Below, piece by piece: positions 1 to 51,053 of a stretch of DNA of 51,053 nt. The first letter of the stretch is position 1. Each line of letters starts with the position of its first letter. A program made the translations under genes and the position numbers. Source of the DNA: an uncultured Croceicoccus sp. (GTDB lineage: Bacteria; Pseudomonadota; Alphaproteobacteria; Sphingomonadales; Sphingomonadaceae); assembly GCF_947496385.1 (NCBI RefSeq), contig NZ_CANMCP010000014.1, positions 1 through 51,053 on the forward strand, given 5' to 3'. Under the pieces are notes generated by a model. It did no database searches and was not told the origin of the DNA. It worked only from the letters and a program-made list of their open reading frames with translations.

Positions 1-166
1 CGTGCGCCTTGATCAATCAGGCACCGCCACATCGCCGTCCGAACAACACGAAGCGGTAGCCTCATGAATAGGACGGGCTAGAGGTTTGGCATTATATACT
101 TGATTGCCAAAGACCTTCAGTCGATGAAGGGGCACTCCAAATTCTCTCAATCCGTGGGGCGTAGAT

Positions 167-2455
167 TTGTCAAAAGGGCTCAGCGGTTCGACTATTAAAT
201 CGTGGTTCCAATACCGCTGCGAGCGCAAGACGCGCTATGAGCTCATGAATGCCACTGAGCGGGCTTCAATCCCGATTGGATCAGATACCCGCGAGCAGAG
301 TTGGGCAATCCTCGGTGTAGACTACGAAGATCGAGTGGTGTCCAAACTAGCGAGGCAGCGGCAGGTTCACCTCAATGGGTCGGAGATTTGCCTCCCAACG
401 GCAATCACCAATGCCTTCCTAAGAGGCGAAGGGAGCAAAACGTTTGCAGCTCAGGTGAATGTGCGCCCGAAACAGATTCCCTCTGTGTTTGGCGAGATTG
501 CCGATTTCAACCTGCGAGACACATTCGCTGATCTCGTTCGCCGAGATTTCATCGATGGCAAACCGAGCTTCACGGTTATCGATATCAAGGCGACCCGCGC
601 TGCTCGGTCTTTCCACAAGACCCAGGTTGCTTACTACGCGATTTTGTTGAGCCAGGTCCTTTCCGAGAGGAAAATCGAGGGAACCGTCTCCCAGTTTGGA
701 GAAATCTGGCGAATTCCTGATAATGGGGATGCCTCTGGAGACGGCTACCAGGTCGACAGCTTCCCGCTTGCTCCATACATCCGGCTCGTCGAGAGCTTTG
801 TCGGGCAGACGCTGCCCAAGATTGCCGCGCGAGAAGTGTCACCTGGCACTGACGAGACCTTTTTCCATCTATATTTCAAATGTGAGCAATGCGCCTATTT
901 GACGCACTGCTTGACAGCAATCGATCCGGAAAGACCGCCCAACAAGCGGGACGTCTCTGCTGTTGCGGGTCTCTCACACGAAGGGAAGAGAGCCCTCCTC
1001 GATCACGGCATACGATCGGTCAAATCCTTGGCAGAGCGGGCGCAAGGCATCGGCAAAATGGATGGAGTCGGTTGGTCGCTTTCACGGCGAGCCGAACAAC
1101 TGATTGCCCGTGCTCGCGCAATCAATGCCGGCCATCTTCAAGCTGGGGCCGAAGAGCAGACTTTTCTGATGCCTCCGCGTTCTGACGTCTCAATCTACTT
1201 GCTGGCCGATCATGATCCAGTCGATGATGGTCTGGCGACGCTTGGCTATCTATTGGTCCGAGATGGAACTGTTGAAGAGACCATCAAAGTTCTTCCGACG
1301 GCTGACAGGAAGGCGGAGGCCGATGCGCTGATCGAGGTGTTCTCGAAAGTTATCGCCGATCTCCAAATCGTTGACGCGCACAATCAGGCGCTCTCCGACG
1401 ATGATTCAGGTGCCTTATTCGCACATATCTATCTCTATGAGCCGAGCGAGGCGAACGCGCTTCAGAACGCGGTGAAGAGACATCTGTCCGACGCGAGGAT
1501 CAGGACGGGTCTCTTACATCTCGTCCGCATATTTCCACCTGAAGAACTGGTGCCAGAGCCCGAGTTCAGGGGCATGAACCATTTGCCTGCGACTGCGGTG
1601 AGGACAGTTATCGAGCAGCTATTCGCGGTCCCAACGGCGGTATCCTATGACCTGCGGCAAGTATCACAGGCGATGGCAAACGATGGGCTCATCCCAAAGC
1701 CCTATGCCCCTAGCGAACCATTCCATCGCCCGTTTTCCTCACTTCTTTCAATTGAAGTAACACGTGGAATCCGAGAAGGACGCAAGGACCATGTGGCCAT
1801 AGCCGACGTCGAAGATGACGTTCGAGGCCGATTGAATGCCCTTCGCGAAATCGTCGAGTGGCTGCAGAAAGACAATCGCGACCGCACTGATCGCAGCGAG
1901 CGACCCACTTTGCGATTGAACAAGCTACCCTTCCGTTTGCAGGCAACCTTCGACCCGCTTGAAGCCGGTGACCTCGATATCCTTCGCGCTTTGGAATTGT
2001 TGGAGAATCGAGCCGGAATGCTGGATACGTTGATCCGTCTCGCAAAGCCGGCCTCGTCCCGGCGCGATAGTGGCAACGCAATCGGACCGCTTTTTCTTAT
2101 CGGAATCAACAAGACCAAAATGGGCCGAGTCTTCGTGTTTCGACGACCCGCCGAAGCTATGGACGTTGATCTTGAGGGTGGGCTGGGCCTCGTCTTGAGC
2201 GATGGGAGCCCTGATGTACTCCTCGATCCGCGCCGATGGCCTGACCTGAGCTGCCAGCTGATGGATCCTGGACCGAACGATGACACAGGAATACTCAGGG
2301 TCGGTGTCTGGAATTCTGTCTTCGATAGTCCAACGATGAAAGACCTTGTGCGCCGCCTCGACAGGGATGGGTGGTGGATTGACCGAACATTCGTCGACTT
2401 TAATTCGCCCAAGGTGGCACGCTTCATCGACTATCTTGCTGGAGAAGCAGCATGA
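167..2455 (+). CDS. RecB-like PD-(D/E)XK nuclease with RNase H-like middle domain (TM0106-type, helicase part split off)
   Basis: 762 residues. The N-terminal ~270 residues look like a RecB/Cas4-type nuclease: an opening SxIKSWFQYRCERKTRYEL segment, a VIDIKATRA stretch that fits the D...xK core, and a FKCEQCAYLTHCL cysteine cluster at about 238-250 that could hold an iron-sulfur cluster or zinc. A helix-hairpin-helix-like stretch (VSAVAGLSHEGKRALLDHG) follows, then an RNase H/YprB-like region starting near SIYLLADHDP. This order is that of TM0106-family proteins, which normally continue into a Dna2-like SF1 helicase; here that helicase begins the next gene. The start is TTG: the frame is closed upstream at 125-127 and ATG 245 would remove the conserved opening. 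It ends in an ATGA overlap with the next gene, implying coupled translation and a complex. Likely role: nuclease arm of a defence or repair complex. Family assignment is inferred from motifs. Confidence 0.75.
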   Translation: MSKGLSGSTIKSWFQYRCERKTRYELMNATERASIPIGSDTREQSWAILGVDYEDRVVSKLARQRQVHLNGSEICLPTAITNAFLRGEGSKTFAAQVNVRPKQIPSVFGEIADFNLRDTFADLVRRDFIDGKPSFTVIDIKATRAARSFHKTQVAYYAILLSQVLSERKIEGTVSQFGEIWRIPDNGDASGDGYQVDSFPLAPYIRLVESFVGQTLPKIAAREVSPGTDETFFHLYFKCEQCAYLTHCLTAIDPERPPNKRDVSAVAGLSHEGKRALLDHGIRSVKSLAERAQGIGKMDGVGWSLSRRAEQLIARARAINAGHLQAGAEEQTFLMPPRSDVSIYLLADHDPVDDGLATLGYLLVRDGTVEETIKVLPTADRKAEADALIEVFSKVIADLQIVDAHNQALSDDDSGALFAHIYLYEPSEANALQNAVKRHLSDARIRTGLLHLVRIFPPEELVPEPEFRGMNHLPATAVRTVIEQLFAVPTAVSYDLRQVSQAMANDGLIPKPYAPSEPFHRPFSSLLSIEVTRGIREGRKDHVAIADVEDDVRGRLNALREIVEWLQKDNRDRTDRSERPTLRLNKLPFRLQATFDPLEAGDLDILRALELLENRAGMLDTLIRLAKPASSRRDSGNAIGPLFLIGINKTKMGRVFVFRRPAEAMDVDLEGGLGLVLSDGSPDVLLDPRRWPDLSCQLMDPGPNDDTGILRVGVWNSVFDSPTMKDLVRRLDRDGWWIDRTFVDFNSPKVARFIDYLAGEAA

Positions 2456-5400
2456 GTGTTCGCACTGACGTGCTGCGGTTCTTGCAGGAGCCGAAAGCGT
2501 TCTTCGATGATGTCAGCGATGGCGATGTTTGGCTCGCAGGCCTCAATGAATTTGCCATCCCCTCGATCGAGGAGAAGGGAGACAGGCATCTCCGGGAGGC
2601 TCAAGTCAGTGCCTGGGAAGGCCTCGCCCACAGAAAGACAGGATTGATCCTTGGACCGCCCGGGACCGGGAAGACGTTTTTGCTCTCCTGGCTGATTGCT
2701 GGCTACTGTGCGGCCCGGCGTAAAGCGGGGTTACCAGCCCGAGTGCTCGTCACGGCGTTCACTCGCAACGCGATCGGAAACGTTCTTGATGCTGTGCGGG
2801 ATCGGCAAGTGCTGCATGATCCGAGCGCACCGCCACCGCTTTTCCTCGGATCGCCGCCAGCAGGAGGGCTCGCGGACGGCGTGCTCACCTACGGCGCAAA
2901 GGAGCAAGGTCAGGTCATCGACCACCTCAATGGCGGCGAAGCTGTGACGGGGATGACAGTCTGGTCTCTCTACAGACTTCTGACGACAGGTACTCCGCCG
3001 GGTGGCGATGGCATGAGCGCTCCGCTTTTTGACCTGGTCTGCATTGACGAAGCCTCGCAAATGGTCCTCGGACACGGTCTACTTGCTATGGCTGGACTGG
3101 CCGATGCGGGGCGCGTGGTGGTTGCAGGAGACGACCAGCAATTGCCGCCCATCAGAGCCGGTAGACCGGTAACCATCGAAGGTCGCGAATTGGGCGGATC
3201 GCTTTATGCGTTCATGAAATCGGTTGGTGCCGACGAATTTGCGCTGGAAGAGACCTTTCGTCTCAACAAACCTCTCACATATTTCCCCGAGAAGACCTTC
3301 TATCCCGGCAAATACGTGTCGCGTTCTGAAGCCAGTAAGCTTGAATTGCGCGAGGACTGGCAAGCTGACTTGTCACAAACCATACGCTTGGCGCTAGCAC
3401 CTGATTATCCGCTCGTCGTCCTTCTCCATGATGGCCCCACTGCCGCTACCGCGAACCCGTTCGAAACACAGATCGCGAGTGAGATTGCAGCCGCATTTGC
3501 CCACCGCCTGACAGCTGATGGAACTCCGCCGTCCGATCTCTGGAGCAAACGGCTCGCGATCGTCAGCCCGCACAGGGCGCAAAATGCGGCGATTAGAGCG
3601 GGGTTACCTGACTCCATTCGAGCCGACGCGTTTGTTGAGACAGTCGATCGCATTCAGGGCAAAGAGCGGGATGCAGTCATCCTATCATATTGCGTGGCGG
3701 ACCCAGAATTCGCACTCACGGAAGCTGAATTCATATTTTCGCCTGAACGATTGAATGTTGCGGCGACGCGAGCGGGAAAGAAGCTGATTGTTATTGTCAG
3801 CAAGCGCCTCCTGGAAGCCGTACCATCTGACCAGGAACTGCTCGATAAGGCAGAACTCTTGCGCGAGTTTGTGTTTTCCTGCCCCTCGATCGTGACCTCT
3901 CAGATACAAGGTCCCGCGGGACGCTCCGTAGCGATTGATATCAGGGCGAGGGGCTTCGATGACAACGAAGCCGACGTTGATCTGACGCCTGATCCGCCGC
4001 CGGTGGAAGTGAAACACGAGATGACCGACCTGGCACGAGGTGTCCTCGAAGTCATCAATCGGCTCGCACTCGACAGCGCATATGGAAATGCAGCCTTGTC
4101 AAAGGTCAAGAGTGCCATGGCCTTACCGGCTGAGCCATTCGCTGAAGCGTGCCTGCTTCATCACCTCGGATGGATTTCGTTACGCCAACAACCCCGGCGC
4201 GATGGCGGTGAACCCTTCTGGGTCGCAAAGCCATTCAAGGAAGCTCGCAAGGTCTTCAGTGTAGACTACGACACCGTCAAGAGCCGCATCGAGATGTGCG
4301 TGCGCGAGGCCAAGACCAGGCGCTATGCATTTTACACGGACGTGCGCGATCGCTTTGCTTGGATGGACAAGGAGCGCAACGATCTTTTGGCTCCTGTAAT
4401 CAGTCGCCTGGAGGAAGAAGATTTCTTACGCCTCGAACCTGTAGGCAACTCGTTTGCGATCGTTGTGAAGGCACTTGCAGAACTCGATTCTCTGCCGGAG
4501 CCGGATGAGTTGGATGGGCTCGGCGACGAGGATTTTGCAGCGCTCAATCGCTTGGAAGAGCTCGAAGCAAGTCGCATCAATTTCGGGGTCTATGACAGCT
4601 GGGTGTCGACGGTCGAACTCGCTCGAGATCTCAAGGTCCCTCTCGACCAGTTGACCGCATCCTTGTCCAAGCTTGAGGCGCATGGCCACTTGCTTCTGGC
4701 GGATGAAGGCAGAGTGCGCAGTCGCTTCGCGGAGATTGGGCGAGAACTTAAGCACGTTAAGCAGCGCTTTCGCAGCGACGATGCAGACACACGCCCCTAT
4801 TTGGTTCGGAGCCTAAAGGCCGTCCTTCGAGAGCGAAACAAACCCACCCGATCCATTCGTTTGGCAAGCGCTTTCGATCAGGCTTCGAAGGGCACCGATT
4901 CCTCGATGGGACATGCTCTTTCGGGGATGGCGCGCGTTCTGCACGAGTTTTGGAGCGAGGAAGCAGCCTTAGCGAAATTCCAGGCCGACAGCCTGACGAG
5001 TATCGTTGCGGCCTGGCGCGGTGAAGGAGAAGACGCTTTTTCGATCGCCGCTGACACAGGGTCAGGGAAGACCGAAGCTGCAGTATTGCCGCTGATCGCG
5101 GGAGCTTTGGCTGACGGCATCGACGGGGTGATGGGCACTCGTGCGATCCTAGCCTACCCACGCATTCGACTGGCCGCCAATCAGGCACAGAGATTGGCCC
5201 ACTACTTGTCGATGTTCGGAGCCGACCAAGAACTCCCAAAACTTACCCTCGGCCTTCAAGTGGGTGAGGTTCCTTGGGACTTCGAACGAATTCCAGAAAG
5301 GCTTCAATCCCTTTGGAAGGTTGCAGGGCCGAACGCGTTTGTCTTCCCATTCTTTGCTTGTCCTAGCTGTCAACATGAGCTGATCCTTCGGCCAAGCGCA

Positions 5401-8400
5401 GGAGCCAAGGGCGCCGACCTCCTGGCCTGCAACGACTGCAAATGGTCATTTGATGGGTGGATCGGCTCGAAGACTCGGTTGGCCGAAACGCCCCCTAGCC
5501 TCTTCCTGCCGACCACCGATAGCTTGCACCAATGGCTTCATGATCCAAGATATGGTCGCATTTTTGGCGACGACATGGACTGTGCGGCTCCGCGTGCGCT
5601 TCTGGCAGACGAGATCCATCTCTACACCCATATCCATGGGGCTCAGGTGGGCCTTGCTCTCCAGCGCTTGGCAGCGCGTGCGCAGACTTCGAGAACCGAT
5701 GGAAAGCCAATGCTGGCGATCGGGATGAGCGCCACGGTTGGCGACCCTGCGTCAGCATGGTCGAAGCTCATCGGCCGCGATCAGATAAAGGTCATCCAAC
5801 CGAGCGAAGAAGATGCCGAACCAAACCCGAGAGGGCGTGAATACTTCTACTTCGTACAACCTGAGGTTGAATCTCGCGGAGCAGACATTGCCGGTGCATC
5901 TACGACCATCCAATCGCTTATGTGCATTGGCCACGGCATGCGACGACGAACTGGATCTGATGGCGGCTTTCGCTCCCTCGTATTCTTCGATTCAATCGAC
6001 AAGATGCGGCGTCTGCACAGCGCATTTATCGACGCTGAGGAAGGAAGAGAGCTAGCTGCTTATCGCACCCGCGCATATGGAGATGATGCTGCCGGGGAGC
6101 CTCAGACAGAATGTTGCGGACAGCCGCTTGGCTGCGGAAGGTTCGCGGATGGGGAATGCTGGTGGTTTGCCGCAACTGACAATCGGCAAGTCGGCGCGAA
6201 GGGAAGAAGAACGCCGGGCCAACCGCTCGCGGTAGCTTCGTCGCCAATCTTCTCTGGTACTGGCGGTAACGCGGAACGCCTTGTGAAAGGCTCGGATGTA
6301 GTGTTCGCAACCTCCTCACTCGAGGTTGGGTACGATGATCCGGACATCACCCTCGTTTACCAGCACTATGCGCCGCTCAACCTCGCCAGCTTTGTGCAGC
6401 GAAAAGGCCGCGGCGGACGGGGCGCAGACGACCGGCCCACAACTGCGGTGACGCTCTCCATCTATTCACCTCGCGACAACTGGTGGTTCAATAGACCTCA
6501 AGACATGGTCTCGCCTGTCGGCTTCGAGGCTCCGCTCAATCCATCAAATGCGTACGTCCGGCGAGGCCAGGCGGTGGCGACATTGCTTGACGGGCTTGCT
6601 CGGTTCGAACGAAGGGGTGGAAATGCGCTCAATCAATTCGGACAGCCGAACTCCGATGCCTTGGCATCGGCAAAGGACTTGCTCGATGTCATGTTCGGTG
6701 GAGCGATCTGGGACGAACTTGGGGTAAAAGACGCAGAGGCGCTCTGGGCAAAGGCAACTGAGGAGCTTGACCTCACCACCTGTGACACCATCCCCCAAGT
6801 TCGGATGGCTCTAACATGGGTGCCGGGAGCACTGTTCGAGACCATCAACTTGCCGACACTCGACATCCTGGGCGAGGATGTTGTCGGGGGAGAGCGTCAA
6901 GACATTTCGCTGGCATTATCGACGGTCGCGCCAGGCAACGCTACGAGGCGCTTTAGCGGACATGCCGTCCACTGGATTGCGCCGAACGAAGGCAGGGCAC
7001 CGTGGTTCGGCGAAAGCGATTACCTCGGGCGCGGTGGTCAAAGCCTGCGCGCATCGACGGAAGAGCTTCTAACCGAATTACCCATCGATGCCCGAGAGGC
7101 ATTGGCAGATGTCCACGAAACTCTGTTCAGGCCGAAGGCTATCACGGTCAGTCGCCTCGGACGGATGCAAGGCGCTGAATGGGTCGGCGAGATCTGCCTG
7201 AAGCAAAATGACCCTCGCCAATGGACAGAGGTGACGAGGGATGAAACCTCTGTCCGCCATGATAGCCGGGGAGAACTAGCAGGCTTCGTCCTAGTTTCCG
7301 CCAACTGCGAACCCGCCGAACTTCTCTCAGTTGAGGATACCAATGGCAAACTCAGCAAGCTCGGCGTCTATCTGGCAGGCGTCACCGAGAACAAATCTTC
7401 GGGTCTCGACATTGCGAGAGTTTATTGGGGGGCCGACGCGGAAGTCCGCTTCGATTCACGAGAAACTGAGCCAGTCGCATTTAATCAGACCTTCGTGCAT
7501 CCCAAGACGCAGCGTGCGTTGCTGCACGGCTACAAGGTTACCACTGAAGGAATTCGGTTCGAACTCGGAAAGGACGCCATCGATCTGGCTGTCGAAGAGA
7601 CTTTCGCGAAAATGGAACGCGACCAGCAGGAGCGCCGCTGGCGAAGCGCACAGTTCACACGCTACCTGGTAGACAGTCGTGCCCGTTCTATCGGGATTAA
7701 TGCCTACGAAGCTCGTCGCGGCGCAGATTTACTTGTGGCCGCTGCCGGCGACCCCGAGCTGCGCACCGAACTCGCCAAGCTAGTCCGTAGGCGCTGGGAT
7801 GATCGGCGCTTTTCATCCCTGCTGGAGGACGCAAGGCAGCGAGTGCTTTCCTGCCATCCGATGATGACGCAGCGCCGAGTAGAGCGAACTGCGGGCTTGC
7901 TCGCCAATGCCAGGTTTCGAGACATGCTCGATCAAATTTTGACTGAAGTTGGCGATGAGCAAAGTATGCGCGGCTATCTAAGGAGTTCGCTGCTGCATGG
8001 CGTTGCACTTCGTTTGAAGTCAGCAGTAGCGATGCTTGGCGGAGGCGATGAAGGCCGCATGTTCGCGCATGTTCGTCTGCCCCTCCAATTCGGCCAGGAT
8101 GCGGAAGATCTGATTACGGTTGCGGAAGCGGGCTCTCATGGAGACGGCACGATCAGATCCGCGGTTTCTCAAACGGACAAACTTATGCAGATCTGGTCGA
8201 ACCACCAACTCTGCGAATGTGGCAATGCAGTCGAAGACGCGATGCTTCGAGTTTTCTGGAGCCTGCGTTCAAAGCACGACCAATGGCGCAGCTTCAACCC
8301 TCGCGACCCATCCGCGCTAACGGCGATATCGCAAGAGCTGAGACCAGGCGCCGATAGGCCGCTTCCGGCTTCGATTTCCCGTGTCTTGTTTGGAACCGAG

Positions 8401-8769
8401 AGCGTCGGCGCGGAGACATTTTCCCTATATGATATCGCGGAAGACGTTGAACAGGCGCGAGATCGGACCATCGAGAGAATGGGACGAATCCCGACCGATT
8501 GGGAGCTTGCCAGTGCCGCTGTGACTGATGCTGAAAGTGGGGCAAGCGGCGAGTTAGCGCGGTTGTTGGAAGCTTATGGCCTCCTCGACGAACCGGACGA
8601 GGAATCCTTTAGTCCCACGGCCAGGCTCGCGGAACAGGTTTTCCGTTTGGGAGCATCGCTTTGTCACGATGGTTGCAGGGCTTGTGTACACCAGTCGAGC
8701 GACCTCATGGGTGACTCCCTGGTCTATGCGAGCACCAGTCGGACACTGCTGGAACGCTTCCTAGCCTAA
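2452..8769 (+). CDS. Giant double helicase: SF1 (Dna2/UPF1-like) fused to DpdJ/DruE-like SF2 helicase
   Basis: 2105 residues. The first ~480 form an SF1 helicase: Walker A GPPGTGKT (68-75), DEAS (199-202), GDDQQLPP (226-233) and C-terminal motifs VETVDRIQGKERDAV and NVAATRAGKK. A linker with probable winged-helix folds follows (about 500-830). Then comes a second, SF2 helicase: GSGKT near 870, a four-cysteine motif (CPSC...CNDC, about 967-1003), DEIH at 1053-1056, SAT near 1093, a cysteine-rich CCGQPLGCG element near 1220, and QRKGRGGRG near 1316. The C-terminus has CHDGCRACVH (about 2070-2079), typical of the DUF1998 region of MrfA/DrmA/DruE/DpdJ-type helicases. The SF1 half appears to be the missing half of the upstream nuclease protein. 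I know no family with exactly this fusion, but could not search. Its stop overlaps that of the convergent operon by 4 bp. Helicase identity is sure; defence role is inferred from context. Confidence 0.85.
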   Translation: MSVRTDVLRFLQEPKAFFDDVSDGDVWLAGLNEFAIPSIEEKGDRHLREAQVSAWEGLAHRKTGLILGPPGTGKTFLLSWLIAGYCAARRKAGLPARVLVTAFTRNAIGNVLDAVRDRQVLHDPSAPPPLFLGSPPAGGLADGVLTYGAKEQGQVIDHLNGGEAVTGMTVWSLYRLLTTGTPPGGDGMSAPLFDLVCIDEASQMVLGHGLLAMAGLADAGRVVVAGDDQQLPPIRAGRPVTIEGRELGGSLYAFMKSVGADEFALEETFRLNKPLTYFPEKTFYPGKYVSRSEASKLELREDWQADLSQTIRLALAPDYPLVVLLHDGPTAATANPFETQIASEIAAAFAHRLTADGTPPSDLWSKRLAIVSPHRAQNAAIRAGLPDSIRADAFVETVDRIQGKERDAVILSYCVADPEFALTEAEFIFSPERLNVAATRAGKKLIVIVSKRLLEAVPSDQELLDKAELLREFVFSCPSIVTSQIQGPAGRSVAIDIRARGFDDNEADVDLTPDPPPVEVKHEMTDLARGVLEVINRLALDSAYGNAALSKVKSAMALPAEPFAEACLLHHLGWISLRQQPRRDGGEPFWVAKPFKEARKVFSVDYDTVKSRIEMCVREAKTRRYAFYTDVRDRFAWMDKERNDLLAPVISRLEEEDFLRLEPVGNSFAIVVKALAELDSLPEPDELDGLGDEDFAALNRLEELEASRINFGVYDSWVSTVELARDLKVPLDQLTASLSKLEAHGHLLLADEGRVRSRFAEIGRELKHVKQRFRSDDADTRPYLVRSLKAVLRERNKPTRSIRLASAFDQASKGTDSSMGHALSGMARVLHEFWSEEAALAKFQADSLTSIVAAWRGEGEDAFSIAADTGSGKTEAAVLPLIAGALADGIDGVMGTRAILAYPRIRLAANQAQRLAHYLSMFGADQELPKLTLGLQVGEVPWDFERIPERLQSLWKVAGPNAFVFPFFACPSCQHELILRPSAGAKGADLLACNDCKWSFDGWIGSKTRLAETPPSLFLPTTDSLHQWLHDPRYGRIFGDDMDCAAPRALLADEIHLYTHIHGAQVGLALQRLAARAQTSRTDGKPMLAIGMSATVGDPASAWSKLIGRDQIKVIQPSEEDAEPNPRGREYFYFVQPEVESRGADIAGASTTIQSLMCIGHGMRRRTGSDGGFRSLVFFDSIDKMRRLHSAFIDAEEGRELAAYRTRAYGDDAAGEPQTECCGQPLGCGRFADGECWWFAATDNRQVGAKGRRTPGQPLAVASSPIFSGTGGNAERLVKGSDVVFATSSLEVGYDDPDITLVYQHYAPLNLASFVQRKGRGGRGADDRPTTAVTLSIYSPRDNWWFNRPQDMVSPVGFEAPLNPSNAYVRRGQAVATLLDGLARFERRGGNALNQFGQPNSDALASAKDLLDVMFGGAIWDELGVKDAEALWAKATEELDLTTCDTIPQVRMALTWVPGALFETINLPTLDILGEDVVGGERQDISLALSTVAPGNATRRFSGHAVHWIAPNEGRAPWFGESDYLGRGGQSLRASTEELLTELPIDAREALADVHETLFRPKAITVSRLGRMQGAEWVGEICLKQNDPRQWTEVTRDETSVRHDSRGELAGFVLVSANCEPAELLSVEDTNGKLSKLGVYLAGVTENKSSGLDIARVYWGADAEVRFDSRETEPVAFNQTFVHPKTQRALLHGYKVTTEGIRFELGKDAIDLAVEETFAKMERDQQERRWRSAQFTRYLVDSRARSIGINAYEARRGADLLVAAAGDPELRTELAKLVRRRWDDRRFSSLLEDARQRVLSCHPMMTQRRVERTAGLLANARFRDMLDQILTEVGDEQSMRGYLRSSLLHGVALRLKSAVAMLGGGDEGRMFAHVRLPLQFGQDAEDLITVAEAGSHGDGTIRSAVSQTDKLMQIWSNHQLCECGNAVEDAMLRVFWSLRSKHDQWRSFNPRDPSALTAISQELRPGADRPLPASISRVLFGTESVGAETFSLYDIAEDVEQARDRTIERMGRIPTDWELASAAVTDAESGASGELARLLEAYGLLDEPDEESFSPTARLAEQVFRLGASLCHDGCRACVHQSSDLMGDSLVYASTSRTLLERFLA

Positions 8770-9464
8770 ATGGGGCGAACTTTGAGGACATCCAAAGAAC
8801 CATGTTCCTCAAGCCAAGCCCAAACTTCATCGGTCACGTGTTGCAAAGTTGCCTGTTCGTTTGCCAGAGCGTTGATAAAGAGTGCGACGTCCCCATCGCC
8901 CAACTCGTTTTCACGCTCAGCCTGTAGGGCTTCATAATCAGCAAACAATTGCTGAATTGTCGCAAGGAATTCTGAGGCCCTTGCTCCGTCTTGGACAGCA
9001 ATAGCCTCTCGGCCACATTTCGCCATTTTGCTGCCGAGATCCGATTGCCCCAGCAAGCGATCGAGTAGGTCTCCAATCGGTATCAGCGATCGAAATTGCC
9101 TCTGGACAATGTCATCCCAACGGGCGCGGAGGTCTCTATCCAGTCCGTTCAGTTCGCGATTGAGATCCTGTTCATACGCGAAAACCGCCTTATCGAGGGC
9201 CGTGACATCGGCGGACTCCTCCAGCTGGTTGCCGACATCCCAAGCAAGCTCAAGCACGTCGCTCAGCTTCTCTGCTCGTCTCGATTCAGAGGCATAGTCA
9301 AGGCGTGTCGCGATCTCTCTCAGCGCCTCGATACGCTTTACCCGCTCTGCTGCCGACGCCAGACTTGTCGTCGCCTTTCCCAAGTTCTCGCCGAATTTTC
9401 GCTGCTCGACTGCTGTTGGCAGATCGGTCAGGAGATGTTCGAGTTCTGCAAGTGCATCAGACAT
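8766..9464 (-). CDS. Helical (coiled-coil-like) protein of unknown function, last gene of the Dpd-like operon
   Basis: 232 residues, acidic and almost entirely predicted helical, with heptad-like stretches (LEHLLTDLPTAVEQRK; ERVKRIEALREIATRLDY). No catalytic motif, cysteine cluster or membrane segment is visible. It begins 17 bases after the stop of the 1078-residue ATPase and its own stop overlaps that of the convergent helicase gene by 4 bp, so it is the distal gene of the minus-strand operon. A structural or partner subunit of the ATPase is plausible. By position it could be compared with DpdI, but I do not recognise the sequence and make no functional claim. ATG at 9464 is preceded by an AAGGA element lying rather far upstream. 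Confidence 0.7.
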   Translation of the reverse strand: MSDALAELEHLLTDLPTAVEQRKFGENLGKATTSLASAAERVKRIEALREIATRLDYASESRRAEKLSDVLELAWDVGNQLEESADVTALDKAVFAYEQDLNRELNGLDRDLRARWDDIVQRQFRSLIPIGDLLDRLLGQSDLGSKMAKCGREAIAVQDGARASEFLATIQQLFADYEALQAERENELGDGDVALFINALANEQATLQHVTDEVWAWLEEHGSLDVLKVRPI

Positions 9465-9481
9465 CGACTATGCTCGCATCC

Positions 9482-12400
9482 TTAGTCCAGGCCGGTAGCC
9501 AATTTGATTTGCCGCCCGATCTCGTGAATTGCGGAGAGGGAAACTCCCTTTCCTGAAGCACTGACGCAGTCGCGCGCATGATCGCGCAACTCCTGGACAG
9601 CCTTTTCGCCTGATCGAGCGAGTTCAAGAATATCCTGAAGTTCGCGTGCTGGCTGTTCGGACAGCCAGGCAATTCGCAGCGGAAGCTTAGCCGGAATTTC
9701 ATCGTCATCGAGAAAGGCGTCGATCAATTCTTCGACTGCAGGGAACCGCTCGGAGTTGCGCTCGATTGCTCGCGGCAACTCTGCCTTCCAGCTTGCAACC
9801 AATTCGAATGCCACGTTTGGAAGCAAATTCGACGACTGCGTGATTGCCTTGTCCAGTCGATCCAGATGGCTTTCGATTGAAGCCTTTCGCAGCAAGAAGT
9901 CGAGCGCTTCGGCGCGATCCTTGACCTGTTTGAACTCAACAGATGCGATCGTAGACCGGTTCTTGTTCCAGTAACCGGCCAACTCCTTGGCTTTGCGCAT
10001 GTTCTCGGGCAGCCCGAGGTCGGCCTCAGGCGCTTCAACCATGAAGCCGCTGTCCCTCAATTGGATGATCGCCGCCAGGGTTTCGCTTGAATCGATCAAG
10101 CCAGGCGATTCCGTCGAGATGAGTTGCCTCAAGTCGACTCGAATGCGCTCGTGCCAGTTCTTGGTAGCGTTCAACCAGTCGTTCCACGGCTTGGAGCGCG
10201 CGCCAGGATCACTGACAGCTTCATCTTCATCACTGAGTATGTTGCGCAGTTGGTCGATCGGCTCTGCCTTCGGATCGAGCACGCCTCGCAGCCATGCCCG
10301 AGCCTGGAGAACCTGCGTCATGGCGCCGGCCGGAGACCAGATCTTACTGTCTTCCGTCAATGGCAGGCGGCGTTCGAGATAATCGACCGCGAGGGTTTCC
10401 AGGCGGCGCATCAGAATTGACAGGTTCCGAAGATGGAAAGCCCGATCCTCGGTACCAAGTGTAGCCCGGTCGATATCGAGAGTAAGATAACTTTCAAGCC
10501 CGACACGAACCCACTCTTCTGGCGGAATTACCAGATAGTCGCGCGATCCGGACGTGCTGCCGTGGAGCTTGACCATCTCCTGTGTGATGATCTTGTCGAA
10601 CAGGAAGGGAGCAACGCCGGTCGAACGCTTATCGAGACTATCGACGAGTAAGTGCAGCAAGCCATTCCATTGGCTCGCGTTCTCAAGTCCTTTGCCTTGC
10701 ACCCATTTGGCGAGATCGAGCCGCATCTGCTCGCGCTTGTTGCGAGTGGGCCCGCGGTTGCGAGGAGGGACGCTCGTCCGGTTCGTATTCCTCGAAGTGA
10801 CCTCAGATATGAGACGCCGCCTTTGCTCACCTGGCTCTGCGACTTCGGTTTCCTTCGTTTCCTCCGTGGCTGGCGATGGTTCTTGAGAGGGAGGCGCAGG
10901 TGACGGGGCGACGGCTGGCCCAGCCATCGTCGCCTCATCTTGGCCAATCCAAGGCAGCCCAAACGCCTCGAAGATCGTTCGGGTAACGCCAGCGAAAGCG
11001 AGCTCGCCTTCGAGTTCGACCGTGTCAGCGGATTCTGGATTTCCCCAGTAGGTAACCAGCCGGCGGAATCTCCGCGCCTGATCATCGTCTTCGATTTGAG
11101 CGGCAATTATCTGCCCGAGACGGGGTGCCACAGCGATATCGGGCTTCCGTGACGGCTCAAACGCCGAATGCTCGATCAGAGGTCCAGGGAATCTCTGTTG
11201 TTCCAAGAGTTCCGGCTGCGAGAGGTTCGGTACAACAACGGCCTGCAATATACCGCGCGGCGTACGCCATGTCTGGCCATCATCATCCACCTTGAGCGCT
11301 TCGTAGAACCTCGCGAGAGCTGTTTCCGTAAAGGGGAATAGTCCAACACCTTCGCTATCGCCGAAAGTCTTGAAACAACTCTCCTGTTTAGCGCAGGCAT
11401 TGCAGGGATTTGGCGGTGGCTCGAGCCCGCTTGAATCTTGGTTTGCTGTTCGCCAGGCTCTCAAGGCATCGGATCCTGCACGCACCGCGTTAAGATAGCG
11501 CGATACGAAGGCGACACGTTCTTTACCTTCCAGATCGTCGACATCGCCTCCGGCCATTTCGCCCAACCGGATCTCATGCGTGATCCGTTGGCGATAGTTG
11601 GCCTGAAGTTGTCTATAGTACGCGGGCGTAAGGCCAACGACCGAGATCAATGGACAAACGTCCTGCTCCGCCTCGTCTCCTCGTGCCGTAGCGTTGAAAA
11701 CCAGCACGTCGATCAGGCTGTCATCGAGGCCTTCCCAACTTGTAATATCCTCTAGCAGAAGGACGAGGCGCATATCCCGGGTTGCCAACGCCTGTCGGAC
11801 CTTTCGGAAAAGGGTCTTGAGACCCTGTGCAGAAACGCCAAGGACATTCTGGATTGCATCGTTTCTTCGGCGATTCAGCGACGCGATCAACTCCAGTGTG
11901 GTAGGAATTTCGTCCGCAATTTCACTGGCGATTTCGTCGGGAAGCCAGTTGTCGCGCTTTAGGCTCTTGATCTTGTCGGATTCGGTCGCGAGAGCACTAC
12001 CGAGTTTCTTGGCTCCACCTAGGAGTTGTGACGCATATTTGTAGGCGATGTCTCCAAGTTCAGCGACGTCGAATACATTGAAGGAGGCGCTTTGCTGATC
12101 ACGGTTGCCATCGGCTCCGTCCAGCAATGTCAGTATCCGAGAGGGAGCAGACCATTGGCTCCGTATCTGGCTGTTCCCGAGCAATTCATCTGGGCGATAG
12201 CGCTCGCACCACCGTTCGTCAGGCATCTCTTCCTCGAAATGCCCTGGGGCCATCATCGCAGAAAGCGTGTTCAGAAAGATATTGGCTCGCCCCTGCAGGG
12301 TCGCTCGCTGGGGCGTGCCGAGCCCTTCGAAATGCTCGTGAAATTCTTCAGGGAGACGGTCCTTTAACTGTCGCAGAGCTCCTTCGAGACTCCCGTCTGC

Positions 12401-12718
12401 GCGTCTCAGAAGGAGCTTTACGTCTTTACCTTTCGGCCAATTGACCGAGAGCCATCGTATCAGGTGTGACTTACCTGATCCCGGCTCACCCTGAACCACA
12501 CAAAAAGCATGCTCTCTATCGGGATCGGATAGGGAAGTGAGTACCGCCTGCTCATCTGCCCCCTCCAAGTCCGCCGCGCTGGTGCCACTGACCTCGAAAC
12601 CATGGATTGGCGTATGTGTCGCGAGAAAGACTGCATCATCGCCCTCAAGGGCTTCTGTAACCAGCATCGAGCGCGTTTGTTGTGCGGTCCAGCAAACGCG
12701 GAAAGGATGTTCACTCAT
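9482..12718 (-). CDS. dpdH: DpdH-like large P-loop ATPase
   Basis: 1078 residues. The opening region (VFLATHTPIHGFEV) followed by a Walker A GEPGSGKS at 77-84 and a Walker B-like VLLLEDITSWEG near 315-330 is the arrangement I associate with DpdH, and more distantly with the large BREX ATPases of the PglY/BrxC kind. A cysteine group (NPCNACAKQESC, about 435) may bind metal. The middle holds a low-complexity proline/glutamate linker (about 590-640), the rest is helical. DpdH belongs to the restriction, not the modification, half of the Dpd system in Salmonella, as I recall it. Its ATG shares one base with the stop of the DpdG-like gene (TGATG), so the two are translationally coupled. An AAA-type motor that moves or senses DNA for a partner nuclease is the likely role. 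Other large defence ATPases are the main alternative. Confidence 0.65.
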   Translation of the reverse strand: MSEHPFRVCWTAQQTRSMLVTEALEGDDAVFLATHTPIHGFEVSGTSAADLEGADEQAVLTSLSDPDREHAFCVVQGEPGSGKSHLIRWLSVNWPKGKDVKLLLRRADGSLEGALRQLKDRLPEEFHEHFEGLGTPQRATLQGRANIFLNTLSAMMAPGHFEEEMPDERWCERYRPDELLGNSQIRSQWSAPSRILTLLDGADGNRDQQSASFNVFDVAELGDIAYKYASQLLGGAKKLGSALATESDKIKSLKRDNWLPDEIASEIADEIPTTLELIASLNRRRNDAIQNVLGVSAQGLKTLFRKVRQALATRDMRLVLLLEDITSWEGLDDSLIDVLVFNATARGDEAEQDVCPLISVVGLTPAYYRQLQANYRQRITHEIRLGEMAGGDVDDLEGKERVAFVSRYLNAVRAGSDALRAWRTANQDSSGLEPPPNPCNACAKQESCFKTFGDSEGVGLFPFTETALARFYEALKVDDDGQTWRTPRGILQAVVVPNLSQPELLEQQRFPGPLIEHSAFEPSRKPDIAVAPRLGQIIAAQIEDDDQARRFRRLVTYWGNPESADTVELEGELAFAGVTRTIFEAFGLPWIGQDEATMAGPAVAPSPAPPSQEPSPATEETKETEVAEPGEQRRRLISEVTSRNTNRTSVPPRNRGPTRNKREQMRLDLAKWVQGKGLENASQWNGLLHLLVDSLDKRSTGVAPFLFDKIITQEMVKLHGSTSGSRDYLVIPPEEWVRVGLESYLTLDIDRATLGTEDRAFHLRNLSILMRRLETLAVDYLERRLPLTEDSKIWSPAGAMTQVLQARAWLRGVLDPKAEPIDQLRNILSDEDEAVSDPGARSKPWNDWLNATKNWHERIRVDLRQLISTESPGLIDSSETLAAIIQLRDSGFMVEAPEADLGLPENMRKAKELAGYWNKNRSTIASVEFKQVKDRAEALDFLLRKASIESHLDRLDKAITQSSNLLPNVAFELVASWKAELPRAIERNSERFPAVEELIDAFLDDDEIPAKLPLRIAWLSEQPARELQDILELARSGEKAVQELRDHARDCVSASGKGVSLSAIHEIGRQIKLATGLD

Positions 12719-13611
12719 CAGTGCTTCACCTCGGGCCAGATTTCGACCTCATCGAAGCTTACGCTGCGCGTGGTCGGATCCGGGCAAAGCGAGATTGCAT
12801 CGGCGGTATCCCGCGACAGCTTGAGCGAGATCTTCCCTTCCGAACTCAGGTCCCGCAGAGCGTTGCTCAAAACCGCTGAAAGCGTCCTGGTGTCTGCGGT
12901 GTAGCCTTTCCTTGCGCATGCCTGCCTAAACAGTCGCCCCCTATCCAAGTAAGGACACCGGTTCGCCAAGAGGTCAACAAAGGCTCCGGCCGGCATGGAA
13001 GTTTGCTCTTCGACGCCGGCTCTCCGCATCTCAATCTCGATCCGCCTCGCCGGCAAAGGATAATCCACCAGCCTAGCGTCAGGCATCTTGACGCTCAGTC
13101 CCATGAAGAGCAGCCAACGTCTCCACGCAGGGACTTTGGTCGGATTCATTAGCCGCCCGTCCTCGTCCTCGCCGACCAATCCAGCATCCACGAGATCGGC
13201 GAATTCAGCAGCCCCCAACTCATAGAGCCAGCCCAAATCACGCCGGGAATGGCTTTCGACCACCAGCCACGCATAGGCTTCGGCGATGACCGCTTCGATA
13301 TTGCCTTCATCTCGACTGCAAAGAAAATCGTGGACGTAGTCCGCCAACTGCGCCGGTGTCTTTAGCTCGCCCACATCGTGCAATTGGATCTCGTCTCCAT
13401 TGCGTTCGACCAGTTCCAGCGCTGTCGCGGCCCCTGTTCCGTTTGCGGCATTCGTCGCCTGAGCCGCGACCTGCTGCCCTCCAGCGGAATAGCCAGGGTT
13501 TAAGATGGAAGAAAATTCACCGCGCGGAAGTCTCCCACCCAGAGCGCCTAGTCCCGCAATCAAAGACCAGACACGCTCTGGCGTACCTTGAGGGTTAGAG
13601 AGAATACTCAT
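12718..13611 (-). CDS. dpdG: DpdG-like protein
   Basis: 297 residues without an obvious catalytic motif. The N-terminus (NPQGTPERVWSLIAGLGALGGRLPRGEF) and a C-terminal part (SAVLSNALRDLSSEGKISLKL) look like winged-helix segments, so DNA or protein binding is possible. It sits between a RecQ-like helicase (9 bases upstream) and the 1078-residue ATPase (one-base overlap). That position and size match DpdG, which lies between DpdF and DpdH in Dpd restriction clusters. The assignment depends mainly on gene order and size. Its biochemical role is not known to me. Confidence 0.55.
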   Translation of the reverse strand: MSILSNPQGTPERVWSLIAGLGALGGRLPRGEFSSILNPGYSAGGQQVAAQATNAANGTGAATALELVERNGDEIQLHDVGELKTPAQLADYVHDFLCSRDEGNIEAVIAEAYAWLVVESHSRRDLGWLYELGAAEFADLVDAGLVGEDEDGRLMNPTKVPAWRRWLLFMGLSVKMPDARLVDYPLPARRIEIEMRRAGVEEQTSMPAGAFVDLLANRCPYLDRGRLFRQACARKGYTADTRTLSAVLSNALRDLSSEGKISLKLSRDTADAISLCPDPTTRSVSFDEVEIWPEVKH

Positions 13612-13620
13612 TCCTAGAAC

Positions 13621-16068
13621 TCAGCCCCCTGCCAAAGACATGAGAAATTCTTGTGAGATTGGTGCGTGATGGGAAACCCACTGGTCAAATCTACGCCCAC
13701 GATACTGCCTGTCCCGCCTTGCAACGACAATAGAGGTAAATGCCGCATCCTTAGCCCATTGAACAAAGCGTTCTACGTGCCACCCGTTTCTTTCATCAGG
13801 AGAGACGAGCAATGCGGTCGGCAGATTGGCAAGTTTGCGGCCTTCGGTCCATTCATCCAGTGTAAGAATAAGTCCGAGCACTTTAGGATCTTGACCAAGG
13901 GCATCCGCAATCCCCTCGGCGAGTTCTGCATCGACCACAAATTGCTGGATCCCGATGCTCGTGATTGTGTGGACCAGCGCTGGCAAATTGGTCTCAAGAG
14001 TACGATCCACGGGTTCGACCAAATGCACGCCATGAGAGATCTTCGAGTTTTCGAAGGCGGGCGTGTCCTGCCAGGCCGCCTCCAGGCCCATGGCCTCAAC
14101 ATGCCGCGGGGGCCTGATCATCTGATCTCTGCAGTGAGGACAACGACCGCAACTCGGCAGGCAGGTATTGGGCTCGATGAGCTCGAAGGCTGTCCTCACC
14201 ATGCATGCATCAAGCGGCTTGCGGACGAGATTGAGCCAGGGTGTTAATTCGTCTCGTGCGTTGGCCACTTCTCGATCGCGATGCTCATAAATCTTGTCCC
14301 AGGCCGATGTAGGGTCATCCGACAGAAGGCCGCCGTCACTGATTTCGATCTCCCATACGCGCGCTTCGTCACCGCCCTTTGGCTTCACGGCTTTGATTGA
14401 AATGACCTGAGCGCGCTGAAGAAGCGTGAGCAACGCCATGTTCCAATTTCGATTATAGTCTGTCGATTCTGGCCGAAGGCCCTCTCTGATCGCGTTGAGG
14501 TCGACGCTCATGTGCCATTTGCCGCCCACCCAGCCTTGGTCCGTTGCTGAGGATCGCATCGCCGCCCATCGCTTCTCGGCCAACTCGCGCGTCAACCAGC
14601 CGCCAACGGCCATCCGTCGAGCCGTTGAAACATCATCTCCGCCTTCTCTAGAGCCAGTAAACAGCAAGGCGGCGAATGCTTGCCCACCATCGCGCGCGGC
14701 GCGACCAATTTCCTGATACCAGCGTGCCGCGCTCTCCGGCAGGCACGCATGAATGACGGAACGGACATCGGCCTTGTCGATGCCGATACCAAAAGCAGAC
14801 GTTGCAACGATCAGATCGTAGTGATTGTTTGACCAATCCTCGATGATCCGCCGTCTATCTGCCGAACCCGTGTCACCCGTGAAGAGAGCCATCTTTTGAT
14901 AGCCTCGATCATCGGACAACCATTTGAAAATGCGTTCTGCGTCGACCACTTCGGTCGTGTAAATAATTGCAGGGCGAGGGGCACGATCGACCACGAACGA
15001 CAGCGCTTCCTGCCTTTCCTCGTCTGAACTGCACTGGCTAACAACAATATCATGTTCGTAGCGCGGGACCCTGGCGTCGATCTCCAGCCAGTCGCCGGTT
15101 AGCGACCAATCGCGCCGCAGGATTGCCCGTGCTGAAGGTGGCATGGTCGCGGACAGCAGCACCGCACGTAACTCGGGGTTGGATCGACGAAGCTCCGCGA
15201 GCAATCCGGGAAGGCGTTGGAAGTCGGGACGAAAGCTTCTGCCCCAACTCTCAATTATATGCGCTTCATCGACAAATAAGTGGGTAAGGCGGCCGTTAAG
15301 TCCAAATGCGGCGGCTTCAGGCGAAGCGACCTCTACTAATCGACTGACAATATCTGAGCGGAGTGCAAGCTCTGGCCCCAGCAGCAAGATAGGGATTTCT
15401 CCGCGCCTGAATGCATCGACCACATCTCGGATACCTTCACTGCCGAGATCTCCGATCAACGCGCGGCTACCCTCCAAACCCGGGATTCCCCGCAAAGTTC
15501 GCTCATGGTCGAGCGCTAGCGCTATTGTCGGTGTCACAACGACTACGCACGAACCCACGTGCGATTCCCTTCCGTGAAGGGCTGCCAACTGAAACATCAA
15601 GCTTTTGCCAGCGCCTGTCGGGAGCGACACAAGCAATCCCGATCCAGCAGGGGCAGTAAAGAGAGCCCGGACCGCGGCCTTTTGGGAAAGCGATCGATAG
15701 CCGGGAAGACTGGTCAGACGACGCAGAATGCCATCGCCGACACCTTCCTCAAGATAGCGTCGACTCTGGGAATCGACGTGGATCTGAGGCCACCAGGACG
15801 GTCCGTTCTCGTCACGTATCCGGATCGCGCTTGGACCGATCCTAGCGAGACCAAATCGTGCAAGACCCTCATCGCTGAATCCAGAAAACTCGTGATCGTC
15901 AGATTCAAATCTTCCACCACTCAGCCATGCCAACGTCCGAAGCAATGCAAGCCGATCACACTCGCTGGTGCTCCGGTCCAAGGCCGCCAGAGTTCGCGTT
16001 CTCAATGCCGGGGCCCATGCCTGAGAGAGCCATGGATTGTAACGGGCAGGTTCTGATCCAGTGCTCAT
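13621..16068 (-). CDS. dpdF: DpdF-like RecQ-family DNA helicase
   Basis: 815 residues from the ATG at 16068; an upstream TTG at 16098 would add ten residues, but a GAAGAAGTGAGAG purine run sits just before this ATG. Motifs run in SF2/RecQ order: Walker A LPTGAGKS, VDEAH followed by the RecQ-like ESWGRSFRPDF, SATMPPSAR, and the helicase C-terminal motifs ATSAFGIGIDKADVR and YQEIGRAARDG. A zinc-binding-like CLPSCGRCPHC cluster stands at about two thirds of the length, and a C-terminal alpha/beta region of ~150 residues follows. It is the first gene of the minus-strand operon, so its product probably unwinds DNA for the ATPase and nuclease partners. RecQ-type helicase is certain; the DpdF label follows from domain content and the downstream G and H genes. 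Confidence 0.75.
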   Translation of the reverse strand: MSTGSEPARYNPWLSQAWAPALRTRTLAALDRSTSECDRLALLRTLAWLSGGRFESDDHEFSGFSDEGLARFGLARIGPSAIRIRDENGPSWWPQIHVDSQSRRYLEEGVGDGILRRLTSLPGYRSLSQKAAVRALFTAPAGSGLLVSLPTGAGKSLMFQLAALHGRESHVGSCVVVVTPTIALALDHERTLRGIPGLEGSRALIGDLGSEGIRDVVDAFRRGEIPILLLGPELALRSDIVSRLVEVASPEAAAFGLNGRLTHLFVDEAHIIESWGRSFRPDFQRLPGLLAELRRSNPELRAVLLSATMPPSARAILRRDWSLTGDWLEIDARVPRYEHDIVVSQCSSDEERQEALSFVVDRAPRPAIIYTTEVVDAERIFKWLSDDRGYQKMALFTGDTGSADRRRIIEDWSNNHYDLIVATSAFGIGIDKADVRSVIHACLPESAARWYQEIGRAARDGGQAFAALLFTGSREGGDDVSTARRMAVGGWLTRELAEKRWAAMRSSATDQGWVGGKWHMSVDLNAIREGLRPESTDYNRNWNMALLTLLQRAQVISIKAVKPKGGDEARVWEIEISDGGLLSDDPTSAWDKIYEHRDREVANARDELTPWLNLVRKPLDACMVRTAFELIEPNTCLPSCGRCPHCRDQMIRPPRHVEAMGLEAAWQDTPAFENSKISHGVHLVEPVDRTLETNLPALVHTITSIGIQQFVVDAELAEGIADALGQDPKVLGLILTLDEWTEGRKLANLPTALLVSPDERNGWHVERFVQWAKDAAFTSIVVARRDRQYRGRRFDQWVSHHAPISQEFLMSLAGG

Positions 16069-16166
16069 GGCTCTCACTTCTTCCAGAGCCAAACACAAAA
16101 ATCAAAGCATCATCGCCACATCCTGTTGAACCAAAAGAGGATTGGCCCAATGATCGCGACAAAGGG

Positions 16167-16361
16167 CTAATCAGGCTGCTTCTTCAATCTTGGACCATGT
16201 GAAAGATAGCGCTCCACCTTCTCGATAGTCCTTCTACGCGGTCTGCGACCAGCTCGTAGGTCAAGCACGAAGCGCGGATCGCCAACCGCCCGACGACCGA
16301 ACCGTGTCGCCGACATGTGCGATTCCTTCAAATGACGCTCAATGCGATCCAGCAATTTCAT
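16167..16361 (-). CDS. Small HTH-like protein divergent from the S24 repressor
   Basis: 64 residues from ATG 16361, which has a good AGGAAG ribosome site seven bases upstream; a GTG at 16385 is the alternative. The segment KESHMSATRFGRRAVGDPRFVLDL reads like a helix-turn-helix core, and the tail is very basic (RAGRRPRRRT). I associate such small proteins with alphaproteobacterial genomes, often beside S24-type repressors, but know no proven function. It is transcribed away from the S24 repressor with the LexA box between them, so both may respond to DNA damage. A small DNA-binding regulator is likely. Confidence 0.6.
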   Translation of the reverse strand: MKLLDRIERHLKESHMSATRFGRRAVGDPRFVLDLRAGRRPRRRTIEKVERYLSHGPRLKKQPD

Positions 16362-16389
16362 GGCCTTCCTCGACTCACTCAGCACTTGT

Positions 16390-16404
16390 GTTCCTGTTTT
16401 GTTC
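16390..16404. promoter_or_regulatory. Alphaproteobacterial LexA (SOS) box
   Basis: GTTCCTGTTTTGTTC is an exact GTTC-N7-GTTC, the LexA operator form known from alphaproteobacteria. It lies in the 112-base divergent region between the small HTH-like gene (start 16361) and the S24 repressor gene (start 16474). It is therefore well placed to control either or both. It is also possible that the local S24 protein, rather than host LexA, binds it. Confidence 0.7.
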
Positions 16405-16473
16405 TTAGTAGGAAGGTTCCATCGAGTCTAGGAGATTTCCTTCTCTCCTCAGACCGCCAGAAGGAACGACACG

Positions 16474-17109
16474 ATGGAACATGTCAGAGAGGAGCTTGAT
16501 CGCCTGATCCAGCAGCGACGGCTCGGATATTCCTCGATCTCGCGGATGATCGGACGAAACTCGTCTTACATTCAGCAGTTCATCAAGCGCGGCTCGCCGC
16601 GCAAACTGGATGACGATGACCGTCGCACGCTTGCCAGTTTCTTCGGGGTCGACGAGCAAGTGCTTGGCGGACCGCCTGTGCCCATGCGTGACGGGTTGAT
16701 CGAGATACCCGTGCTCAATGTCGATGCGTCGGCAGGCTTCGGAGCGATTGCTGAAAGCGAGACCGCCCATACCCGCTTCGGTTTCGACGAACGCTGGCTT
16801 GCCAGGCTCACCAGAGCAAAGAGTGCCAGCCTTTCGATCATCCATGTCCTGGGCGACTCCATGGAGCCGACACTCAGCGATGGCGACGAAGTGCTCGTCG
16901 ATGCGTCGGACCAGGGCTCGCGGCTACGTGACGGCATCTACGTCCTGCGCGCCGACGATGCGCTGGTGGTCAAGCGCGTGACGCTCAAGCCCGGTGGCCG
17001 CAAGATCACCATCAGCAGCGACAATTCGGCCTATCCCAGTTGGGATGATGTCGACCGGTCCGAGATTCAGGTGGTCGGCCGTGTCATCTGGTTCGGACGC
17101 GCTGTCTGA
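16474..17109 (+). CDS. S24-family (LexA/CI-like) self-cleaving transcriptional repressor
   Basis: 211 residues. The N-terminal ~60 residues form an HTH (LGYSSISRMIGRNSSYIQQF). The C-terminal half is an S24 peptidase: catalytic serine S129 in LGDSMEPTLSDGDEV, lysine K167 in ALVVKRVTL, and a plausible cleavage dyad Ala87-Gly88 in VDASAGFG. Such proteins repress genes and cleave themselves on activated RecA. It is preceded by a perfect LexA-type box. Its targets in the window are unknown, but it stands between the 16-kb defence island and the transfer genes, so it could link transfer or defence expression to DNA damage. Confidence 0.85.
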   Translation: MEHVREELDRLIQQRRLGYSSISRMIGRNSSYIQQFIKRGSPRKLDDDDRRTLASFFGVDEQVLGGPPVPMRDGLIEIPVLNVDASAGFGAIAESETAHTRFGFDERWLARLTRAKSASLSIIHVLGDSMEPTLSDGDEVLVDASDQGSRLRDGIYVLRADDALVVKRVTLKPGGRKITISSDNSAYPSWDDVDRSEIQVVGRVIWFGRAV

Positions 17110-17119
17110 TCCTACCGGA

Positions 17120-18061
17120 TCAGAACCCCGCAAAACGCGCGCGATGCTTGGCAACGAAGTCCGGACGGGGGTGATCCCTCGGATCGACCGGAAGCCTGAT
17201 TTTCTGTCCAGAAGGCGGGAAGAGCTTCAACAGGTCGGACGGCACCTTGTTGTGCGATACGAGCAGGCAAAGGTTGTCGTCGAATGTGATGAGATGCCGG
17301 TCGAACAGCCAATGGGCCGTAGCCGAGAGTGCCACACCGTTGGGTACGACGTCGGGTCCGCCATCGGCGACGGACCAGATATGGGCCGCCTGTGCCTCCG
17401 CTTTCCCGCCACCATTGATGATCCGCAATCCCGTGACGGCGCAGGTGCTGTCATAGGCATCGAGAACCTGATTGCGGAAACTGGCTGCACGGATTTTCTT
17501 GTTCACCAGGATCTGCTCGATCCGGCGTTCGCCAAATTCATCGGCCAGCAGCGCGGCGGTTGCATCGTCGATGTACCGCTCGTCGAGCTCGAGCCTGATC
17601 CGGTTGTCCGGGTCGAGCGTCTCGCTCAGCCCCTGATTGACGATGGCAACGAAATCATCGCCATCGAGCGTGCGCACCGATTTGCCGCGGAGCGTCCTTC
17701 CGGCATCGCCAGGACGGGCCATGTCGCGAAGGAAGCGCTCGGCGAAGCGTCCGTCCTTATCGCGGTAGGACACCGCGTCATCGAAGGGTAGATAGTCCCT
17801 GACGCGCGCATAGTAATGGGTTGGATCAGCCTCATCGGGATCGATCCGCTCAACGAAAGCGGTCGCGATGTAGGCCATCCGACCGCCGGATACGCGGGTT
17901 TCGCGGTAGAGGATCCAATCGTTCTCGAGCTGGCGGGCCTGAGGAATATATTGCGAGGGGAAATGATATCGCTCTGTGATGAGGTCGTCGTAGCGCGAAT
18001 TGCCACTGATCTCGAAAACACCCTTCACTGGCAACGCTCCGCACTTCTCTCGAACAGGCAT
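17120..18061 (-). CDS. HNH endonuclease
   Basis: 313 residues. The C-terminal ~110 residues carry an HNH fold: CAVTGLRI as the first strand pair, AQAAHIWSVADGGPDVVPNGVALSATAHWLFDRHLITFD as the His-Asn-His metal finger region. The N-terminal ~190 residues (GVFEISGNSRYDDLITERYHFPSQYI...) form a separate domain that may recognise DNA or a modified base, by analogy with two-domain HNH restriction enzymes; I cannot name it with confidence. It stands alone, convergent with the S24 repressor gene (10 bases between stops) and 39 bases beyond the relaxase stop. A Type IV-like restriction enzyme is a reasonable guess from the architecture. Confidence 0.75.
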   Translation of the reverse strand: MPVREKCGALPVKGVFEISGNSRYDDLITERYHFPSQYIPQARQLENDWILYRETRVSGGRMAYIATAFVERIDPDEADPTHYYARVRDYLPFDDAVSYRDKDGRFAERFLRDMARPGDAGRTLRGKSVRTLDGDDFVAIVNQGLSETLDPDNRIRLELDERYIDDATAALLADEFGERRIEQILVNKKIRAASFRNQVLDAYDSTCAVTGLRIINGGGKAEAQAAHIWSVADGGPDVVPNGVALSATAHWLFDRHLITFDDNLCLLVSHNKVPSDLLKLFPPSGQKIRLPVDPRDHPRPDFVAKHRARFAGF

Positions 18062-18100
18062 CGTGCCTGGTAACGCGGAAATCGTCCAGGCTGTCGGTGA

Positions 18101-21025
18101 TCAAATGCCTATTTCAAAAGGCTTTACCCTTTCCTTTGTCAGTTCGGGCTTGTCACTTGCAGGCGAAGCGCTGCCAACATCCTTGTCGTGTGAAAGGCCC
18201 TTGGCCGCTGCCGCCTTAAGCCTTTGCGTTACTTCAAGGGCCGAAGCTTTCTCGCCGCTGTTGGACTTGATGGCCCGACCAAGTTTCTCGGCATTGTCTG
18301 CAATCAGCGTAAGGCCGTCGCGAAGCCGGGTGACCGTGACCAGGAAGGTCTGCCGATTGGCGAGATTGCGCTCGCGACTGTCCATCACCGCGATCCCGCG
18401 ATCAGAGGTCAGTCCCTGCGCCATATGCGCATTGAGGGCATAGGCGAGGTCCATGCGTTTGAGCATGGGGTCGCCGCGGCTCAGGCGGAGCTCCTTGCCC
18501 TCAGATGTCTCCACCAAGACGCCCTTTGCGTCGATGGCCACGATCCTGGCCTGGTCGGCGTTGAATAGCCCGCGCTTGTGGTCGTTGTCGGTCCAACGGA
18601 TCTTGTCACCCTCAACGATGGACAGCGATTTGCGTTCGAAGAGCGACAGCCGACTATCGTCTGCGCCCGGCCGCAATCGCGCGGGATTGAACTTCCGAAC
18701 CCGCCCCTTCCGGTCCTCAAGCACGAGCTGCTTGCGCGCATGATCGATGGTTTTGACGGTGTAGTCGCCCTTGGAGAGTTTCTGGGTGCTGTCGCGCGAG
18801 CGGAAGTTAAGGACCATGCCTGGTTGGTAAGTGCGAAGATAGCGCAGCTCCTCGTGTGTCACATTCACCCGCGAATGAACGGTTAGCCGGCCCGATCGTG
18901 GGCCGAGCTCGCCGTTGGCCTTGAGTCCGCACTGCACAGCATCGTTGACCGCAGAACGTAAGGCCCGTCCCGACGCGTAGATCGACGTCCGATCCCGATC
19001 CGCTGGGCTAAGCGAAAGCCACTTTTCGGCAGCAACAATCGCGCTGTCTCCGCGAGCCTCGATGGTTGAAGGAGCAAGCGCCCGGAGCGCATCGTCGATG
19101 CGTCCTTCCTGCGCGGCGGCCTGGGCTCGCCGCAGGATGGGATCGCGGCCGCGCAAATTCACATCCATGTTGGCGCGCTCGATCCCGGCCTGCTGTACGA
19201 GGTCGAACGGCTTACCGGCATCGACGGCGCCTAACTGTCGCTTGTCGCCGACGAGAACCAGGCGCTGGACTTCGGCAAGGTTCGCCAGCCGTACCAGCTT
19301 GGCCTTGTCCTCGTTCGACACCATCGACGCCTCGTCGAGCACCAGGACATGGTCTCCGAGCGCGCTCCGAGCTTCACTCAGCAACGTGGCATTTCCAGGC
19401 TCGTGCAGAAGCCTGCCCCATTGGGCGAGAAAGCGAGCGATGGTCATCGAACGGATGCCGGTGTCGCGCTCGAGCATCTGGACGAGCGTGTTCTGCACCG
19501 CGAGCCCCAGTACCTGCTTGCCTTCCTCGCGGAGCAGCTGGGCAACCGGCTTCATCATGCTGCTTTTGCCCGCCCCGGCTATGCCCTGGATCGCTACGAT
19601 CCTGTCACGCGACGAAAGGACAAGGCTCGCCGCATCCTCCTGCCCTTCGTTGAGCGAAATTCCGTGGTTGAGCGCCGCAACAGCCTGAACCCGTTCTGCG
19701 GCGTCCGGTCGATGCAGAATGGGCAACACCGCACCTTGTCCTTGGTCGACATTCGCGAGAATGGTGCTTTCAAGGTCTAGCGCCTCCCGGCTCGCCAGCC
19801 AGCCTTTGTGCTCGCCTTTGCCGGACTCGAGTGCGCCGCTTTTGACCAATGCGTTCACACGGGTTTCGATGTGATCCACCGTCGTCGGCAGCCCAAAATC
19901 GAGCGCCGCCTTCAGCAATCCCTCACGCGGGAACGCTGCCTCGCGCTGCGAGAGATGGCGTACCGCGGAAGCCACGGCCTGCGCGGCCGCAATGGTCGGT
20001 GCATCCTGCTTGAGGACATGGGCAGGGATCAGTGGATCAGCCGGATCGCCCTTGATCCGCTGCGCGAACTCTCTCAGCTTCGCAATTCCACGCTGAAGAA
20101 GGCTGCCTTCTTTCGAGCTGGGAATGTCCTTCGTTGCAGCCCGCATCTGCGACGCATCGATCAAGCCGGCAAGGTCAATGCCGACTTCCTGGGCTTTCTG
20201 CCGCCATGCATCGAGAAGGCCTTCCCGGTCCCTGACGGGCGCCTTACTTTTCCTTGTATCGAGCACAGCAATGTCGCGGGTTTTCGGAGTGTTCTCACCC
20301 AGCTGGCGTACCGCGTCGAGGACTTCTTCGCGCCGCGTCGAAAAGGCCATGACCTGCTCACGGACAATGCCCGCTGCTTCGAAGTTGCCATGCTTTCCAA
20401 CCGGCCCTGCTTCGTAACCCATCTTCTCGACCGCCAGACGAAAGCGCGCCATGGTCATCGAGTTGAGGAGGGTGTTGAAAGACCAAAGCTTGTCGTTGCG
20501 AAGCGCGCGCCACTTCCCGTCGCTGCCTTGCGTGACATTCGCCACGACCGCGTGAAAATGCAGGTTTGGTTCCTGGTTGCGGTTGGTGTCGTGCTGGAAA
20601 AGACCAATCGTCAGATTATCTGTCGCGACCTTCCCGTAGCCAGCCTGACTGCCCATCCGGGTCTGCGCCGCGTTCTTTTCTGCCCAGCGCAAGGTCTCGA
20701 TGACGGCCTCGCGGTACGCATCGATAATCCGCTGGTCCCCGCCCACCAGCGCGAGCAGCGACCAGCTTTTCGGGAGTGAGAATGTGAGGTCGGTTCCCGG
20801 CCTGCGGGCCTGGCCCGCGTTGCCGACCTGGATACCACCGGGAAGTTCTCCCCGCAGCAAGGCATCGAACTGCTCAGCGCTGACGCGACCCTCAAGGCCA
20901 AGTCGTTCCGCTCCCTTCCCGACCCAGGTTCCGGAACGATCGGCATCGGCACCGGTGTAGTAATTGTCTGCCGCGAAATAGCTCGCGGCGGCGGAAGGGG
21001 AGCGCACATTGGCGACGGAAAGCAT
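18101..21025 (-). CDS. mobF: MobF-family conjugative relaxase with fused helicase (TrwC/TraI-like)
   Basis: 974 residues. The N-terminal relaxase domain has the tyrosine pair Y22/Y23 (AADNYYTGAD) and the metal-binding histidines H145, H156 and H158 (FQHD...NLHFHAVV). The second half is a RecD-like SF1 helicase with Walker A GIAGAGKSS near residue 480 and LVLDEASMVSNED. MobF relaxases nick one strand at oriT, stay bound to its 5' end through tyrosine and unwind the DNA during transfer. It follows the coupling-protein gene by 59 bases on the same strand. Length and domain order are complete, so it is probably functional. Compare with the shortened second relaxase at 45458. Confidence 0.92.
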   Translation of the reverse strand: MLSVANVRSPSAAASYFAADNYYTGADADRSGTWVGKGAERLGLEGRVSAEQFDALLRGELPGGIQVGNAGQARRPGTDLTFSLPKSWSLLALVGGDQRIIDAYREAVIETLRWAEKNAAQTRMGSQAGYGKVATDNLTIGLFQHDTNRNQEPNLHFHAVVANVTQGSDGKWRALRNDKLWSFNTLLNSMTMARFRLAVEKMGYEAGPVGKHGNFEAAGIVREQVMAFSTRREEVLDAVRQLGENTPKTRDIAVLDTRKSKAPVRDREGLLDAWRQKAQEVGIDLAGLIDASQMRAATKDIPSSKEGSLLQRGIAKLREFAQRIKGDPADPLIPAHVLKQDAPTIAAAQAVASAVRHLSQREAAFPREGLLKAALDFGLPTTVDHIETRVNALVKSGALESGKGEHKGWLASREALDLESTILANVDQGQGAVLPILHRPDAAERVQAVAALNHGISLNEGQEDAASLVLSSRDRIVAIQGIAGAGKSSMMKPVAQLLREEGKQVLGLAVQNTLVQMLERDTGIRSMTIARFLAQWGRLLHEPGNATLLSEARSALGDHVLVLDEASMVSNEDKAKLVRLANLAEVQRLVLVGDKRQLGAVDAGKPFDLVQQAGIERANMDVNLRGRDPILRRAQAAAQEGRIDDALRALAPSTIEARGDSAIVAAEKWLSLSPADRDRTSIYASGRALRSAVNDAVQCGLKANGELGPRSGRLTVHSRVNVTHEELRYLRTYQPGMVLNFRSRDSTQKLSKGDYTVKTIDHARKQLVLEDRKGRVRKFNPARLRPGADDSRLSLFERKSLSIVEGDKIRWTDNDHKRGLFNADQARIVAIDAKGVLVETSEGKELRLSRGDPMLKRMDLAYALNAHMAQGLTSDRGIAVMDSRERNLANRQTFLVTVTRLRDGLTLIADNAEKLGRAIKSNSGEKASALEVTQRLKAAAAKGLSHDKDVGSASPASDKPELTKERVKPFEIGI

Positions 21026-21084
21026 TCTGGCTGGTCCTCGTCACGGCTCCCCTCGCGGCCGAGTAATCCCTCCCCATTTGCCTT

Positions 21085-23397
21085 TCACATGTCGGGCTCG
21101 AACTCGCCGAAATCCTTTTCCGGAGGATCTGCGACCGCACCTTCACGCAGGTCTTTCTCGACCGGCGTGAGAGGCTGGCGGCCGTTGGCAGCCGAACGGC
21201 CTCGTGGCGTCGAACCATCCTTGCCACCTGCGTCATCGCCGGCGGTTCCTGGTTCGGACAGATGCTGTTCCGCGCCCATTGCTGGTGCATCCTCACCGGT
21301 TTGCACGGCGGCGAGAGGTAGCGTTGGACCTGCATCCAGATGAGTATCGGACCGGGTTTCGGCACCGAGATCACCAGCAGCGCGCCCTGCATTCAGCTTT
21401 TCAAGCAGCACAGGCTCCTGCCGATCCTGCGGTTCATCGGCGACACGGCGCTGCCCCTCCAAGTCAAGTTTGAGCTGCTTTGAATCGACAGGCTTACCAG
21501 CACCGTCATCGTTCGAAGCGGGATGCTCGTCATTCGGTTTCGAACCCGGTTTTGCTTGGAGCGTAGTTGCCGCAGGACCCTGGCCAGGCCTTATGAGCGG
21601 TTTCTCGCGGGCGATGAATCCCTCGGCAATACGGCCACGCGTGCGCGGAATGAGCGATACCGGCGCAGCGGGGAATCCGTCGGGGAACTTGATGTAGGCC
21701 GACAACCGCGGAAGGTTCATGAACTGGTCGGGCAGAAGCAACGGCTCGATCTGCCGCCGGGGGGTCAGGCTGACTGCGTCACGCGCGTTGTTGTACCCGT
21801 AGCTGTAGCCTTCTTCCATGTCCCGCACCTGCCGGTGGCCGATGAAATCGGAGCACCAGGTCGCCGTTTCGCGATCGGCCGTCGCCAGGATGAGCTTGGT
21901 TCGCGCAAGCGAGGACAATGTCATGGCCATGTTCTCGCCGTAGACTTCCTTGAGCTTGGCAAACGCATGCACCCCGGTGACGATCGCACCGCCAAAATTG
22001 CGCGCAGTTTGCAGCCCCTTTTCAAGCGCCGGTAATCGGTGAAGGGCACCGAGCTCGTCGATCAGGAACCACATCCGCAGATCTTGTGTGCGCTCGAGCG
22101 TCATCAGCGTATTCATCGCCGTGTCGAGCCATAACGTCAGCAACTGCGAGGAGATGCTCATGTCGACATAGCGGGCAGACAGGAACAGGATCGAGCCCGC
22201 CTGGCAGTCGCCTTTGACCCAGTCGCGGACCGAAAAGCGCGGTCCGGATGAGGGCAAGAGCTTTAGCACTTTCGCATTCGCATTGAACACAGCGCGGATC
22301 GATTCCGCCATGCGGGCCGCTTCCGGAGCGGTCAGCGGATCGGCCATGGTACCGCGCATCAGCTTATGCACTTCGGACAGGTCAGCGGTCATCAGCCGCC
22401 GTGCCAAAGCCTCGTTGGTTGCCGTGCCGGTACGGGCAAGATGAAGACACATCTCGACGAACAGCATGCGCGCCGCGAGCACCCAGAACTGTTCTGAACC
22501 ACCCCCGTCATGGGGCACGAGCGCTTCAGCGGCAGCATGAAACTCAGCTTCCGTCGTGCAGTCGTTGAACACGCTCCACAGTGGGCACCGCACATCGACA
22601 GGATTGAGAATGATGTCGCGCGCGGGATCGTAGAAGGCCTCAATGAATGCCCCTGTCAGGTCGAAAATGACCGCGCGCTGGCCGCGTTCACGCGCTTCGG
22701 CAACTAGTTCGGTGAGCGCCACGGTCTTGCCGGTTCCGGTCGTACCGATGAGCATGGCGTGGCTCTGCTCGAGCCGCCACGGCCAGCTTACACCGGCGAG
22801 ATGTGCGGGTTGGTAGTGGCCCGCTTCGGCGAGCGCCGACGAGCTCGCAAGCCGCCACTTCCAGCCGAACTTGCGCCCCAGTTCCTCGGCCCGGAATGCC
22901 TTGTTGTGACGCTCGATTTCCTCTTCGAGTTCGTCGAGCGAAACAAGCATTGCGCCGCGCTCGTGCTTGCGCTCCTTCGACCGCCCGCCAAAGCGCTCGG
23001 CGAACCACCAGAAGAACACGAAGGCCGGGATCAGCAGTACCGCCGAGACCAGCAATCCCTGCTTCACTGCCGATCGAAACGCATCGACCGCCTCGCGCAT
23101 TGGCGGGAACTCGCGAACGATGCCAAACGGGAGGCCGACCCTTTCGCCGTCAAGCAATTCAAGGTTGACCAGCTTGGCCGGATCGAACTCCATGAAGGCA
23201 TAGAGACTGGCGTAGATATGCATCCAGACCAGGTAGATCTGGTGATCACTCAGAGCCGACCGCACTTCCCAATAGCAGGTGCCGACGGCAACCAGGCCGG
23301 TGACAATCAGAGGACCCTTCAGCCCCGCTGCAAACATGAAACCGAAGTGGCCGAGCAGTTGGCTCCCGCGGGTGAAGTTCAGGAGATTATGCTTCAT
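21085..23397 (-). CDS. Type IV coupling protein (VirD4/TraD-like ATPase)
   Basis: 770 residues from ATG 23397, chosen over an upstream start at 23514 because GGGAGG lies about eight bases before it and the protein then starts just ahead of its first membrane segment. Two hydrophobic segments (about 27-43 and 114-132) anchor it in the inner membrane. Walker A GTTGTGKT is at 218-225 and a Walker B-like MWFLIDELGALHRL follows. The last ~200 residues are charged, low-complexity tail. Such proteins bring the relaxase-DNA complex to the secretion channel. It overlaps the accessory gene by 11 bases. No channel genes are in the window. Confidence 0.9.
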   Translation of the reverse strand: MKHNLLNFTRGSQLLGHFGFMFAAGLKGPLIVTGLVAVGTCYWEVRSALSDHQIYLVWMHIYASLYAFMEFDPAKLVNLELLDGERVGLPFGIVREFPPMREAVDAFRSAVKQGLLVSAVLLIPAFVFFWWFAERFGGRSKERKHERGAMLVSLDELEEEIERHNKAFRAEELGRKFGWKWRLASSSALAEAGHYQPAHLAGVSWPWRLEQSHAMLIGTTGTGKTVALTELVAEARERGQRAVIFDLTGAFIEAFYDPARDIILNPVDVRCPLWSVFNDCTTEAEFHAAAEALVPHDGGGSEQFWVLAARMLFVEMCLHLARTGTATNEALARRLMTADLSEVHKLMRGTMADPLTAPEAARMAESIRAVFNANAKVLKLLPSSGPRFSVRDWVKGDCQAGSILFLSARYVDMSISSQLLTLWLDTAMNTLMTLERTQDLRMWFLIDELGALHRLPALEKGLQTARNFGGAIVTGVHAFAKLKEVYGENMAMTLSSLARTKLILATADRETATWCSDFIGHRQVRDMEEGYSYGYNNARDAVSLTPRRQIEPLLLPDQFMNLPRLSAYIKFPDGFPAAPVSLIPRTRGRIAEGFIAREKPLIRPGQGPAATTLQAKPGSKPNDEHPASNDDGAGKPVDSKQLKLDLEGQRRVADEPQDRQEPVLLEKLNAGRAAGDLGAETRSDTHLDAGPTLPLAAVQTGEDAPAMGAEQHLSEPGTAGDDAGGKDGSTPRGRSAANGRQPLTPVEKDLREGAVADPPEKDFGEFEPDM

Positions 23398-23719
23398 GGG
23401 AATGGCCTCCCATGTTTGCGTTGACGAGGAGGCCAAGACGTTCGAGGCGTCTCCGGTACGCCTCGTGGGTACGGTCGCGCAAACTCGCATCAGAATGGCT
23501 GGCCAGAAGCGCATCGAGCGCTACCGAAATGAAGATAGACTGGCGCGCTGGATCGAGCCCTGCGGGGCGGTCCTTCACGTCGTTATCGCGCTGCCACGCT
23601 GCGACAATGAGGTCACGGACAAAGACGCTGACACTGACGCCATGGTCCGCGGCACACTGGCGAACCCAGTTACCAACGGAGGGAGATACGAATGTCTGAA
23701 GCCGATCTTGTCGGGTCAT
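23387..23719 (-). CDS. Small mobilisation accessory protein (possibly ribbon-helix-helix)
   Basis: 110 residues from ATG 23719; an in-frame start at 23806 would add 29 residues of non-conserved appearance. The N-terminal part (TRQDRLQTFVSPSVGNWVRQCAADHGVSVSVFVRDLIVAAW) fits a ribbon-helix-helix DNA-binding fold and the C-terminus is helical. It is the first gene of the accessory-coupling protein-relaxase cluster and lies next to the candidate oriT. This is typical of proteins that bind oriT and recruit the relaxase. The second transfer module has an analogous gene at 43267. Confidence 0.65.
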   Translation of the reverse strand: MTRQDRLQTFVSPSVGNWVRQCAADHGVSVSVFVRDLIVAAWQRDNDVKDRPAGLDPARQSIFISVALDALLASHSDASLRDRTHEAYRRRLERLGLLVNANMGGHSHEA

Positions 23720-23791
23720 GAAACAGGTTCCTTGTCGGGCCGACGGAACCTGGCTCACCTTGCGGAAGGTGCTGATGAGAATAAATCGTGA

Positions 23792-23975
23792 ACAACTCGC
23801 AGTCAATCGAAAGATTCAGACAATATTTCAGTGTGGTAGAAAGATGTGAGTTGTCTGCGGATCAGCGCAAAGCCGCTCTACTCGCAGACGGGTTGATTCC
23901 GCCCAAAACCACATTCTTTCGTAATAACAGAAAGATAAATCCCGAAATCGCGGGGTAGGGTGTGCTCCTTTGTTC
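23792..23975. other. oriT: Candidate origin of transfer (oriT) of the first MobF module
   Basis: Inverted repeats seen: ACAACTC 23792-23798 with GAGTTGT 23848-23854; GTCTGCG 23853-23859 with CGCAGAC 23883-23889; TCTTTC 23915-23920 with GAAAGA 23930-23935; CCCG 23941-23944 with CGGG 23951-23954. Four bases after the last hairpin comes GGGTGTGCTCCTTT (from 23958), which resembles the F-plasmid nic region, GGGTGTGGTGCTTT as I recall it. The stretch directly precedes the accessory-coupling-relaxase genes. If the plus strand is nicked here, the right side enters first and carries SSB and ArdC-like genes, as leading regions usually do. Confidence 0.45.
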
Positions 23976-24410
23976 CCAAGTGCGCGAGGTGGTCCAGGCA
24001 GTGAGGGGGATTGATCAAGGACGACTTTTCCCGATCTCCATGTTGGAGCGCGAGCAACCAAGCCTGGCAGCTCACAGTATGCAGATAGAAAGCAGTTGGA
24101 CGCCTCCAGCCGAAGACAGCACCTGCGAAAGAGGCAGCGGCCAAGGGCGCGTGGGAAGCAAGGCAAGCGGGACCTGTCGCGTGCCCAAGCTTCCCGCCGC
24201 CCGACCCGTTGCCGGTTCGCAAGTGCGCGCGGGGCCCAAGAACAAATTACGCCGCACCCTCAGGAGCGCATCGCAAGATGCGCGGGACAGAGTGCGTCCA
24301 CAGCCCCGCTCCACTTATCGGGTGCCGCCGCAGTGCGGTGGGCGGCCGTCAGAGCAACCGACCGAACCGGGTTTTTGTGCTTGATTGGACTACCCGGCGA
24401 ACAAGAAGAA

Positions 24411-24440
24411 AGGGCAGGAACCGTTCCCGGTTCCCGCCCT
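24411..24440 (-). terminator. Hairpin terminator after the 24451-24672 gene
   Basis: Arms AGGGCAGGAACCG (24411-24423) and CGGTTCCCGCCCT (24428-24440) pair over 13 positions with one mismatch and a TTCC loop. On the minus strand the hairpin follows the gene's stop by ten bases and runs into a T-rich TTTCTTCTTGTT. This fits an intrinsic terminator. Confidence 0.7.
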
Positions 24441-24450
24441 GTCGGTAGTC

Positions 24451-24672
24451 TCAAAACTCGTCGAGCATGCCGCCGTGGACCGTGTGGACCACCCGCGCTG
24501 CGAGATGTGCTGGCAAGATGTTGTAGTCACCCTCGTCGAGGGCAAAGTACCCGAGTTCGTCATCCTCGATAACGTGCTGATCGAAGAAGCTGTGAAGCGC
24601 TCTCTTCTCGGCTGTTTCCAGAGCCTCGAAGTAGCTCCGGGACGCAACGGCGCAATGCATTGAATAGGCCAT
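24451..24672 (-). CDS. Small conserved-looking plasmid protein, function unknown
   Basis: 73 residues from ATG 24672, chosen because ATCAGGAGGATT lies just upstream, the same ATCAGGAG leader found before the DUF2493, ArdC-like and ParB-like genes. The longer frame to 24732 reads through that leader. The sequence (SRSYFEALETAEKRALHSFFDQHVIEDDELGYFALDEGDYNILPAHLAARVV) is acidic and helical with no known motif. It is a single-gene unit with its own terminator and probably belongs to the leading-region set. Confidence 0.65.
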   Translation of the reverse strand: MAYSMHCAVASRSYFEALETAEKRALHSFFDQHVIEDDELGYFALDEGDYNILPAHLAARVVHTVHGGMLDEF

Positions 24673-25017
24673 GATAATCCTCCTGATTTCTGTCGTGAGA
24701 CGACAGGAGGTGCGCGCGATGGTCTTGTGCATCCCGGGTCAGGGATCGCCCGAATGGGCGACCGCGATAGCGGCGGCGGGGGTAACGATTTTGTTCGCTG
24801 CCGGATCCAATCCGGTGGCGGGCAAAATGGTGGGGCCCCGCCGTCCTTGGGGCGGGAGGCGCAAGGCCATCATGCTGGGAGAACCGTGAGCAAGAACCCA
24901 CCACCTCCGCCCAATATCAAACATCTCCTGCGTGCGAATTGCCTTTCCTACACCCCGGTGAAACGGGCATGGAAACAACCGGGGAGCGGATCGAAGGGGG
25001 ACAAAAGGACAAGTAAC
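24673..25017. other. Gene-free stretch between divergent small genes
   Basis: 345 bases separating the minus-strand gene at 24672 from the plus-strand gene at 25018. It must hold both promoters, but I see no clear -35/-10 pair or operator. Open frames crossing it lack coding character. Confidence 0.4.
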
Positions 25018-25284
25018 ATGCCCCGAAACAGGAGCGCGATTGTAGCCCTGCAAAAACTCGAAGCGGACCGTGAGGCGCTCGACGCAAAACAGCGCGAACT
25101 CGAAGTACAAGCGGCCAGAGAACTCGGCGAAATCATTTTGGGAAGCGGCCTTGAAAGCTTCTCGAAGAAGGGCCTGAGGAAGGTTGCCGAAGAACTCGGG
25201 AAACTCGGCGAGGATGCCGCGATCGAGAAACTGACGGCGCGCGGTTCAACCCGTGCCTCGAATGCAGCGCCGGGAACCCAGTAA
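25018..25284 (+). CDS. DUF6437-like small helical protein
   Basis: 88 residues from ATG 25018, with AAAGGAC a short distance upstream. The pattern RSAIVALQKLEADREALDAKQRELEVQAARELGEIILGSGLE resembles a small sphingomonad family I recall as DUF6437: a helical hairpin with heptad-like leucines, then a short lysine-rich C-terminal part. Function is unknown. It is convergent with ssb. Confidence 0.6.
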   Translation: MPRNRSAIVALQKLEADREALDAKQRELEVQAARELGEIILGSGLESFSKKGLRKVAEELGKLGEDAAIEKLTARGSTRASNAAPGTQ

Positions 25285-25292
25285 CCACAGAA

Positions 25293-25326
25293 GAAGAGGC
25301 CCTGCCGCTTGCGTCAGAGCCTCTTC
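25293..25326. terminator. Possible bidirectional terminator between convergent genes
   Basis: GAAGAGGC (25293-25300) and GCCTCTTC (25319-25326) form an 8-bp stem with an 18-base loop between the convergent stops of the DUF6437-like gene and ssb. There is no T-run, so support is modest. Confidence 0.4.
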
Positions 25327-25350
25327 GTAAGGGGACGATCGGGATCGATG

Positions 25351-25749
25351 TCAGTCGATCTCGGGAGCGTCGGTGTTCTCGTTGTCGTCGCTCGACCCGT
25401 TGCCGCGGGAGAGAAAGTCGACCTTGTCGGCGAGGATCTCGGTGCCGTAGCGCGTGACCCCGTCCTTGTCCTCCCACTGGGTGTAATGGATGCGGCCCTG
25501 GACGCTGACCAACTGGCCCTTGGAGCAGTACTGGCCGACGGTCTTGGCGAGGCCGTTGAAGCAGGTCACCCGGTGGAACTCGCTTTCCTTGGCGGTGTAG
25601 CCGTTCTCGTCCTTGTAGGTCTTGCCGTCCTTGTCGCGTGCGGGGCGATCGGTGACGACGGTGATCCCGGTGACATTGGTGCCGCCCTTGGTCTCGCGGG
25701 TTTCCGGATCGCGAGCGATGCGGCCGGTGAGGATTGCGATATTGGTCAT
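25351..25749 (-). CDS. ssb: Single-stranded DNA-binding protein
   Basis: 132 residues. The OB-fold is clear: an N-terminal MTNIAILTGRIARDPETRET, the FHRVTCFNGLAKTVGQY segment and KGQLVSVQGRIHYTQWEDKDG...TEILAD. It ends in a short acidic tail (DDNENTDAPEID) without the usual DDDIPF tip, common in plasmid-borne SSBs. Plasmid SSBs coat the incoming strand after transfer. It lies on the side of the candidate oriT that would enter first. An AAGGAC site precedes the ATG. Confidence 0.93.
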   Translation of the reverse strand: MTNIAILTGRIARDPETRETKGGTNVTGITVVTDRPARDKDGKTYKDENGYTAKESEFHRVTCFNGLAKTVGQYCSKGQLVSVQGRIHYTQWEDKDGVTRYGTEILADKVDFLSRGNGSSDDNENTDAPEID

Positions 25750-26015
25750 GGTGTAAGTCCTTCAGTTCCTCAAACCGGAGACCATCTCCGGCTTGCGAAC
25801 ATCCAGAAGAAGCAGGGCATGGGAGGACTGCACCGCAGGAGCGAAGCTCCAAGGGGAACCTGTTCATGACGGGTGGTGCGGGCAGGCAGCGCAGCTGCCA
25901 ACACGGCCGGAAAGGAACGGGTTGCCGTCCTCAGCTGACCTGGTTCAGGACTGTTCGCGAAGAAAGCCGGATGGGTATCGGGTGCGGGTCTGAAGGTGCC
26001 AAGACCCTACTGCAA

Positions 26016-26285
26016 TCAGCTTACCCCATCGCCCTCCGATGCCGCCAGGAGATCCATGAAGTTGCGGGCGGCTTCCCGATCTTCTTCGTTCTCGAACGCC
26101 ACATCGAGATCGGGGGCGGACCCGAACATGTGCAGGAACGACCACAGTGCAAAGCGCTTGCCCCGGTCCTCCTCAAGGCCGAGATCGACCCGGCAGTGCT
26201 CGATGCCGGCTGCAAAGGTGTCGGGAGCAACCCCGGTAAGGTCGGTGGTGGCAAAGTAGCGCTGCAGCAGATCATCAAGTTGCAT
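26016..26285 (-). CDS. Conserved-looking hypothetical plasmid protein
   Basis: 89 residues from ATG 26285; the longer frame to 26423 overlaps the end of the DUF2493 gene and looks non-coding. The product (MQLDDLLQRYFATTDLTGVAP...CRVDLGLEEDRGKRFALWSFLHMFG) is acidic and helical with no recognised motif. It follows the DUF2493 gene on the same strand by about 70 bases and is probably co-transcribed with it. Confidence 0.65.
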   Translation of the reverse strand: MQLDDLLQRYFATTDLTGVAPDTFAAGIEHCRVDLGLEEDRGKRFALWSFLHMFGSAPDLDVAFENEEDREAARNFMDLLAASEGDGVS

Positions 26286-26355
26286 GACTGGTTCATAGCC
26301 GGGTCGATGCCGGATGCACATGCAGACGTTTACGATGCTGATGATGAATGCCCCC

Positions 26356-27291
26356 TCAGGACCCGGGAGAGGTGCCCAAGAGGCCGCGGCGATCGACCAC
26401 TGTGATCCGGCGTGCCTTGGCATCGATGACCAGCCGTTCGGTCACGCCATTTCCCGGAAAGGCGACGACGTAACGCGGATTGAGCGCAAGCATTTGCTCG
26501 TTGCGCTTGAAGCCGGCGCGGGCACCAAGCCGACGATCGAGTGAATAAGTCAGCTGCTGGACTTCGCGGCGCTCAGCCCAGCTGGCGGCCAGGCGATCGG
26601 CACCCTTGCCGTCGCCGCCATGGACCAGGAAGAGATCGGGAACCACATCGCGCACCTTGTCCAGTGTCGCCCAGATATTGTCGGCATAACGCTTTGCATC
26701 CCCGGGGCTCTCGAAGCACTGACGACCACCGGCGAAAACGACCGGAGTTCCTTCCGGGATCAAGGCGTGGCGCCGGTTCTCAGCGCGAGCGCGGAGGAAA
26801 TCGCGGGCATCGATTACGGCCGAAGTGAGGTTGCGCGAATGGCTCGGGCGCGAGCCGGAAACGGGCTTCCACGAGGAACCGGTCTCGTCGCGATAAAGTG
26901 CCGCCGCAGCCTCACGCATCTGCTCGAAAGCCAGCATGCTGGCTTCGGCGGCCTGCGCGCGCTCGACCTGTTCTTCCAGATTGCTCGAATGCACTTCGGA
27001 GCCATCGGCTGATGCGAGCAGGACCCGGATCTCGTCGCTGGCCCGGTCGAGCTGAGCCGACTTGCGGCTGGCTGCACGGTGGAAGAGGTTGACCATGCCC
27101 CAGGCAATGTCCTCGGCATCGGCCTCGAGGGCCGTGTCGGAAAACATCGCGAAAAGGTCGGACCATACAGCGCCAAGCGTCTGGTCGATCGCATCCTCGC
27201 TGGGAAAGTCGGTCGCGTTGAAGGGGGCCGGCCTGATGCTGAGGCCTGAAAGGTCAAGGCCGTTCAACTGGTCGATGAAGCTGTCGTACAT
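26356..27291 (-). CDS. DUF2493 (SLOG/YspA-like) protein
   Basis: 311 residues from ATG 27291, preceded by the shared ATCAGGAGAC leader; the open frame continues to 27477 but upstream residues are proline/arginine-rich and not convincing. The C-terminal ~130 residues hold the DUF2493 domain: PVVFAGGRQCFESPGDAKRY (nucleotide-binding loop), LFLVHGGDGKGADRLAASWAERR and KRNEQMLAL. These are Rossmann-like nucleotide-ligand binding folds. The N-terminal part is helical. This gene is commonly found among sphingomonad plasmid leading-region genes in my recollection. Ligand unknown. Confidence 0.8.
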   Translation of the reverse strand: MYDSFIDQLNGLDLSGLSIRPAPFNATDFPSEDAIDQTLGAVWSDLFAMFSDTALEADAEDIAWGMVNLFHRAASRKSAQLDRASDEIRVLLASADGSEVHSSNLEEQVERAQAAEASMLAFEQMREAAAALYRDETGSSWKPVSGSRPSHSRNLTSAVIDARDFLRARAENRRHALIPEGTPVVFAGGRQCFESPGDAKRYADNIWATLDKVRDVVPDLFLVHGGDGKGADRLAASWAERREVQQLTYSLDRRLGARAGFKRNEQMLALNPRYVVAFPGNGVTERLVIDAKARRITVVDRRGLLGTSPGS

Positions 27292-27510
27292 GGGGTGTCT
27301 CCTGATCGCGGGGACAAGGAGAGGAGGCACCATCGCCTCGGCCCTGTCCGCCGGAGCCCGATCAGGGCCGGGGAAAGGGGCGTGACGCACCGCGTAGCGG
27401 GAAACCTGCGGCCCTAGGCTGGCGCGGGTAACACGGGCCGACGGGCCGCAGGTTGCGGCGCGCCCCGACCGGCCCAAGGGCCTCTCCCGGCGGAGAGGGA
27501 TGAGGCAGGA

Positions 27511-27951
27511 TCAGGACCCGGTGTCGCAGTTGGATCGGGAGCGCTCGAAGATCGCTTCGCCATTCGAGAACCGACCGACCAGGCGCAACTCACCAAACAG
27601 GTCGATGAACCGTCCCGACACCTGGCCGAGCCAGTGCCGCGCCCTCGCCGTTCGTGAGTTGTAGAAGTCGGCCTCCCAGTACCTGGCATCGTCGCGTTCG
27701 GCGAGCCAGATCGCGGCAAGGCCGCAATAGGTCGATATGCCGCAATCGGCAAAGGCGTTGCGCAGGAGGATACGATCCTCGCGGCCGCGCCATCCATCGA
27801 AGCGTTCGAAGGAAGGAAAGGTCGCCTTCGTGGTATCGACTACCTCGTCGACGAGGCACTCGTAGACCCAGTCGACATCGTCGTCTTCGCTGCCATCAAG
27901 CAGACGAAAGGCCACCACGGCGCCGGTCGGATAGCTGACGGAACGTCCCAT
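27511..27951 (-). CDS. Conserved-looking hypothetical plasmid protein
   Basis: 146 residues with a clear GAGGAG site upstream of ATG 27951. It starts 11 bases past the stop of the ArdC-like gene, so the two form an operon. The sequence (VAFRLLDGSEDDDVDWVYECLVDEVVDTTKATFPSFERFDGWRGRED...) is acidic, with aromatic residues and no known catalytic motif. Its company suggests a role after plasmid entry, but I do not recognise the family. Confidence 0.7.
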   Translation of the reverse strand: MGRSVSYPTGAVVAFRLLDGSEDDDVDWVYECLVDEVVDTTKATFPSFERFDGWRGREDRILLRNAFADCGISTYCGLAAIWLAERDDARYWEADFYNSRTARARHWLGQVSGRFIDLFGELRLVGRFSNGEAIFERSRSNCDTGS

Positions 27952-27962
27952 CTCACTGCTCC

Positions 27963-28892
27963 TCAGGCTGCATCAGCGAGATCAATGTCGGGCTCGCTTT
28001 CGCTGGATTGGTGACCCCCAAGGTCAAGCAACAGGCTGGCCGCTTCCTCGGCCTTGGCCGCAGCGGTGAGGATCGCGCGCTCGTCCGATTTGAGGATTTT
28101 GAGCCAGGACGCGATGTAGCTGGCGTGATGGTCGAGGTGGGTGACCGGAAGACTCAGTTCGGCCCCGAGGATGGCCGAGGACAGCTCGGCGATCAATTCC
28201 TCGGCAGCATAGGCATCGCTGCCGAAGCGGTTCTTGAGATCGCGGTCGAGCCGCGAAGAATGCCCCGTCCAGTGCGACAGCTCGTGCGCGAGCGTTGCGT
28301 AGTAGTGGTCATAGGCTTCGAAGAGTTCGGCTGGCGGCATGGTGACCCGGTCACGCTGCGGCTCGTAATAGGCCTGGGCTCCATGATGCCGCAGGTCAGC
28401 GCCGATCTCTGCGAAAAAGGCATCAAGCCGCTCTTCGCGACCTTCGGGCTCCAGCGCGGCAACGAGTGGCTTTGGATGATAGAACTCGGGGAGGCCGTCG
28501 CATTGGTCGGCATTGAACACGGCATAAGCCTTGAGGACGCGCCGGTTCTCGGTGTCAGCTTCGCCTTCGGCGTTCTCGACCTCCTTGGTGTAGCTCTTGT
28601 AGAAGATCGCGATGGTCGATTTCTCGCCCTTGCGGACTTGTCCGCCGAGCTTCTGGCACTGGCGATAGGTCATCCAGTAAGGCGAGGCGTAGCCGCAGCC
28701 ATCGGCGACCATCCACAACCAGAAGGTGTTCATGCCTCGATAGGGCGTTCCACAGGAGCGCAAGGGCCGTGATACCGGCACACCGCGCCACGGCTTGACC
28801 CAGGGCTTGGTGCCTTGCTCGAGCTTTTCGATGATAGCGGCGGTGATGCGCTCCGCTGGCGATGTCGAAGCAGTGCGACGGGACTTGGTCAT
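27963..28892 (-). CDS. ardC: ArdC-like antirestriction protein (ssDNA-binding plus metalloprotease-like domain)
   Basis: 309 residues from ATG 28892, preceded by CATCAGGAGAACTCCCATG. The N-terminal domain (ITAAIIEKLEQGTKPWVKPW...PYRGMNTFWLW) is the ArdC ssDNA-binding part. The C-terminal zincin-like domain has HELSH at 203-207 (H203, E204, H207) and a downstream AEELIAELSSAILG glutamate. ArdC-type proteins protect incoming ssDNA from host restriction and are typically encoded in plasmid leading regions. This fits the candidate oriT orientation. Confidence 0.9.
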   Translation of the reverse strand: MTKSRRTASTSPAERITAAIIEKLEQGTKPWVKPWRGVPVSRPLRSCGTPYRGMNTFWLWMVADGCGYASPYWMTYRQCQKLGGQVRKGEKSTIAIFYKSYTKEVENAEGEADTENRRVLKAYAVFNADQCDGLPEFYHPKPLVAALEPEGREERLDAFFAEIGADLRHHGAQAYYEPQRDRVTMPPAELFEAYDHYYATLAHELSHWTGHSSRLDRDLKNRFGSDAYAAEELIAELSSAILGAELSLPVTHLDHHASYIASWLKILKSDERAILTAAAKAEEAASLLLDLGGHQSSESEPDIDLADAA

Positions 28893-29206
28893 GGGAGTTC
28901 TCCTGATGACCGGGACAGACATGTCCCGGTTCAGGAAAATCAAAGCCCTCTCCCCTCTCGATTAATGCGCACAGCTATGCGCCTCACTCCAGTCATCGAA
29001 GAGTGCCGACGATCGCACGAAAGCGAACATCGGAAAAGTCGCCTCGATCTGTCCGCGATGTCGGACAATTTGGACTGTCCACTAAGGGTGGCGATCAGGT
29101 GAAAGCGGACGTTCCGAACATTTGCTCGAGAGCGTGAGCGTTCCCAGTGCCGTTCAACGCGGCCGCCGCTCGAGCCAAGCACCCACATCGCACTAGGATT
29201 GAGGTA
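28893..29206. other. Gene-free boundary between transfer region and CBASS
   Basis: 314 bases without a gene. The right part carries an imperfectly placed inverted repeat, TGTCCG (29050-29055) with CGGACA (29062-29067). The ArdC-like gene promoter should lie at the left end. I see no direct repeat or attachment site marking the CBASS insertion. Confidence 0.4.
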
Positions 29207-30115
29207 TCATTCGCAGTCAATATTCCTCATCTTTCGATCGACAATCCGTTGCCTAGCTTGTGCTCTTGCTTGTTCAATAGCTTGTAGTACCTCACTTAAA
29301 TTCTGAAGACATATCTGGGCGCGGGCGGGAGGAAGATCGGTGAGATCGAGGTTCATCCGCCTGATGAAGTAGTAGGCCATGGACAACCGTACTTCGATCT
29401 CACGCCTTCCATCCTCCATCGCGTAGTCGCGCTCGATGGCCTGGCTCTGCTCCTGCGTGAGTCCGGCGTGAGGGCGAAGGTCCAAGGTGATCTTCGTGTT
29501 CCACTCCAGGTCGTCAGCGGGATCGAAATCTGCCTTGGCGCCCGCATCGATCTGGTCGATACGCGTCAGGACGAAGTCCCGAAAGTCGTCGCGATCGCAA
29601 GCCCATGCGCGCACATGCCAACGATACCCGTCGAACGCGAGGGCATGGGGCGCTATCTGCCTCGTGCGTGAGTTGGTGAGCGACTGGTATCGGACTTCCA
29701 CGCAATGTTTGGTTCGGATGGCGTTGAGGATCAGGCGCAGGCACTCGGCATCAACATGCCTGGCGATGTCCGGCGCCATATCTATTGACGGCAGGTCGCG
29801 GAACCAAACTTCGCGCCGCGGCAAGGCACCGGTTAGTAGCGCACGCAGTTGAATGAGCAAGCGGTCGGCTGACGCCTTCAGGAAGGATGGCTTGATATCG
29901 GGCGTGGGCCTAAACGACCGGCTTGTGGCATCATACTCAATGTTGTCACCGGCCAGTTCACGATATCGCCGGAGATCGACTGATGCCTGCGGCGTTGAGA
30001 TTTCGAACGTTTCCTCCAGGTCGCTCCGGTTCAGCGCTCCTTCCCAAAACAGCTTCCATTCGATGAACTCGAAACGGCGGGTCTGCGTCCAGGGGCGCTT
30101 TTCGTCCTCGACCAT
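29207..30115 (-). CDS. capW: CapW/BrxR-like WYL-domain transcriptional repressor
   Basis: 302 residues. An N-terminal winged HTH (RFEFIEWKLFWEGALNRSDLEETFEISTPQASVDLRRY) is followed by a WYL domain (CVEVRYQSLTNSRTRQIAPHALAFDGYRWHVRAWACDRDDFRDF) and a C-terminal WCX-like domain. This is the layout of CapW/BrxR, repressors that diverge from CBASS or BREX operons and release them on infection or DNA damage signals. It is divergent from the CBASS operon, with a 19-base palindrome-like operator just upstream of its start. Regulation of both directions is likely. Confidence 0.88.
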   Translation of the reverse strand: MVEDEKRPWTQTRRFEFIEWKLFWEGALNRSDLEETFEISTPQASVDLRRYRELAGDNIEYDATSRSFRPTPDIKPSFLKASADRLLIQLRALLTGALPRREVWFRDLPSIDMAPDIARHVDAECLRLILNAIRTKHCVEVRYQSLTNSRTRQIAPHALAFDGYRWHVRAWACDRDDFRDFVLTRIDQIDAGAKADFDPADDLEWNTKITLDLRPHAGLTQEQSQAIERDYAMEDGRREIEVRLSMAYYFIRRMNLDLTDLPPARAQICLQNLSEVLQAIEQARAQARQRIVDRKMRNIDCE

Positions 30116-30117
30116 GT

Positions 30118-30151
30118 GTATAGTTCCTTGACGGGTATAGTTACGATACCC
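30118..30151. promoter_or_regulatory. Probable CapW operator
   Basis: GGGTATAGTTACGATACCC at 30133-30151 is an inverted repeat (GGGTAT/ATACCC, 7-base spacer). GTATAGTT occurs at 30118-30125 and again at 30135-30142, a 17-base direct spacing. The site begins 3 bases upstream of the capW start codon and 83 bases before the CD-NTase gene, where autoregulation and operon control would both be possible. Confidence 0.6.
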
Positions 30152-30233
30152 ATATTGTTTCTAGCGGGTCGGCAACCCGAGTCGCGTATCTGACCGCCCG
30201 CGTCAAGGACGGAGGGCTACCGGAGACGATTCG

Positions 30234-31199
30234 ATGAGCCGAGACCATGTTGGGCATCGCGATATTGTGCGCTTTGCCGAAGAGCGAGTGAACCTACCGC
30301 AGGACAAGGCGCAGGAATATCGCGCGCAGGCAAGGCGGCTTCGCGAGAGGCTCGAAACATATGTTGATGAGCATCCCGATTTCACGCTGCGGAAGATGAT
30401 GCTGTCGGGCAGTCTGGCCAAGGGCACCGCCTTGCGCTCGCTTAACGACATCGACGTGGCCTGCTACATCAGTGGTGCGGACGCGCCGCATTCAGTCAGC
30501 GCGCTCCTAACCTACTTGGCGGAGCGCCTCCGGAAGGCATTCCCGAATTTCTCTCCGGATCAGGTCCAGCCTCAGACCTATTCGGTCACCGTGTCCTTCC
30601 GGGGATCCGGACTGGATGTTGATGTTGTGCCGATCCTTTATGACGGGGATGCACAGTGGTATGGCAACTTAGTCAGCCAAGAGGACGGCTCCTTCCTGAG
30701 GACCAGCATCCCTCTCCACCTCGAGTTCGCAGGAAAGCGCAAAAAGGCGCAGGAAAAGCATTTCGCCCAAGTCGTCCGGTTGGTGAAGTTCTGGGCAAGG
30801 CGTCAAAAGCAGGAGCGTGACGGCTTCCGCTTCAAGTCGTTTATGATCGAGATGATCATGGCCAAGCTGTGCGATGACGGGCTGGACCTCTCGGACTATC
30901 CCGAGGCTCTGCAGCACTTCTTCACCTACATCGCGACCAGCGGGTTGAAGGATCGCATCGCCTTCTCCGACTACTACCCTCTCTCCAGCATCGGCACGTT
31001 CTATGATCCCATGCGGATCATCGACCCGGTAAATGCCGAAAACAACGTGTCTCGGCTCTACACTGCGGCGAACATGGGCGAGATCGTGGATGCCGCCCTT
31101 GATGCCGGCGACGCCATCGATGCCGCATTGGCGGCTCCCTCTAAGCAGTTGACCGTCGGCTACTGGCAGAAGGTCTTTGGCTCCACCTTCCAGGTCTGA
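30234..31199 (+). CDS. cdnC: CBASS CD-NTase (cyclic oligonucleotide synthase)
   Basis: 321 residues. The nucleotidyltransferase core shows GS at 59-60 in LSGSLAKGTALRSLNDIDV, the metal-binding D72 and D74, and a third acidic site at D128/D130 (LDVDVVPIL). A C-terminal helical domain follows. Next to HORMA and TRIP13-like genes and nucC, this fits the CdnC clade, which makes cyclic tri-adenylate (cAAA) when bound by an activated HORMA protein. The product specificity is inferred from partner genes, not seen. GGAGAC precedes the ATG. First gene of the operon. Confidence 0.92.
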   Translation: MSRDHVGHRDIVRFAEERVNLPQDKAQEYRAQARRLRERLETYVDEHPDFTLRKMMLSGSLAKGTALRSLNDIDVACYISGADAPHSVSALLTYLAERLRKAFPNFSPDQVQPQTYSVTVSFRGSGLDVDVVPILYDGDAQWYGNLVSQEDGSFLRTSIPLHLEFAGKRKKAQEKHFAQVVRLVKFWARRQKQERDGFRFKSFMIEMIMAKLCDDGLDLSDYPEALQHFFTYIATSGLKDRIAFSDYYPLSSIGTFYDPMRIIDPVNAENNVSRLYTAANMGEIVDAALDAGDAIDAALAAPSKQLTVGYWQKVFGSTFQV

Positions 31200-31208
31200 G
31201 AGGTCACG

Positions 31209-31721
31209 ATGTCCAGCTACAGCTACACGGAAAGCAAGACCTTCACCGTGACGCATGCGCGCCACATGGCCGCTAAGATTGCAACCGACCTGAAGCGGAT
31301 GCAGCGGCTCTATGGGCAACCTTACGACTGGCAGATCACTCAATTTGAGGAGGAGGGGGTCGCGATGTTGAAGGCCGGTTATTTGGCTGACGTCACCTAT
31401 GGTTTCAAGCGCAATGGGCAGTGGATCGAGCCGACCCTCAAGTATGCAGCGCGGGACTTGGCGGGAGCATCTGCGGGCGATGATGATCCTGGGCGGGTAT
31501 TGCCTGGCAAGGACATATCAGGCGCGACGTTTGGTAGCTTCATGAACTACTCCATGGCCTATTTCCTGCTTTCCGACAGCGAAAAGTCGAAGTTTGAAGG
31601 CAATCTCCCTGTCCAGCGCACGACCGGTTCTGAGCCGACAATTAATGGATATCTTGCCTCCGATCGCACCTACTCTGCTGGTGGCCGAGCTCTCGATCGT
31701 TCCAGTGTGAGGAGCTACTGA
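31209..31721 (+). CDS. cap7: CBASS HORMA-domain sensor (Cap7-like)
   Basis: 170 residues. It resembles the bacterial HORMA1 family: TFTVTHARHMAAKIATDLKRMQRLYG, then VTYGFKRNGQWIEPTLKYAARDL, and a C-terminal safety-belt-like part ending in a flexible glycine/serine tail. HORMA proteins bind a phage-derived peptide, close, and activate the CD-NTase. It begins 9 bases after cdnC with GAGG upstream and shares one base with the next gene. It is complete in length. Confidence 0.88.
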   Translation: MSSYSYTESKTFTVTHARHMAAKIATDLKRMQRLYGQPYDWQITQFEEEGVAMLKAGYLADVTYGFKRNGQWIEPTLKYAARDLAGASAGDDDPGRVLPGKDISGATFGSFMNYSMAYFLLSDSEKSKFEGNLPVQRTTGSEPTINGYLASDRTYSAGGRALDRSSVRSY

Positions 31722-32674
31722 TGCAAAACATGCCGGGTCTCGACGAACTGTTCGAGCGTCGCCAGACATATCCCGATTTTGATCCCCAGGAACGGCTCGC
31801 GCGCTTGGTCGGTCTGGATGATCAGAAGTCCCGGCTGGCTAAGATCCTTGGCCTGCTAGTCAATCCGCAGGGATTGGAGCGCTGGGCGGAGAAGTTCGTA
31901 AAGGGCGATGCCAAGCCCATGCTCGACGCTGTCCTACGTCGTCCGCCGCTCGTCGTTCTTGCTGGCGACGTCGGTTCCGGCAAGACTGAGCTCGCGGAAA
32001 CTATCGGTGACAAGGTCGCGAGGCAGGAAGGGATTGAAATCACCCTCTACCCCCTCAGCCTGGCGACCCGCGGGCAGGGCCGCGTGGGCGAGATGACGCA
32101 GCTTCTCTCTGCTGCGTTCGAGCACACGGTTCAGGCTGCCACGCGCCTGAAGGCATCGGGCAAGGCCAAGGGGGGCATCATCCTGCTGGTCGACGAGGCT
32201 GACGCCCTGGCGCAGTCGCGCGAGGCGGCGCAGATGCACCACGAGGATCGCGCTGGGGTGAACGCTTTCATCCGCGGCATCGACCGGCTCGCCAACCTTC
32301 GCCTGCCTGCGGCTGTGATCATGTGCACCAACAGGCTGAACGCACTCGACCCGGCAGTCCGGAGGCGAGCGGCGGATGTCATGGCCTTCGCGCGCCCGAA
32401 CGAGGAGCAGCGCTTCCACATCCTTTCTACACGACTGGGCGGATTAGGATTCACGCAGCCGCAGATCAACGCGTTGGTCGTTTCGACCGGCGCTGCGCAC
32501 GGAAAGCCGGGGTTCACCTTCTCCGACATCACCCAACGCCTGCTTCCTGCCATAGCGCTGGATGCCTATCCGGACCGGCCCATTGAGGCCGATCGCGCAC
32601 TACAGATCGCGAAGGGCATGACCGCGACACCTCCGTTTCGTGACGAAATGCAGACATTGGGAGCCTTGAAATGA
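31721..32674 (+). CDS. cap6: CBASS TRIP13/Pch2-like AAA+ ATPase (Cap6-like)
   Basis: 317 residues, single AAA+ module. Walker A GDVGSGKT 82-89, Walker B LLVDEAD (DEAD at 158-161), sensor-1-like CTN in VIMCTNRLNAL and arginine-finger-like RRRAADV. TRIP13-like remodellers open closed HORMA proteins and so shut off CD-NTase signalling until infection. It overlaps the HORMA gene by one base and nucC by four, a fully coupled operon. Confidence 0.92.
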   Translation: MQNMPGLDELFERRQTYPDFDPQERLARLVGLDDQKSRLAKILGLLVNPQGLERWAEKFVKGDAKPMLDAVLRRPPLVVLAGDVGSGKTELAETIGDKVARQEGIEITLYPLSLATRGQGRVGEMTQLLSAAFEHTVQAATRLKASGKAKGGIILLVDEADALAQSREAAQMHHEDRAGVNAFIRGIDRLANLRLPAAVIMCTNRLNALDPAVRRRAADVMAFARPNEEQRFHILSTRLGGLGFTQPQINALVVSTGAAHGKPGFTFSDITQRLLPAIALDAYPDRPIEADRALQIAKGMTATPPFRDEMQTLGALK

Positions 32675-33402
32675 CCTGGTCCATCCAAACACTGCTGTCG
32701 GAACTCCATGACGACATTCAGGATCGGCTCGCACGGGCGCGAAGGGCTTTCAGTCATCCCGGCACCAAGGGAGATGCCAGCGAATCGGTGTGGCTGGAGC
32801 TGTTCGAGACCTATCTGCCCCAACGCTATCAGGCGACTTCTGCGCATGTTGTCGATAGTGATGGCACGTTCAGCGAACAGATCGACGTAGTCGTCTTCGA
32901 TCGACAGTATTCTCCCTTCATCTTTAATTTTCAGGGGCAAAAGGTAATTCCCGCTGAGAGCGTGTATGGTGTCTTCGAGGCGAAGCAATCTATCAACGCC
33001 GAGCAGGTCGCCTATGCAAGAAAGAAGGTGGCCAGCGTCCGTCGCCTGCACCGCACCAGCCTGCCGATTCCCCATGCAGGCGGCACCTATCCGGCCAAAC
33101 CGCTACAGCATATTATCGGTGGTCTGCTGACCTTGGAAAGTGATTGGAGTCCAGGGCTGGGCGAGCCATTGACCAATTCGTTGGCGACGGCTGGAAGCGA
33201 CGACCGGCTCGACCTGGGCTGCGTCGCCGCGCATGGCATCTTTTCCTGTGACGACGATGGGTGTGGCACGCTCATGCCCATTGGCAAGCCGGCCACTGCG
33301 TTTCTGTTCGAGCTAATCGCGCGCCTACAGGAAAAGGCTACCGTGCCTATGATCGATGTAAGAGCTTACGCCCGCTGGCTCGATGTTGATGTGCCAGTAT
33401 GA
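32671..33402 (+). CDS. nucC: NucC effector nuclease of type III CBASS
   Basis: 243 residues. The catalytic triad of NucC is intact: D72 in EQIDVVVFD, then E103 and K105 in VYGVFEAKQS. Family-typical stretches flank it: HPGTKGDASESVW, RQYSPFIF, VASVRRLHRTSLPIPHAGGTYPAKP and KPATAFLFELIARLQ. NucC trimers bind cyclic tri-adenylate, pair into hexamers and cut double-stranded DNA throughout the cell, killing it before phage release. Its ATG overlaps the stop of the ATPase gene (ATGA). Length is that of known NucC. Confidence 0.93.
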   Translation: MTWSIQTLLSELHDDIQDRLARARRAFSHPGTKGDASESVWLELFETYLPQRYQATSAHVVDSDGTFSEQIDVVVFDRQYSPFIFNFQGQKVIPAESVYGVFEAKQSINAEQVAYARKKVASVRRLHRTSLPIPHAGGTYPAKPLQHIIGGLLTLESDWSPGLGEPLTNSLATAGSDDRLDLGCVAAHGIFSCDDDGCGTLMPIGKPATAFLFELIARLQEKATVPMIDVRAYARWLDVDVPV

Positions 33403-33608
33403 CAGCATCAATATTGGTAGGCAGCCAGCTTGTAGCGGCACCTTGGCTCAGACGTACGCGTAGAAGCGGATGGATCGGTGAGTTCCGCGCTCACGGGTCG
33501 GGTTAACGACTGGCAACAATCAGGAATCTGAAGCGGTGGTTTGAATGCCAGGAATGTTGGCGTTTGGTGCCGAGGACTCGGGACGAGCTGCTTTCGATGT
33601 GGTCGCGA

Positions 33609-34445
33609 TCAGGCGACACCCTTGGTTTTCCTCCCGCCTGGGCCGATCACGACAAGAGGCGTCCAGTTGAGGTCGGCCTTTACCAATCGAAACTCGTGAT
33701 CGACGTCGGCCTGATTATAGAAATTATTCGTCATATAGAGGACAGCATAAAAGCTGCGCCATGAGTGATGTCCAGCATAGCCGCGCATGTCGGCGTAGAT
33801 CCCTTCAAGTGCAGCCTTTGCTTCTTGTTGTGAATCGATGAACTTGTATTCGGCTGCAGCCATCAACGACGGCACGCCGATGTCGGGTCGGTAGGTCTTG
33901 ATGCTCTTGGGGATCGGGACTTCGCGGACAACGTCGCGAAACGCGAGTTGCAGGACTGCGCGCACAGCGCTTCGAACTTCGGCTTCGTTCGACGGCTTCA
34001 GTCCGCCGCGCTCGATGATCTTCGGCGTATTGTGGAGCATCGTCTCAAAGACGCGCAATCCCGTGACCTCTCGACCTTCGACCATCGTTGCGATCGAGTC
34101 GAACATTGTTCGCGCTGCAGCTAGCGGCGGACTATGAAAAGCAACGTCCCACGGTGGAATTTCGGTTGCGGTCAGGTCCTTGATGGACTGGCGCGCGCGG
34201 AGCACATCCTTCCGATAGCCCGGTAACGACATGCGCTCGGCGAGGACGGCAGTGTCGCGGAAGACCTTCTCGATAAGAAAGACGAGGTGGCGCTCGGCCT
34301 CCTCTAGCGCCTCGGCGTGGTCTCCCTTGTCGACATTGTCGTGCCGGTTGCCTTCGCATACGTGCTGATACTTTGCGAGCGCTAGGTCGGCATTGTGTAT
34401 GGTGTCGCGGATCGAGGCCGCGAGCAATTGCTCTTCGATGTCCAT
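33609..34445 (-). CDS. PD-(D/E)XK nuclease-like protein, defence cargo
   Basis: 278 residues. The N-terminal ~150 are helical (AEALEEAERHLVFLIEKVFRDTAVLAERM). The C-terminal part has a PD-(D/E)XK-like core: RPDIGVPSLMAAAEYKFID, with D in PDI and E-x-K in AEYK, followed by a strand/helix region (RSFYAVLYMT...TPLVVIGPG). It is a lone gene, opposite in direction to the CBASS operon and 206 bases from its end. Such stand-alone nucleases occur in defence islands; target unknown. A DNA-cutting role is inferred from the motif. Confidence 0.7.
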   Translation of the reverse strand: MDIEEQLLAASIRDTIHNADLALAKYQHVCEGNRHDNVDKGDHAEALEEAERHLVFLIEKVFRDTAVLAERMSLPGYRKDVLRARQSIKDLTATEIPPWDVAFHSPPLAAARTMFDSIATMVEGREVTGLRVFETMLHNTPKIIERGGLKPSNEAEVRSAVRAVLQLAFRDVVREVPIPKSIKTYRPDIGVPSLMAAAEYKFIDSQQEAKAALEGIYADMRGYAGHHSWRSFYAVLYMTNNFYNQADVDHEFRLVKADLNWTPLVVIGPGGRKTKGVA

Positions 34446-34797
34446 GGCCGACTATCGCACACTGACATACGACGGCGCGATATCTTTCTGCATCCCAGGC
34501 GCTGCCCCAAAAGTAGATCGAGCTGTCCCCGCAAATTTAGCGGTCGAAATTACTCTCTGGGAAAGTCGGCCTGGACGGACGACTGGATGTTCGGGAGGAA
34601 ACGTCAAGATGGGATAACTAAGCCAGAATCAGCCAGTCCAGGGACCCCTCTACCGACGAATGTACGAATGTTTGCGGGAATCCTATTTAGTAAGCGGAAC
34701 GTCCAGTTTGTTGGCAGCTCCTGACACATTCCCTCAGACTAAGAATGTCAGCTGACAGAAGTATCGTGTCAAACGCAGCACCGGGAGAATACGAAAA
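34446..34797. other. Gene-free stretch left of the parB terminator
   Basis: About 350 bases with no convincing gene. TGTCAGCTGACA at 34746-34757 is a perfect 12-bp palindrome of unknown purpose. Base composition is less GC-rich than the neighbours, which would fit an insertion edge. Confidence 0.4.
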
Positions 34798-34827
34798 GGC
34801 GGTCCGTCCCAATTGGGACGGACCGCC
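34798..34827 (-). terminator. Perfect 30-base palindrome, terminator of the ParB-like gene
   Basis: Arms GGCGGTCCGTCCCAA and TTGGGACGGACCGCC are perfectly complementary over 15 bp. On the minus strand it follows the ParB-like stop by 30 bases and continues into TTTTCG. A strong intrinsic terminator is the simplest reading. Confidence 0.75.
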
Positions 34828-34857
34828 CGCCGAGTGACTTAGACCTGTCAGGAGGGG

Positions 34858-36828
34858 TCAGGCAGCCTGCTCGGCAAGATCGTCAGTTATATCCTCGCGG
34901 ACAGGTTCGCGGACTTCGGCATCTGCCAGCGCGAGATCCTCGGTATCAGCGAAGCGCATGATGGAGGGCACCCAGGCCTGCGCCCGCTCCTTGACCTCAG
35001 CTTCGCCGATGAAGTTGCCCGAGAAGATGCGCTCGGCAGCGCTCGCCAGTTCGGCCTTCTTAGAGGCAGCGTAGCGACTGACCAATTCGGGACCGCCAGC
35101 GGCATCGAGCGCTTCGAGCGTGCGAGCCTTGGCCACGCGGTCGAAGTAGTTGGCCGCTGTGGGCCGCCACCAATGCGCGGTTTCGATTTCGAGCAGCGAG
35201 CCGAGCGCCTCGTGCAGCGGCACCGAGCGCTCGCCTTCGCAGGCAAGGCTGGCAATCAGAGTGCGCGAGACGACATGGCCAAGCCATGCCGAGCGCGCCT
35301 CATCGGAAAGCGCTCGGAACCTGGCAAACCGCTCGACATCGCCTTCGCCAGAACGCCAGCTTTCATCGAGCGAGCCGGCGAACTCGGCCAAAGCAGCGCT
35401 CGCCGGTGCATCCTTGGCCTCGAACCCGGCAACCGGGCCGGACGCGACCGATCCAACGAGGGTCGACGCTTTCTTGGCGCGCCAGTCGTGCCCATCGGCA
35501 TCGGCGAGCGTGAAAACCATGAAGTCGAGCGCTAGTGCCGGGTCGTTGGCAAGATGGATTGCCAGGATGTCGCGGCGCTGCATTGCGAGTTCGTCGAGCA
35601 GGCGCTGGGAAAGCGAGCTCCCCTTGGGCTTAGCCGCACCGCTCTCTTCAATGGCCTCGACAACGCCTTCGTCAGCGAGCTCGGTCTCGGTGTAGAACTG
35701 CGGGACCAAGGTCGGCTCGCCATTGCGCGAGAGGACGAGGAAGGCGCCGGCCTCGGCTTTCAACTCGTCGGCGGGTACCGGCGGCCGGTCATTGAGCGCG
35801 CGCATGGCGCGGTCGATCACCACGAGTTCCTGTTCGGCCTTGGCGACCTCGTCGTCGTCACTGTCTTCGTCTTCGAGAAGAGCGGCGACGCGGTCGTAGT
35901 CGGCCTCGAGCTCGCCAAGTTCCTTCGCTTCCTGTTCGGTCATCGGCGCAGGCTCGCATGGCAGACGGCTCAGACCTTCGACGAGGTCATGGCTGACGTA
36001 GTTGCCAAGCGTCGGGCGAACCCAGGCAAGGCCATATTCGAGTGCGGTCTTTTTTGCGGCTTCTTCCATGGCCTTGTGTGCCAGGTCTTCGAGCAGCGCG
36101 ACATCGATCCAGCTTTCGCTGGCATCATCGTCGAACAGTTCGCGCTCGATCCGGCCGCCTGCGGCGAGATAGGCATCGCGTCCAACGAGCACGGCACGCG
36201 GATCGGAACCACGCACCGTGGCATCGAGCACCATGCGGCGGATCGTGTCGGGCGTGATCTGGTACCAGGCTTCCTGCAGCTCGGCATAGACATGCGCCTG
36301 GCGCTCGACGTCGGAGATCGCGCCGTAGGCCTTGGCCATGTCAAGCGTGATCGTGCCTTCGGCGAGCGCTTCGAAGACGCAAGGCGCGAGAGAGGCCAGG
36401 CGCAGACGTCCTTCGACGAACCGGACGGTGAGGCCGAAGCGGCGCGCCACGTCTTCGGTGGTAGCGCCTGCCTCGACGATTGCGGCGAAAGCCTGCGCCT
36501 CGTCGGCCGGATTCATCGCGAGACGCTGGAAGTTCTCGGCAAGGCTGGCTTCGCGCACCTCGCTTTCCTCGCCTTCGATGACGAGGCAGGTAACTTCATG
36601 GTTCTCGGGAAAGGTGCCCTCTTCAGCCAGCGCCTGCAGCGCGGCGAGACGGCGACCGCCGGCCTCGACCTCGAACTTGCCGCGCTTTCCTTTGCGCACG
36701 ACGAGGTTTTGCAGCAGGCCGCGCGCGGCGATGTCTGCCCGCAGCTGGAGGTCGGCCAGCACATCGCTCGACTTGCGAACGTTGCGCGGGCTCGGGACGA
36801 GCTTCTTCAAAGGAATCGACTGGATCAT
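34858..36828 (-). CDS. Large ParB/RepB-like nuclease-domain protein
   Basis: 656 residues from ATG 36828, with the CATCAGGAGAACACCCATG leader; the frame extends to 36906 without support. The N-terminal ParB domain shows SPRNVRKSSDVLADLQLRADIAARGLLQNLVV, EAGGRRLAALQ (GxRRL) and ASLAENFQRLAMNPADEAQAF, then an HTH (EDVARRFGLTVRFVEGRLRLASL). The remaining ~430 residues are acidic and helical. It is far larger than partition ParB proteins and has no adjacent parA, so a regulatory or transfer-related role is as likely as segregation. Such genes often precede strawberry-notch-type helicase genes on sphingomonad plasmids, as here. Confidence 0.82.
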   Translation of the reverse strand: MIQSIPLKKLVPSPRNVRKSSDVLADLQLRADIAARGLLQNLVVRKGKRGKFEVEAGGRRLAALQALAEEGTFPENHEVTCLVIEGEESEVREASLAENFQRLAMNPADEAQAFAAIVEAGATTEDVARRFGLTVRFVEGRLRLASLAPCVFEALAEGTITLDMAKAYGAISDVERQAHVYAELQEAWYQITPDTIRRMVLDATVRGSDPRAVLVGRDAYLAAGGRIERELFDDDASESWIDVALLEDLAHKAMEEAAKKTALEYGLAWVRPTLGNYVSHDLVEGLSRLPCEPAPMTEQEAKELGELEADYDRVAALLEDEDSDDDEVAKAEQELVVIDRAMRALNDRPPVPADELKAEAGAFLVLSRNGEPTLVPQFYTETELADEGVVEAIEESGAAKPKGSSLSQRLLDELAMQRRDILAIHLANDPALALDFMVFTLADADGHDWRAKKASTLVGSVASGPVAGFEAKDAPASAALAEFAGSLDESWRSGEGDVERFARFRALSDEARSAWLGHVVSRTLIASLACEGERSVPLHEALGSLLEIETAHWWRPTAANYFDRVAKARTLEALDAAGGPELVSRYAASKKAELASAAERIFSGNFIGEAEVKERAQAWVPSIMRFADTEDLALADAEVREPVREDITDDLAEQAA

Positions 36829-36932
36829 GGGTGTTCTCCTGATGGAATGAAGGCGCAGGTGAGGATCACGAGGCCCACAAGCCCAAAGGGCTCCCTCCAC
36901 TCTCATTCTGAGATTGGGGTCTGCCCGAGGGA

Positions 36933-38843
36933 TCAGGCGGCAAGCGCGGGGAGAACCGACGAGGCATTCGACACCGGGACGAACAGGCGCGTGCGGTAGC
37001 GGATGATCTCGGTGAAGCAGCCTTTGCCCTTGTACCAGTCGAGCCGATCGGGCGAGAACCCGGTCAGTTCAAGGCGCTGTTCGCCGCCGACCAGCGATCG
37101 CTTGACGGTCAAGGCATCGTGGCTTGCGAGGCCCAGCGGCTTGCCGCTGGCGATGACGAGGTTGCCGATCTGCTCAGGCGCCGGTCCGGTAACTCCGGAA
37201 AGACCAAAGGTCTCGGCGATTGCGGCGAGATCGATATCGAGCACTTCACGCCCAATGATCGACTGGCCGTCCTCGGCAACGAGCCGAGTGACGCGGACAT
37301 GATCGCCAGGCAGGCGCTTCCAGACCGGAAGCAACAGCCCGGTGGCGAGATGGACGCGCTCGGTCACCAGTGAAGCAGCGGCCTCCTCTTCCTCGGTCCG
37401 CCAAGCTCTCGTGAACGCGGTGACGCCAATTTCTTCCCAGTGGCTCTCACCGAGTGCCTCAAGTGTCCAGTTCGCGGACTTGAGCGGTCGCAGCAGGCGT
37501 CGGCGTTCGATGACGGCGCCGTCGTCGGCGATGAGGCGCCGGGCAGGAACCGACAGCGCAACCTTACCCGAGCGCGCATTGCGCATCGGGATCGCGTGCG
37601 GGCTGCCGATCTCGTGCATCCGCACCAGACGCTGCAATCGCAGAGGCCGAAGGTGCCTCGTCACTTCGAGCGAGACGAGGCGGGTCTCCGCTCCGGTCAC
37701 GGGATCGGTGCGCAGGAGTTCATCTGCCAGGACCGTAAAACGATCGACCCTCACGGTCTCCAGTCCCTGGTCGAGCGTTCCGGCCTCGCGCGCAGCTTCG
37801 ATCCGCGCCTCGACGAGGCCGAGATATTCCTCGAAGATCGCGTTCTGCAGCGCGATCGGCAGCGCGAGGATGCGGTTGAGCCAGCGCTGGATCGTGGGGA
37901 GATTGTCGGTCAGCCCACCATCGGGGTTTTCAAGCCGGAGGCCTGTGCGCTCGACGAAGTTGCCGAATGTGGTGGTTTCGAGCTTGCCATCATAGAGCAG
38001 CTGGAACCAGCGGCTGAGCGCGTCGCGCGCATAGTCGCTTTCGAGATTGTCTGCCGGGTCGAACAGGTTCTGACCGCCCGTCTGGCGCTGGCCGCGCGTC
38101 AGCGCGCCCAATGCATCGAGCCTTCGCGCAATGGTCGAGATGAACCGGCGCTCGCCCTTCACATCGGTGGTTACCGGCCGGAACAGCGGAGCCGAGGCCT
38201 GGTTGGTGCGGTTCGTACGACCGAGACCCTGGATCGCGTTGTCGGCGCGCCATCCCGGTTCAAGCAGGAAGTGAACCCGGCGCTGCTGGTTCCGGCAGCC
38301 GACGTCGGCATGGTAGGAACGCCCCGTGCCGCCCGCGTCCGAGAACACCAGGATGCGCTTGGTTCCTTCCATGAAGCTTTGGGCTTCGGCAACATTGGCG
38401 CTGGGGCTACGCCGTTCGAGGCGCTGCTCACCATCGCGGCCCTGGACCAGCCTCCGGGTCCGGCCCGTGACTTCGGCGACGGCGTCGGTTCCAAAGTGCT
38501 CGATAATCGCATCGAGCGCAGTGGCGATGGGCGGCAGCGCACAGAGCTGCTCGATCAGCGCGTCGCGTGCTGCCATGGCGCGGGGGCAGAATACGGGATT
38601 GCCTTCCTCGTCGCTCATCGCCTCGGAGCGAAGATTGCCCTCCTCATCGGCGAAGACCTGCATCAATCGTACCGGGAAGCTCTTCGTAAGGTAGTCGATG
38701 ACGTATTCACGCGGGGACAGATCGATATCGAGCGCTTCGCGTTCTTCCACGGTAAGCTCGGCAAGACGCCGGTCGAGCATGGCCTCGGCGGTCGACACCA
38801 GCTGCACGACAACCGAATGGTTCGCGCCAAGCGCCGCTTCCAT
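36933..38843 (-). pseudogene. C-terminal part of a strawberry-notch-type helicase/methyltransferase, 5' truncated
   Basis: 636 residues from ATG 38843, but homologous-looking sequence continues upstream in frame (SSPLLIPAMEAAL) to about 38878. A stop at 38916-38918 closes the frame before any other start. What is present is the helicase C-terminal half and strawberry-notch C-terminal domain: RILVFSDAGGTGRSYHAD, VHFLLEPGWRADNAIQGLGRTNRTNQ and FISTIARRLDALGALTRGQRQTGGQ. The usual protein is about 1400 residues with an N-terminal methyltransferase-like domain and helicase motifs I-III; these are missing. Without Walker A it cannot be an active helicase. The break at about 38.87 kb is a recombination scar. 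Confidence 0.75.
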
Positions 38844-39233
38844 CGCGGGGATCAGAAGAGGACTCGAAAGAGAACAAAAATGGCAGAATTCTGGGGCAAA
38901 ATGACCTTGGGGGCCTCAAAAAGGGCCCCCACTAAAGCCCCCAATTTTTCATCCCTTCAAAAGGTTCGGTTCCCGAATTTAGGTGTTCTCGATCTCTCGA
39001 CGAGCGTGTTGCATAGCATATCCGCGTTCAGAGGCTGCTAGTTTTTCGTCCTACTTGTCTTGTATCACGTCAGGGGAAAGATTGACTCAAGCTGCCGAAA
39101 GTGCCCGTCTCGTACCTTCACATCTAGCTCTGCTTTGCGTCCTGAATTCTGTCATTTGTACGGCCGTCGCTTCATTCTCCGAGCGGACGAGGTTTCGGGC
39201 GACGGCCCGCCTCTGCAACCGTTGAATATTCGA
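38844..39233. other. Gene-free scar region with stacked hairpins
   Basis: 390 bases. The left 35 bases are the remnant of the truncated helicase gene. Then come G/C-run hairpins (38907-38944) and about 290 bases without a gene, including the end region of the ParA operon. Confidence 0.45.
38907..38949 (+). terminator. Alternative G/C-run hairpins, terminator-like
   Basis: GGGGGCC (38909-38915) can pair with GGCCCCC (38924-38930). TTGGGGGC (38907-38914) can instead pair with GCCCCCAA (38937-38944), which is followed by TTTTT on the plus strand. No plus-strand gene ends here now, so this may be a leftover of the pre-rearrangement layout. Confidence 0.4.
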
Positions 39234-39656
39234 TCAGTCGGCGCGGAATGCGTCACCTTTTGTTGCCCGCGCGATAGCCAGTTCGACGATGCGCTCCACG
39301 ATCCGTTCGTCGTCTTTCCATTTCATAACTAGCTTCCCGGGGTCCATGCCGTATTCGGCGACTACGTCGAGTAGGCGATCGTGATCGAGTTCGGCGAGGC
39401 CTGCCCTGAGCGAAGCCTCGCTTTCCCGTGCGAGCGCCACAGGATCCAAGACTGCAGGGGTTCGCCTGCCCCGATGGCTGGTCACTCCACTGCCGGCGGA
39501 CGTCTTCTTGTCCTTTGCCTTGCGCACAGCGTTCTTCGTCGGCACCTTCTTCATGTCGCCCAGAAGCTCTTCGATCTGGGCGGCGAATTCGGGATTGCGG
39601 TCGGCCTCGCTGGCGATGAGTATCGCTAGTCGTGTCAATCGGGTTTTAAGCTTCAT
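39234..39656 (-). CDS. Small partner of ParA (ParB-like role possible)
   Basis: 140 residues, overlapping the parA stop by four bases (ATGA), hence coupled. The N-terminal half is basic (KKVPTKNAVRKAKDKKTSAGSGVTSHRGRR) and the C-terminal half acidic-helical (RLLDVVAEYGMDPGKLVMKWKDDERIVERIVELAI). No ParB signature is visible. Position after a Walker-type ParA suggests the centromere-binding or adaptor protein of a partition pair. The basic stretch could contact DNA. Function is inferred only from position. Confidence 0.65.
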   Translation of the reverse strand: MKLKTRLTRLAILIASEADRNPEFAAQIEELLGDMKKVPTKNAVRKAKDKKTSAGSGVTSHRGRRTPAVLDPVALARESEASLRAGLAELDHDRLLDVVAEYGMDPGKLVMKWKDDERIVERIVELAIARATKGDAFRAD

Positions 39657-40699
39657 AGGTCCTCCAGCGTCTCGATGAGTTCCGCAGCGAGATCGATGTA
39701 CCTCTCAGCCAGATCGCCATAGCCGTACTTCTGCTTGAGCGTCCTTTCGCTTGGCTGGTTTTCTGCGGCTGCCGCGATCTGGTTTGCCTGCCGGATCACT
39801 GTGTCGAAAACGGGTGGATCGCCACGACCGCGGAGGTCGCGCGAGACGTTGTAGTGAATCGTGCTGTTCTCTTGGTACTTAGTAATCACGATACCAAGGG
39901 GTTCGATGTCCTCGCCCACGTCCTTGGAGAAGTTGCCGACGCGCTTCACGATCTGTGGGATGCCGTAAGTCGACAGAACGTCTGGCACGGTAGGGATGAT
40001 ATAGCCCTCTGAAATGCGAAGGCCGTTCAGCGTAATGATGCCGAGGTTCGGTGGGCAATCGATCAGGACAATGTCGTAGTCGTCTAGGATCGGTTTCACC
40101 GCCAGGCGGAGCAGGTCGATCGGGGTCTGAGCATAGAACTGGCCAGAAGGCGCGCCTGCGAGCCGGTCTTGGACGTCAATCAAATCCAAACTCGAAGGGA
40201 GGAGGTCAATCGAGTTCGCACCCTTAACGTCGGATACCCCCTTTTGGAGCGTCTTGTCGAGATCGAACGTACGGTTCGTCGGGTCCAGTGCGTCCTTGAA
40301 CAACGTAGCGAGCGTGTAGCCCTTCTTGTTCAGAGACTTCCACCTGTTTTCCCCGATCAGCATGGTGGTAGCGTTCGTCTGGGGGTCGAGATCGATCACC
40401 AGTACCTTCTTCCTGTGCTGGGAGGAAAGCGTCTCGGCCAGGGCGACCGTTGTCGTGGTCTTTGCGACCCCGCCCTTCAGATTAATCAAGGAGACAATAC
40501 GGGCCATGGGAATCTTCCTTTTGCGTAACCAGGCTCTGACAGGACCGACCTTGAAAACAGGGCCAGCTTTGAGTTCAACCAGCGGCTGGGGAAAGTCTCG
40601 GTAACGAGTTCGCCAATTGGCAACAGCCTGTCGGGAGACGCCAGCCATCGCGGCGATCTCATTAAGTCCGACAAGCTCCGGCTCATCCCTTCGAATCAA
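39653..40699 (-). CDS. parA: ParA-family partition ATPase with N-terminal HTH
   Basis: 348 residues. An HTH leads (NEIAAMAGVSRQAVANWRTRY), then a Walker-type ATPase: deviant Walker A KGGVAKTT (75-82), VIDLDPQTNATTML, and Walker B-like YDIVLIDCPPNLGI. This is the Type Ia-like layout in which ParA both moves DNA and represses its own promoter through the HTH. Three evenly spaced operator-like repeats lie directly upstream of the start codon. It heads a two-gene operon. Confidence 0.9.
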   Translation of the reverse strand: MIRRDEPELVGLNEIAAMAGVSRQAVANWRTRYRDFPQPLVELKAGPVFKVGPVRAWLRKRKIPMARIVSLINLKGGVAKTTTTVALAETLSSQHRKKVLVIDLDPQTNATTMLIGENRWKSLNKKGYTLATLFKDALDPTNRTFDLDKTLQKGVSDVKGANSIDLLPSSLDLIDVQDRLAGAPSGQFYAQTPIDLLRLAVKPILDDYDIVLIDCPPNLGIITLNGLRISEGYIIPTVPDVLSTYGIPQIVKRVGNFSKDVGEDIEPLGIVITKYQENSTIHYNVSRDLRGRGDPPVFDTVIRQANQIAAAAENQPSERTLKQKYGYGDLAERYIDLAAELIETLEDL

Positions 40700-40711
40700 T
40701 TTTCCATTTCC

Positions 40712-40772
40712 TGTGAACGCTGATCACAGAAACTGTGTACGATGTTCACATCGCTTGTCAACGTCGTTTACG
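40712..40772. promoter_or_regulatory. Three-copy 22-bp-spaced operator (or centromere) array before parA
   Basis: TGTGAACGCTGATCACA (40712-40728) and TGTGTACGATGTTCACA (40734-40750) share the form TGTGWACGMTGWTCACA, itself a partial inverted repeat (TGTG...CACA). A weaker third copy, TGTCAACGTCGTTTACG, is at 40756-40772. The period is exactly 22 bases, about two helical turns, so all copies face the same side. The array starts 13 bases upstream of the parA ATG. Confidence 0.65.
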
Positions 40773-40848
40773 CGAAGAGTTTGCATTGGGCCGCCCAGAG
40801 CAGGACAGCAGGATAGATTTTGGTTGGGCTTTAAATCCGTACCTAGAA

Positions 40849-41829
40849 CTATTCCCGGTGTCTCAGCCATTCGTCCCAGAACGCTATCAGCTCGCTCGGC
40901 AGGCCATCCACAAACGCTCCATCCAATGGGTAGTGCGGCATTGCCTCAGCGATGGCATCGAGCAACGCAGCACCTTGGACCGAATCCTTGCGGCGTTTGA
41001 GCGGGTCCCGCTTTGCCTGAGCACCCAACCAGAGTTTGTGGAGTGCGAACCAACGGGGGTCAGGTGCGACGATGCGCGCCGGGCTGCCATCACGGCACGG
41101 GACGACTTGGTCTACCCGTCGACCGGGCAGGAGCCATTCCTGTTCGGGAAGCGGAACGGGTCTTGGACGATCCTTTCCGGCGAGCGTTTCGATGCGCGAT
41201 GGTGCGACCAGCAACTCTACTTCGTAGGCCTTCGAGTTCCGTGCCTGGAATTCCCGCTCGGTGTTGATCGTGAAAGTCGGATCGACCGCTTTGAGCATAT
41301 CCCAAAGCTGCGTTCCGTCTTCCGGTTCGTCAGCCGTCCAGGCGAGATCGAAGTCCTCTGTTTCGTCCGGCACGTCGCGGAAAGTGCCCGCAGCTTCTAG
41401 CGCGTAGGCGGCCATCGCATTTGTCCCGACCACAAGCAGATGGCTGCCGAGAAGCGAGCGCCTGTCTGCCTCTCGAAGGATAGGACCCGCTTCTGCCGAG
41501 AGGAGCGGCAAGCGTAACGCGCGTGCAATCCGACTGCTCTCGCCAAGGGCATCCCGTGCGCCGTCACGGCGTTCCTTCAGCGCACTCTTTTCGGCCTTAT
41601 ATGCCTTCAGCTGGGTTTGCTTTTCATCGTCCCAGGCACCGAGACTTTTACCGTTCCCGCTGCGGTCAAAGATCTCGTAAAGGTACTCGTATTCGCCAAC
41701 CTTCTTGCGCCTCAGATCGTATGGCATGGAATAGAGTTCGCGCTCGGCTTCGATCCACGCATCATAGCGCTGGCGCATATTGATGAGCGCGCGCTCCTGT
41801 TCAGAAGAGAAAGGTTGGATCACAGCCAT
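40849..41829 (-). CDS. GSU2403-like nucleotidyltransferase-fold protein
   Basis: 326 residues. After a helical N-terminal third (RYDAWIEAERELYSMPYDLRRKKVGEYEYLYEIF) comes a nucleotidyltransferase-like core: LLVVGTNAMAAYALEAAG, then TEDFDLAWT with the D-x-D pair, and later YEVELLVAP. A C-terminal helical part follows (KLWLGAQAKRDPLKRRKDSVQGAALLDAIAEAMP). I recognise it as the GSU2403 family; some relatives resemble MenT/AbiEii toxin enzymes, but this one's activity is unknown. No antitoxin gene is beside it. It stands alone behind its own inverted-repeat operator. Confidence 0.72.
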   Translation of the reverse strand: MAVIQPFSSEQERALINMRQRYDAWIEAERELYSMPYDLRRKKVGEYEYLYEIFDRSGNGKSLGAWDDEKQTQLKAYKAEKSALKERRDGARDALGESSRIARALRLPLLSAEAGPILREADRRSLLGSHLLVVGTNAMAAYALEAAGTFRDVPDETEDFDLAWTADEPEDGTQLWDMLKAVDPTFTINTEREFQARNSKAYEVELLVAPSRIETLAGKDRPRPVPLPEQEWLLPGRRVDQVVPCRDGSPARIVAPDPRWFALHKLWLGAQAKRDPLKRRKDSVQGAALLDAIAEAMPHYPLDGAFVDGLPSELIAFWDEWLRHRE

Positions 41830-42317
41830 CGCTGCGATTTATCCCACAAATTTCCAACTTTCAATAAACGCGGGATAAATGTGCTCGAACCGGGGCAACG
41901 TGTAAAGATTTTCGCGTTTTCTTTGCATGTCCCCATCAACGTGCAAAGCGAAAGCGCGTTTGCTTGTCATGTCGGCTCAATGTGCGATTCGCGCGAAAAC
42001 CGGTCTTCCACAGCACCCGAACCGTAAATTTGGACCTTCATTGCCCCGGCGCGCACATTGGCTGGAAAAATTCTTTCAGTCCCGGACTGTCCATAGCAAT
42101 CCATCATCGTCCACCAGCCAGTGCGCAACGATGTTTGATCTCTTTTTGTTCTTTCCTACACCCTTGCGATTCGCATAGCCTTGCTCGCGTCACCCAAGCC
42201 TACGGTGGCGCTGAGTTGAATATCTGATCGCACGATCCGCGACGGCAATTTGAGAACCAACCCAGTCGCAGGGGAGTGCGGCAACGGTGACAGAACCTTG
42301 AAGCAAAGGAATCTGTC
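41830..42317. other. Gene-free junction between the parA block and the second transfer module
   Basis: 488 bases. It holds the inverted repeat above, a hairpin at 41943-41963 (GCAAAGCG, loop AAAG, CGC-g-TTTGC with one bulged base) and, at its right end, the AGGA site of the AlpA-like gene. No gene is convincing. The hairpin could be a terminator or part of a transfer origin. Confidence 0.45.
41837..41880. promoter_or_regulatory. 9-bp inverted repeat upstream of the GSU2403-like gene
   Basis: ATTTATCCC (41837-41845) and GGGATAAAT (41872-41880) are perfect reverse complements 26 bases apart, the first beginning 8 bases upstream of the start codon. Spacing and place fit a dimeric repressor site straddling the promoter. 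Confidence 0.5.
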
Positions 42318-42509
42318 ATGTCGAATATCGAACTACTCACCTGCCAGGAGGTCATGCGCCTCACCGGCATTCGCAGCCGGACAACGATCTGGCGACGCAT
42401 CCGCCGGGGTGCCTTTCCTCTTCCCATCGACATTGGCGGCGGACGTATCCGCTGGCGTTCCACTGACATCGAGCAGTGGATCGAGGCCCTCCCCCTGCGC
42501 AGCTATTGA
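42318..42509 (+). CDS. AlpA-family HTH regulator
   Basis: 63 residues. MSNIELLTCQEVMRLTGIRSRTTIWRRIRRGAFPLPIDIGGGRIRWRSTDIEQWIEAL is the typical AlpA/excisionase-like winged HTH of mobile elements, matching the family over its full length. A GCAAAGGAATC site precedes the ATG. It opens the second mobilisation module and may control it. Confidence 0.85.
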   Translation: MSNIELLTCQEVMRLTGIRSRTTIWRRIRRGAFPLPIDIGGGRIRWRSTDIEQWIEALPLRSY

Positions 42510-42551
42510 CCCCTCCAAGGCGGGCAATGGCCCGCAGAAAGCATCTCCCAC

Positions 42552-43010
42552 ATGTCTATCCTTTCCCTGATCAACGCCGCCCTGCAGAAGCATGGCTGGC
42601 TGATCGCTCGCCTTCCGAGCGACGAAGAAGAGCGCGCGACCCAGCTCGTCGAATTGCTCATTGAAGACAATGCCGATGGGCGCGCCCGTCGCCACACATT
42701 GCATCCCTGGCTCTGGTACGAACGCCCGGTCCGCGAGCGGTTTGAGGGACAAGATTGTTGTCTAACCGTCGAGGGACCGATCTACCGGAGCAGGGACGGA
42801 ACAGGGTATCCGCTTGGCAGCCAGCTTCGTACCGAATTCGGGTGGCTGGATCTCACGCCAGAAGAGACCAACCTGCTCGCAGATGAGGTTCGATCAGCGA
42901 TCGACCTTGCATTGCTTCGCTGGTTCACGAGTCCCGAGATGGCAGACCGCCAGTTGCCTTCGCGCCAATCCCGCAACGCTATTTCGACGATTATGTCGCC
43001 CGCAATCTAA
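42552..43010 (+). CDS. Hypothetical protein downstream of AlpA
   Basis: 152 residues, 42 bases after the AlpA-like stop on the same strand. Residues 1-50 are helical (LINAALQKHGWLIARLPSDEEERATQLVELLIEDN), then a beta-rich middle (RRHTLHPWLWYERPVRERFEG) and a helical LLADEVRSAIDLALLRWF. No motif is recognised. Co-occurrence with AlpA and transfer genes suggests a module-specific role. Confidence 0.55.
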   Translation: MSILSLINAALQKHGWLIARLPSDEEERATQLVELLIEDNADGRARRHTLHPWLWYERPVRERFEGQDCCLTVEGPIYRSRDGTGYPLGSQLRTEFGWLDLTPEETNLLADEVRSAIDLALLRWFTSPEMADRQLPSRQSRNAISTIMSPAI

Positions 43011-43165
43011 TCCTGTCCGCGACGCCTCCAACGGTATGCATGGAGCAAGACACCCATGCCAACTGACCGGAGAAAGACTGGAGAGAGGAAGGGCCACGAT
43101 ACTGCGTATCGGACCCGTAATTTCCATATACACCCTACGCACGTGTGCATCGAGGATTTCTGCGG

Positions 43166-43200
43166 TTTCAGGGAGCGCGCGGATAGCGCGCTCCCTGAAA
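43166..43200. other. 15-bp perfect hairpin, possible oriT element of the second transfer module
   Basis: TTTCAGGGAGCGCGC (43166-43180), loop GGATA, GCGCGCTCCCTGAAA (43186-43200). It lies 66 bases upstream of the accessory-coupling-relaxase genes, where MobF oriTs usually lie. A shorter GC hairpin (GCGCGC-TT-CGCGCGC) follows about 40 bases later. There is no T-run on the plus side, so a terminator is less likely, though possible. Confidence 0.4.
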
Positions 43201-43266
43201 CTAAGCGTTCAGACCCTCGCAATTCTGCCATTTCTGGAGCGCGCTTCGCGCGCGCGGGAGGTGGTG

Positions 43267-43641
43267 ATGGCGAGCCACATCAAGCGAACCATCCGCCTCA
43301 ATCCTTCGCAAGCTCGGTCGCTTTCCGGCATCGCCGACCGGCGTGGATTGTCGGAGTATGCGATGCTCCTGAAGGTGATCGACGCGGGCTTCCTTTCGGT
43401 CCTGCACGGCACCGACAAGGAGACCGATCTTGCCGAACTGGCGCGCGAGATCGGGACAATATCGGGGCGCCTGGCAGAAGCCGAACGGGTGCTCGACCGG
43501 ACCCTGTTCACCGCCTGTGCGGCCTATGCGTACGCCCGCCATGCGGCGCTGGGAACGAAGAAATCCGACGAAACAATCGCAGCAGAGGCGCGCGCCGCGT
43601 TCGAGCGCCAGCGTTCGCTTGCCCTGGAGATCGAGCCATGA
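43267..43641 (+). CDS. Mobilisation accessory protein of the second module (possibly ribbon-helix-helix)
   Basis: 124 residues from ATG 43267, with GGGAGG upstream. The start (HIKRTIRLNPSQARSLSGIADRRGLSEYAMLLKVIDAGF) fits a ribbon-helix-helix DNA-binding fold, the rest is helical (EIGTISGRLAEAERVLDRTLF). It overlaps the coupling-protein gene by four bases. Same role and position as the 23387-23719 gene, but the sequences are not close. Confidence 0.7.
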   Translation: MASHIKRTIRLNPSQARSLSGIADRRGLSEYAMLLKVIDAGFLSVLHGTDKETDLAELAREIGTISGRLAEAERVLDRTLFTACAAYAYARHAALGTKKSDETIAAEARAAFERQRSLALEIEP

Positions 43642-45458
43642 ATTCGAACATCGACTTTGTTACGCGCGCCCATGCCTTGTGGCGTGTGCGTATGGCGCAA
43701 TGGCAGCAGCGTTTCCGCTTCTTTTCCACGATCACTCTTGGTGCAGCAGGGGTCGGAGCATTCATCGCCCCGCAGTTCCTGCTGCATGGCCCTGCGATAA
43801 CGACAGCGGTGCAGTATGCGTGGGCCAACGTGCTGACGCTGCTCGGTTCCTTTGGGGGCAGCGACATCAAGATGAACATTGCGATGGAAGGCCAGCGCTG
43901 GACCGTTTCAGCCGCCTGGTTCGCCTCTGAACCGCTCTTCACCGATACCTTCTGGCAGGTCGTCAAAGTGATCGCTGGCGGTGCAATCACCGGCCTTGTG
44001 ATAGGCCTGTTCACGGTCTGGGTGCTCCAGCGCACCATGTCGGCTCAAGGCAAGGATACGCTTGCCGACCGGGTCATTGGCGGCACACGTGTTGCGAATG
44101 AAGAGGACGTTGCGGCGCAGACCACTTTGTTCTGTGGCAGCGACGCATTGCGCATCGGCCCGGTCCCCGTTCCGCGCCGGATCGAGACCCGCCACTTCGC
44201 CTTTCTCGGCACTACCGGCAGCGGCAAGACCACTGCCTTGCGCCAAATGCTCGATGGCATCGAAAGGCGCGGGGAAGCGGCGCTGGTCTACGACACATCG
44301 GGCGAGTTCATCGCGCACTATTACAACCCCGCGCGGGGCGACATCATCCTCAATCCCTTCGACGCACGCTGCGCCTTCTGGACGCCCTTCGACGAGATAT
44401 CGCACCCCGCCGATGCAGACCGGATTGCGCGTCAGCTTGTTTCGGAAACCAGCAGCCAAGATGATGATGTCTGGCTGGAGACGAGCCGCATTCTTGTGGC
44501 CAACATGATCCGTTCACTCTGGGCGGAAAAGAACTGCAGCCTCGAAGCCCTGCTCGAAGCCTTGCAGGTCAAGGACAAGGAGCAATTGAAGGATTGGCTG
44601 GGGCACACGTCATCCGCCCGCACCTTTGCCAATGACGCCGACCGCGCCACCGGCAGCGTACTCTTCATGCTCGCCAAGGCGGCAAACCTGATCCAGTTCC
44701 TGAAGGTCGAGGACGAGGGAGAGGACCGCTTTGCCTTCCGCGATTTCATCGCGAAGCTGGATGAGTGCGAGGGGGCAAAACCCTGGATCTTTGTCCCTCG
44801 CAAGGAAGACTATTTCGAAGCCTCCAAGCCGCTGATGGCCTGCTGGCTCGAATGCGCGGCAAGCGCGGTGCTGGGTCTGTCGCCATCGCCGGATCGCCGC
44901 ATCTGGTTCGTGCTCGACGAGCTCGCCGACCTGCCCCGCGTCGAGAACCTTGCCCGCCTTCTGCCTGAGGGTCGCAAGTTTGGCGCAGCAATTGTGCTTA
45001 CCTTTCAGGCACTCGGGCAGATGCGCAATCGCTACGGTGCCAACATCGCCGAGGCCATGCTGGCCTGCTGCAACACCAAGCTGTTTCTGCAAACGGTCGA
45101 TCAGGAAACCCGCAAATGGGCGAGCGAGACCATCGGCCAATGCGAAGTGGAATTGCGTGTCGCCACCGATACGCTCTCGATTGGCAGCGAAGTGCCGCGC
45201 ACTACCATCGCGACCCAGCGGCAATTCCGTCCTGCCGTGCTTGAAAGCGAGCTACGGCTATGCCCGCATCAGGGCTATCTGCTACTTCCCGATGGCCTGC
45301 CGGTCGCGCGTATCGGTCTCACCGCCGATCACATCACCCGGCGTGGCGAGCCGCGTCAGCCCGGCTACGTGCCAGGCGATCCGGCGGGCACGCTATGGAG
45401 CCGGGTCAGCGAGATCGCCAAAGGTGCCGAGCCTGACGCGAAACCGGGACCGGTCTGA
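43638..45458 (+). CDS. Type IV coupling protein (TraD/VirD4-like) of the second module
   Basis: 606 residues. Two hydrophobic N-terminal segments (about 30-48 and 110-130) anchor it in the membrane. Walker A GTTGSGKT at 191-198, a Walker B-like IWFVLDELADLPRV, and the motif ALGQMRNRYGANIAEAML are typical of coupling proteins. It lacks the long charged tail of the first coupling protein (770 residues). Overlaps with neighbours on both sides (ATGA and TGATG) make a tightly coupled operon. No secretion channel is near, so it must use another element's or a distant one. Confidence 0.9.
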   Translation: MNSNIDFVTRAHALWRVRMAQWQQRFRFFSTITLGAAGVGAFIAPQFLLHGPAITTAVQYAWANVLTLLGSFGGSDIKMNIAMEGQRWTVSAAWFASEPLFTDTFWQVVKVIAGGAITGLVIGLFTVWVLQRTMSAQGKDTLADRVIGGTRVANEEDVAAQTTLFCGSDALRIGPVPVPRRIETRHFAFLGTTGSGKTTALRQMLDGIERRGEAALVYDTSGEFIAHYYNPARGDIILNPFDARCAFWTPFDEISHPADADRIARQLVSETSSQDDDVWLETSRILVANMIRSLWAEKNCSLEALLEALQVKDKEQLKDWLGHTSSARTFANDADRATGSVLFMLAKAANLIQFLKVEDEGEDRFAFRDFIAKLDECEGAKPWIFVPRKEDYFEASKPLMACWLECAASAVLGLSPSPDRRIWFVLDELADLPRVENLARLLPEGRKFGAAIVLTFQALGQMRNRYGANIAEAMLACCNTKLFLQTVDQETRKWASETIGQCEVELRVATDTLSIGSEVPRTTIATQRQFRPAVLESELRLCPHQGYLLLPDGLPVARIGLTADHITRRGEPRQPGYVPGDPAGTLWSRVSEIAKGAEPDAKPGPV

Positions 45459-46720
45459 TGGTCGCTTCGGTCTCGGCGCTATCGAGTGCCGGTCAGGCTG
45501 CGAGCTACTATGAAGCTGACGATTACTATGCCGAAGGCGGCACGGCTCCGTGCGAGTGGTTTGGCGAGGCAGCGGAAAAGCTGGGCCTGTCTGGCGAAGT
45601 CGATCGCGAGAAGTTTGCCGAGTTGCTGGAAGGCCGGATTGCCGGACAGCAGCTTGGCACGACGCGCGATGGCAAGATCGAGCATCGCCCTGGCTGGGAC
45701 ATCACCCTGTCCGCCCCAAAGTCCGTCTCGATCATGGCCGAGGTTGCCGGAGACAAGCGGCTGATCAAGGCGCATGGCGCGGCGGTGAAAGTGGCACTTG
45801 CCCATGTCGAAAAGCATATGGCGGCAACGCGGATCAGGCAGGGTGGCGAGTTCCGGCGCGAGGCGACCGGCAATCTCGCTATCGCCACCTTCCGCCATGC
45901 CACAAGCCGGGCGCAGGATCCGCAGCTGCATACACATGGCGTGATCATCAACGCTACGCAGGACAAGGATGTGAACTGGCGGAGCCTTGAGCCCCGCGCC
46001 TTCTACCAGCTGCAAAAGGAGATTGGCGCAATCTACCGGCAGGAACTGGCGCATGGCGTTGCTGCGCTAGGGTACAAGATCGAAGTGGGCAAAGACTCGC
46101 TGTTCGAGATCGCGGATGTTCCTGAGAAGGCCATCGATGCGCTGAGCCAGCGTACCGCAGCCATCGATTCCCGGCTTGCCGAGCGGGGCACGAGCCGTGC
46201 GGAGGCGAGCGCTGCTGAAAAGCAGATCGCCGCGCTCGATACGCGCGAGGCCAAGACCAATGTAGATCATCGCACCTTGCGCGCCGAATGGCGGGCAACC
46301 GCCGACGCCAACGGGTTCGACAAGGCAGCGCAAGACAAGCTGATCGGTGAAGCGAGAGAGCGGACCAAGAGCAGCGAAACTACCGCCAGCCCCGAATTGC
46401 TGGCGCGGCAGGCGATCGCCTGGGCCGCTGCAAAGCTCTCCGAGCGTGCGGCCGTTTTCGCGGCAAGTACGCTGGCGCGCGAGGCCGGAGCCGCGTGTCG
46501 GATGCGGCTTTCAGCCGAAGGAGGGCAGAAAATGGGTGATCTGATCTTGAACTACCGCGCTTGCGGGGCAGAGTGCCGCGAAGACTGGTTGCGGATGCTG
46601 GCCAATGAGCACGGTCTGCCGTTCGGGACGGTGCAACGTCTGGCGGAGGAACTGGGCGAGCGTGAGGATTTCGCCGAGCTGATTTACATCTGCGAATGCG
46701 GCGGGAGGGTGGTGCAATGA
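45458..46720 (+). CDS. mobF: Shortened MobF relaxase, helicase half deleted and fused to a small downstream protein
   Basis: 420 residues. The relaxase domain is intact: tyrosine pairs at Y17/Y18 and Y23/Y24 (SYYEADDYYAEGG) and histidines H147, H158, H160 (RHATS...LHTHGVI). MobF relaxases normally continue into a helicase; here the family-like sequence ends near residue 344 (FAASTLAREAG) and no Walker A exists. The last ~62 residues (from MGDLILNYRACGAECRED) look like an independent protein whose own ribosome site survives inside the frame. It could still nick DNA but not unwind it. Whether it works, or relies on the other relaxase's helicase, is open. Confidence 0.85.
   Translation: MVASVSALSSAGQAASYYEADDYYAEGGTAPCEWFGEAAEKLGLSGEVDREKFAELLEGRIAGQQLGTTRDGKIEHRPGWDITLSAPKSVSIMAEVAGDKRLIKAHGAAVKVALAHVEKHMAATRIRQGGEFRREATGNLAIATFRHATSRAQDPQLHTHGVIINATQDKDVNWRSLEPRAFYQLQKEIGAIYRQELAHGVAALGYKIEVGKDSLFEIADVPEKAIDALSQRTAAIDSRLAERGTSRAEASAAEKQIAALDTREAKTNVDHRTLRAEWRATADANGFDKAAQDKLIGEARERTKSSETTASPELLARQAIAWAAAKLSERAAVFAASTLAREAGAACRMRLSAEGGQKMGDLILNYRACGAECREDWLRMLANEHGLPFGTVQRLAEELGEREDFAELIYICECGGRVVQ
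46532..46720 (+). CDS. Embedded small gene, now fused in frame to the relaxase
   Basis: 62 residues from ATG 46532 (MGDLILNYRACGAECREDWLRMLANEHGLPFGTVQRLAEELGEREDFAELIYICECGGRVVQ in outline). GGAGG stands about seven bases before the ATG, which would be pointless inside a relaxase gene. It may still be made alone from this site. It is coupled by ATGA to the DUF3768 gene. Function unknown. Confidence 0.5.
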   Translation: MGDLILNYRACGAECREDWLRMLANEHGLPFGTVQRLAEELGEREDFAELIYICECGGRVVQ

Positions 46721-47100
46721 CCATTGGCACCCTTTCCCGCAGCGAGCGGATTGCCCGGCTCAATGACCGGGCACGGCAGGCGATGGGCTTGGCCTGCGTT
46801 GCAGTAGCAACCGAGGACTTCCGGGCCTTGTCCGAGGAAGATCAGTCGCGGGTGCGCGAGCTGGTCGAAACCTTCGACGCCTTCACGCCGGACAACGATC
46901 CCTACGGCGAGCGCGATTTCGGGGCGATCTATCAGGATAGCGAAGGTCGCTGGACGACAACGCGACCGGCGCGGCCTGCCGAAACCGTGTTTTGGAAGAT
47001 CGATGCCTACGACCGCGACTTGCGATTCGGCAGCGAAGACCCTGCCAATCCTGCCGTTACCCGGCGGGTGCTGACGATCATGCTGGCATCGGAATACTGA
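46717..47100 (+). CDS. DUF3768 protein
   Basis: 127 residues from ATG 46717, overlapping the upstream stop by four bases. The pattern RIARLNDRARQAM, DPYGERDFGAIY, VFWKIDAYDRDLRFGSEDPANPAVTRRVLTIMLASEY is the DUF3768 family, small alphaproteobacterial plasmid proteins of unknown function. The complete family length is present. Confidence 0.85.
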   Translation: MTIGTLSRSERIARLNDRARQAMGLACVAVATEDFRALSEEDQSRVRELVETFDAFTPDNDPYGERDFGAIYQDSEGRWTTTRPARPAETVFWKIDAYDRDLRFGSEDPANPAVTRRVLTIMLASEY

Positions 47101-47110
47101 ATCGAGAGAA

Positions 47111-47133
47111 GCGCGCCGCATAATGCGGTGCGC
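47111..47133 (+). terminator. Hairpin after the second transfer operon
   Basis: GCGCGCCGCA and TGCGGTGCGC pair over 10 positions (one G-T) with a TAA loop, 10 bases after the DUF3768 stop. A TTTTTT run comes only about 22 bases later, so termination may be Rho-assisted. Confidence 0.5.
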
Positions 47134-47400
47134 TCCCCATCCATTTCTTGATGCTTTTTTGAACCGCAAACCGGATTCGACCGGACTGCCGGCCTGGGTC
47201 CGCGAGGTGCAGCACGTGCGAGGATTCGCCTCGCATTGCCGGCTTCGTTTTGAGCACCTTTATTGGCCGCACGCGGTCAGCCTTCAATGTCCGGCCCGCG
47301 CCGGTTCGCTCCGCTCACCCGTGTTGGACATGACCCCTTACCTTGGCCGTGCGGCCTTCCTCTTGGTGCAACGAGCCGCCAGACACGAAAGGAATTCATC

Positions 47401-47625
47401 ATGGCACGCAGCAATACCGCACCCGCACAGGAGACCAATCCGCCGGACTTCCTCGCCTGGCATGTCGCCAACAAAGGCGACAAGGGTTTCTGGACCCGCA
47501 TCGGAGCCGCCTGGTTCCACCGCGACCGCAAGGGGCTTTCCCTTCAGCTCGAAGTGGTCCCGATCAATGGCCGGATCGTCCTGCGAACGCCGCTGGACGA
47601 CCAGAAGAAGGAACCGGGCGCTTAG
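47401..47625 (+). CDS. Small conserved-looking plasmid protein
   Basis: 74 residues from ATG 47401 with GAAAGGAATTC upstream. The sequence (PPDFLAWHVANKGDKGFWTRIGAAWFHRDRKGLSLQLEVVPINGRIVLRTPL) has a beta-rich layout and is of a type I recall from sphingomonad plasmids; function unknown. It is the last element gene before the broken GHKL gene, so it marks the right end of the second module. Confidence 0.7.
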   Translation: MARSNTAPAQETNPPDFLAWHVANKGDKGFWTRIGAAWFHRDRKGLSLQLEVVPINGRIVLRTPLDDQKKEPGA

Positions 47626-47632
47626 CGCCCGG
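47614..47632 (+). terminator. Hairpin across the stop codon at the module edge
   Basis: CCGGGCGC-TTA-GCGCCCGG is a perfect 8-bp stem that includes the TAG stop of the small gene. A second hairpin, CGCCCG-GTCTT-CGGGCG (47626-47642), uses its right arm, so the two exclude each other. No T-run follows. Confidence 0.45.
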
Positions 47633-47673
47633 TCTTCGGGCGACAGAGCAGAAATTCGGTCCACTTTCGATAC

Positions 47674-48780
47674 TTGAATCTGGCAGCGCTCACCGACAAT
47701 GGGCATGGCATGCGCCCAGAGGACTTCTTCGAGCGCTGGCTTGTCATCGGAACCGAAAGCAAGCTCTCGGATGTAAAGCCGGTCCCGCCGCAGGATCGCA
47801 ATGGTCTGCCCATACGCCCTCGACAAGGACAGAAAGGCATCGGACGCTTGTCCAGCGCCAAGCTGGGATCGGTCATGCTTCTCGTGACGAAGCATCGAAG
47901 TGCCAATTTCGTGGCAGCGCTTATCGATTGGCGATTGTTCGAGAATCCTTATATCAATCTGGCCGATATCACCGTTCCTACAGGGGAATTCGACAAGCTG
48001 GACGAGATATTCGATGAACTCCCGGCGTTCTGCGATGCGATCGCCGCGAGCGTGATAGACGATGATCGCGGCTGGCGGAATGGTAAGCCAAAGGTCCGCG
48101 AGCGATGGCGGCGTTTCGACGAGGATGAGGAACGCACCGGTCTTCCACCTTCGCAGAGAATCCTGCAGAGTCTAAAGCGACTCCCGTTTGAGGCTGGCCA
48201 TCTTGCGCACTGGGCGGCGCCTGGAACAGCGATGTTGGTTTATGAGCTCGACGATACGCTTCGCGCACTTCCAAAAAGCGGCGACACTGATCCAGTCGCT
48301 GAAGAAAGTCGAACTCGTTTTGAGCGTACACTCTCCAATTTCGTAGATCCTTACGGCAGCGAAAAAGATCGTCCCGCCTTCGAGTATCGGGCCGACATTG
48401 TTTCGGCAAACGAGGTGGCTGGGCGCCCTAAGACGATCGTCGGAGCGGAGAAGGCGATCGACAGGACCCAGATCCAAGAGCTGGAGCATCAGCTTGAAGG
48501 GGTAGTCGGAGAAGACGGCATCTTTCGAGGCCGGGTGAAGGCCTTCGGAACATGGATCGAAGAGAAGGTGGATTTTGCGCTGCCCAAGGGCATCGCGATG
48601 CCCGAACGAGCGGACACTAAAGTCGGAGCCTTCGAACTCTTCATCGCATCGATGGAATTCGACAAGAAAAACTCAACGCACTCTTCCTCGGAACATGATC
48701 GTTATGTAGACTTGGCATCAGAATACGCAGGTCTGATGATCTATCGCGACGGACTTCGAGTGCTTCCGTATGGTAGATAA
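47674..48780 (+). pseudogene. GHKL (Hsp90/MORC-like) ATPase, N-terminal fragment: 5' truncated and ended by an in-frame stop
   Basis: 368 residues from a TTG. It starts inside the ATPase fold: LTDNGHGM (the D-x-G-x-G box) and GQKGIGRLSSAKLG (lid glycines) are present, but the preceding helix with the essential E/N box is not; the frame is closed at 47623-47625 by the stop of the previous gene. It ends at TAA 48778-48780 after LRVLPYGR, yet the same frame continues at once as DNDFFEIEFKRSKNAGRYFWNHRQMFGR and into the next ORF. The gene is therefore broken twice. In intact relatives the domain probably binds ATP and closes like Hsp90 or MORC. A sequencing error at the stop is possible. Confidence 0.75.
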
Positions 48781-48852
48781 GACAATGATTTCTTTGAAAT
48801 TGAGTTCAAGCGCAGCAAGAACGCGGGACGGTATTTCTGGAACCATCGGCAG

Positions 48853-50475
48853 ATGTTCGGTCGCATCGCCCTAACGCGAAGAAGCAACCCCAACCTACGG
48901 GACAAGGCTGGCCGCGAAGGATTCATCGACAACGTGGCGGCGAAAACCTTCCGCGCCGTCGTAGAGAATATTCTCGAACAATCCGCGCGGCGCTATTTCG
49001 GGTCGGCTTCGGACATCCGGACGCCGCGCCTCGAAGAAATTCGTGAAAGCAATCGTGCTGGTCGCGCGAAGGAGGAAGCGAAGAAACTTCGCGAACGGGA
49101 GCGGAAGCTGTTCCAAGCCGAGCTGGACGCCGCTGAGGCACTACTCCCCGGACTTAGGGAAGAGGTTGCGCAAGCCTCAGAAACACTTGCCATCCAAGAC
49201 GACGCAGACATTGCAAAGGCGGCCGAGCGTCTGTCCGACTGGCGGGAAAGGTTGGCCGAAGCCGAGTTGCGGCCCCAACCTTCAGGCACAGCGCGGCTCA
49301 ACAAGCGATACCAAGCTGCGCGATCGTCAGCCAAGTCCATTGCCATGTCGATTGCTGAATTTGACAACGTCTTTCGAGAGCGGATCGAAGAATTCGAAGC
49401 AGCAGACCCGGCGGCAGTGCTCGAACGACAGACCGAAGCTGCTGTCAGCGCCGTGCGCAAGCAAGTTCAGGCATTCCAGTCTGACATTGAAGCGATGCAG
49501 CGCGAGCAATACGGAGGCGTCCGGGAGCTCGCGTTGATGCGCCTTGATGAGTTCCGACGTGAGACGGCAGCTATCGCCGCAAACCTGCAGACTGGAAATT
49601 TCGATTTGGCGAAATCGGTGGAAGCCGTCCGCCTGCTGCGTGATCGTTGGACTGTAGAGAACCGCAGACTGTTTGGTACTTACCTTTCAGCCCTAGGTGC
49701 GGTGAAGGATGAAATTGACCTCGAGACGCTCGCGAGCGCGCAGTCGGAGGAGCTTCGCGAAGCAGCGAGCGAGCTCGATCGCCTTACGGCGCTCGCTCAG
49801 CTCGGCATTGACGTAGAAATCGCAGCGCACGATCTTGCAGACTTTGACGAAATGGCAACGTCCGGGATCGCCGCACTGCCAGAAAGCATACGCAACTCGG
49901 AAGCCGTCCGAGACATCCGCCTTGGCATTGAAGGGCTCACCGACCAGCTCCGCTTTCTTTCTCCTCTTAGACTGTCGGGCGACAAGGTCCAGCGATGGAT
50001 CGAAGGACGTGAAATCGAGGACTTCGTGCGACGGTTCTTCGCGCCAACGTTAGCGCGGGCTGGAATCGATTTCAGCGCTACGCCGGCATTTGAGGTAGTG
50101 CAGCTCTATGAACGGCCCGCCCGAGTGTTCCCCGTGTTCCTGAATCTTGTGAACAACGCGATTTACTGGGTGAGCACCGCCCCACGCTCGACCAGGAGCA
50201 TTTTGCTCGACGTAGCAGGAGATGAACTTCTGGTTTCCGATAGTGGCCCAGGCGTTGAGGAAGAAGACCGCGAGCATATCTTCAACCTGTTCTTTACTAG
50301 GAAGAAGCGGTCTGGGCGAGGCGTAGGGCTCTATCTCGCCCGGTCGAATCTCGCGGCCGGAGGGCATTCGTTGCGTTATGTCGGGGATGACGATGAGCCG
50401 CCTCTAGAGGGTGCTACGTTTTATTTGGGATTCAATAATATACGGATGGCCGAGGATATTGGGGGCGATGGCTGA
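48853..50475 (+). CDS. C-terminal part of the same protein: coiled coil plus histidine-kinase-like GHKL domain
   Basis: 540 residues from the first in-frame ATG, which has no ribosome site; the true protein would include the fragment upstream. A long helical/coiled-coil stretch (ESNRAGRAKEEAKKLRERERKLFQAELDAAEALL...) leads to a second, complete GHKL domain: N-box NLVNNAIYWV, G1 VSDSGPGVEEED, F-box NLFFTRKK, G2 GRGVGLYLARSNL. So the intact protein would carry two ATPase folds. It overlaps the receiver-like gene by eight bases. Unless the stop is bypassed, only this half could be made, and poorly. Confidence 0.75.
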   Translation: MFGRIALTRRSNPNLRDKAGREGFIDNVAAKTFRAVVENILEQSARRYFGSASDIRTPRLEEIRESNRAGRAKEEAKKLRERERKLFQAELDAAEALLPGLREEVAQASETLAIQDDADIAKAAERLSDWRERLAEAELRPQPSGTARLNKRYQAARSSAKSIAMSIAEFDNVFRERIEEFEAADPAAVLERQTEAAVSAVRKQVQAFQSDIEAMQREQYGGVRELALMRLDEFRRETAAIAANLQTGNFDLAKSVEAVRLLRDRWTVENRRLFGTYLSALGAVKDEIDLETLASAQSEELREAASELDRLTALAQLGIDVEIAAHDLADFDEMATSGIAALPESIRNSEAVRDIRLGIEGLTDQLRFLSPLRLSGDKVQRWIEGREIEDFVRRFFAPTLARAGIDFSATPAFEVVQLYERPARVFPVFLNLVNNAIYWVSTAPRSTRSILLDVAGDELLVSDSGPGVEEEDREHIFNLFFTRKKRSGRGVGLYLARSNLAAGGHSLRYVGDDDEPPLEGATFYLGFNNIRMAEDIGGDG

Positions 50476-51010
50476 AGCGACATATAAGGATTTGGTGGCC
50501 GAGGCCTTTTTGAGCCCGATCCGCTCGGTGTTGATCGTCGATGACGACTATCCAACGCTGCACGAAATTTTGCTCTCGGACAGCGAACGGAAGCGCCAGT
50601 ATGGCGACAAAGACTGGAACCGCTCATCGCACAGCCGTGCGAGAGTTAGGCGTGTTATCGAGCAATTTCGGGGGCCTGGTGCTCCTTACATGCTAGACAT
50701 CCACGACGGCCGTTCACCGAGCGAAGAAACCGATGAGAAGAAGGTTGGCACGCTCCAGCAGACTGACTTGCTCATCCTCGACTATATTCTTGACAAAGCC
50801 AAGGATGATGACGGGACGGCTTCCCTCCGCATTGCGCGCGAAGCTTTGGACAACAAGCATTTCAATCTTATTCTCGTCCACACGAAAGAAGACTTGGACG
50901 ACGTTTTTACCGAATTCGCGCTCGGGCTGCTGCAACCGTGTTTTGAGCAAGACGGAAATGACGATCCATATGAATCCCTAGGCCGCGTTGACATAAGATT
51001 TCAGCCATAG
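50468..51010 (+). CDS. Receiver-like (REC fold) protein paired with the GHKL ATPase
   Basis: 180 residues from ATG 50468; an upstream start at 50411 lies deep in the previous gene. Receiver marks: acidic D25-D27 in VLIVDDDYPTL, candidate phospho-acceptor D105 in LLILDYILDK, and ILVHTKED in place of the usual T/S...K end. A ~60-residue insert separates strands 1 and 3. It is coupled to the kinase-like protein, so a signalling pair is suggested. The frame stays open beyond the TAG 51008-51010 up to the window end, so the protein may be a truncated version of a longer one. Confidence 0.7.
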   Translation: MAEATYKDLVAEAFLSPIRSVLIVDDDYPTLHEILLSDSERKRQYGDKDWNRSSHSRARVRRVIEQFRGPGAPYMLDIHDGRSPSEETDEKKVGTLQQTDLLILDYILDKAKDDDGTASLRIAREALDNKHFNLILVHTKEDLDDVFTEFALGLLQPCFEQDGNDDPYESLGRVDIRFQP

Positions 51011-51053
51011 GCGCACTGCGGCGAGGTTGAGAAAGCTCTCAAAGGAGAGGATC

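Follow-up and report, generated by a model that had tools for sequence, protein, structure and literature searches.

A contig-broken Dpd island of an uncultured Croceicoccus with a Dna2-like nuclease and a two-helicase DpdJ

The six-gene block

The DNA analysed here, referred to as the window, is a stretch of 51,053 nucleotides from an uncultured Croceicoccus sp. An earlier note on this DNA had described two convergent operons of six genes, and all six predicted reading frames are indeed present within 167-16098, at the same places and open throughout (Table 1). A nuclease gene and dpdJ on the plus strand converge with dpdI, dpdH, dpdG and dpdF on the minus strand, and adjoining frames overlap by four bases at 2452-2455 and at 8766-8769. 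Depending on the choice of start codon, DpdF comprises 825 aa (from a TTG) or 815 aa (from an ATG at 16068).

Table 1. Genes of the six-gene block and the repeat at the left end of the window.
Feature	Position	Strand	Remarks
End of a multi-copy insertion sequence, at the contig break	1-77		Identical 77 bases at C16:1-77
Cas4/Dna2-like PD-(D/E)XK nuclease, 762 aa	167-2455	+	TTG start; four invariant cysteines; middle region possibly RNase H-like
DpdJ, 2105 aa	2452-8769	+	PDLC02895, 2629 bits; AAA_11/AAA_12 and DEAD/Helicase_C
DpdI-like protein, 232 aa	8766-9464	-	Position; weak match to NF041066, 24.9 bits
DpdH, P-loop NTPase, 1078 aa	9482-12718	-	PDLC02884, 1099 bits
DpdG, 297 aa	12718-13611	-	NF041064, 52.9 bits over 1-276; PDLC02874, 33.2 bits
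DpdF, RecQ-like SF2 helicase	13621-16098	-	PDLC02862, 812 bits; NF041063, 469 bits

The PADLOC matches of DpdJ (over aa 1-2105), DpdH and DpdF are far beyond chance, and the profiles find the set of DpdF, G, H, I and J with graded clarity, i.e. strongly for F, H and J, moderately for G and weakly for I. With the NCBIfam models all five proteins stay below the cut-offs (DpdF 469 of 550 bits, DpdH 290 of 450, DpdJ 338 of 800, DpdG 52.9 of 80 and the DpdI-like protein 24.9 of 150). The 232-aa gene of the minus strand may, on weak grounds and mainly by its position, be assigned to DpdI; a DpdI-like gene occupies the same position in relatives. DpdH exhibits a NACHT match of 27.3 bits at aa 73-100 with a Walker A motif at aa 77. 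Its AlphaFold model (mean pLDDT 70.3, pTM 0.42) is poor in the N-terminal part, probably because the supplied homologues were cut at the locus end, and Foldseek returned no match to this model at E <= 0.001. Searches of PDB sequences with the nuclease and with DpdH gave no credible match either.

The order DpdF, DpdG, DpdH that the earlier note had proposed for the minus strand was borne out by PADLOC and NCBIfam, with the DpdI-like gene following. A comparison with Dpd, DISARM, Druantia and BREX profiles had also been proposed there: DpdF, G, H and J were matched, while core proteins of the other three systems were not found and gave partial helicase matches only, among the best 25 of 43 families. 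Within the same 25 families, DpdJ scores 66 bits with BrxHI, 42 with DrmA and 38 with DruE, as against 2629 with its own model. The "giant helicase", which had been regarded as a partner from outside Dpd, is hence DpdJ itself, so that the two plus-strand genes form part of Dpd as well. All six genes almost certainly belong to a Dpd system.

Marking genes and the broken contig end

The window begins at the first base of contig C14, and its left edge is therefore a contig end. While dpdA, dpdB and dpdC are not among the proteins scanned within the window itself, they are encoded in the same genome at the end of contig C1, where the order, all in one direction, is dpdC-dpdB-dpdA-dpdB-queE-queD-queC. 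DpdA (C1:3201-4463) reaches 554 bits with NF041059 (cut-off 200), and the two DpdB proteins beside it 379 and 461 bits with NF041060 (cut-off 300). DpdC is recognized by PADLOC (PDLC02815, 352 bits) and has no NCBIfam match. For the supply of preQ0, the operon encodes QueE (355 bits) and QueC (201 bits), both over their cut-offs, as well as a QueD-like protein of 78 bits that falls under its cut-off of 89; FolE is encoded elsewhere in the genome. Marking genes and DpdF-J are thus present in one genome.

The contig break coincides with a repeated insertion sequence, one end of which forms the first 77 bases of the window. The other end recurs at C1:1-73, at C11:1-73 and at 50982-51053 of the window, and C21 holds a partial copy at 86%, so the two ends of the window carry the two different ends of the element. 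One reading frame at the C1 end looks like the tail of what we take to be an IS5-type transposase. Homology with relatives begins at position 78 of the window. In three of these relatives both halves lie on a single contig, facing each other about 1.5 kb apart, at 96-99.8% DNA identity. Altererythrobacter CC-YST694 (L015) is 96.8% identical to C1 74-7406 and 99.2% identical to window 78-2999. The corresponding values are 98.4% and 99.8% for an uncultured Erythrobacter (L016), and 96.1% and 99.7% for a Ponticaulis MAG (L046), whose contig ends inside the nuclease gene. In L015 the C1 match ends at 8397 and the window match starts at 9912; the resulting gap of 1.5 kb holds most of a gene for a PycTM-like membrane protein and a HAD hydrolase gene.

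From this arrangement we infer that the insertion sequence sits between the marking and the restriction half in Croceicoccus, where it would have replaced about 1.5 kb, and that the two halves are most likely parted only by an assembly gap. The join of C1 to C14 rests on synteny rather than on reads because the element is multi-copy and the window carries both of its ends; formally, the window could also be joined to itself across the element. The replacement of some 1.5 kb ahead of the nuclease gene makes expression uncertain. Of the two alternatives in the earlier note, the genes at the C1 end and the spacing in the relatives support the first, namely that dpdA, dpdB and dpdC lie left of base 1 and that the window holds the right half of their Dpd system, and the absence of modification genes, which had given the earlier note its title, turns out to be an effect of the contig end and not a property of the genome. 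More generally, an assembly that breaks at an insertion sequence can make a defence system look modification-free.

The nuclease and the two-helicase DpdJ

The nuclease gave weak matches to Cas4 and PD-(D/E)XK families (best E 4e-4 and 2.5e-3) and reached 36.9 bits (E 2e-9) with the TM0106 RecB-like model TIGR03491, below its cut-off of 97.45. An alignment of 25 rows was built from the window and 24 of the 32 loci described below, omitting near-identical or partial sequences (L015, L016, L025, L041-L043, L045 and L046). Throughout all 25 rows, E54, D122, D139, K141, Q153 and Y157 are invariant, as are the cysteines C18, C239, C242 and C248, and, in the middle region, D348, D350, D403, N406, H420 and E425. 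The first six of these residues and the four cysteines correspond to a PD-(D/E)XK site of the Cas4/Dna2 type with its QxxxY motif, and the cysteines may hold an Fe-S cluster. When the structure model (pLDDT 84.3, pTM 0.72) was compared with the PDB, a single entry, Dna2 (5ean), passed E <= 0.001, and MGME1 came next; the TM-scores over the whole chain are low, that of Dna2 being 0.15 by query length.

DpdJ combines an N-terminal SF1 helicase of the UPF1/Dna2 type (approximately aa 34-480), whose PDB sequence matches are NAM7, SMUBP-2 and DNA2, with the SF2 core of DpdJ (approximately aa 700-2105). The PADLOC model for DpdJ has 2112 positions and stems from the 2023 profile set, which therefore already contained the fused protein. 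A single-chain relative is encoded on a Chlorohelix plasmid (WP_341472082.1, 1326 aa): its residues 31-816 align with the nuclease profile (hhalign probability 99.3, E 4.8e-20), and residues 852-1303 with DpdJ 34-477 at 31% identity. The nuclease and the front of DpdJ thus correspond in order to the two parts of a single Dna2-like chain that has been divided between two genes. Together they are probably a split Dna2-like machine that has been recruited as a Dpd effector.

Canonical components not found and a possible mode of action

DpdK, DpdD and DpdE were sought in 36 records, namely the window's own genome, 31 genomes with the nuclease and four plasmids. DpdK, the PLD nuclease, was over the cut-off in none of the 36; weak matches occurred in five, and none in the own genome. 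DpdE, an SNF2-type helicase, likewise exceeded its cut-off of 500 in none of the 36, with at most 29 bits in the own genome. Some match to the DpdE profile at E <= 0.001 was seen in 33 of the 36 records, but also in 14 of 14 control genomes. DpdE-like proteins of 333-384 bits are encoded in four of the 36, i.e. Archangium (G394), UBP9 (G395) and two Sphingomonas genomes (G411 and G413), and in G394 and G395 they share a contig with dpdA. The DpdD profile matched in 0 of 36 records, though the controls gave no match either. In tblastn searches, canonical DpdE, DpdK and DpdD had no match in the window, at the C1 end or among the loci fetched for the variant, most of which reach 10 kb beyond the nuclease, so that a gene lying farther away would escape detection there. 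As positive controls served two canonical plasmids, whose DpdE, DpdK and DpdD find each other.

Two candidates for DpdD were dismissed. A Deinococcus gene at the DpdD position in fact encodes a UvrD/PcrA-like helicase, and a relationship of the nuclease itself to DpdD received an hhalign probability of 0.05 % with a DpdD profile of two sequences.

An island in which no DpdK was found thus contains an intact Dna2-like nuclease-helicase. The six genes probably represent, though with less assurance than in their assignment to Dpd, the restriction half of a Dpd island in which DNA would be cut by the nuclease together with the SF1 helicase of DpdJ, and not by DpdK. According to the literature, QueD, QueE and QueC, with FolE from elsewhere in the genome, would produce preQ0, which DpdA with DpdB would put in the place of guanine in the host's DNA; DpdC would then convert the inserted preQ0. 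DpdF, G, H, I and J may survey DNA and recognize the absence of the mark. The anatomy of the proteins suggests that the two motors of DpdJ could engage unmarked DNA, unwinding it and passing single strands to the Cas4/Dna2-like nuclease, which would degrade the invader in place of DpdK.

The strongest competing explanation, which we regard as improbable but worth weighing, is that nuclease and SF1 helicase act on breaks that arise in host DNA while the system is at work, repairing or resecting them, rather than attack invader DNA. Dna2 and Cas4/AddB-like nucleases work in resection and repair, and a separate cutting enzyme would not be needed if DpdF-J blocked replication. Yet, the canonical endonuclease, as DpdK is described in PMC5567051, is over the cut-off in none of the 36 records and, if cutting occurs, another nuclease must therefore act.

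Occurrence in other genomes and plasmids

A scan of genome contigs with the nuclease alignment yielded 32 loci in 31 genomes, L029 and L045 belonging to one genome. In 28 of the 32 the nuclease is followed on the same strand by both halves of DpdJ, and the remaining four are contig ends (L041, L043 and L046) or a degenerate second copy (L045). DpdH is present in 26 of these 28, convergent to DpdJ in 25 and co-directional in one (L032), which has F-G-H coming next on the plus strand; the DNA fetched for L018 and L035 stops before the position of DpdH. Five plasmid records matched the nuclease. Four of them match at full length and all four carry the six genes and DpdA, while the fifth is the Chlorohelix record with the single-chain relative, where the other dpd queries found no match. 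This free-standing chain of nuclease and SF1 helicase without dpd genes nearby is what could be said for a mere adjacency of a Dpd restriction complex and an independent nuclease-helicase defence pair. Such an adjacency is nevertheless quite unlikely, given that the SF1 helicase and the Dpd component DpdJ form one continuous reading frame and that the nuclease precedes both DpdJ halves wherever the locus is neither a contig end nor a degenerate copy.

DpdA was detected within the fetched flank in 16 of the 32 loci (fragmentary in L042). The other 16 loci represent 15 genomes, 12 of which contain DpdA over the cut-off, so that DpdA is present in 28 of the 31 genomes that carry the nuclease. The three misses fall on short contigs (L018, 8.1 kb; L041, 4.4 kb; L043, 5.7 kb); DpdB was not found in these records and neither was DpdH, the latter without a positive control, and they are presumably fragments. 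The alternative that the earlier note would have considered new, a modification-free defence system that took over DpdF-G-H (and, as now assigned, DpdJ) but not dpdA, could appeal to the window's scanned proteins and to these three genomes, but is highly implausible in view of the DpdA, the two DpdB, DpdC and QueE/D/C at a contig end of the own genome and of DpdA in the remaining 28; the suggested survey for the six genes without dpdA elsewhere thus turned out against it, also on the four full-length plasmids.

Among the sampled genomes of the class, the nuclease was found in one of 385, the window's own (E <= 1e-10), and the variant is therefore rare. A record labelled "Bacteriophage sp." (MT835580.1) was not accepted as a phage; it is a scaffold flagged UNVERIFIED that carries a complete dpd set.

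Possible exchange between islands

Trees were calculated from 19 rows, i.e. the window and 18 loci in which nuclease, DpdJ core and DpdA are all close to full length. The tree of DpdA places L035 and L038 in the group of the window (7 rows, support 100/100), while in the trees of the nuclease and of DpdJ they lie far from the window's group. Constraining both to the window's group was rejected for the nuclease (p-AU 2.4e-8), and constraining them with L033 was rejected for DpdA (p 0.0017); the groups were chosen after viewing the trees, and long branches are present. These results support, but do not prove, that marking and restriction halves have been exchanged between islands.

Comparison with known Dpd systems

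The GATOR-GC preprint distinguishes a synthesis operon dpdA-C from a restriction operon dpdD-K and reports 2,335 unique Dpd islands with 146 gene compositions, dpdB being the gene with the most extra copies (801; PMC11888242). The roles of DpdA, DpdB and DpdC are treated in PMC12839542, and DpdJ has been suggested to share a clade with SngC, BrxHI and DruE (PMC12278908). The consulted sections of PMC5567051 name PLD-family or Cas4-like nucleases with a helicase as the commonest nucleases beside tgt; a DpdJ fusion, the loss of DpdE, DpdK and DpdD and the six-gene block are not described in those sections. Likewise, no description of the present gene layout was found in the literature listings searched or in the sections consulted of the papers cited here and of PMC6884629, PMC6159554, PMC12707154 and PMC12904381.

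Taken together, the island is a contig-broken, nuclease-swapped member of the known Dpd system, and it is mildly new in that a Dna2-like nuclease-helicase pair replaces the usual Dpd nuclease. Conceivably, it belongs to a distinct, mostly alphaproteobacterial class of Dpd, in which a split Dna2/AddAB-like machine, consisting of an Fe-S Cas4-type nuclease and a DpdJ of two helicase superfamilies, would be kept in check by 7-deazaguanine marks and would pass between islands as one module, apart from the marking genes; we put this forward tentatively and with considerable reserve. With F-G-H-(I)-J retained and no DpdD, DpdE or DpdK found, this natural variant narrows the shared recognition core to the retained genes and points to one testable effector.

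With canonical Dpd of the Salmonella Montevideo type (dpdA-C for synthesis, dpdD-K for restriction), the island has in common dpdA, dpdB and dpdC, queE, queD and queC, as well as F-G-H-(I)-J. It differs in that DpdE, DpdK and DpdD were not found and that a Cas4/Dna2-like nuclease is added. DpdJ, with its additional SF1 helicase, measures 2105 aa here, compared to 1478 aa in Enterobacter cloacae and 1517 aa in Agrobacterium vitis. On the control plasmids of these two species, dpdE-F-G-H-(I)-J-K-D are all co-directional, whereas J is convergent with F-I in the present island. The two copies of dpdB have a counterpart in the canonical A. vitis example. Finally, in the TM0106-family/Dna2-like single chain of Chlorohelix, too, a Cas4-like nuclease comes before an SF1 helicase of the UPF1 type, while here the two parts are encoded by two genes and the helicase half is joined to the SF2 core of DpdJ.

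Genomic context of the Dpd island

F-type conjugation genes flank the Dpd island on both sides, the left-hand set lying on the end of another contig of the same genome that carries dpdA, dpdB and dpdC (L007). A further TraD-type coupling protein is encoded on the restriction-gene contig besides that at 21085-23514, and the contig may therefore hold parts of two conjugative elements. The same contig carries a CBASS-like operon, identified by profile matches (cyclase, 488 bits; HORMA, 274; TRIP13, 443; NucC nuclease, 354), with a divergent WYL regulator gene upstream. An ArdC-type antirestriction gene also shares this contig with the Dpd restriction island.

Features in and around Dpd islands
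Feature	Record	Coordinates	Strand	Remarks
Insertion sequence ends, multi-copy	window	1-77 and 50982-51053		both contig ends capped
TrwC relaxase, TraD-type coupling protein	window	18101-23514		right of Dpd island
ArdC-type antirestriction protein	window	27963-28943		ArdcN and zincin-like metallopeptidase domains
CBASS-like operon	window	29207-33402	+	cyclase, HORMA, TRIP13, NucC nuclease
TraD-type coupling protein, second on the contig	window	43056-45458		TrwB_AAD_bind, 433 bits
TraG/H/F/N/U/TrbC	L007	7487-17109		left of Dpd island
PycTM-like membrane protein and HAD hydrolase genes	L015 (Altererythrobacter CC-YST694)	8073-9886		between queC and nuclease gene
DpdK-like gene, then UvrD/PcrA-like SF1 helicase	L080 (Deinococcus taeanensis plasmid)	20850-23707		plasmid with Dpd restriction genes

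The insertion sequence whose ends cap this contig also caps ends of three others from the genome (C1, C11 and C16). At this element, the counterpart of the PycTM/HAD interval of the Altererythrobacter locus is mostly absent from the Croceicoccus genome.

Comparison with other Dpd loci

In the canonical Dpd plasmid of A. vitis, a HAD gene likewise lies next to queC. A complete dpdC-B-A-B-queE-D-C array together with the six-gene restriction set occurs in MT835580.1, an UNVERIFIED scaffold from human fecal samples labelled 'Bacteriophage sp.', which looks like bacterial DNA. The D. taeanensis plasmid represents a further Dpd variant that includes an SF1 helicase; its DpdK-like gene scores 51 bits, below the cut-off of 100, and the UvrD/PcrA-like helicase occupies the place that DpdD holds in other islands.
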